Shown here one piece after another: positions 1 through 35,001 of a stretch of 35,001 nt of DNA. The notes under the pieces are model-generated. The model ran no database searches. It worked only from the letters and a program-made list of their open reading frames with translations, and was not told the origin of the DNA. Made by a program: the position numbers and the translations under genes. Numbering within the stretch: the stretch's first letter is position 1; each line of letters begins with the position of its first letter. Source of the DNA: Bacilli bacterium (GTDB taxonomy: Bacteria; Bacillota_I; Bacilli_A; RFN20; CAG-826). The stretch spans positions 1 through 35,001 of the forward strand of contig JAGCCQ010000012.1 of NCBI GenBank assembly GCA_017651565.1, written 5' to 3'.

Positions 1-2721
<2,721 letters not shown>

Positions 2722-2735
<14 letters not shown>

Positions 2736-2955
2736 GGTCTTTTACTAGAAATACATTATCTGCGACTTCAACTTTATCTTCCGGATATAGTTTTCGACCG
2801 CGTCTATTTTCTTTTTCCCCGTTGACCAAAACTTCATTTTCATTAAGGAAGAATTTTGCTTCACCACCAGTTGATATTACTTTTGTCACTTTAAGTAAAA
2901 CACCAAGAGTGATATAAGGCTCATCGTGCCTTAACTCTATTATTTTCTCGGCCAT
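2722..2955 (-). CDS. yaaA: S4-domain RNA-binding protein YaaA
   Basis: Small 77-residue S4-like RNA-binding protein found between dnaN and recF in Bacilli. The S4 fold is recognised from ITLGVLLKVTKVISTGGEAK followed by VLVNGEKENRRGRKLYPED. The family is linked to ribosome or RNA binding, but its exact role is not settled. The ATG follows an AAAAGGAG ribosome site. Its end overlaps recF by 14 bases. Confidence 0.93.
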
Positions 2956-2973
2956 TTTTCGCTCCTTTTAGAC

Positions 2974-3002
2974 ATTATACGCCATATAAATAAAAAAGGG
3001 AA
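2974..3002 (-). promoter_or_regulatory. Possible promoter for yaaA-recF-gyrB
   Basis: On the minus strand a perfect TATAAT lies at 2979-2974, about 18 bases upstream of the yaaA start at 2955. No good -35 hexamer is seen; at the expected distance lies the arm of the terminator hairpin. A promoter here would explain how the three genes are expressed downstream of a terminator. Confidence 0.4.
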
Positions 3003-3017
3003 TATAAATTATTCCCT
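2991..3017 (-). terminator. Rho-independent terminator after dnaN
   Basis: Perfect 8 bp stem (AGGGAATA / TATTCCCT) with a 5-base loop. On the minus strand it is followed by a run of about six T. It lies between the dnaN stop and yaaA, so transcription from dnaA-dnaN is probably at least partly stopped here. Confidence 0.8.
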
Positions 3018-3046
3018 CTTATATTATACCTCTTAAATGGGCTATT

Positions 3047-4165
3047 TTAGTAAGTTCTAACTGGAGTAACAACTTGAATAATTGAGTCATCAGAAGTGTT
3101 CTTGATAACGAATGGTTTCATTTCACCAACGAAAGCGATAGTGACATCTTCAGCATTTAAAGCTCTAATTGCAGAAGATACGAATTCGGAATTGAAAGAA
3201 ACTTTAAGTTGTGAACCATCAAATTTGTAATTATCAATCTTTTCAACAGCAGAACCAACTTGAGAACTCTTAGCTGAGATTGAAACGCCTTCATCACTCA
3301 TTGCTAAGTCAACAACATTTTCTCTATCCATTGAGAGTAAGTTAGCTCTTGCGATAGCTTTTAATAAATCAGCACCGTTTACTTCTAATGCAAAGTTAGT
3401 AAGTTTAGGAACAATGTTCTTTGTATTTGGATAATCACCAGCAATTAATCTAGTAGCAACAACTGTCTTGCCTAATTTGAATAATGCTTTTTTATCTGAG
3501 AAAGAAATACTTACATCAGGGAGATTTTCCATTAAGTGATCAACTTCAACCATCATCTTAGCTGGAACATTAGCGACAAAGTTAATTTCCTGTGGAATAT
3601 CAATTGTCTTTCTAGCCATTCTAGCTGAGTCAGTAGCAGTAGCGGTGAGAACTCCACTTGCTGCTTCTAAGTTTAAAGCTGTTAATACTGGACGTTGTTC
3701 TTTTGTACTAGCAGCAAATGCTGTTTGGTCACAAATAGAGTGGAAAACTTCTCTAGGAAGAACTAATTCAGTTCCAATAGCTTCTAAATCTAAATCTGGA
3801 TATTCTTCAGGTCTAATGCAGTTTAGTCTATATTCTGAATGATTATCAGTAATAGATGCATTGTTATCAATTACATCAAATGTGATTTCTTCATCATCCA
3901 TTGATCTAATGATATCTGCGAATAACTTACCTTTAACTAAAGCAGAACCTTTTTTGTAGTTACGAATGATTTCTTTATCCCCATCGGTGTATGGAATTAA
4001 AGTTTTAATGCTAATTTCGAAGTTACTACCAATGATTGATAATCCATCATCAGTTAAATCTAATTTTAAATTTTCTAAAACTGGATAAGAAACTTTATTG
4101 GATATAGCTCTAAAAGCGACATTAACACTTTTAACTAATTCATCTCTAACGATTGTAAATCTCAT
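3047..4165 (-). CDS. dnaN: DNA polymerase III beta subunit (sliding clamp)
   Basis: Ring-shaped processivity clamp that tethers the replicative polymerase to DNA. The family is recognised from MRFTIVRDELV at the start, the three repeated clamp folds, and the C-terminal end VIQVVTPVRTY (usual form ..YLILPVRTY). The chosen ATG at 4165 gives 372 residues, close to the family norm; the upstream in-frame ATG at 4207 would add 14 lysine-rich residues that the family lacks. An AAAGGA ribosome site lies about 10 bases before the chosen start. It lies downstream of dnaA on the same strand, separated by 152 bases that contain DnaA boxes. Confidence 0.97.
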   Translation of the reverse strand: MRFTIVRDELVKSVNVAFRAISNKVSYPVLENLKLDLTDDGLSIIGSNFEISIKTLIPYTDGDKEIIRNYKKGSALVKGKLFADIIRSMDDEEITFDVIDNNASITDNHSEYRLNCIRPEEYPDLDLEAIGTELVLPREVFHSICDQTAFAASTKEQRPVLTALNLEAASGVLTATATDSARMARKTIDIPQEINFVANVPAKMMVEVDHLMENLPDVSISFSDKKALFKLGKTVVATRLIAGDYPNTKNIVPKLTNFALEVNGADLLKAIARANLLSMDRENVVDLAMSDEGVSISAKSSQVGSAVEKIDNYKFDGSQLKVSFNSEFVSSAIRALNAEDVTIAFVGEMKPFVIKNTSDDSIIQVVTPVRTY

Positions 4166-4220
4166 AGATTTTATTCCTTTCTTTTTCTTGTTTAAATTTA
4201 TTAACAATAATTATTAGGCG

Positions 4221-4238
4221 TGTGGATTGTGTGGATAA
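4221..4238. promoter_or_regulatory. Two adjacent DnaA boxes between dnaA and dnaN
   Basis: TGTGGATTG (4221-4229) is directly followed by TGTGGATAA (4230-4238). The second is the exact reverse complement of the consensus TTATCCACA and the first matches 7 of 9. In Bacillus subtilis the dnaA-dnaN spacer is the second half of a bipartite origin; the same layout is inferred here. Confidence 0.8.
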
Positions 4239-4317
4239 CTGTTTCTAATAAAATGCTTAACTATCATATGTTATCATTTTGTAGTGTATTTTGATACTCT
4301 TTTTTATTATATAAAAC

Positions 4318-5688
4318 TTATTGTGGTTTAATGCGTTTTGTAAGTTCTTCTATAGCGGCTTTTAAACCCTCATCAGTTGTTAACCCTTTTTCCACTTTTT
4401 GAATTGCGTTCATAACAGTGGTGTGGTCTTTACCGCCAAACATATCGCCGATTCTCTTGAGAGGAACATCAAGATTTATTCTTATTAAGTACATTGCAAC
4501 ATGTCTAGCAAGAGCAATCTGACCAGTTCTTATCTTACCTGTGATTTGAGAAGGGGATAAGTTATAGAAATCTGCGACTATATTGATAATCTTGGATTCA
4601 TTAAGTTGAGTAATAGCACCTTTCGCGCCGATTAAATTACTAACAGCTTCAACAGCAGTGTCCATAGTGATCTTTGAAGACTTCTGCATTTGAATTGAAT
4701 AGAAAATTAATCTATTGAACGCACCCTCAAGCTCTCTGACATTGCTGGAGAACTTTTCAGCGAAGAAATATAGTACGTTTTCATCAAAAATATCTAAACT
4801 TAAGCCATTAGATTCAATTTTTCTCTTTAAGATTTCCACGCAAGTGTTTTGATCAGGTTCTCTAATTTGAACTGATAAACCTTGTGAGAATCTAGTAACT
4901 AATCTTTCTTCAATACCTTTTAATTCATTTGGTTGTCTATCGGATGTGATAACGATATGTTTACCAGCATCGCGCATTTTATTAAAAATAGTGAAGAAAA
5001 CTTCTTGGGTTTTAACTTTATCTGCCATGAATTGGATGTCATCAAGAAGTAAGACATCGTAAGTGCAAATAAAATCTTTAATGCTTTCGGATTCTTTTTC
5101 ACCTTTTGCAAATTTTACATATTCTTCAACAAAATCATTTGCGGAAATATATAAAATTTTGCTTCCAGGTCTAGAAACTTTAGAAACGTAATTACCAATT
5201 GCGTGTAATAAGTGAGTTTTACCTAAACCAGAACTACTGTAAATGAATAGTGGATTGAACATTTGCCCTGGATTAGACGCAATAACTAATGAAGCTTGGC
5301 TAGCTTCTCTATTAAAATCACCAACAACAAAGGAATCAAAAGTAAAATTTGGATTTAAAAACGAATCCTTAAAATATGCTGGTTGTTTAGGTGCAGAACT
5401 ATCTTTTTCTTTCTTAGCTGCGATATCACTTTGTTGAACAAATTCTAATTTAAAATTACTTTCAGTAATATCACTGATAACATCGCTTATTAAATCTATA
5501 TATTTATTATTAAATAATGCAACTGCAACAGCAGAATTAACGACGATAACAATAGTATCGTTTCTAATCTCATAAATATAAGTGTCAGAGAAGAATGAAT
5601 CATAAATGTTACGATCATCTAATCTTTCATCTATTTTTAAAAGTGCTTTTTGCCATAAGGCTGTTATCTCAGAAATGTTATTTAGCAT
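4318..5688 (-). CDS. dnaA: Chromosomal replication initiator DnaA
   Basis: AAA+ ATPase that binds DnaA boxes and melts the origin. The 456 residues show domain I at the N-terminus, then a variable linker (about 95-120). The ATPase follows, with Walker A SSSGLGKTHLLHAIGN, Walker B VLLLDDIQF and sensor region ITSDRQPNEL. The DNA-binding domain IV ends with the GGKDHTTVMNAI signature (usual GRDHTTV). The start has only a weak ribosome site. A TATACT hexamer lies six bases before the ATG, which could make the mRNA nearly leaderless, and a DnaA-box-like site at 5704-5712 lies just upstream, consistent with autoregulation. Confidence 0.98.
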   Translation of the reverse strand: MLNNISEITALWQKALLKIDERLDDRNIYDSFFSDTYIYEIRNDTIVIVVNSAVAVALFNNKYIDLISDVISDITESNFKLEFVQQSDIAAKKEKDSSAPKQPAYFKDSFLNPNFTFDSFVVGDFNREASQASLVIASNPGQMFNPLFIYSSSGLGKTHLLHAIGNYVSKVSRPGSKILYISANDFVEEYVKFAKGEKESESIKDFICTYDVLLLDDIQFMADKVKTQEVFFTIFNKMRDAGKHIVITSDRQPNELKGIEERLVTRFSQGLSVQIREPDQNTCVEILKRKIESNGLSLDIFDENVLYFFAEKFSSNVRELEGAFNRLIFYSIQMQKSSKITMDTAVEAVSNLIGAKGAITQLNESKIINIVADFYNLSPSQITGKIRTGQIALARHVAMYLIRINLDVPLKRIGDMFGGKDHTTVMNAIQKVEKGLTTDEGLKAAIEELTKRIKPQ

Positions 5689-5797
5689 GGCTTTAGTATA
5701 GAGTAATCCACATTAAAAACAAGTGAAAAAGTGAGAAAAATTCTTTTTCCACAATTTGCACACTTTCTCGCGCGCGTTATTTTGATTTTAGAGATAG

Positions 5798-5834
5798 TTT
5801 TCCACATTTTCCACATCTAAGAATTTGTGGATAA
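5798..5834. promoter_or_regulatory. Core DnaA-box cluster
   Basis: Two TTTTCCACA boxes abut with no gap (5798-5806, 5807-5815). Ten bases on lies a perfect TGTGGATAA (5826-5834) in the opposite orientation. This is the densest box cluster in the window and lies about 70 bases left of the A/T stretch at 5902-5931. Confidence 0.85.
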
Positions 5835-5901
5835 ATTATTTCGACAATTAATTCACTTAGAGATGTTGGTGGAAAGAATAAAGTGATATAAGTCAGTTTT
5901 C

Positions 5902-5931
5902 ACTAATATAATTATTAATAATTATTATTAA
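5902..5931. other. AT-rich candidate DNA unwinding element
   Basis: About 30 bases made almost only of TAATAATTATTA-type repeats, next to the DnaA-box cluster. On the minus strand it contains consecutive TAA triplets, which resemble the DnaA-trio pattern described in Bacilli. The melting role is inferred from position and composition only. Confidence 0.5.
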
Positions 5932-6089
5932 GGATTTTTCGTGATTTTTAAAAGTAGTATAAATTCATGTGGAAAAGTCAAAAAAGTCGTGTAAAATTCT
6001 CAAAAAAATACCCAAAACCCCGAATTTTTTCCACACGGCTCGGCGTGTCAGCCGAATATCATATTTATATGTATGTGTATATGCTTGTG

Positions 6090-6118
6090 TTGACATGCGA
6101 ACTAATTTTTTGTAATAT
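6090..6118 (+). promoter_or_regulatory. Strong promoter of the rpmH operon
   Basis: A perfect -35 TTGACA (6090-6095) lies 17 bases before TAATAT (6113-6118), near-consensus for the housekeeping sigma factor. Transcription would start near 6125, about 22 bases before the rpmH ATG, with an AGGAGGT ribosome site between. Confidence 0.88.
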
Positions 6119-6146
6119 CTATTCGCTATGTATAGGAGGTCCTTTT

Positions 6147-6281
6147 ATGAAAAGAACATATCAACCAAGTAAAGTAAAACATGCACACAGAGCAGGATTC
6201 AGAGCTCGTATGAAATGTGCTACAGGTCGTAAAGTTTTAGCTCGCCGTAGAACAAAAGGTAGAAAACAATTAGCTGCTTAA
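6147..6281 (+). CDS. rpmH: Ribosomal protein L34 (bL34)
   Basis: 44-residue, very basic large-subunit protein, beginning [18 protein letters not shown] and ending TKGRKQLAA, the full family pattern at exact family length. The ATG at 6147 follows AGGAGGT with six-base spacing; the longer frame opening at 5967 lies in the origin and is not coding. It is the first gene of the plus-strand operon and is conserved next to rnpA in bacteria. Confidence 0.98.
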
Positions 6282-6294
6282 TTTGAGGTAACTA

Positions 6295-6633
6295 ATGAAA
6301 GTTATTAATCGAATCAAAGATTCCAAAGACTTTGCTTCTACGATTAAACACGGTAAAACAGTAAAAAACCAATCTTTCGTATTACATTTCAATCAAACCG
6401 AATTAGATCATTCTAGAGTAGGTATATCCGTTTCCAAAAAGATTGGTAACGCTGTGACTCGTAATAGGGTCAAAAGACAACTAAGAGCGATGTGTGACTC
6501 TTTAATAAACTATAGCTTGAACAAATTCGATATAGTCCTCATCGCAAGACAAGATTTTTTGAATAAAAATTTTGAAGAAAATAAGTCGCTATTGTGCGAT
6601 TTATTGTTAAACCAAGTAGGTATAAAAAAATGA
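6295..6633 (+). CDS. rnpA: Ribonuclease P protein component
   Basis: Basic 112-residue partner of the RNase P catalytic RNA, which trims the 5' leader from pre-tRNA. The signature SKKIGNAVTRNRVKRQLR (the RNR motif) is intact near residues 47-64. A GAGGT ribosome site precedes the ATG. The TGA stop overlaps the yidC ATG (ATGA at 6630-6633), indicating translational coupling and showing that TGA is a stop in this genome. Confidence 0.97.
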   Translation: MKVINRIKDSKDFASTIKHGKTVKNQSFVLHFNQTELDHSRVGISVSKKIGNAVTRNRVKRQLRAMCDSLINYSLNKFDIVLIARQDFLNKNFEENKSLLCDLLLNQVGIKK

Positions 6634-8117
6634 AGAAAACTAATAAACTTATTATCGGTGGATTAGGTTTAGTATTAGGTTCAATGTTGTTGAGCAGCTG
6701 TACTAAATCATTTTGTACTGTCGAAGATACAGCTCATATCATGTATATGTATGAGTACGGCATTACAGAATACTACGATTCTAATGTAGAAGGCAGTAAT
6801 CAACTATTTGAAGGCAATACTAACATTTATGTTAAGTACACTGCTTTAAGTAGTTTGAATGAAAAAAGCGGTATCGCTACTGCTAACGCTAGTGCAGATA
6901 AAAATGGTTCTCCAAAACCAAGTTTAGAATTCTGGAAAGCATTAGATGATGTAGTCTTAGAGAAAGCTTTAGAAAAAGCTAGTTTTGACAAATCCACAGT
7001 ATCATACAATGATTTATTCCAATCACTTAACAAATATGGTTATTTAAAGTTTGCTGACTCAGCAGAAAATAAAACTATATTTGCAAACTTTGATGCATAT
7101 GTTGCAGATGCTTCTAAAAAAGTTGGTGTTGATGATTGTCCAACAGAAGACTATTTAAAAGATTACAAATCAGCTTTAACATCAGCAGTCAATGGAGCTA
7201 GATCTTGCTTTGCAATCGAAGAAAGAGAATATGGTTACTACGGCTATGATAGTGGTATCAAAGGCTTTAGAGAAACTCCAAGCGCAGTAACTATGACTAA
7301 AAAGACCTGGGGTTCTGCTTGGAAACAAGGATTATTCCAAGGATTATTAGTCTTCCCAATCGCTTGGACTTTAGAATCATTCGTAAGTTTATTCAGTGGT
7401 GGAGATCCAGCAGCATTGCAACATGGTATTCCTCAAATTTTAGCTATTCTTGCTATCACATTTATTGTTAGAGGATTATGGTTACTTGCAACTTTCAAAA
7501 ACACAAAAGCTACTGCAAAGATGCAATTATTACAACCAGAAATTGCTAAGATTCAAGCTAAATATCCAAACAGCAATACTAATAATTATGATAAACAACG
7601 TATGGCTATGGAAATGCAAGCTATGTACAAAAAGCATGGCGTTAATCCACTCGGAAGTATCATTATTATGTTCTTCCAATTCCCTATCTTCATCTGTGTT
7701 TTAGGTGCTATTCAAGGTAGTGCTTCAATCTCTACAGGTGCATTCTTAGGATTAAACTTTAATTCTTCAATTTATACAACTTTGTTCAATGGTGCTAACT
7801 GGGCAAATGGCTCTGCATTTACTGCTTTAGTAGTTTTCTTATTAATGGCAGGTACACAAGTCTTAGCTATGTTCTTACCTAGAATTCTTCAAAAGAAGCA
7901 AACAAAAAATATTGCAAAATTAGGTACAAACCCTGCGATGAAAGCAAATGAAAGCAAGACAAGAATGTTCACAATCATCATGATGAGTATGATCATTATC
8001 ATGGGCTTTACACTTGTTTCCGCTATGGGAATTTACTGGATTGTTGGTGCGTTATTCCAAATTTGCCAAACATTAATTACTAACGCAGTAAGCAACAGAA
8101 AAAAGAAAACTAAATAG
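6630..8117 (+). CDS. yidC: Membrane protein insertase YidC, lipoprotein with large outer domain
   Basis: Inserts membrane proteins alone or with Sec. The start at 6630 gives a type II signal with lipobox LLSSC (Cys24), as expected for Gram-positive YidC/SpoIIIJ. The conserved core begins near residue 230: a first membrane segment (GLLVFPIAWTLESF), the IVRGLWL segment with the conserved Arg, the QPEIAKIQAKY cytoplasmic hairpin, HGVNPLGS, and three further membrane spans. The C-terminus ends NRKKKTK. At 495 residues it is much longer than typical Bacilli YidC (about 260), because of about 200 extra residues between the lipidated Cys and the first core helix. An in-frame upstream start (6594) lies inside rnpA and would destroy the signal peptide. 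Confidence 0.93.
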   Translation: MKKTNKLIIGGLGLVLGSMLLSSCTKSFCTVEDTAHIMYMYEYGITEYYDSNVEGSNQLFEGNTNIYVKYTALSSLNEKSGIATANASADKNGSPKPSLEFWKALDDVVLEKALEKASFDKSTVSYNDLFQSLNKYGYLKFADSAENKTIFANFDAYVADASKKVGVDDCPTEDYLKDYKSALTSAVNGARSCFAIEEREYGYYGYDSGIKGFRETPSAVTMTKKTWGSAWKQGLFQGLLVFPIAWTLESFVSLFSGGDPAALQHGIPQILAILAITFIVRGLWLLATFKNTKATAKMQLLQPEIAKIQAKYPNSNTNNYDKQRMAMEMQAMYKKHGVNPLGSIIIMFFQFPIFICVLGAIQGSASISTGAFLGLNFNSSIYTTLFNGANWANGSAFTALVVFLLMAGTQVLAMFLPRILQKKQTKNIAKLGTNPAMKANESKTRMFTIIMMSMIIIMGFTLVSAMGIYWIVGALFQICQTLITNAVSNRKKKTK

Positions 8118-8126
8118 GAGTACTCT

Positions 8127-8726
8127 ATGAACGAATATATTGGAAAAACAGTAGAGGAAGCATTAGCGAAAGCTAGTGAAGAACTCGGAACCCCTGTTGA
8201 AAACTTAATTTACTTAGTTACTGACAAAACAGCAGGAATTTTAAAAAAGAAAATTATCATTGAAGTCTACGATTTAGCAGACATCATTGAATATGCAGAA
8301 AACTATGTTTTAAAGGTATTAGATTCATTAGAAATCGAAAGTACAGTTAAATCAAAAATCGACGACGAAATCGTTAGAATCACAATCGATTCCACTCATA
8401 ATCCAATTTTAATTGGTAAAAATGGTAAGACACTTCAAGCTTTGAATGAAGTTGTTAAACTTGCAGTAAGCAATCATTTCCATAAGAAATTTAGAATTCT
8501 CTTAGACGTTAATGGTTATAAGGATAAGAAATATTATCACTTATCAAAAATGGCTAGAAGATTTGCTCACGAAGTTCAAAAAACAAAGACAACTTACACA
8601 TTTGATCCAATGAGTGCGGATGAAAGAAGAATTATCCACAACGCAATCAGTGGAATGCCAAATGTTCGTACAGAATCAGTTGGCGAAGGAACTCATCGTC
8701 AAGTTCAAATCATTTACGTTGATTAA
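8127..8726 (+). CDS. khpB: RNA-binding protein KhpB (Jag/EloR)
   Basis: 199-residue RNA-binding protein of the Jag family, which in Firmicutes works with KhpA and influences cell elongation and division. Three domains are visible: Jag-N (residues 1-45, IGKTVEEALAKASEELGTP), a KH domain (about 65-130, PILIGKNGKTLQALNEVV) and an R3H domain (about 135-199, DERRIIHNAI and GEGTHRQVQI). Immediately downstream of yidC as in most Bacilli, with a TAGGAG ribosome site. Confidence 0.95.
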   Translation: MNEYIGKTVEEALAKASEELGTPVENLIYLVTDKTAGILKKKIIIEVYDLADIIEYAENYVLKVLDSLEIESTVKSKIDDEIVRITIDSTHNPILIGKNGKTLQALNEVVKLAVSNHFHKKFRILLDVNGYKDKKYYHLSKMARRFAHEVQKTKTTYTFDPMSADERRIIHNAISGMPNVRTESVGEGTHRQVQIIYVD

Positions 8727-8730
8727 TAAA

Positions 8731-8756
8731 CATGCGCTTTTACGAGCGCATTTTAA
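8731..8756 (+). terminator. Terminator-like hairpin between khpB and mnmE
   Basis: Perfect 7 bp stem ATGCGCT / AGCGCAT (8732-8738, 8745-8751) with a six-base loop, followed by TTTT. It ends only ten bases before the mnmE ATG. The T tract is short, so termination may be partial and the structure could instead affect mnmE translation. Confidence 0.6.
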
Positions 8757-8761
8757 TTATT

Positions 8762-10090
8762 ATGTTTGAAACAATAGTAGCTTTAGCAACACCTCCAATG
8801 AAATCCGCTTTAGCCATCATTAGATTATCTGGTGATGATGTTTTAACTATTGTTTCAAAATGTTTCACTAGAAATATTGAAAATATTACTAAAAAAGAAA
8901 TGTACTACGGCTCAATAGTTGATAATGAACAAAAGATTGATGACGTAGTTTTACTCGCTTATAAAGGTCCAAAATCCTTTACTGGTGAGGATAGCGTAGA
9001 GATTATTTGTCACGGCTCAATGCTTATAGCAAATCAAATAATCCAAGTATTAATTAAAAACGGTGCAAGACTTGCAACAAATGGGGAATATTCATCCCGT
9101 GCATTTATGCACAATAAGATTGATTTAGTCCAAGCAGAAGCAATTAATGACGTTATTAATGCAACAACTGCAGAAGCTAAGAATATTTCCTTATTATCTT
9201 TAGATGGAAAAGCATCTGAAAAAATCGTTCCAATTAAAACTAGAATAGCGGACGTACTATCTTTGATAGAAGTTAATATTGATTACCCTGAATATGAAGA
9301 TATTGAACAAGCAAATAAAGACACAATTGTAAATTTGGCTAACGAGTTAGTCCCTCAAATAGATTTACTCGTTGCAGAAGGCAATAAAGCAAAGATTATT
9401 AAAGACGGCTTAAAAGTCGCAATTGTTGGTAAACCAAATGTTGGTAAATCTTCTTTATTAAATGCTTTAGTTGGAGAAGAAAAAGCTATTGTTACAGATA
9501 TTGCTGGTACAACTAGAGATATTGTTGAAGGAGATGTGAATTTAGGCGGTCTAACGCTTCATTTATTAGATACTGCAGGAATTCATGATACTGACGATAA
9601 AGTTGAAAATATTGGCGTAGAAAAAGCAAAAAACAGTATCTACCAGGCTGACTTAGTCGTTTTAGTTATAGACAATAGTAGGACTATTGATGAAGAAGAT
9701 AAAAAACTCTTAGAAGAAACTAAAAATTTACGTAGAATCGTAGTCTTAAATAAATCAGATTTAGAAGGTGTCGCACAAATTGAAGGTGTAACAATTTCTG
9801 CTGGAAATAATGATATTCAAAACCTTATTTTAAAGATTAAAGAAGTAGTAGGTTTGGATGAAAAATCATTCAAAACTCCTGCATTAAATAACACTAGACA
9901 AATTGGTTTATTACAAAACGTTAAAGAGAATTTACTCAAAGCAAAAGACGATATAGAAAATGGCTTAACTATAGACTTAGTTTCTGTCTCAATTTTAGAA
10001 GCATATACAAGTGTTTTAGAAATTCTTGGAGAAGCAAACCAAATGGACTTAGCTAAAGAAATCTTCTCTAGGTTCTGTGTAGGTAAATAA
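8762..10090 (+). CDS. mnmE: tRNA modification GTPase MnmE (TrmE)
   Basis: Forms, with MnmG, the cmnm5 modification of wobble uridine in some tRNAs. The start at 8762 (MFETIVALATPPMKSALAIIRLSG) fits the family; an ATG at 8732 lies inside the hairpin and adds ten foreign residues. The N-terminal tetrahydrofolate-binding domain is followed by a helical domain holding the G domain: GKPNVGKSS (G1), DIAGTTRD, DTAGI (G3), NKSD (G4). The C-terminus is FSRFCVGK with the conserved Cys. No clear ribosome site precedes the ATG. mnmG and rsmG, usual neighbours in Bacilli, are absent from the window. Confidence 0.96.
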   Translation: MFETIVALATPPMKSALAIIRLSGDDVLTIVSKCFTRNIENITKKEMYYGSIVDNEQKIDDVVLLAYKGPKSFTGEDSVEIICHGSMLIANQIIQVLIKNGARLATNGEYSSRAFMHNKIDLVQAEAINDVINATTAEAKNISLLSLDGKASEKIVPIKTRIADVLSLIEVNIDYPEYEDIEQANKDTIVNLANELVPQIDLLVAEGNKAKIIKDGLKVAIVGKPNVGKSSLLNALVGEEKAIVTDIAGTTRDIVEGDVNLGGLTLHLLDTAGIHDTDDKVENIGVEKAKNSIYQADLVVLVIDNSRTIDEEDKKLLEETKNLRRIVVLNKSDLEGVAQIEGVTISAGNNDIQNLILKIKEVVGLDEKSFKTPALNNTRQIGLLQNVKENLLKAKDDIENGLTIDLVSVSILEAYTSVLEILGEANQMDLAKEIFSRFCVGK

Positions 10091-10866
10091 TGGATATATT
10101 TGAAACTCATTGTCATCTTAATGATGATCAATTATATGGAAGAATAGATGAAATTATTGAAAGAGCGCGCCAAGCAGGCGTTTCAAAGCTTTTAGTAGTG
10201 GGCTGGGATTATGAATCTAGCTTAAAGGCTATTAAAATTGCGGAAGAGTACGATTTTTGCTACGCGGCCGTGGGGATTCACCCCGAAAATATTTACGGTG
10301 TCGATGAGATAAGTCTCATCGACACATTAGAGTTGTCAAAACACCCAAAAGTCGTCGCCATCGGCGAAATAGGATTAGATTATCACTGGACAAAAGAACC
10401 AGAGAAAAGAGAACTTCAAAAGCAGTTCTTCATCAAGCAAATTAAGTATGCAAACGAGCACAATTTGCCTATTATTATTCACAATAGAGAAGCTTTTGAA
10501 GATTGTCTTAATATCCTTGAAAACAATAAACCGGTCGCCTCCGGCACGATGCATTGTTATTCAGGAAGTGTTGAATTGTTGAAAAACGTACTAGATTTAG
10601 GACTGTACATTGGCTTAGACGGACCGGTCACATTTAAGAATGCGAAAACACCAAAAGAAGTCGCGGACGTCGTTCCTTTAGATAGACTTCTTTTAGAAAC
10701 TGACTGCCCTTATTTAACACCTCATCCATTTAGAGGGACTTTAAATGAACCAGTAAATATTCGTTTGGTTTTAGATGAAATCGCGGCTATTAAAGGATTA
10801 TCGAAGAAACACATTGCTGAAGTTACTTTTGATAATGCGTGTAAATTATTTAGGATTAATAAATGA
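10090..10866 (+). CDS. tatD: TatD family metal-dependent DNase
   Basis: TIM-barrel metallohydrolase, in this lineage equivalent to Bacillus YabD/DayD. All metal-ligand motifs are intact: THCHL at the start, GEIGLDYHW, IIHNREAFED, MHCYSG and LETDCPYLTPHPFRG. Length 258 is standard. The ATG shares one base with the mnmE stop, and its TGA stop overlaps the rnmV start (ATGA). It contains several short GC-rich palindromes, described separately, that are unlike the surrounding base composition. Confidence 0.95.
   Translation: MDIFETHCHLNDDQLYGRIDEIIERARQAGVSKLLVVGWDYESSLKAIKIAEEYDFCYAAVGIHPENIYGVDEISLIDTLELSKHPKVVAIGEIGLDYHWTKEPEKRELQKQFFIKQIKYANEHNLPIIIHNREAFEDCLNILENNKPVASGTMHCYSGSVELLKNVLDLGLYIGLDGPVTFKNAKTPKEVADVVPLDRLLLETDCPYLTPHPFRGTLNEPVNIRLVLDEIAAIKGLSKKHIAEVTFDNACKLFRINK
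10298..10325. repeat. Perfect 12 bp inverted repeat inside tatD
   Basis: GTGTCGATGAGA, a four-base loop (TAAG), then TCTCATCGACAC, inside the tatD reading frame (encoding GVDEISLIDT in a variable part of the protein). Further GC-rich short palindromes follow in tatD at 10355-10367 (TCGCC/GGCGA), 10537-10545 (GCC/GGC), 10622-10629 (GACCGGTC) and 10666-10671. Confidence 0.85.
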
Positions 10867-11384
10867 AATACTTTAACGGTGTAATAGTGGTTGAAGGAAC
10901 GGGAGATTCTTCATATCTTTCTTCTTTTATTAATGCTGAATACGTAGTCTTAAATGGTTATGACATGCCAGAAGATGTAGTGGATTATCTAAAGCATATA
11001 AGGAATAGAAAAATTCTTGTCATGACTGATCCAGATGATGCAGGTTTTTCTATAGAAAAAAGATTAAAAGAAACTGGATTAAAATATGAAGTAAGAACAG
11101 TTGATTCTAAGATGTGCAATAAACATGGCAAACACGGCGTTGCCGAGTGTAAAAAAGAAGAGATTTTAAGAGTTTTAGACAATGACTTAATTGATGAAAA
11201 TCCTTTTAAAAATAGCATCACCCAAGCTGAATTTAACTCGTTTGGATTTATGAATTCTCAAAAAAAACGTAACGAAATTAGCAAGAAACTATGTTTAGGC
11301 GTATGCAATTCTAAGATTCTTTTTAAAAGAATGAATTATAATGGAATTACATCTCAAATGATTAAAAAAAGTATATGGAAATAA
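10863..11384 (+). CDS. rnmV: Ribonuclease M5 (Toprim family)
   Basis: Matures 5S rRNA in Firmicutes. A Toprim domain covers the N-terminal half: VVEGTGDSSYL with the catalytic Glu and VMTDPDDAGFSIEKRL with the DxD metal motif, then the family segment KHGVAECKKEEILRVL. Length 173 is normal. It sits between tatD and rsmA, the conserved Bacilli order, overlapping tatD by four bases and rsmA by ten. Confidence 0.93.
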   Translation: MKYFNGVIVVEGTGDSSYLSSFINAEYVVLNGYDMPEDVVDYLKHIRNRKILVMTDPDDAGFSIEKRLKETGLKYEVRTVDSKMCNKHGKHGVAECKKEEILRVLDNDLIDENPFKNSITQAEFNSFGFMNSQKKRNEISKKLCLGVCNSKILFKRMNYNGITSQMIKKSIWK

Positions 11385-12175
11385 GTAAAAGTAACGTCTT
11401 TGAACTATTAAACATAACTGGCGCGAGACCATCTAAAGACTTTGGCCAGAATTTTTTAATTGAGCCAGCAATCTGTAATAAAATCGCAGACGTTTTAGTA
11501 ACTAATGAATCAGATGATGTTTTAGAAATCGGACCAGGATTAGGATCTTTAACACATTTTTTATTACAAAAACCTGGCAAACTTACTTGCGTTGATGTAG
11601 ATGCAAAAATGATATCAATTTTAGAAACTATTTATAAAGTTTCTAAAGTTAACCTAGTTTTAAATGATGTTAGAAAAATTGATTTAGAACCATATTCAAA
11701 AATAATTGGTAATCTTCCATACAATATAACTACAGAATTAATAGTGTTTCTTTTAGAAAAAGCTACGAACTGTAAGCAATTTGTTTTTATGATTCAGGCA
11801 GAAGCTTTAAATAGGTTTGTTGAACTTAAAGGTAAGGATTATGGTCCGGCTTCTGTTCTTATTCACTTACTTGGAAGTATCAAAAAACAATTCATAGTTA
11901 GAGCAGGTTCTTTCTACCCCGCACCAAAATGTAATTCTGTTGTTTTTGAAATCAACGTTGAGGATAAATATCCTAGAGAATTAGTCTTAGAGGTTTACAA
12001 GCTAGCAAAGAAACTTTTTCTCAATAGAAGAAAGACTTTAATGAACAATTTATCTAATGCTTGTGGAAAAGAAAAAGCTGTAGAAATCTTCCAAAAATTA
12101 GGCATCCCAGAGACTGCTCGAATTGAAGAAATATCGCCTGAGAACATCTTAGAGATATATAAATTAACAAAATAA
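11375..12175 (+). CDS. rsmA: 16S rRNA dimethyladenosine transferase RsmA (KsgA)
   Basis: Dimethylates two adjacent adenosines in helix 45 of 16S rRNA, a late step in small-subunit assembly. Recognised from KDFGQNFL, the SAM-binding loop LEIGPGLGSLT, the catalytic motif GNLPYNI, and FYPAPKCNSVVF. Length 266 is typical. The start overlaps the rnmV end by ten bases, so translation is probably coupled. No strong ribosome site is seen. Confidence 0.96.
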   Translation: MEISKSNVFELLNITGARPSKDFGQNFLIEPAICNKIADVLVTNESDDVLEIGPGLGSLTHFLLQKPGKLTCVDVDAKMISILETIYKVSKVNLVLNDVRKIDLEPYSKIIGNLPYNITTELIVFLLEKATNCKQFVFMIQAEALNRFVELKGKDYGPASVLIHLLGSIKKQFIVRAGSFYPAPKCNSVVFEINVEDKYPRELVLEVYKLAKKLFLNRRKTLMNNLSNACGKEKAVEIFQKLGIPETARIEEISPENILEIYKLTK

Positions 12176-12180
12176 AATCT

Positions 12181-12232
12181 TTTACATAGTAAAAATAACT
12201 TTAATATAAACCTAAATGTAATTATAATTACA
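12181..12232 (+). promoter_or_regulatory. Probable internal promoter(s) and 16 bp palindrome before ispE
   Basis: TTTACA (12181-12186) lies 18 bases before TATAAA (12205-12210). A perfect palindrome TGTAATTATAATTACA covers 12217-12232 and contains a TATAAT (12223-12228). The palindrome ends three bases before the ispE ATG, where a ribosome site would be expected. It could be an operator, a leaderless promoter, or both. Confidence 0.5.
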
Positions 12233-12235
12233 AGT

Positions 12236-13093
12236 ATGGGAACTACAGTCATAAAGAGTTACGCCAAGATTAACATTTGTTTAAACGTCCTTGGAAAAAG
12301 AAAAGATGGTTATCATGAATTGGACATGGTCATGCTTCCAATTGATTTACATGACACAATCTTGATTTCTAAAGAAAAGGCAAACGCAAAGAACCACAAC
12401 ATAACAATTGATGATTTTTCTGTAACTTCACAACAATACAATACAGTTACTTCGGCTATTGAAAAGTTACAATCGAAGTACGAATTTAATGATTTATTTA
12501 GAGTATTCGTTCATAAGAATATTCCAATTCAAGCTGGCTTAGGTGGTGGTTCTTCTAATGCAGCGTTTACAGTCAAAGCAATTAACAAAATCTTAAAGTT
12601 AAATGCTCCTGACCAAGAACTAAGAGAATTGTGTGAAACACTAGGCGGAGACGTTCCATTCTTCGTAGATTGCAAACCAAGTAGATGTAAAGGAATCGGC
12701 GAAGATTGCACTCCAATTGAAGTTAAAAATGATTACTATGTTTTGATTATCAAACCTAAAGCAGGATGTTGCACAAAAGATGTCTATGAAGAAGGCGACA
12801 AAATCAAACTAGATGTTTACGATGTCGAAAAGGTAATAGATTGTCTCAAGAATGGTGACGATGAAGAGTTAGCTAAATGTATCGGCAACGCTTTAGAAAA
12901 ACCTGCATTGAAGTTTGTACCTGAAATCGCAGACATAGAGAAAGCACTTAGAGATTTTGGATTCAAAATCGTAATGATGTCTGGATCAGGAAGCTCAGTA
13001 TTCGCGTTGAGCACTGATAAGAATTTAGTCAACAACGCTTTTAAAACAATCGAAGGAAATTTCAAAGTAATAAAAGCAAAAGTTTTAAGGTAG
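12236..13093 (+). CDS. ispE: 4-diphosphocytidyl-2-C-methyl-D-erythritol kinase
   Basis: GHMP kinase of the MEP isoprenoid pathway that phosphorylates CDP-methylerythritol. Visible are SYAKINICLNVLGKRKDGYH at the N-terminus, the ATP loop IQAGLGGGSSNAA, the GGDVPFF segment with the catalytic Asp, and the C-terminal MMSGSGSSVFAL. Length 285 is standard. In Bacillus it also follows the rsmA region, but with sporulation genes in between that are missing here. No Shine-Dalgarno is visible before this ATG; the palindrome occupies the site. Confidence 0.95.
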   Translation: MGTTVIKSYAKINICLNVLGKRKDGYHELDMVMLPIDLHDTILISKEKANAKNHNITIDDFSVTSQQYNTVTSAIEKLQSKYEFNDLFRVFVHKNIPIQAGLGGGSSNAAFTVKAINKILKLNAPDQELRELCETLGGDVPFFVDCKPSRCKGIGEDCTPIEVKNDYYVLIIKPKAGCCTKDVYEEGDKIKLDVYDVEKVIDCLKNGDDEELAKCIGNALEKPALKFVPEIADIEKALRDFGFKIVMMSGSGSSVFALSTDKNLVNNAFKTIEGNFKVIKAKVLR

Positions 13094-13099
13094 GAAATT

Positions 13100-14521
13100 A
13101 TGAATAAGTACGGGGTTATATTAGCTGCTGGTAAAGGAACAAGAATGCGTTCTTTGGATGTTAATAAATCTAAAGTTGCTTTTGAAATTCTTGGAAAACC
13201 ATTAGTTGGTTACGTTTTAGATTCTTTAAGTTACGCAGAAGTAGATAATACAGTTGTTATCACTGGCTTTGGTCGTGAAGAGACTGAAAAAATCGTCGGC
13301 GACCGCGCAAAATGCGCGGAACAAAAAGAAATCAATGGAACTGCAAAAGCAGTCGAAGCCGCAAGTGGATACCTTTCTGGTAAAGAAGGTACAACAATTG
13401 TCATGTGCGGCGACACTCCATTAATTAGAGGCGAAACAGTTAAAGAATTATTCGACTACCACATCAAAAATGGTAATGATATGACTGTTGCAACAATGAT
13501 TTTATCTAATCCTACTGGATATGGCAGAATTTTGCGCAGCGGCGACGACGAAATCGTCGCAATTAGGGAACATAAAGATTGCGCTCCTAATGAGCTAGCA
13601 ATCAACGAAGTTAACTCTGGCCTCTATATTTTTAATAACAAACTTTTATTTGAATATTTAAGTGAAATCGAACCAAATAACGCACAACATGAATATTATT
13701 TGACAGATATCGTTACTATATTTAAAAACCATAAAAATAAAATCGGTGCGTTCGTCGTCGAGGACGCCGAAGAAATGTCTGGAATCAATGATAGAAAACA
13801 ACTCGCATACGCAGCTAAGGTTTTACAAAATCGAATTAATGACAAATGGATGTTAAATGGTGTCACAATCCAGGACCCTCGCTCAACATATATTGGTCCT
13901 GAAGTCACAATTGAACCAGACACAATTATTGCACCAAACACTTCAATTTTAGGCAATTCAAAAGTGGGTAAAGGCAATATTGTCGGTCCAAACAGTTATT
14001 TATTAAATGCAGTCATTGGAGACAACAATAAAGTTCTCTCTTCATGGCTCACTGATTTTACATGTGGAAACGAAAACGAAATCGGCCCATACACAAAAAC
14101 TAGAGCAGGAACTGTTCTTGAGAATAATTGTAGAGTCGGTAACTTCGTTGAACTTAAAGATGCTCATTTCCATAACGGTGTAAAATGCGCTCATTTAACT
14201 TATATTGGCGATGCTGAAGTTGGGGACAAGACAAATATTGGTTGTGGCACAATTACAGCTAACTATGACGGTTTTAACAAAACTAGAACTAGCATCGGTA
14301 AAGAATGTTTTGTTGGTAGTGGGACAATTATGGTCGCTCCTATTAATTTAGAAGACCAAACTTTCACTGCAGCAGGCAGTACTATCACTAAAGACGTGAA
14401 GACAGATACTATGGCAATTGCAAGAGCACGACAAGTGGATTTAGAACATGGATATACAACTTTTAGAGCTAAAGCAAAAGCTAAAAAAGAAGCTGCTTTA
14501 GCAGAAAAGGCAGGAAAATAA
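13100..14521 (+). CDS. glmU: Bifunctional GlmU: UDP-N-acetylglucosamine pyrophosphorylase / GlcN-1-P acetyltransferase
   Basis: Makes UDP-GlcNAc from glucosamine-1-phosphate for peptidoglycan and glycans. The N-terminal uridylyltransferase domain shows ILAAGKGTRM, the MCGDTPLI segment and NEVNSGLY. The C-terminal left-handed beta helix (from about residue 255) shows the hexapeptide pattern and the acetyltransferase motifs NFVELKDA, HLTYIGDAEVG, GTITANYDG and GSGTIMVAPI. Length 473 is slightly long because of a basic/alanine tail (AKAKAKKEAALAEKAGK). The start follows an AGGTAGGAAATT site. The gene contains three GC-rich hairpins, listed separately. Confidence 0.96.
   Translation: MNKYGVILAAGKGTRMRSLDVNKSKVAFEILGKPLVGYVLDSLSYAEVDNTVVITGFGREETEKIVGDRAKCAEQKEINGTAKAVEAASGYLSGKEGTTIVMCGDTPLIRGETVKELFDYHIKNGNDMTVATMILSNPTGYGRILRSGDDEIVAIREHKDCAPNELAINEVNSGLYIFNNKLLFEYLSEIEPNNAQHEYYLTDIVTIFKNHKNKIGAFVVEDAEEMSGINDRKQLAYAAKVLQNRINDKWMLNGVTIQDPRSTYIGPEVTIEPDTIIAPNTSILGNSKVGKGNIVGPNSYLLNAVIGDNNKVLSSWLTDFTCGNENEIGPYTKTRAGTVLENNCRVGNFVELKDAHFHNGVKCAHLTYIGDAEVGDKTNIGCGTITANYDGFNKTRTSIGKECFVGSGTIMVAPINLEDQTFTAAGSTITKDVKTDTMAIARARQVDLEHGYTTFRAKAKAKKEAALAEKAGK
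13295..13319. repeat. GC-rich palindromes inside glmU (first cluster)
   Basis: GTCGGCGAC (13295-13303) overlaps CCGCGC-AAAAT-GCGCGG (13303-13319), a perfect 6 bp GC stem. Both lie in coding sequence with G/C-ending codons that are rare elsewhere in this AT-rich region. Confidence 0.8.
13542..13560. repeat. GC-rich hairpin inside glmU (second)
   Basis: GCGACGA-CGAAA-TCGTCGC, a perfect 7 bp stem with a five-base loop, in a variable loop of the uridylyltransferase domain (encodes GDDEIVA). Confidence 0.8.
13751..13771. repeat. GC-rich hairpin inside glmU (third)
   Basis: TTCGTCGTC-GAG-GACGCCGAA: a 9 bp stem with one mismatch, encoding FVVEDAE. Confidence 0.7.
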
Positions 14522-14775
14522 TGCACATTGTAAATAGTTTTGGTAAAAATATATTTATAGAGAGTAAACAAGTTGGGTACATCGATCGTAACGGCTTGTT
14601 TATCAATGGGCATAAGTTTGCAGATATTACAGAAGACGGTGAAATCTCTTTAAGTGATAAGCACGTCGGCTATGTAGATGAAGATGGATACATCATTATT
14701 AATGATGCTGAAGTTGGATATATTGATTTAGATAATAACTTTGTTTTTTATAAAACTACTGTTTTTAACAGATAG
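14521..14775 (+). CDS. Small four-repeat protein, possibly 4-fold beta-flower type
   Basis: 84 residues, start sharing one base with the glmU stop. It contains four copies of a roughly 16-residue unit beginning V18GYIDRNG, F33ADITEDG, V49GYVDEDG and V65GYIDLDN, alternating hydrophobic and turn residues. This regular pattern predicts a small four-fold beta structure and resembles proteins annotated as 4-fold beta flower; that assignment is by eye only. There is no signal peptide or membrane segment, so it should be cytoplasmic. It lies in the operon between glmU and the ROK kinase, and function is unknown. Coding is supported by tight spacing on both sides and by its repeat structure. Confidence 0.75.
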   Translation: MHIVNSFGKNIFIESKQVGYIDRNGLFINGHKFADITEDGEISLSDKHVGYVDEDGYIIINDAEVGYIDLDNNFVFYKTTVFNR

Positions 14776-14786
14776 GAGGTGTCAAT

Positions 14787-15737
14787 ATGACAGTTATTGG
14801 AATTGATGTTGGGGGAACAACAATTAAGGGTGCTGCTGTAACAAGCGAAGGAAAAATGTTTAAAACTTTTACTGTACCTGTAAGCAAATACGAAAAGGGC
14901 GTAGAAGTTATGGAAAGACTTGCTCAAGCTGTTAATGATTACATTGCTACTTATAAAGATGAAATCGGAACAATCGAAGGTATTGGTATGGGCATTCCTG
15001 GCGTTATTGATTCAAAGAAAGGCGTTGTTTGTGCTTCTGCAAACTTACCTTTATGGACAGATTTAAAAGTTAAAGAAATTATCGAAAAACTTACTGGATT
15101 ACCAGTTAAAGTTTCTAACGATGCTAACGCTGCTGCTTTAGGTGAAGTTAGATTTGGTGCAGGTGATAACTGTGAAACAGCTATCATGCTTACTTTAGGT
15201 ACTGGTGTCGGTTGTGGTGTTGTCCTTAATGGACAATTATTTGAAGGTAACGAAGGTAAAGGTGCTGAATTAGGTCACTCAACGCTTATCTTAGGTGGAA
15301 GAAAATGTGGCTGTGGTAGAAAAGGTTGTTTTGAAGCTTATGCTTCTGCATCTGGCTTAATCTACGACACAGAACAAATGATTGAAAAACACCCAGAATC
15401 TAAGATGAAAAAGATTGCTATTCAATTTGGTAAAGTTAACGGTAGAGTAGCATTTAAAGCCGCAAGAGAATATGAAGATCCATGGGCAATTAAAGTTGTT
15501 GACCAATACATTTCATATTTAGGCGAAGGTTTATTAAATATTTGTAACATTTTTAGACCTAACTTAATCATTCTTTCTGGTGGTGTTGCTAATGAAGGTG
15601 ACTACTTAATCGAAAGAGTTCAAGAATACATTAAAGAAAGAGATTACGGTTATAAGAATTCTCCTGAAGTTAAAGTTGTTCAAGGTAAACTTGGATATGA
15701 TTCAGGAAAAATCGGTGCTGCAGCATTATTCTTTTAG
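14787..15737 (+). CDS. glcK: ROK family glucokinase
   Basis: Phosphorylates glucose (or a related hexose) to the 6-phosphate in the cytoplasm. It has the N-terminal phosphate loop IGIDVGGTTIKG, the ROK segment ELGHSTLILGGRKCGCGRKG with the zinc-binding Cys cluster CGCGRKGCFE, and the catalytic region SNDANAAALGE. Length 316 matches the Firmicutes GlcK group. A perfect AGGAGGTG ribosome site precedes it. Substrate is inferred from similarity; N-acetylated hexoses cannot be excluded. Confidence 0.9.
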   Translation: MTVIGIDVGGTTIKGAAVTSEGKMFKTFTVPVSKYEKGVEVMERLAQAVNDYIATYKDEIGTIEGIGMGIPGVIDSKKGVVCASANLPLWTDLKVKEIIEKLTGLPVKVSNDANAAALGEVRFGAGDNCETAIMLTLGTGVGCGVVLNGQLFEGNEGKGAELGHSTLILGGRKCGCGRKGCFEAYASASGLIYDTEQMIEKHPESKMKKIAIQFGKVNGRVAFKAAREYEDPWAIKVVDQYISYLGEGLLNICNIFRPNLIILSGGVANEGDYLIERVQEYIKERDYGYKNSPEVKVVQGKLGYDSGKIGAAALFF

Positions 15738-15746
15738 GTAATAGTT

Positions 15747-16574
15747 ATGGAACTTAAAAAAGGAATTATATACATACCTAGAAAAGGAAAAAGAGGACCT
15801 GTAAAGTTCCTTGGAATTTGTTTACGCCCAACTGATTGCGAAGTCATGGCAATTGATGGCATTCAAAGAGGCTATAGAGCATCTAAATATACTTTTGCAT
15901 GCGTTGTAACTTCTGATGGAGCTGACTCCGAAAGAAGTGGTAGATACGCTAAAGCAACAGATAAAAGAATGGCTCAAGTAGTCATGGCAGAACAAAAAAG
16001 AGCGGCTAATATTGGTAGATATAATTCCGTTTATTTCATGAACTATTCTACTGATGAAGTTAAAGATCAAGAAAACGAAGATATCATCAATGAATACGTA
16101 GAAATCATTAAAGAATTAAAACCGCGTATTCTTTATACATACTCTTTGTTAGATAGAAATCCTTTGCATGTAGCAGTAGCGGTCAAAGTTATTAACGCGC
16201 TTAGAACTATGAAAAGAGGAGACCAACCAAAAGTACTTTATGGTTGCGAATCTGAAAGAGATTTAGAGTGGGTCAACCAAGATAAAATCGTTACTTTCAA
16301 CATTAGTAAAAATATGCGTTTGCAAAGACAATTAATCTCCGCTCATAAAAGCGCTAATATCTCTAGAGATTACGTAAACGCTACTATTGGAAGAAGACTT
16401 GTAAACGCAGTTTTTAACAAAGATGAAAAGAAAAAGTCTGCAAAATTAACTGCTAAGGCAATTAATATGACTACTTTATTGAGAAGAAAAGAACTCCCAA
16501 TAAAGAGATACGCAATGAGCTTCATTGACGATTTATATTCAGACATCAACGATATGATGGATAGGACTTTATAA
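15747..16574 (+). CDS. PIG-L/LmbE-like protein with degenerate active site
   Basis: The overall pattern matches the zinc-dependent PIG-L deacetylase family: CEVMAIDGI after the metal loop, VVTSDGADSERSGRYA, the AEQKRAA segment, ILYTYSLLDRNPLHVAVAV (His141, the third metal ligand), and KVLYGCESERDLEW. However, the usual AH(P/Q)DDxE loop reads LRPTDCE: Arg27 replaces the metal-binding His and Thr29 replaces the catalytic-base Asp; only Asp30 remains. The protein is therefore probably not an ordinary deacetylase. It lies between a sugar kinase and UDP-galactopyranose mutase with two- and ten-base gaps, suggesting a glycan-related role. Confidence 0.75.
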   Translation: MELKKGIIYIPRKGKRGPVKFLGICLRPTDCEVMAIDGIQRGYRASKYTFACVVTSDGADSERSGRYAKATDKRMAQVVMAEQKRAANIGRYNSVYFMNYSTDEVKDQENEDIINEYVEIIKELKPRILYTYSLLDRNPLHVAVAVKVINALRTMKRGDQPKVLYGCESERDLEWVNQDKIVTFNISKNMRLQRQLISAHKSANISRDYVNATIGRRLVNAVFNKDEKKKSAKLTAKAINMTTLLRRKELPIKRYAMSFIDDLYSDINDMMDRTL

Positions 16575-16575
16575 T

Positions 16576-17685
16576 ATGAAACAATATGACTATTTAATAG
16601 TAGGTGCTGGTCTTTTTGGCGCGACTGTAGGCTATTTTCTAAAAAAGAATGGTAAGAAGGTTCTTATCATAGATAAAAGAGACCATATTGCAGGCAATAT
16701 CTACACAAAAAAAGAGAACGGAATCGATATTCACGTCTATGGTGCGCATATCTTCCATACAACTGAAAAAGAAGTATGGGATTTTGTAAATTCATTAGAC
16801 CATTTCATTCCTTATAACCATAGTGTTGACGCTAACTATAAAGATGAGATTTATTCCCTTCCTTTCAATATGTACACTTTTGAAAAAGTCTTTGGTGTTA
16901 AAGACCCAGATGAAGTAGTGAAGATTATTGAGAAAGAAAAAGCTGAAGCAGGAATTACTGTTCCAAAAAACTTAGAAGAAAAAGCAATTTCTTTAGTTGG
17001 TAAGACAATCTATGAACTTTTAGTTAAGAGTTACACAGAAAAACAATGGGGTAGAAAATGTACAGAACTTCCTCCATTCATCATCTCTCGTTTACCATTC
17101 AGATTAACTTACGATAACAACTATTTTAATGATCAATATCAAGGCATGCCTGAACATGGCTATACAAGAATTATTGAAAAATTATTAGAAGGAATTGATG
17201 TAAAATTATCCGCTGATTATCTAAAGGATAAAGAATATTATGATTCACTCGCAACTGATGTAATTTACACAGGCCAAGTTGATGCATTATTTGACTATGA
17301 ATTAGGCGACTTAGAATACCGTTCAATTAGATTTGAAAATGAATGGTTGGATAAGAGCAAATTCCAAGAAAAAGCAGTTATCAACTACACTGATGGAGAT
17401 ACTAAATTCACTAGAATTATTGAACACTGTCACTTCTTAAAACAATACGGTGACAAAACATTAATTTCTAAAGAATATTCATCCACTTACCAACGAGGTG
17501 GAGAGCCATATTATCCAGTTAACAATCAAAGAAATAATGAGTTATACGCAAAGTACGTAGAACTTGCTAATAAGAGTGGCCATCTCTATTTAGGTGGAAG
17601 ACTTGGATTATATAAGTATCTCGATATGGACGATACAATCGTCGAAGCTTTCAAACTCTTAGATAAACTTGGAATTAAAAGATAA
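16576..17685 (+). CDS. glf: UDP-galactopyranose mutase
   Basis: FAD enzyme converting UDP-galactopyranose to UDP-galactofuranose, the donor for galactofuranose-containing envelope glycans. The Rossmann FAD motif is at the start (DYLIVGAGLFGATVGYFL), then the family segments RDHIAGNIYT, YGAHIFHT, SYTEKQWGRKCTELPP and RLPFRLTYDNNYFNDQYQG, with the C-terminal GRLGLYKYLDMDD. Length 369 is normal. It is the last gene before the terminator at 17715. No galactofuranosyltransferase is seen nearby. Confidence 0.96.
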   Translation: MKQYDYLIVGAGLFGATVGYFLKKNGKKVLIIDKRDHIAGNIYTKKENGIDIHVYGAHIFHTTEKEVWDFVNSLDHFIPYNHSVDANYKDEIYSLPFNMYTFEKVFGVKDPDEVVKIIEKEKAEAGITVPKNLEEKAISLVGKTIYELLVKSYTEKQWGRKCTELPPFIISRLPFRLTYDNNYFNDQYQGMPEHGYTRIIEKLLEGIDVKLSADYLKDKEYYDSLATDVIYTGQVDALFDYELGDLEYRSIRFENEWLDKSKFQEKAVINYTDGDTKFTRIIEHCHFLKQYGDKTLISKEYSSTYQRGGEPYYPVNNQRNNELYAKYVELANKSGHLYLGGRLGLYKYLDMDDTIVEAFKLLDKLGIKR

Positions 17686-17710
17686 TAACAAAATAAGAGA
17701 TAGCAAATAG

Positions 17711-17740
17711 AAAGGAAATCATTATTTGATTTCTTTTTAT
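17711..17740 (+). terminator. Rho-independent terminator after glf
   Basis: GAAATCA-TTATT-TGATTTC (17715-17733), extendable by G-U and A-T pairs to about 11 bp, then TTTTTATTTT. It closes the long plus-strand run that starts at rpmH. Confidence 0.8.
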
Positions 17741-17776
17741 TTTGTAATCTAAAACTACATAAAAGAGGTTTTTATA

Positions 17777-19228
17777 ATGAATTATATCGGAATTGATTTA
17801 GGCACGTCTTCAATTAAAGGCTTGCTCGTTACAGAAAAAGGCAAAATCTTAAACGAAGCATCATACATGTATGATGTCTCATATCCTGCTCCTAACTTCA
17901 GTGAACAAAATCCTGAAGATTGGATTAAAGGTTTAAAGTTCGTTTTAAATAAACTTTGCGATAACGTGAGAAACACAATCGGTGGTATCTCATTCGGTGG
18001 TCAAATGCACGGCTTAGTTATCTTAGATGAAAATGATAATATTATTAGACCATGTATTCTTTGGAACGATGGTAGAACTGAAGAAGAAACAAAATACTTA
18101 AACGAAGTTATCGGAAAGAAGAAACTTTCTGACTTAACTGCAAATATCGCTTTCGCAGGTTTCACTGCTCCAAAATTACTTTGGTTAGCAAAGAATGAAC
18201 CAGAAAACTTCAAGAAAATTAACAAGATTATGCTTCCAAAAGATTATCTTGTTTACTATTTAACAGGTAAATTTGTATCTGATTATTCAGATGCTTCAGG
18301 AACATTATTCTTTGACGTTAAAAACAAAAATTGGTCAGAAGAAATGTGCGACATTTGTGGAATTAAGCCTTCACAATTACCTCGTTTATGTTCTGGATTA
18401 GAAGTCGTTGGTAAAGTTAAAGAAAAATTCAATTTACCAAACGCAATTGTTTCTGCTGGTGCAGGTGATAACGCTGCTGCAGCTATTGGTACAGGAACTA
18501 TTTTTGATGGTTCATGTAACATCTCTTTAGGTACTAGTGGAACAGTATTTATTTCTTCAGATAAATTCGCTGTTGATAAAAATAACTCATTACATAGCTT
18601 TGCACATACAACAGGTAAATTCTCATTAATGGGATGTATCCTTTCTGCTGCTAGTGCTAACAAATGGTGGTTAGAAGATGTCTTAAGCACTGATGATTAT
18701 TCAGGTAGCGTTAGAGGCATGGAAGAAAAAATGGGCGAAAATACAATTTACTTCTTACCATATCTTTCCGGTGAAAGAAGCCCACACAACGATGTTAATG
18801 CAAGAGGCGCTTTTGTTGGTTTAGCTATTAATTCTACAAGACAAGAAATGTCTTTAGCAGTATTAGAAGGTGTTTCTTTCGCATTAAGAGATTGTGTTGA
18901 AATTGCTAGAAAAGAAGGCGTTGTTATTCCTAAGTCCACATTATGCGGTGGTGGCGCAAAATCTAGCTTATGGCAAAAGATTTTAGCTAACGTTTTGAAT
19001 ATGGATATCTGCTTATTAGAAACAGAACAAGGGCCATCATATGGTGGTGCTATGTTAGCTATGGTTGCTAATAAAGAATATCCAACTATTGAAGACGCAG
19101 TTAACGAATTAGTTAAAGTTAGAAAAGTTATTAAACCAGATCCAGAAATCGTTGCAAAATACGAAAAGAAATATCAAACATTCAAACAAATTTATCCAAA
19201 CTTAAAAGATATTTACAAAATTCTATAG
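17777..19228 (+). CDS. xylB: Xylulokinase
   Basis: FGGY kinase that phosphorylates D-xylulose to xylulose-5-phosphate, the second step of xylose use after xylose isomerase. Visible are the N-terminal GIDLGTSSIKGLLV, SFGGQMHGLV with the substrate-binding residues typical of XylB, CILWNDGRT, AGFTAPKLLWL, LPKDYLVYYLTG, DYSDASGTLFFDV and the C-terminal ATP-site GGGAKSSLWQ. Length 483 is standard. A strong AGAGG ribosome site precedes the ATG. No convincing promoter hexamers are seen in the 90 bases upstream, and xylA lies 4.7 kb away rather than adjacent. Confidence 0.96.
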   Translation: MNYIGIDLGTSSIKGLLVTEKGKILNEASYMYDVSYPAPNFSEQNPEDWIKGLKFVLNKLCDNVRNTIGGISFGGQMHGLVILDENDNIIRPCILWNDGRTEEETKYLNEVIGKKKLSDLTANIAFAGFTAPKLLWLAKNEPENFKKINKIMLPKDYLVYYLTGKFVSDYSDASGTLFFDVKNKNWSEEMCDICGIKPSQLPRLCSGLEVVGKVKEKFNLPNAIVSAGAGDNAAAAIGTGTIFDGSCNISLGTSGTVFISSDKFAVDKNNSLHSFAHTTGKFSLMGCILSAASANKWWLEDVLSTDDYSGSVRGMEEKMGENTIYFLPYLSGERSPHNDVNARGAFVGLAINSTRQEMSLAVLEGVSFALRDCVEIARKEGVVIPKSTLCGGGAKSSLWQKILANVLNMDICLLETEQGPSYGGAMLAMVANKEYPTIEDAVNELVKVRKVIKPDPEIVAKYEKKYQTFKQIYPNLKDIYKIL

Positions 19229-19237
19229 GAGTAAATT

Positions 19238-20386
19238 ATGAACAAAAAGTTGTGGTTAACTTTAGTTTCTGCAGCAGTATTAGGTCTTGCTGGATGTTCA
19301 AATGATTCACCAAAACCTGATAATGGAAAAAAACCAGACCCAGAACCAGAAGTGGAAGTAGATGAAGTTCCAGTATTTGTTTTGTCTGGCCAATCCAACA
19401 TGGAAGGAAGCACCAACTGGAGACTTAATGGTGAAAATCTTCTTAAGAAATACATGGAAGAACTTGGAGAAGATTATTCATTTGTCGACCCTGATGAAAC
19501 CAATAATACAGTTGACCAAAAGGCTACTAGAAAAGATGGAATTGAAAATGTTTTAACCACATATTATGGTTTTTATCATCCTAAAGGATGGACACAAGCC
19601 CACACAGCTTCATTGGATACAAGCACTCCTGAAGCTAGATTAACTCCAAATTTTAAACCTACTACAGTTGGAATGGGTGTAAGTGATGGCGACAAGGATG
19701 ATTTTTTTGGCCCTGAGGTAGGTTTAGCGTATAAACTTGGTAAAACATATAACGGGGAAGAACCAATTCATCTCGTAAAATGTGCATTTTCAGGTTCAGG
19801 ATTTAGCCAAGGTACTGTTAACTGGAGAAATTATCCTGATGAGTCAAAAACAGATGAACAAAATGCTAATTCATCCTTGTATTATTTATTGAAAAGATAC
19901 ACTGATAATTCTTTAAAAGTAATTGAAGACCAAGGCAAAAAACCTGTCATAAAGGGATTCATTTGGCATCAAGGAGAAAGTGATGCTGGCAACAAGAACT
20001 ACCAAACAGAAATGGAGGGTTTGATTGCTAGATTCCGTGATGATTACAAAGAATATGCTACTGATGGAGAAGGTGACAATATTGCATTCTTAGATTGCAC
20101 AATTTATGACGGTCCTCAAAGTCCTTATGGATCACAAGACGAAATAAATAACGGAATTAACGCTAGAAAGAATGCTATTGCAGCAAAAGGCCAATTGGAT
20201 CCTACTGATGCAAATTACGAAAAGAATTATATCGTTGATGGCACATTTACTGACCACGGACTTTCGTTAAAGATAGGTGATGCTGATAAAGGTGGGTATA
20301 ACACATATCACTACAATACTAAAGATGCATTTATCTTAGGTGAAGCTTACGCTGATATAATTCTTAACAATAATCTTTTAGATTAA
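19238..20386 (+). CDS. Secreted esterase lipoprotein (sialate O-acetylesterase/CE6-like)
   Basis: Cell-surface lipoprotein of 382 residues: signal peptide with lipobox GLAGC, a Pro/Glu/Asp-rich linker (about 24-44), then an SGNH-type domain. Catalytic blocks: FVLSGQSNMEGS with the nucleophile Ser, GFIWHQGESDAG, and a C-terminal His segment near YHYNTKDAFILGEAYAD. The SASA/CE6 families include acetylxylan esterases; removal of acetyl groups from xylan is the likely role here because it follows xylB by nine bases. Substrate is inferred from context. Confidence 0.85.
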   Translation: MNKKLWLTLVSAAVLGLAGCSNDSPKPDNGKKPDPEPEVEVDEVPVFVLSGQSNMEGSTNWRLNGENLLKKYMEELGEDYSFVDPDETNNTVDQKATRKDGIENVLTTYYGFYHPKGWTQAHTASLDTSTPEARLTPNFKPTTVGMGVSDGDKDDFFGPEVGLAYKLGKTYNGEEPIHLVKCAFSGSGFSQGTVNWRNYPDESKTDEQNANSSLYYLLKRYTDNSLKVIEDQGKKPVIKGFIWHQGESDAGNKNYQTEMEGLIARFRDDYKEYATDGEGDNIAFLDCTIYDGPQSPYGSQDEINNGINARKNAIAAKGQLDPTDANYEKNYIVDGTFTDHGLSLKIGDADKGGYNTYHYNTKDAFILGEAYADIILNNNLLD

Positions 20387-20398
20387 TAGAGCAAAATA

Positions 20399-20436
20399 AA
20401 AACTGGATTTGAGTAAATCTCTATCCAGTTTTGTTT
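20399..20436. terminator. Bidirectional terminator between convergent esterase genes
   Basis: Perfect 10 bp stem AAAACTGGAT (20399-20408) / ATCCAGTTTT (20423-20432) with T-rich flanks on both strands. It serves the gene ending at 20386 (plus) and the gene ending at 20443 (minus). Confidence 0.88.
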
Positions 20437-20442
20437 TGCCTT

Positions 20443-21366
20443 TTAAATGCCGTAAATTGACTTAATTTTCTCTGCTAGAAGATTAGCTGTTATTTCAGCT
20501 GCCATCTTTGTAAGGTGAACGCCGTCATTATTATCAGGTCTAAAAAGTTGATCATCGGTATATTTTTCGAATTCACTATTTAAATCTAATAAGTAACAAT
20601 TTAAGTCTTGTGCTAGTTGTCTTTGAAGCGGAACTACTTCATTGCATATTACATCACTAGGAATATTAAATTGATTAGGAGTTTTAGTTCTTGGAGAAGT
20701 CATCATAATAATATTTAAATCCTCTCCAAAAGTAGTGCGATATGTATTAACTAAATCTGTATAATCCTTAACATAATCGTTCTTTTCGTTTTCCCAGTTA
20801 GTTGCGTCGTTAGTACCTAATAAGATAGATAAAACGATAGGACTACCTGTTAATGAAGTTTGATATTGCTCTGTAGCGTTGTATGCGGGATTATACCGTC
20901 CAAAATCTTTAAATGAAGCGCCATTTTTTCCACAGTTGCTGACAGTGACTAAATGTCCACCTAAATTATCATCAATATAATTAGGATAAGATTCAGTTGG
21001 CCAACTGTGTCCTTCGGTTAATGAATCACCAACACAAGTAATTTGACCTTCAATAAGTTTGTTAACACTGATATCGACGTCAACAGAAAGACCTCTATAA
21101 CTAACAGTAATGCTATCTTGAGAAGCTTTTAAATTCTTTCCACCAGTAATAGCAAAGTCAGTTACTGTTGTTCTATTTCCTTCTTTGTCTGTGTAATCTA
21201 AAGTTAAACCTTCTTTGTCGAAATTATTTCCGGCGTTGTATAGAGTTTTATTTGGAAATGTAAGTATTGTTAAATATTCTCTTGGAGCTTTTTCATCGCT
21301 TCCGCCACACCCTACTAAAAGTAGGGCAGCAGATGCAATTAAGAGAGATTTACTTATTTTAAGCAT
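20443..21366 (-). CDS. SGNH/GDSL esterase lipoprotein with N-terminal Ig-like domain
   Basis: Secreted lipoprotein of 307 residues. Signal with lipobox LLVGC, a bacterial Ig-like domain at about 30-105 (LTILTFPNKTLYNAG ... ITGGKNLKASQDSITVSYRG), then an SGNH hydrolase. Block I is CVGDSLTEGHS with the Ser nucleophile, the Gly block is NCGKNG, the Asn block is LLGTNDATN, and the C-terminal Asp/His pair is in NDGVHLTKMA. Likely a carbohydrate esterase acting on acetylated or feruloylated xylan, by context. The start overlaps the GH43 end by 13 bases, so translation is coupled. Confidence 0.87.
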   Translation of the reverse strand: MLKISKSLLIASAALLLVGCGGSDEKAPREYLTILTFPNKTLYNAGNNFDKEGLTLDYTDKEGNRTTVTDFAITGGKNLKASQDSITVSYRGLSVDVDISVNKLIEGQITCVGDSLTEGHSWPTESYPNYIDDNLGGHLVTVSNCGKNGASFKDFGRYNPAYNATEQYQTSLTGSPIVLSILLGTNDATNWENEKNDYVKDYTDLVNTYRTTFGEDLNIIMMTSPRTKTPNQFNIPSDVICNEVVPLQRQLAQDLNCYLLDLNSEFEKYTDDQLFRPDNNDGVHLTKMAAEITANLLAEKIKSIYGI

Positions 21367-22796
21367 AATTTATAAGCGTCGAGCTTGCCTTTCATATCAG
21401 TGAATTTGATATAAACAGCATTTTTCTCAGTACCATTAACGATATTGAGAACGATTTCGCCCTCGCCTTTAATATCGAAATCAACGCTAGAAATAGCTTC
21501 GCCATTTTCTGCGTATTCGAGGATTGCTTTACCTTTTGCTTTTCCTTTAACTGCTAAAGCGACTTGTTGAGTTTTTCTTAAATCGAAATATTTATAACCC
21601 ATGAGTGCACCATCTTTGACGTTTTCGATATATTGAGTTTCAACTGTATCAGTATCTTTACCGGATTGAGTGATACACATTTTGCCTTTTTGCCATGGCC
21701 AACGGAAGAAGTTATAGAAGATATTTCCTTCTTTTGGCATTAAGCAGCAGCAGATACTTGCTGGGTATTCACCTTCACCTTTTAATGGTCCACCATTAAG
21801 ACCGCAAGATGTCATTTCAACTTGCTTGATTGAACCATCTTTTTCAATCTTGATTTCTTCAGCTAAACCTTGTCTATCTGTGTTAGTGAAGTTTGTGTGT
21901 CTGTGATAGAAAATATAGAATTTTCCGTTAGGCATGCAAGCGATACCACCATGGTTGTTACCGATAGGGTAGCAAGCATCTTTTTTAGCTCTACCATTTA
22001 AGCCAACATCGCCGTTAGAAACGATAGTGCCACCGAATTTGAATGGTCCCATTGGACTATCTGATGTAGCGTAGCATAATTCGTGTCCGTCATATGCGGA
22101 GTAAACGAAATAGTATTTTCCATTAATCTTTCTAATAGAAGAAGCTTCAAAAAATTCGTGTCCGTTCCATTCTGGGTCACATTCGCCTCTCTTGAAGAAA
22201 ATCTTCTTTGGTTCACCTTTAATAGTGACCATGTCTTTTTCTAATTCCATGACGTAACCGCCATCGATTTTGAAACCTTTAAATGTAATTTGTGGGAAGA
22301 ATGTAGTAGCACCGAAACCAGAGTATAAATAAACTCTTCCGTCATCATCAACTAAGACACCTGGGTCAAATTGGAAAACGTCGTGTTTTCTAGCACCTAA
22401 AACAGTGCCATCTGGGAAGTGGACGTGTCCAACAAATTTGAATGGGCCTGTAGGCTTGTCAGCAACTGCAACACCTGTATGACCAACCCAGTCAAATGCG
22501 TAATAAATATAATATTTTCCATCTGGGCCTTGGCAAACATCTGGTGCGTATAAATCGTGTTTATTCTTTTTGTTATCTGGATCTTCAGTTCTTAAAAGAA
22601 TTTCACCTTCATATCTCCAGTCAGATAAATCGTTTACTGGAGCTGACCAAGTAACATAGTTATTGTGGCAGAAATTGAATGCGCCGAATTGGTCGTGACT
22701 ACCATAAACATAAACACGATCACCAAAAACGTGTGGTTCACCATCAGGAATATATTCGTACAATGGTAAATAAGGGTTATAAACCTGTTTTTTCAT
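21354..22796 (-). CDS. Glycoside hydrolase family 43 (beta-xylosidase / arabinofuranosidase)
   Basis: Five-bladed propeller hydrolase, 480 residues. The three acidic residues of GH43 are placed by motif: YIPDGEPHVF near residue 18 (base), FDPGVLVDDDGRVYLY (pKa-modulating Asp), and HEFFEASSIRKINGKYYF (catalytic acid Glu). A C-terminal beta domain follows from about 370. No signal peptide, so it should cleave imported xylo- or arabino-oligosaccharides inside the cell. It is co-directional with the AraC regulator upstream. The ribosome site AGAGGT lies inside a hairpin (22797-22840). Confidence 0.9.
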   Translation of the reverse strand: MKKQVYNPYLPLYEYIPDGEPHVFGDRVYVYGSHDQFGAFNFCHNNYVTWSAPVNDLSDWRYEGEILLRTEDPDNKKNKHDLYAPDVCQGPDGKYYIYYAFDWVGHTGVAVADKPTGPFKFVGHVHFPDGTVLGARKHDVFQFDPGVLVDDDGRVYLYSGFGATTFFPQITFKGFKIDGGYVMELEKDMVTIKGEPKKIFFKRGECDPEWNGHEFFEASSIRKINGKYYFVYSAYDGHELCYATSDSPMGPFKFGGTIVSNGDVGLNGRAKKDACYPIGNNHGGIACMPNGKFYIFYHRHTNFTNTDRQGLAEEIKIEKDGSIKQVEMTSCGLNGGPLKGEGEYPASICCCLMPKEGNIFYNFFRWPWQKGKMCITQSGKDTDTVETQYIENVKDGALMGYKYFDLRKTQQVALAVKGKAKGKAILEYAENGEAISSVDFDIKGEGEIVLNIVNGTEKNAVYIKFTDMKGKLDAYKLCLK

Positions 22797-22840
22797 ATAA
22801 AAAATACCTCTAATCGCTATTGTACTTGATTAAAGGTATT
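22797..22840 (-). promoter_or_regulatory. Hairpin with T-run covering the GH43 ribosome site
   Basis: On the minus strand AATACCT (22840-22834) pairs with AGGTATT (22809-22803), with an additional AATC/GATT pairing inside. Six T follow, then the GH43 ATG at 22796. The AGAGGT ribosome site is in the 3' arm. The element can act as a terminator for the AraC gene and as a translational switch for GH43. Confidence 0.65.
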
Positions 22841-22864
22841 AAAATTAAGACTTTCTTATTATTG

Positions 22865-23842
22865 TTACTCGATATTTTTAGCAATTTTATATGCTTCAAG
22901 AACTTTAATAGATTCAGATGCTGAATAAATACTTTCTTTCTCTTCAGTAGTATATGTCTTAGTAGAAGAAGCACCGTCAGCAGACATATGTTCTTTTCTA
23001 TAAGCTTTTGGAGTACATCCAAATTTCTTAATGAACATCTTAGTCATATATTTAGGATCACTGAATCCTGATTCGTAAGAAATTTCTAATAAACTCTTTT
23101 CATTATTTTCCATTAAACGAATAGCGCTTTCCATACGTCTTAAGTTGACATATTCTTGGAAAGTAACTCCGAAGTAAGAAGAGAATAAGTGAGAGAAGTG
23201 GGTGACCGATAAGTCTTCTTCTGATGCGATATCTTCTAAACGGATGTGGTTAGCATAGTTTAAATCAATATAAGAAATAATTCTTTCTAATCTATTTGTT
23301 TTCTTCTTAATTTTTTCTTTTTCGATTTCACTAACGATTTCATGGTCTACATATTTATACAAATATGCCATAATTTGTGAAATCTCAGAAACTAATGTGA
23401 TCTGATAGTATTTTTCTTGTTTGAAATATGAAAGAGCAGAGTCAGTTAATAAATCGTTAACAATCTTAGCTCTGTCGCCTGGCAATACATCATTTAATTT
23501 AACAGACTTGAACATAGTGGTTCTAATCTGCGGGAAGTAGTTTAGTAAGAAGTGGTTAGAAATTTGGAGAATTAAGAAAACAGGACTATTTTCTAAATCT
23601 AGTGTTCCGTCCTCAAGTGGCATAGCTGAAATACTATGAATGTCATGTGAACCAATAAGATAAACATCGCCTTCTTCACACTTGCATTCAGCGCCATTAA
23701 TAGTAAATTGACCGTGTCCTTTGATTACCATTAAAAGTTCAAATTCTTTATGTAAGTGAGCGTTTCTAAAAGAAATCTCATTTACTAGAATTCTTATGTG
23801 GTTAATCTTAGGGAATTGGACTAACTCGAGTTGTTTACTCAT
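22865..23842 (-). CDS. AraC family transcriptional regulator
   Basis: Likely regulator of the xylan/xylose genes. The N-terminal half is a cupin-like sensor domain (HLHKEFELLMVIKGHGQF, EEGDVYLIGSHDIHS). The C-terminal half has two helix-turn-helix motifs (IRLEDIASEEDLSVTHFSHL and LLEISYESGFSDPKYMTKMF, ending FIKKFGCTPKAYRKE). About 40 extra residues follow the usual AraC end. The ATG at 23842 gives 325 residues; a TTG 21 bases upstream is in frame but lies over the predicted promoter. It has no visible ribosome site. It is divergent from xylA and co-directional with GH43 and the SGNH esterase. Confidence 0.92.
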   Translation of the reverse strand: MSKQLELVQFPKINHIRILVNEISFRNAHLHKEFELLMVIKGHGQFTINGAECKCEEGDVYLIGSHDIHSISAMPLEDGTLDLENSPVFLILQISNHFLLNYFPQIRTTMFKSVKLNDVLPGDRAKIVNDLLTDSALSYFKQEKYYQITLVSEISQIMAYLYKYVDHEIVSEIEKEKIKKKTNRLERIISYIDLNYANHIRLEDIASEEDLSVTHFSHLFSSYFGVTFQEYVNLRRMESAIRLMENNEKSLLEISYESGFSDPKYMTKMFIKKFGCTPKAYRKEHMSADGASSTKTYTTEEKESIYSASESIKVLEAYKIAKNIE

Positions 23843-23850
23843 ACATACAT

Positions 23851-23879
23851 ATAATACGCACAATAACGGAAAAACGCAA
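23851..23879 (-). promoter_or_regulatory. Promoter of the AraC-type regulator
   Basis: On the minus strand TTGCGT (23879-23874), a 17-base spacer and TATTAT (23856-23851). The ATG is eight bases beyond the -10, so the transcript may be leaderless. One arm of the inverted operator repeat covers the spacer and touches the -10. Confidence 0.55.
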
Positions 23880-23915
23880 GATTATCATATAAAAAATGAA
23901 TAAGTTATCGTGCGT
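23856..23915. promoter_or_regulatory. Candidate regulator operator: inverted 12 bp sites between araC-type gene and xylA
   Basis: GTTATTGTGCGT (minus, 23867-23856) and GTTATCGTGCGT (plus, 23904-23915) differ by one base. They face outwards, one towards each divergent gene, with a 36-base spacer. Each lies just before the likely transcription start on its side. No second copy of the motif was found by eye elsewhere in the window. Confidence 0.65.
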
Positions 23916-23960
23916 GTATTAAAGGAAAAAACGTAATATTAAACCGAGGTATAAAAAATT

Positions 23961-25274
23961 ATGGAATATTTTGATTTTGTAAAAAAAGTAGTTTTTGAGG
24001 GCCCAGAAAGCAAAAATCCTTTTGCATTCAAGTTTTATGATCCAGAAAAAGTCATTCTTGGAAAGCCAATGAAAGAACACTTAAAATTCGCTATGGCTTG
24101 GTGGCACAATCTTGGTGCTGATGGAACAGATATGTTCGGTCGTGGCACAATTGACAAAAGTTTCGGCGTTGTCCCAGGTACATTAGAACACGCTAAAGCA
24201 AAAGTTGATGCTGGCTTTGAATTCATGACAAAAATGGGAATTAGATATTTCTGTTTCCACGATGTCGACTTAGTTCCAGAACAAAAAGACATTAATGATA
24301 CTAACAAGATGTTGGATGAAGTTAGTGACTACATCTTAGAAAAAGAAAAAGAAACAGGCATCAAATGTTTATGGGGTACTGCAAACTTATTCGGTAACCC
24401 AAGATACATGGCTGGTGCTGGTACATCAAATAGAGTTGATGTTTACTGTTTCGCAGCTGCTCAAATTAAGAAAGCATTAGACATCACTGTTAAACTCGGT
24501 GGTGAAAACTATGTCTTCTGGGGTGGTAGAGAAGGTTATGAAACTCTCCTCAACACAGATATGGGCTTAGAAGAAGAAAACATTGCTCAATTAATGAGAA
24601 TGGCAGTTGAATATGGTAGAAAGATTGGCTTAAAAGGCGACTTCTACATCGAACCAAAACCAAAAGAACCAATGAAACATCAATATGATTTCGATGCAGC
24701 AACATCAATTGGTTTCTTAAGAAAATATGGTTTAGACAAAGACTTCAAGATGAACATTGAAGCTAACCACGCTGAATTAGCAAAACATACATTCGAACAC
24801 GAATTAAGAGTTTCTAGATTAAACGGTATGTTAGGTTCAATCGACGCTAACGAAGGCGACTGTGTCTTAGGTTGGGACGTTGATAGATTCCCAGCAAACG
24901 TTTACACAGCAACATTCGCTATGTTAGAAATCTTAAAAGCTGGTAAGTTAAGCGGTGGCTTAAACTTCGATGCTAAGACAAGAAGAGCTTCAAATACTTA
25001 TGAAGATATGTTTAAAGCATACATCTTAGGTATGGATACATGGGCATTAGGTTTAATCAATGCTGCTAAATTAATCGAAGATGGCAGAATTGAAAAATTC
25101 GTTGCTGATAGATATTCAACATGGAACAGTGATCTTGGTAAAAAGATTAGAGCTGGTAAAGCTAACTTAGAAGAATTAGCAAAAATCGGCTGCGATCAAA
25201 AATACTTTGATGCTGAAAATAGTGGTAGAGAAGAAGAATTACAAGAAATTCTTAACTCTGTCTTATTCAGATAA
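23961..25274 (+). CDS. xylA: Xylose isomerase
   Basis: Converts D-xylose to D-xylulose in the cytoplasm with two divalent metals. Class II enzyme of 437 residues: [16 protein letters not shown], the catalytic His in [44 protein letters not shown], the metal ligands in [16 protein letters not shown] and [13 protein letters not shown], and [17 protein letters not shown]. An ACCGAGGT ribosome site precedes the ATG. Together with xylB it completes entry of xylose into the pentose phosphate pathway. Expression is probably governed by the divergent AraC-type protein. A terminator follows directly. Confidence 0.97.
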
Positions 25275-25294
25275 TCTTAAACAAAATCTACATG

Positions 25295-25320
25295 AACCGC
25301 TGTGACCAGCGGTTTTTTTC
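25295..25320 (+). terminator. Rho-independent terminator after xylA
   Basis: Perfect 8 bp stem AACCGCTG-TGAC-CAGCGGTT followed by seven T. xylA is therefore a single-gene transcript on this side. Confidence 0.92.
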
Positions 25321-25386
25321 ATATAATTTGAAAGGCGTTTCTTTTTTTCCACTAAAATAAAATTAGGAATTCGGGGGAATTCATAC

Positions 25387-25991
25387 ATGAAAAAACTATA
25401 TTTGCTTTATCGTTGTTTTCATTACTTTTATGTGGGTGCAATAATGAGGAAGTAAAAAGCGGGGAAGAATTCAAAAGTGATAAACCTATTGTCGAAGAAA
25501 CAGATAGTAAAGAAGATATTGAGGCTGAGGAATATACCCCTTTATTAGCGGACTTAAATACATTTTCTTTTAATATAGATAATTCAGAACTAGGCAAAAT
25601 AAATCAAACATTTGAACATAGACAATTTACAGTTATTAGTGACGAAGAAACTTACAGTAATTTTAACACTACATTTAATTCATTACTTCAAGTCTCTAAT
25701 GAGAAAGATAACACTGAAATTAACTTACCTATAGTTGATTTTGCTAAACAAGATATCGCAGTTATTACTTATCATGAAGAAAACATAAAATCCTCTTTCG
25801 CCACAAGAATAAGTGGTTACATGGGTGGAGATGAATTAATTCTCAAGACAGTAGTGAAGTATGAAGAGGAAGGAGATTATTCTTCATTCGGAATTTTCTA
25901 TGCAGTATTAAAGAAAGATAAATATCATAGAGTTAGAGAAAATTATATTAACTTTGACGATCTTCCTTCAACTTATACTGCTGGAGCGTAA
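25387..25991 (+). CDS. Lipoprotein with apparent one-base frameshift in the signal peptide
   Basis: From 25413 the frame reads FSLLLCGCNNEE, the end of a lipoprotein signal, but has only a TTG to start from. The ATG at 25387, with a GGGGGA ribosome site nine bases upstream, is in another frame that stops after 22 codons. Between them is a run of six A (25390-25395). Adding one A to the run would yield MKKTIFALSLFSLLLCGC, a textbook lipoprotein signal. The mature part has an acidic linker and a beta-rich domain. That domain (LPIVDFAKQDIAVITY onward) vaguely resembles the PrcB C-terminal family; function unknown. It may be a pseudogene, a phase-variable gene or a sequencing artefact. Confidence 0.7.
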
Positions 25992-26074
25992 ACTATCATA
26001 ATTACTAATTAGAATAATTTTGTAAGTATTAACATTAGTTAATTATTTATATAAATTTAATATAAATAAGTGAT

Positions 26075-26097
26075 GGGCTACTTGATAGCCCTTTCTT
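26075..26097 (+). terminator. Terminator after the lipoprotein gene
   Basis: GGGCTA-CTTGA-TAGCCC (26075-26091) followed by TTTCTT. The stem is short but GC-rich. The rest of the 255-base gap to the GH3 start holds AT-rich sequence, a promoter and a structured leader. Confidence 0.6.
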
Positions 26098-26127
26098 ATA
26101 CCCCTAGCATTTCGCATAATTGTCGTT

Positions 26128-26156
26128 TTTACATTACACGTGAAAATTATTATAAT
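26128..26156 (+). promoter_or_regulatory. Promoter of the first GH3 gene
   Basis: TTTACA (26128-26133), 17 bases, then a perfect TATAAT (26151-26156). Transcription would begin near 26163, giving a leader of about 84 bases. Confidence 0.78.
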
Positions 26157-26168
26157 AATAAAGTATTT

Positions 26169-26241
26169 AACGCTTTTGAAAATCTCCTAATGAGTTTTTT
26201 GAGCGTTTTATTTGCGAAAAAAATAATGTCGCAAGAAAGGG
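26169..26241 (+). promoter_or_regulatory. Structured 5' leader of the first GH3 gene
   Basis: AACGCT (26169-26174) pairs with AGCGTT (26202-26207), with extra AAAA/CTC pairing inside, followed by TTTATTT. TTGCG (26212-26216) pairs with CGCAA (26230-26234) directly before the AAGAAAGGG ribosome site. The first is terminator-like, so attenuation or translational control is possible; no known riboswitch class was recognised. Confidence 0.45.
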
Positions 26242-26246
26242 AAAAT

Positions 26247-29237
26247 ATGGTTAAACCAAAACTATTTATGGGTTTGTCAGCCGTAGGTATTATGTTGACT
26301 ACTGTTCTTTTTGCTGGCCAAAAAGTAGCAGATGTTAAAGCGGGGCTTGTCAACGACTTTTTCGGACTTAATACTACTGAAATTGACGAAGTTAAATCAG
26401 ATTTAGTTGAAGGTTCAGCGTATCTTGATGCAAATGGCAAAATGTCAGCTGAGTCATGGTCAAGAATGTATGACGACTCAATGAAATTCTGTAGAGAAGC
26501 AGTTGAACAAGGATCTGTTTTAATTAAAAACGATAATGATTGTCTCCCATTAAAGAAAGATGAGAGAAAAGTTACATTATTCGGAACAGGATCTAAGAAC
26601 TTGTTCATGCGTTCTGGTGCTGGTGGTGCTGCACCTAACGAAGATAATGTAATCACAATGCTTGATGGATTCAAAGAAGCAGGATTCGAAGTTAATGAAA
26701 CTGTTTACAACAGTTATAAGGAATTTACTAGACAAGACTTAGCTAAACCTGCTACTGAAGTCGAAGAAGGTACATCAATTTATACACCTGAATTAACAGG
26801 TACTTTTGATGAATATAATGATGCTGCTATTGTCACTATTGTTCGTATTGGTACTGAAAACACTGATCCAAGTGCTGGAAATCTTGATCTCAGACAAAAA
26901 GAAAAAGATTTGTTAAAAATGATTAAAGATTCCGGTAAGTTCGACAAAATTATTGTTGTTATTAACTCACCATTAGCAATGTCTATGGATTGGATTGAAA
27001 ACGATGAATATGGAATCGACGCAGCTATTTTTATGGGCGTTCCAGGATACTATGGTGTTCAAGGTGTCGCTGATCTTGTTGCTGGTTTAGCAAGCGATCA
27101 AACAACACCAATCGATGCATGTGGACATGCTCCTGATACATTCGCTGCATCAGCAAGTTCTTCTGCTGCATATCAAAACTTTGGTAATAGTAACGTTGTT
27201 GTCTATAAAGAAGGCGTTTATGTCGGCTATAAATACTATGAAACTAGATATGAAGACTGCGTTTTAAGTCAAGGCAACGCAAATGGTTCAAAGGGTATTT
27301 ATAATTCGCAAAATAATTCTTGGAATTACGCTGATGAAGTTGTTTGTCCTTTTGGATATGGTCTTTCATATACAACATATACTCAAAAAATCACAGGTGT
27401 TGAATTTGATGCAGAAAAAGACCAATACTTAGTCTCAGTTGATGTTACAAATACTGGCAATAGAGTTGCTAAAGCTTCTGTCCAAGTTTACGTACAACAA
27501 CCTTATACAGAATTCGATAAGACTAATGGCTTAGGTAGATCCGCTATTGCTCTTATGAACTATGCAAAAGTTGACGTAGGTATCGGAAAAACAGTTTCTG
27601 TTACAGTTCCTGTTGATAGATATTTCTTAACAACATATGATTACAAAGTTAATAAGAAATATATGCTCGAAAAAGGTGACTATTACTTCTCAGTAGGTAA
27701 TGGTGCACACGAAGCACTTAATAATATTATCGGTGTTAAATCTCCATCAGCAGTATTAACTGATCAATGGGGCAAATCATACACTGCTAACGCTGATGCA
27801 GTTTACAAATTCAATATTGCTGAAGATGATTTAACAACATATGCAAATTCTATTTACGATAGTAATATAGCTGTTACTAACCAATTTGATGATGCAGATT
27901 ACAATTACTACGCACAAAAGAATTCAAAAGATCCAATTACTTATTTATCAAGAACTGACTGGGAAGGAACTTGGCCTACAACAACAACAGCTTCACCAAC
28001 AGCAGGCACTGATAAAGATATGTCTAAGAAGTACGATCGTACTGAAACAGTTCCTAATATTAAATCAGATGATTATGATGGTAAAGCTTACAATGTAACT
28101 TACAAAAAAGCTGATGGAACCCCATACTTAATTAAATTTGCTGATATGGTTGATGTTCCAATCGAAGGAACTGTTGAGAAAGGTATCTTTGAAGGTCAAG
28201 ATGGTGCTGAAATTTGGGACGCATTCGTCAAACAAATGACTATCGAAGAATTAAAGATTTCTGTTTCTGATAACCGTGGTATTCTTGATGTTGGCAGACT
28301 TGAAAAAATCGGTAACTCAATTGCTGAAGGTCCAGAAGGAATTCTTGCTAAATTCAAAATTGGTAATACTCAATTATGGGCAACTGGTTTCCCAACTGGC
28401 CCTACATACACAGGTACATTTGACCATGAAATGCAAAAGAAATTTGGCGGATTCTTTGGCGAAGAAGCTTTATATTGTGGTGTAGCATGTATCAATGCTC
28501 CTGGTTGTAACATTAATAGAACACCTTATGGTTCACGTGCTTCTGAATATATGACTGAAGATGGCGTTATGAACTACTTATGTGCTGCTAACGTTGTTGG
28601 TGAAGCAAGAAGAAAAGGTTTGATTATGAACATTAAACACTGTTTCTTAAATAACCAAGAAACAGGTAGACAACGTGTTGAAACTTATTGTAATGAACAA
28701 GCTATCCGTGAAATTTACCTCAGACCTTTCGAAGGTGCATTAACTAAAGGTAAAGGTTTAGGCATTATGACTTCTTATAACAGAATTGGTGCTACTTATG
28801 CAGCTTGCCATAAGCCATTAATGGAGAATGTTATGAGAGGTGAATGGCATTATAGAGGACAAATTATCGATGATGCTTTAACTGGTAGTAATGATTCTGA
28901 TTATTCAAACGGTCCTGCAATGTTATATTGTGGTACTGATATCTTCTGTCTTGATGGCGGTCGTGGTGATCAATTAGTCAACTGGATTACTAGCCGTAAT
29001 GACTTAGGAACAGTTAAAGATTTACAAAGAGCTAACAAATATATCATGTATTCTATGTCAAGATCTTGGTTAGGTGGTTATACACCAAAAGCTGAAGACT
29101 TCGAAAAACCAGCTTGGGCAAAAACTATCGATGGCTTAGTCATCGCTAGCTCTATTGTTACTGGTTTATTAATGGCTGCTTACGTAGTTTTCGAAGTTTT
29201 AGATAAAATGAAAAAACCAGCGGCGGTAGCTGAGTAA
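26247..29237 (+). CDS. Glycoside hydrolase family 3 with swapped domain order, membrane-anchored
   Basis: 996 residues, exported: an N-terminal hydrophobic signal or anchor (about 5-24) and a C-terminal membrane helix (about 962-984). The alpha/beta-sandwich domain that is normally C-terminal comes first (about 80-290, acid/base candidate Glu204 in GTENTDPS). The fibronectin III-like domain follows (about 350-480), and the TIM-barrel catalytic domain comes last (about 620-940, with K797-H798 and a nucleophile in IIDDALTG, D875/D876). This permuted order is known for a few Ruminococcus and Butyrivibrio beta-glucosidases. Beta-xylosidase activity is inferred from the locus. The ATG at 26247 was chosen for its AAGAAAGGG ribosome site; upstream in-frame starts run through the leader and promoter. 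Confidence 0.88.
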   Translation: MVKPKLFMGLSAVGIMLTTVLFAGQKVADVKAGLVNDFFGLNTTEIDEVKSDLVEGSAYLDANGKMSAESWSRMYDDSMKFCREAVEQGSVLIKNDNDCLPLKKDERKVTLFGTGSKNLFMRSGAGGAAPNEDNVITMLDGFKEAGFEVNETVYNSYKEFTRQDLAKPATEVEEGTSIYTPELTGTFDEYNDAAIVTIVRIGTENTDPSAGNLDLRQKEKDLLKMIKDSGKFDKIIVVINSPLAMSMDWIENDEYGIDAAIFMGVPGYYGVQGVADLVAGLASDQTTPIDACGHAPDTFAASASSSAAYQNFGNSNVVVYKEGVYVGYKYYETRYEDCVLSQGNANGSKGIYNSQNNSWNYADEVVCPFGYGLSYTTYTQKITGVEFDAEKDQYLVSVDVTNTGNRVAKASVQVYVQQPYTEFDKTNGLGRSAIALMNYAKVDVGIGKTVSVTVPVDRYFLTTYDYKVNKKYMLEKGDYYFSVGNGAHEALNNIIGVKSPSAVLTDQWGKSYTANADAVYKFNIAEDDLTTYANSIYDSNIAVTNQFDDADYNYYAQKNSKDPITYLSRTDWEGTWPTTTTASPTAGTDKDMSKKYDRTETVPNIKSDDYDGKAYNVTYKKADGTPYLIKFADMVDVPIEGTVEKGIFEGQDGAEIWDAFVKQMTIEELKISVSDNRGILDVGRLEKIGNSIAEGPEGILAKFKIGNTQLWATGFPTGPTYTGTFDHEMQKKFGGFFGEEALYCGVACINAPGCNINRTPYGSRASEYMTEDGVMNYLCAANVVGEARRKGLIMNIKHCFLNNQETGRQRVETYCNEQAIREIYLRPFEGALTKGKGLGIMTSYNRIGATYAACHKPLMENVMRGEWHYRGQIIDDALTGSNDSDYSNGPAMLYCGTDIFCLDGGRGDQLVNWITSRNDLGTVKDLQRANKYIMYSMSRSWLGGYTPKAEDFEKPAWAKTIDGLVIASSIVTGLLMAAYVVFEVLDKMKKPAAVAE

Positions 29238-29250
29238 GGAGGTAACAATT

Positions 29251-30585
29251 ATGAATAAAATTTTAGATAGTTTAAAAAATTTCTTTAAGAATAAATCAAT
29301 TGGTTACTTCATTTCCGCAGCCGGATGTTTACTTGCATTTATCTTTGCAATTATTTATATGGCTACTTATGAATCAGCAATTGGTAACAACGCTTCAGGT
29401 TTCGTTCCTGAATCAGTTGGAATCTTCTTATTCGCTGGTGTAGTAGTTAACATTGTTTTACTTGTTTTGCCACAATATGGTTTTATCAACTGGATTGTTA
29501 TCTTATTCTACGGATTAGCTCTTTATAAGCAAATCTTCTTAGTCCCAGACTTCTTTGCTGGTTTAGCAACTGGTATTGAATACAATGGTGGTGACGCAGG
29601 TCTTAATATTTTCTACTTAATCGCTTTATTAATTATTGTTATTATCGCAGTTGTTACTACATTCTTAGGCTATTATAAAAAGGCTGAAGAGAAAGATGCA
29701 GATTTCAAAAATGTTAAAGGCGTTGTTCCACTCGCAAAAATCGGCGGTGGTGCAGGTCTTATCCTTATCGCTTCTTTAGTTTCTTGCTTAGTCGTTTATA
29801 ACTTAAGTAATGTTGTCATTCCTGTATATGCTTTCAACCCTATTACTGAAGAAATTAAAGCTTTAGCAGCAGAAAAAGATACAGGTTTTGATCCTGCAAG
29901 CAAAATCTATGCAAAACAAGAAACATACGATTTTACAACAGCAGAATTTACTGCTATTTCTAATGGTGCTTCAACTAGAGAAGGCCATAACTTAGTATAT
30001 TTATTCGAAGGTGCTTATTCCGAAGGTTATCAAGGTCAATACAACGAATATTATTGTAACTTATGGTTATGGGATGATGGATATTTTACAGGAAAATCCC
30101 ACAATCAAACTTTCAAAGGTTATTGGTTTAACGACTTTGATGGCGATGGACAAGCAGACAACCTCAAGATGGTTTCAAATTCTGAAAAGTATGCTTCAAT
30201 CGAATGTACAAAATCACAAGGATACTACAACTATCAAGCATATATTTATATGCATCCAGGATGGGGCGATGGTCGTTCAATGCCAATCGCTGGCTACTTA
30301 TATTACGATGCAATCGCGTTAGCTATTGATACAAAAGATTTCCCTGTTTATAAAGTTGGCCAATCATTCACAACATCTAACTGGGAAGTTAACCGTATTC
30401 TTCAAAACTTAAATTATGGTTCTATCTTCAATATGCCTGATGGCGATGATCCAAAAATGAAAATTAAATGGACATTACCTGAAGATTTACTTGATAAAGA
30501 AAAGAAACTTGCAAAAGCAGGCGAATTCGAAATCAAAGCTGAATGGGGCGGACTTGAAACTAGCGTCACAATTACAGTCAAGTAA
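29251..30585 (+). CDS. Multi-pass membrane protein with outer module shared with the second GH3
   Basis: 444 residues, 13 bases after GH3 with an AAGGAGGT ribosome site, so co-transcribed. The first ~190 residues hold about five membrane helices (SIGYFISAAGCLLAFIFAII, VGIFLFAGVVVNIVLLVL, an INWIVILFYG segment, IFYLIALLIIVIIAVVTTFL, GAGLILIASLVSCLVVY). From residue 196 (NPITEEIKALA) a predicted outer region begins with EGYQGQYNEYYCNLWLWDDG, IYMHPGWGDGRS and a final Ig-like beta domain (AEWGGLETSVTITVK). The same module, about 250 residues, ends the second GH3 (from residue 981). Likely a membrane partner of GH3, perhaps for substrate binding; the function is unknown and no family was recognised for the membrane part. 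Confidence 0.8.
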   Translation: MNKILDSLKNFFKNKSIGYFISAAGCLLAFIFAIIYMATYESAIGNNASGFVPESVGIFLFAGVVVNIVLLVLPQYGFINWIVILFYGLALYKQIFLVPDFFAGLATGIEYNGGDAGLNIFYLIALLIIVIIAVVTTFLGYYKKAEEKDADFKNVKGVVPLAKIGGGAGLILIASLVSCLVVYNLSNVVIPVYAFNPITEEIKALAAEKDTGFDPASKIYAKQETYDFTTAEFTAISNGASTREGHNLVYLFEGAYSEGYQGQYNEYYCNLWLWDDGYFTGKSHNQTFKGYWFNDFDGDGQADNLKMVSNSEKYASIECTKSQGYYNYQAYIYMHPGWGDGRSMPIAGYLYYDAIALAIDTKDFPVYKVGQSFTTSNWEVNRILQNLNYGSIFNMPDGDDPKMKIKWTLPEDLLDKEKKLAKAGEFEIKAEWGGLETSVTITVK

Positions 30586-30624
30586 TTTAAACGAAGGTAT
30601 ATTTTAAAATAAAATAATAAGGAG

Positions 30625-30668
30625 ATGCCTCTTACGACAGCCGTTTTGTTGTAAGAGGCATTTTTATA
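30625..30668 (+). terminator. Strong terminator after the membrane protein gene
   Basis: ATGCCTCTTAC (30625-30635) / GTAAGAGGCAT (30651-30661) is a perfect 11 bp stem, extendable to 15 bp with one G-U pair, then TTTTTAT. Confidence 0.93.
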
Positions 30669-30775
30669 TGAAAAATTCATTTCTTCTCAAACATCGTGAT
30701 TATGACATAATATCAATAAAGAAAAATGAGCGTTTTTTTGAGAAATAAATGTCTTATAAGTGAAAGAGATTTATG

Positions 30776-30856
30776 TTAGGGGGGCTTTCATAAGTCAATA
30801 TTATGAAGAAACTTTTAAGGGGGTTATGTAGATAGTCAATACTATTGAAACTTATT
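30776..30856 (+). repeat. Imperfect ~41 bp tandem duplication in the leader of the second GH3
   Basis: Two successive copies each have a TTAGGGGG-like G run (30778-30784; 30818-30823) and GTCAATA (30794-30800; 30835-30841), followed by an ATG and basic codons. The first copy's ATG (30803) opens a ten-codon frame (MKKLLRGLCR) ending in TAG. The real start at 30857 has no ribosome site close by; the second G run lies 33 bases away. Confidence 0.6.
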
Positions 30857-33800
30857 ATGAAAAAGAAGTTACTTGTATTATCATCGTTTTTACTTGCGTT
30901 AGGTGTGGTCGGATGTTCTGGTCCTAGAGAAGAAAATACACCAATTATTGATGGTGGAAATAGCGATGGAAATGATGATGGAAAAAATGAAGGCAATGGT
31001 AATGTAGATGATAGTGGCAATCATGATGATGATGGTTCATCTACTCAACCAGCCATAAATAGAAAAGCTCTTTCAGACTATGCTGATGATAATGGAGAAC
31101 TCTCTGATGATGGTTGGAAGAGAATGATTAAAGACTCCTATAAGTTCTGTGAACAAGAAGAAGAACAAGGAGCAGTTCTCTTATTTAATAAAGAAGTTAA
31201 TGGTAGAAAAGCTCTTCCGTTGTTAGCTAATGAAAGAAATGTTTCGTTGTTCGGTCAAGGGACAAGAAAAATGTTCCTTCGTTCCGGTACTGCTGGTGCT
31301 GCTCCAAATGATAGATTAGTTATTGATCTAGAAAAAGCATTTGAGACTAATGGCTTTAATATTAACAAAACGTTGTTAAATTTGTATGCAACAGGATACA
31401 TCAGTAGTCCTGCTAGTAGCTACGAGGCAAACCCTAATATTTACACAGATGATGTAAAGGCAACATTCGCTAGTTACAACGATGCAGCAATTATTACTTT
31501 AGTTCGTGCTGGAACAGAAAATGCTGATCCTAGTATGGGTAGCTTAGAACTTTCTTCAAATGAAAAAGAAATGATTAGAATCATTAAAAATTCTGGAAAG
31601 TTTAATAAAATTATTTTACTTCTCAACTCTCCAATGCCTATGTCCATGGATTGGGTTGACAGTCAAGAATATGGCGTAGATGCCGCTCTTTGGATTGGTA
31701 CTCCTGGATATTATGGTAGTGCTGGTGCAGTACACGTTTTAATGGGTAAAGATGGAGATGGAAAACCACTCTCTCCTTCTGGACACTTATGTGATACTTT
31801 CGCAGCTAAAGTTGAGTCTGCTCCAGCAATGGAAAATTTTGGTAATACTAACGTTGTCGTTTATAAAGAAGGGATTTATGTTGGTTATAAATACTATGAA
31901 ACTCGTTATGAAGATTTAGTTCTTAACCAAGGCAATGCAAATTCTAATAAAGGCGCTAAGATGAACGACAATTATTGGAACTACGCAAACGAAGTCGCAG
32001 TTCCATTTGGATATGGTGAATCTTATACAACATTTGATTCTAGAATTACTGGTGTTAATTACAATAGAAATACAGACCAATATGAAGTAGAAATTGAAGT
32101 TAAAAATACGGGTTCAATGGATGCAAAATATTCTGGCCAAGTCTATGTACAACAACCATATACAGATTTTGATAAAGCAAACAGAATTGAAAAATCTGCA
32201 ATCTCTTTAATGGGCTATGATAAGGTTGATGTTAAAGCTGGCGAAACTAAAAAATTCGTAGTTAATATCGATAAATATTTCCTTGCATCCTATGATTATG
32301 TAGTTAATAAAAGATATTTCATAGAAGGTGGAGATTATTATTTCGCAATTGGTAATGGTGCACATGAAGCACTTAATAATATTCTTGCACTTAAAGCTCC
32401 AAATGCTTCTTTAGTTGACCACAATGGTAATCGTGTTACCGGTGATGTTAACTGCGCTAAAAAAGTTGTCATGCAAGAAGATGTAATTACATATGCAAAG
32501 TCTCATTATGACGCTAATGTTGACGTAACAAATAAGTTCGATGATGCAGATTACAACTATCATGCAAATTTGAACGGTGAATCTAAAATCACATACTTAA
32601 GTAGAAAAGACTGGGATTTAACTTGGCCTACAACAACAACTAATTCTCCTGCTACTACTAATGATTTAGATATGTCAAAACTTTATGCAACTACATCTCA
32701 AAACAAAGGTTTTTCCGCTGCTGAAGGAACTGAATATAATGTTCGTGCTCAACTTAATGGTAGAAGCACATCCATTACTTTTGCTGAAATGGCTCTTGTT
32801 CCATTAGAAGGTACAGTAACTAATGAAAATAGTAGATTCAAAGGTATGGAAGGTGCGGATGTTTGGGATATGTTCATCAAGCAAATGACACTTGATGACC
32901 TTATAATTTCTGTTTCGGATAATCGTGGAATCTTATCTGTCGGAAAGGCTGAAAAACCAGCGAATTCTATATCTGAAGGATCTGAAGGTCTTCTTTCCAC
33001 ATTCAAGTATGGTGATAAGAGATGGGCAACAGGTTTCGCAACAGGTAGTGTCTATACATCTACTTGGGATCATGAAATGCAAAAGAAATTTGGTAGTTTC
33101 TATGCTGAAGAAGCTTTGCATTGTGGTGTTAACGTAGTAAACGGTCCTGGCGCAAATATTGTTCGTACTGCTTATACATCACGTGCTTCTGAATTTATGT
33201 CTGAAGATAGTATGTTGAGTTATAACTGTGCTGCTAATATTGTTGGCGCAGCTAGACAAAAAGGTTTAGTAATGAATATTAAACATGCATTATTAAATAA
33301 CCAAGAAACAGGTAGACAATATTTACAAACTTATTGTAATGAACAAGCTATCCGTGAAATTTATTTAAGACCTTTCGAAGGAGCTTTAACTAAAGGTAAC
33401 GCATTAGGTGTTGCAACTTCTTTTAACAGAATCGGTGCTACTTATTCAGCTTGCCATAATAATTTAATGAATGGTGTTATGAGAGGCGAATGGCATTATA
33501 ATGGCTTAATCATTGATGATGCTTTAACAGGCAGTAATGTTTCTAACTATTCTAATGGTCCTGCTATGTTACATAATGGTACAGATATCTTCTACCTTGA
33601 TGGCAATCGTGGAAATCAATTAGCTTCTTATGTTAAACAGAATGATGATTTACAAGTCGTAAAAGATTTACAAAGAGCAAATAAATACATTATGTACGCT
33701 TTATCTAGATCTTCTTTAGGTCTTAATATGAATAAAGAAGCACTGGTAGAGAATCTAAATACTGGAAATCCAGTCAGTGGAACAATTCAAAAAACTAATC

Positions 33801-34552
33801 CAATCACTGATCAAATCAAAGCACTCGCAAATGCTAAAGAATATAATTTTGATCCTACACAAGTGCACTTCAAAAAATCTGATTTAGCAGGTATTGATGG
33901 CGATTTCGATTTCAATAGTTCAGAAGTTACTTCACTTCCAACTAATGGAAATAGAGATGGTGTAAATATTGTTTATAAGTTTGAAGGTTCATACACTGAA
34001 GGCTATCAAGGCCAATATAACAAATATCATGCTAACTTATGGTTGTGGGAAGACGGCTTATTTGCAGGAACTTCTTATAGAAATACAGTACGTGGATATT
34101 GGTATGATTCCGATGAAAATAATGAAGGAAATAAATTAATATTAGTTACATCAAATGACGCTGATGGTCTAATTATTACTACAGATTCAAATGGATTCTA
34201 TTCTAAACAAGCTGTCATTTATTTGCATCCAGGGTGGGGAGATGGCCGTTCAGTTTTGATTAATGGTTATATGTATTATCCTGATGTTGCGTTATTCATT
34301 GATACTGGAGATACAAACGTAAATAACTTAACAGCTGGTTCTACTCTTGATATCAATGCTTGGTCAGCACAAAGAGTAATTAAGAACTTAAAATATTCTG
34401 CTTGCTATGAAGATGATACAAATGTAGTCACTTGGAAAGTTAACGGTAACGCAATCGATAATGGAATTATCAACTTAAGTAGTGCTGGCACATATGTTGT
34501 CACTGCTACTTGGGGTGGATTAACTGGTAGTGTTTCACTTATAGTTAAATAA
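30857..34552 (+). CDS. Glycoside hydrolase family 3 lipoprotein with swapped domain order and C-terminal shared module
   Basis: 1231 residues, exported lipoprotein: lipobox VVGC (Cys20), then a D/G/N-rich linker (about 35-65). It is paralogous to the first GH3 along its length: sandwich domain with Glu221 in GTENADPS, fibronectin III-like domain, then TIM barrel with K809-H810 and IIDDALTG (D887/D888). Instead of a C-terminal membrane helix it continues from residue 981 (NPITDQIKALA) into the module found on the membrane protein, with EGYQGQYNKYHANLWLWEDG and YLHPGWGDGRS and a final Ig-like domain. Several DNA stretches are almost identical to the first GH3 (e.g. around 33330-33390), indicating tandem duplication. 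An upstream in-frame TTG (30845) would add four residues before the signal. No clear promoter was found. Confidence 0.88.
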   Translation: MKKKLLVLSSFLLALGVVGCSGPREENTPIIDGGNSDGNDDGKNEGNGNVDDSGNHDDDGSSTQPAINRKALSDYADDNGELSDDGWKRMIKDSYKFCEQEEEQGAVLLFNKEVNGRKALPLLANERNVSLFGQGTRKMFLRSGTAGAAPNDRLVIDLEKAFETNGFNINKTLLNLYATGYISSPASSYEANPNIYTDDVKATFASYNDAAIITLVRAGTENADPSMGSLELSSNEKEMIRIIKNSGKFNKIILLLNSPMPMSMDWVDSQEYGVDAALWIGTPGYYGSAGAVHVLMGKDGDGKPLSPSGHLCDTFAAKVESAPAMENFGNTNVVVYKEGIYVGYKYYETRYEDLVLNQGNANSNKGAKMNDNYWNYANEVAVPFGYGESYTTFDSRITGVNYNRNTDQYEVEIEVKNTGSMDAKYSGQVYVQQPYTDFDKANRIEKSAISLMGYDKVDVKAGETKKFVVNIDKYFLASYDYVVNKRYFIEGGDYYFAIGNGAHEALNNILALKAPNASLVDHNGNRVTGDVNCAKKVVMQEDVITYAKSHYDANVDVTNKFDDADYNYHANLNGESKITYLSRKDWDLTWPTTTTNSPATTNDLDMSKLYATTSQNKGFSAAEGTEYNVRAQLNGRSTSITFAEMALVPLEGTVTNENSRFKGMEGADVWDMFIKQMTLDDLIISVSDNRGILSVGKAEKPANSISEGSEGLLSTFKYGDKRWATGFATGSVYTSTWDHEMQKKFGSFYAEEALHCGVNVVNGPGANIVRTAYTSRASEFMSEDSMLSYNCAANIVGAARQKGLVMNIKHALLNNQETGRQYLQTYCNEQAIREIYLRPFEGALTKGNALGVATSFNRIGATYSACHNNLMNGVMRGEWHYNGLIIDDALTGSNVSNYSNGPAMLHNGTDIFYLDGNRGNQLASYVKQNDDLQVVKDLQRANKYIMYALSRSSLGLNMNKEALVENLNTGNPVSGTIQKTNPITDQIKALANAKEYNFDPTQVHFKKSDLAGIDGDFDFNSSEVTSLPTNGNRDGVNIVYKFEGSYTEGYQGQYNKYHANLWLWEDGLFAGTSYRNTVRGYWYDSDENNEGNKLILVTSNDADGLIITTDSNGFYSKQAVIYLHPGWGDGRSVLINGYMYYPDVALFIDTGDTNVNNLTAGSTLDINAWSAQRVIKNLKYSACYEDDTNVVTWKVNGNAIDNGIINLSSAGTYVVTATWGGLTGSVSLIVK

Positions 34553-34561
34553 TTTTTAAAG

Positions 34562-34606
34562 CTACTTAGATAGGAGTGTAACAAACCTGTCTAAGTAGTT
34601 TTGTTT
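34562..34606 (+). terminator. Terminator after the second GH3
   Basis: CTACTTAGATAGG (34562-34574) / CCTGTCTAAGTAG (34586-34598), a 13 bp stem with one G-U pair, followed by TTTTGTTT. Confidence 0.92.
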
Positions 34607-34652
34607 AAATAATATATAATTAAGATTATTAGAAATTAGGGGAGGAATTTTA

Positions 34653-34736
34653 ATGAAAAATAATAAATCAATAGAAGTATTTACAAAAAGGTTGATTAAA
34701 TATTTCGATTGTATCGGTCTTTTATCCTGTAAGTGA
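34653..34736 (+). pseudogene. Short frame apparently interrupted by the inverted-repeat element
   Basis: An AGGGGAGGA site (about 34638-34646) and ATG at 34653 look like a genuine gene start, but after six codons (MKNNKS) the sequence enters the left inverted repeat and stops at 34736 after 27 residues. It may be the beginning of a gene broken by insertion. Nothing after the element is visible to confirm this. Confidence 0.35.
34671..34696 (+). repeat. Left terminal inverted repeat
   Basis: 26 bp, identical to the reverse complement of 34976-35001. The minus-strand transposase-like frame ends with a TAA that abuts this repeat, as is common in insertion sequences. Confidence 0.8.
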
Positions 34737-34899
34737 CCTTAAATTGGAAGCATTTCGATTCCAATTGCTGTACTTTTTCATCAATATTCTTAGCATTAAT
34801 GGTTGATTTAAACACAACCCAGCTAAGATAATCTTGAAGATTTTCGCTTCTAGAACCAATATGAATAACTAGGTTTCTTTTAATCTCTCCACAAAACCA
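34696..34899 (-). pseudogene. Decayed transposase-like remnant
   Basis: Open frame of 67 residues on the minus strand, containing IHIGSRSENLQDYLSWVVF and a basic C-terminus (FKVTYRIKDRYNRNI). Just upstream another frame reads NNGFVERLKET and stops, suggesting a frameshift within a former transposase C-terminus. The family could not be named by eye. Confidence 0.35.
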
Positions 34900-34975
34900 T
34901 TATTGATGACTGCCTGCGTTCGTTTTGTTAGCAAAACAATGATACAACAAAAAAGGTCAATAGCCTTATTTAGTT

Positions 34976-35001
34976 ATCAACCTTTTTGTAAATACTTCTA
35001 T
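34976..35001 (-). repeat. Right terminal inverted repeat
   Basis: 26 bp inverse copy of 34671-34696, reaching the window edge, so its true outer end is not visible. Confidence 0.8.

Follow-up and report, generated by a model that had tools for sequence, protein, structure and literature searches.

In the window, the whole 35,001-nucleotide stretch of DNA analysed here, a GH3 gene is followed by a gene for a 444-residue membrane protein bearing an outer module, and we lean towards the view that the two genes encode a surface GH3 unit acting on a xylan-type glycan, in which the outer module works in trans and is probably carbohydrate-binding. The gene pairing, predicted topology, module homology, link to one GH3 clade, active-site signature and locus context that bear on this view were computed directly. 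Three open frames are concerned, 26070-29237 (GH3), 29251-30585 (membrane protein) and 30845-34552 (a fusion of a second GH3 with the module), and they and their surroundings contain the following features:

26247..29237, + strand: inverted-order GH3 (GH3_C - Fn3 - GH3_N), membrane helix at each end (Pfam, hydropathy, start of relatives)
29136..29192, + strand: C-terminal membrane helix of this GH3 (hydropathy)
29251..29685, + strand: four-helix membrane unit, residues 1-145 of the membrane protein (HMM matches, neighbourhoods)
29722..29811, + strand: fifth membrane helix (TM5), residues 158-187, leading to the outer module (helix of the predicted model)
29836..30582, + strand: outer module, membrane-protein copy, residues 196-444 (helices H5-13 and H36-39, nine-strand meander, Ig-like end)
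30343..30582, + strand: Ig-like terminal domain of the module, Big_3/LigB-like, start approximate (Foldseek 2mog, prob 1.00, TMt 0.59)
30625..30661, + strand: probable intrinsic terminator, ATGCCTCTTAC...GTAAGAGGCAT followed by TTTTAT, separating the fusion gene from the two-gene unit before it (read by eye)
30857..34552, + strand: lipoprotein GH3-module fusion with lipobox LGVVGC and without C-terminal helix
33797..34549, + strand: outer module, fusion copy

ATG 26247 (MVKPKLF...) is the probable start of the first GH3, rather than GTG 26070, with which the mechanical ORF begins, because relatives of this GH3 begin with that N-terminal helix. Hydropathy puts the helices of this GH3 at ORF residues 65-83 and 1023-1041; the 444-residue protein has at least five helices, and the fusion nothing beyond a signal/lipobox segment. 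The initial annotation had described the first GH3 as a module-free enzyme with a C-terminal membrane helix, paired with the membrane-protein gene, and the fusion as a lipoprotein. Both descriptions hold: the paired genes are 13 nt apart, with GGAGG ahead of the second ATG as a good ribosome site, and the fusion has a lipobox and lacks the C-terminal helix. The fusion gene is probably a transcription unit of its own, set apart by the hairpin and T-run at 30625-30661, which was identified by eye and has a loop longer than our hairpin scan permits. The GH3 parts of the two genes are 56% identical. A 192-residue lipoprotein-like ORF (25413-25991), with no family match, lies between XylA (see below) and the first GH3, and positions 1-8726 of the window resemble a replication-origin region, with gyrB, a recF-like gene, dnaN and dnaA (minus strand) facing yidC, jag and mnmE (plus strand).

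The two modules of the window align end to end over about 250 residues (41% identity, E=1e-68), and the motifs attributed to both sites at the outset, NPIT(E/D)(E/Q)IKALA, EGYQGQYN, NLWLW(E/D)DG and HPGWGDGRS, were all found. A third copy (G000:C72:259-1023; 48% identity) lies outside the window on another contig, as a free-standing 327-residue lipoprotein. The claim that the module belongs to no established family was borne out by searches of Pfam, NCBIfam and PDB sequences. None of 14 members reached a Pfam cut-off, the best reported match being Big_3 (0.0067, in three of the 14), and no NCBIfam match was obtained. Two antibody chains among the PDB sequences (E 0.005-0.006) were dismissed as chance, and a profile search of the PDB with the module gave nothing useful. 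The initial annotation had also proposed a structural check. An AlphaFold2 model of the ectodomain, made with 35 relatives (pLDDT 93.7, pTM 0.87), begins with a helix, continues as a nine-strand β meander and ends in an Ig-like domain. Neither the full-length model nor the ectodomain had a Foldseek match in the PDB at E<=1e-3, and the matches among viral structures are to Ig/BIG2-type domains. The Ig-like end has a confident fold match but stays under the Pfam cut-off in sequence; its likeness to the terminal Ig domain of LigB (2MOG), a spacer-type domain, covers only the C-terminal ~80 residues, the last third of the module. The core, a nine-strand meander that was compared with the closed 8-stranded barrel of the calycin/NHBA type, gave weak Foldseek matches to the β-strand meander barrels of the NHBA C-terminal domain and the TbpB C-lobe (6CUJ, 2LFU, 5KKX; prob 0.38-0.93), but with TMt 0.23-0.37, rmsd 5.5-9 Å and E 0.04-0.2, so that relatedness is not demonstrated. 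The many conserved aromatic residues reported for the module were recovered, with about 15 positions kept in at least 70% of 35 modules; glycines are also widely conserved in this alignment, and the aromatics may be core residues.

Of the 279 genomes of the order, 39 carry the module family, as 38 full genes for the four-helix unit plus module (4TM+module) and one split gene. It was absent from our samples of the class (395 genomes) and the phylum (392 genomes), and from plasmids and viral contigs. Weak matches in the long surface proteins of L088 hit just the Ig-like repeat and were set aside. Divergent module-like lipoproteins are encoded at L022:4156-5052, adjoining a GH3/4TM-module pair, and at L037:8558-10003, with no GH3 seen nearby. 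Some 4TM+module proteins are longer (688-713 residues; L031:5489-7594, L032:9207-11273, L033, L035 and L094) and end in an extra domain of about 250 residues that has no Pfam match.

The 444-residue membrane protein is composite, a four-helix unit that matches no Pfam family being followed by TM5 and the module. In G158 (L104) the gene is naturally split at the fifth helix, so that the four-helix part and the TM5-module part are separate proteins. Searches with a profile built on the full-length membrane protein further showed that its first ~145 residues occur alone in relatives, as proteins of about 140-150 residues. Such solo units adjoin an inverted-order GH3, on the same strand and either 3' or 5' of it, in 32 of the 34 loci read, all found with the membrane-protein profile, so that GH3 played no part in their selection. 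Conversely, a four-helix neighbour accompanies about half of the membrane-bound GH3s that were examined. All 33 genomes read have the 4TM+module gene immediately 3' of a GH3 and in its orientation, in keeping with the proposed link between the module and GH3 enzymes. The constant partner of the GH3 is nonetheless the four-helix unit, the module being an optional outer attachment of that partner, because many GH3s of the group have the unit without the module. One four-helix protein (L072:6376-6804) has no GH3 neighbour and is found beside ABC transporter, acyltransferase and LRR genes. A literature search for a membrane partner of GH3 found no papers.

Pfam places GH3_C (1.4e-22), the Fn3-like domain (2.7e-8) and GH3_N (3.5e-13) of the first GH3 at residues 150-387, 471-544 and 771-958, respectively, a permuted order of the GlyA1 type, and the domains of both window GH3s exceed the gathering cut-offs. 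The C-terminal helix is present in 28 of 30 module-linked GH3s and missing only in two fusions. In a FastTree phylogeny of 107 rows, all module-linked GH3s form one clade of 32 (28 with 4TM+module, two fusions, one fragment and one split case; support 100) on a long stem, and the neighbour of this clade consists of module-free, four-helix-linked GH3s. Module and GH3 distances are correlated (r=0.93, 28 pairs), a figure to which shared species history contributes. At L021:4379-7399 and L102:1753-4827 a GH3 of the module clade is in two ORFs, through an assembly error or as a real pseudogene.

When aligned to TnBgl3B, the clade, both window GH3s included, keeps the Asp nucleophile, the Glu acid/base and the Lys, His and Arg. 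All 32 clade members (32 of 32) have Glu for Asp58 of TnBgl3B, a position at which the partners without a module have Asp or Asn; Asn-Phe is replaced by Ala-Ser, also in 32 of 32; and in 31 members Asp takes the place of the Ser/Thr before the nucleophile (Asp-Asp for Thr-Asp). Judged from this alignment, the -1 subsite of the module-linked clade is rewired, and the predicted active-site motif is also unlike that of canonical β-xylosidases. The position of Asp58 is presumably that of the -1 Glu of β-xylosidases. In crystal structures of GH3 β-xylosidases this Glu touches O4 of xylose at subsite -1 (PMC8913315). Two such enzymes, PcBxl3 and TrXyl3A (PMC8913315), presumably share the Glu where TnBgl3B has Asp58, but differ from the window GH3 in having the classical domain order, in being soluble/secreted and in the motifs around the Arg and the nucleophile. 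Scores against the NCBIfam β-xylosidase equivalogs NF052329, NF041776 and NF041579 (103.6, 88.4 and 60.9 bits) are under the cut-offs of 1050, 1250 and 1350; these models have the classical order, which puts the cut-offs out of reach for a permuted protein.

The genes upstream of the GH3 include:

17777..19228, + strand: xylulokinase XylB (TIGR01312, 547 bits against a cut-off of 380)
19238-20386: SASA esterase
20443-21366: GDSL/acetylxylan-esterase-like gene
21354..22796, - strand: GH43 enzyme, adjoining the GDSL/acetylxylan-esterase-like gene
22865..23863, - strand: AraC-family regulator, upstream of the GH3 (relatives 38-53% identical)
23961..25274, + strand: xylose isomerase XylA (TIGR02630, 652.8 bits against a cut-off of 533)

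With XylA and XylB above curated cut-offs and GH43 and esterases in the window, the xylan/xylose setting recognised earlier stands. Of 24 module loci, 20 had a relative of the AraC regulator nearby, as against none of 33 four-helix/GH3 loci lacking the module (Fisher p=9e-12, a value that overstates independence because the loci are related, the module loci having also been read over slightly longer stretches, on average 13.7 as against 11.3 kb). XylA (7/24 vs 0/33), XylB (4/24 vs 0/33) and GH43 (5/24 vs 0/33) were likewise confined to module loci. Most of the module loci read have AraC but neither XylA nor XylB within about 7 kb. The GH3 may have β-xylosidase activity, to which the -1 Glu and the xylose locus point indirectly. 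A different glycone for this clade, such as an arabinoside or a glucoside, with the xylose genes as chance neighbours, appears rather unlikely. It would accommodate the low frequency of XylA at module loci, active-site changes unlike those of canonical families, and best NCBIfam matches that are far under cut-off and mixed (arabinopyranosidase, β-glucosidase, xylosidase); the XylA/XylB/GH43 association, however, was seen at none of the 33 module-free loci and turns up again in three of the order's families, and the -1 site has Glu as in β-xylosidases.

Under the preferred reading of a two-gene surface unit, the GH3, in the order C-Fn3-N, would be tethered to the membrane's outer side by helices at both ends, beside a co-transcribed partner made of the four-helix unit and a fifth helix bearing the outer module. 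The module would act in trans, keeping chains or oligosaccharides of the xylan type close to the exo-acting GH3, and the pentoses released would feed XylA and XylB. Here we infer contact between the GH3 and its partner, xylan as the substrate and sugar binding by the module. The conserved aromatics speak for such binding, and the lack of a CBM family match and of a clear Foldseek relative speaks against it. Other GH3s of the order (L184-L191, 1637-2057 residues) have the layout GH3-TM-loop-TM followed by outer domains with CBM6/35-like, CBM-like and Big_3 matches; since these long single chains set binding-type domains beside the GH3, they provide the best indirect argument for the module as a binding accessory. 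The GH3-module fusions and the split four-helix and TM5-module genes of G158 are what one would expect of parts that can be separated yet work together. It is conceivable, though we hold this only tentatively, that the locus exemplifies a general undescribed class in Bacilli, in which a permuted GH3 is held in the membrane at both ends, the four-helix subunit is an interchangeable mount for outer binding modules, the present module is a new carbohydrate-binding family, and a genus-level fusion is turning enzyme into binding protein.

Alternatively, the membrane protein could be a subunit that helps the GH3 to assemble or stay stable, acting as its dedicated chaperone or docking partner in the membrane; the module would then pack on the enzyme, or serve as its spacer across the cell wall, and would not bind sugar. 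The four-helix unit as constant partner, module or not, the module evolving in step with the GH3, the long stem of the module-linked clade with its clade-specific active-site changes, and an Ig-like end typical of spacer domains would all suit such a subunit. We nevertheless consider it unlikely: three module copies are solo lipoproteins (G000:C72, L022 and L037), two of these have no GH3 seen beside them (L037, and L038 at a contig edge), so that the module can exist without a GH3 neighbour, and GH3s elsewhere fold without a subunit of this kind (GlyA1, PMC5104943). A surface sensor, with the module detecting xylan products and signalling to the adjacent AraC regulator, would explain the AraC genes at module loci but is very improbable, as the protein has no cytoplasmic signalling domain (about 20 residues separate helix 4 from TM5), the AraC proteins have an AraC_binding/cupin domain of their own for ligands, and the four-helix unit also accompanies GH3s without an AraC regulator.

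The initial annotation had pictured a two-part system and a one-part version side by side. Fusion and pair do lie side by side in the window, but the fusion is not a general one-part version: it was found only in this genus, in the window and in G001/L020, that is in 2 of 39 module-bearing genomes, and the idea of a widespread one-gene alternative was therefore rejected. In the module tree the modules of both fusions, of both membrane proteins and of the solo lipoprotein of this genus group together (93/93), so that they arose by local duplication; in the fusion gene, a duplicate at the level of the genus, the module has been attached straight to a lipoprotein GH3. In the fusion of the sister species (L020:8022-11624) the nucleophile Asp is replaced by Ser and the His of the catalytic-site KH motif by Asn, so that this protein is probably inactive and likely a pseudoenzyme, whereas the window fusion keeps both residues and has Phe in place of Tyr210. 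Given its restriction to two genomes, local duplication and the loss of the nucleophile in the sister species, the fusion is best seen as a derivative and not as an equivalent one-gene version, and it is perhaps moving toward a binding role.

The closest known systems are the permuted GH3s, GlyA1 (PDB 5K6L; PMC5104943), BrGH3A (PMC11233000) and the P. barengoltzii enzyme (5WUG), the last being the best PDB match of the window GH3. They share with it the order (α/β)6 sandwich - Fn3 - (β/α)8 barrel, the catalytic residues and an association with gut Firmicutes. The window GH3 differs in its helices at both ends, a segment of about 150 residues between Fn3 and barrel, the rewired -1 subsite predicted above and the membrane partner; a word search of PMC5104943 and PMC11233000 found no mention of a transmembrane segment. 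The C-terminal CBM6/35-like domain of GlyA1, as well as the outer domains of the long GH3s of the order, resemble the module in being accessory β-rich outer domains next to a GH3, but the module has no CBM family match and sits on a separate membrane protein, not on the enzyme chain.

CBMs normally sit on the enzyme chain. Here a membrane subunit distinct from the enzyme supplies the accessory domain and follows a single GH3 clade through many genera, and two unannotated families beside GH3 enzymes, the four-helix partner and the module, can now be named. The order, with module, module-free and CBM-array versions, offers a set of naturally occurring variants with which to test what accessory domains and membrane mounting contribute to exo-glycosidases of small-genome gut Bacilli. 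A marked expansion of GH3 was observed in G109, G115, G087, G099, G108 and G116, with about 9-20 GH3 matches each, some of them pieces of one gene, in genomes of 1.3-1.9 Mb.
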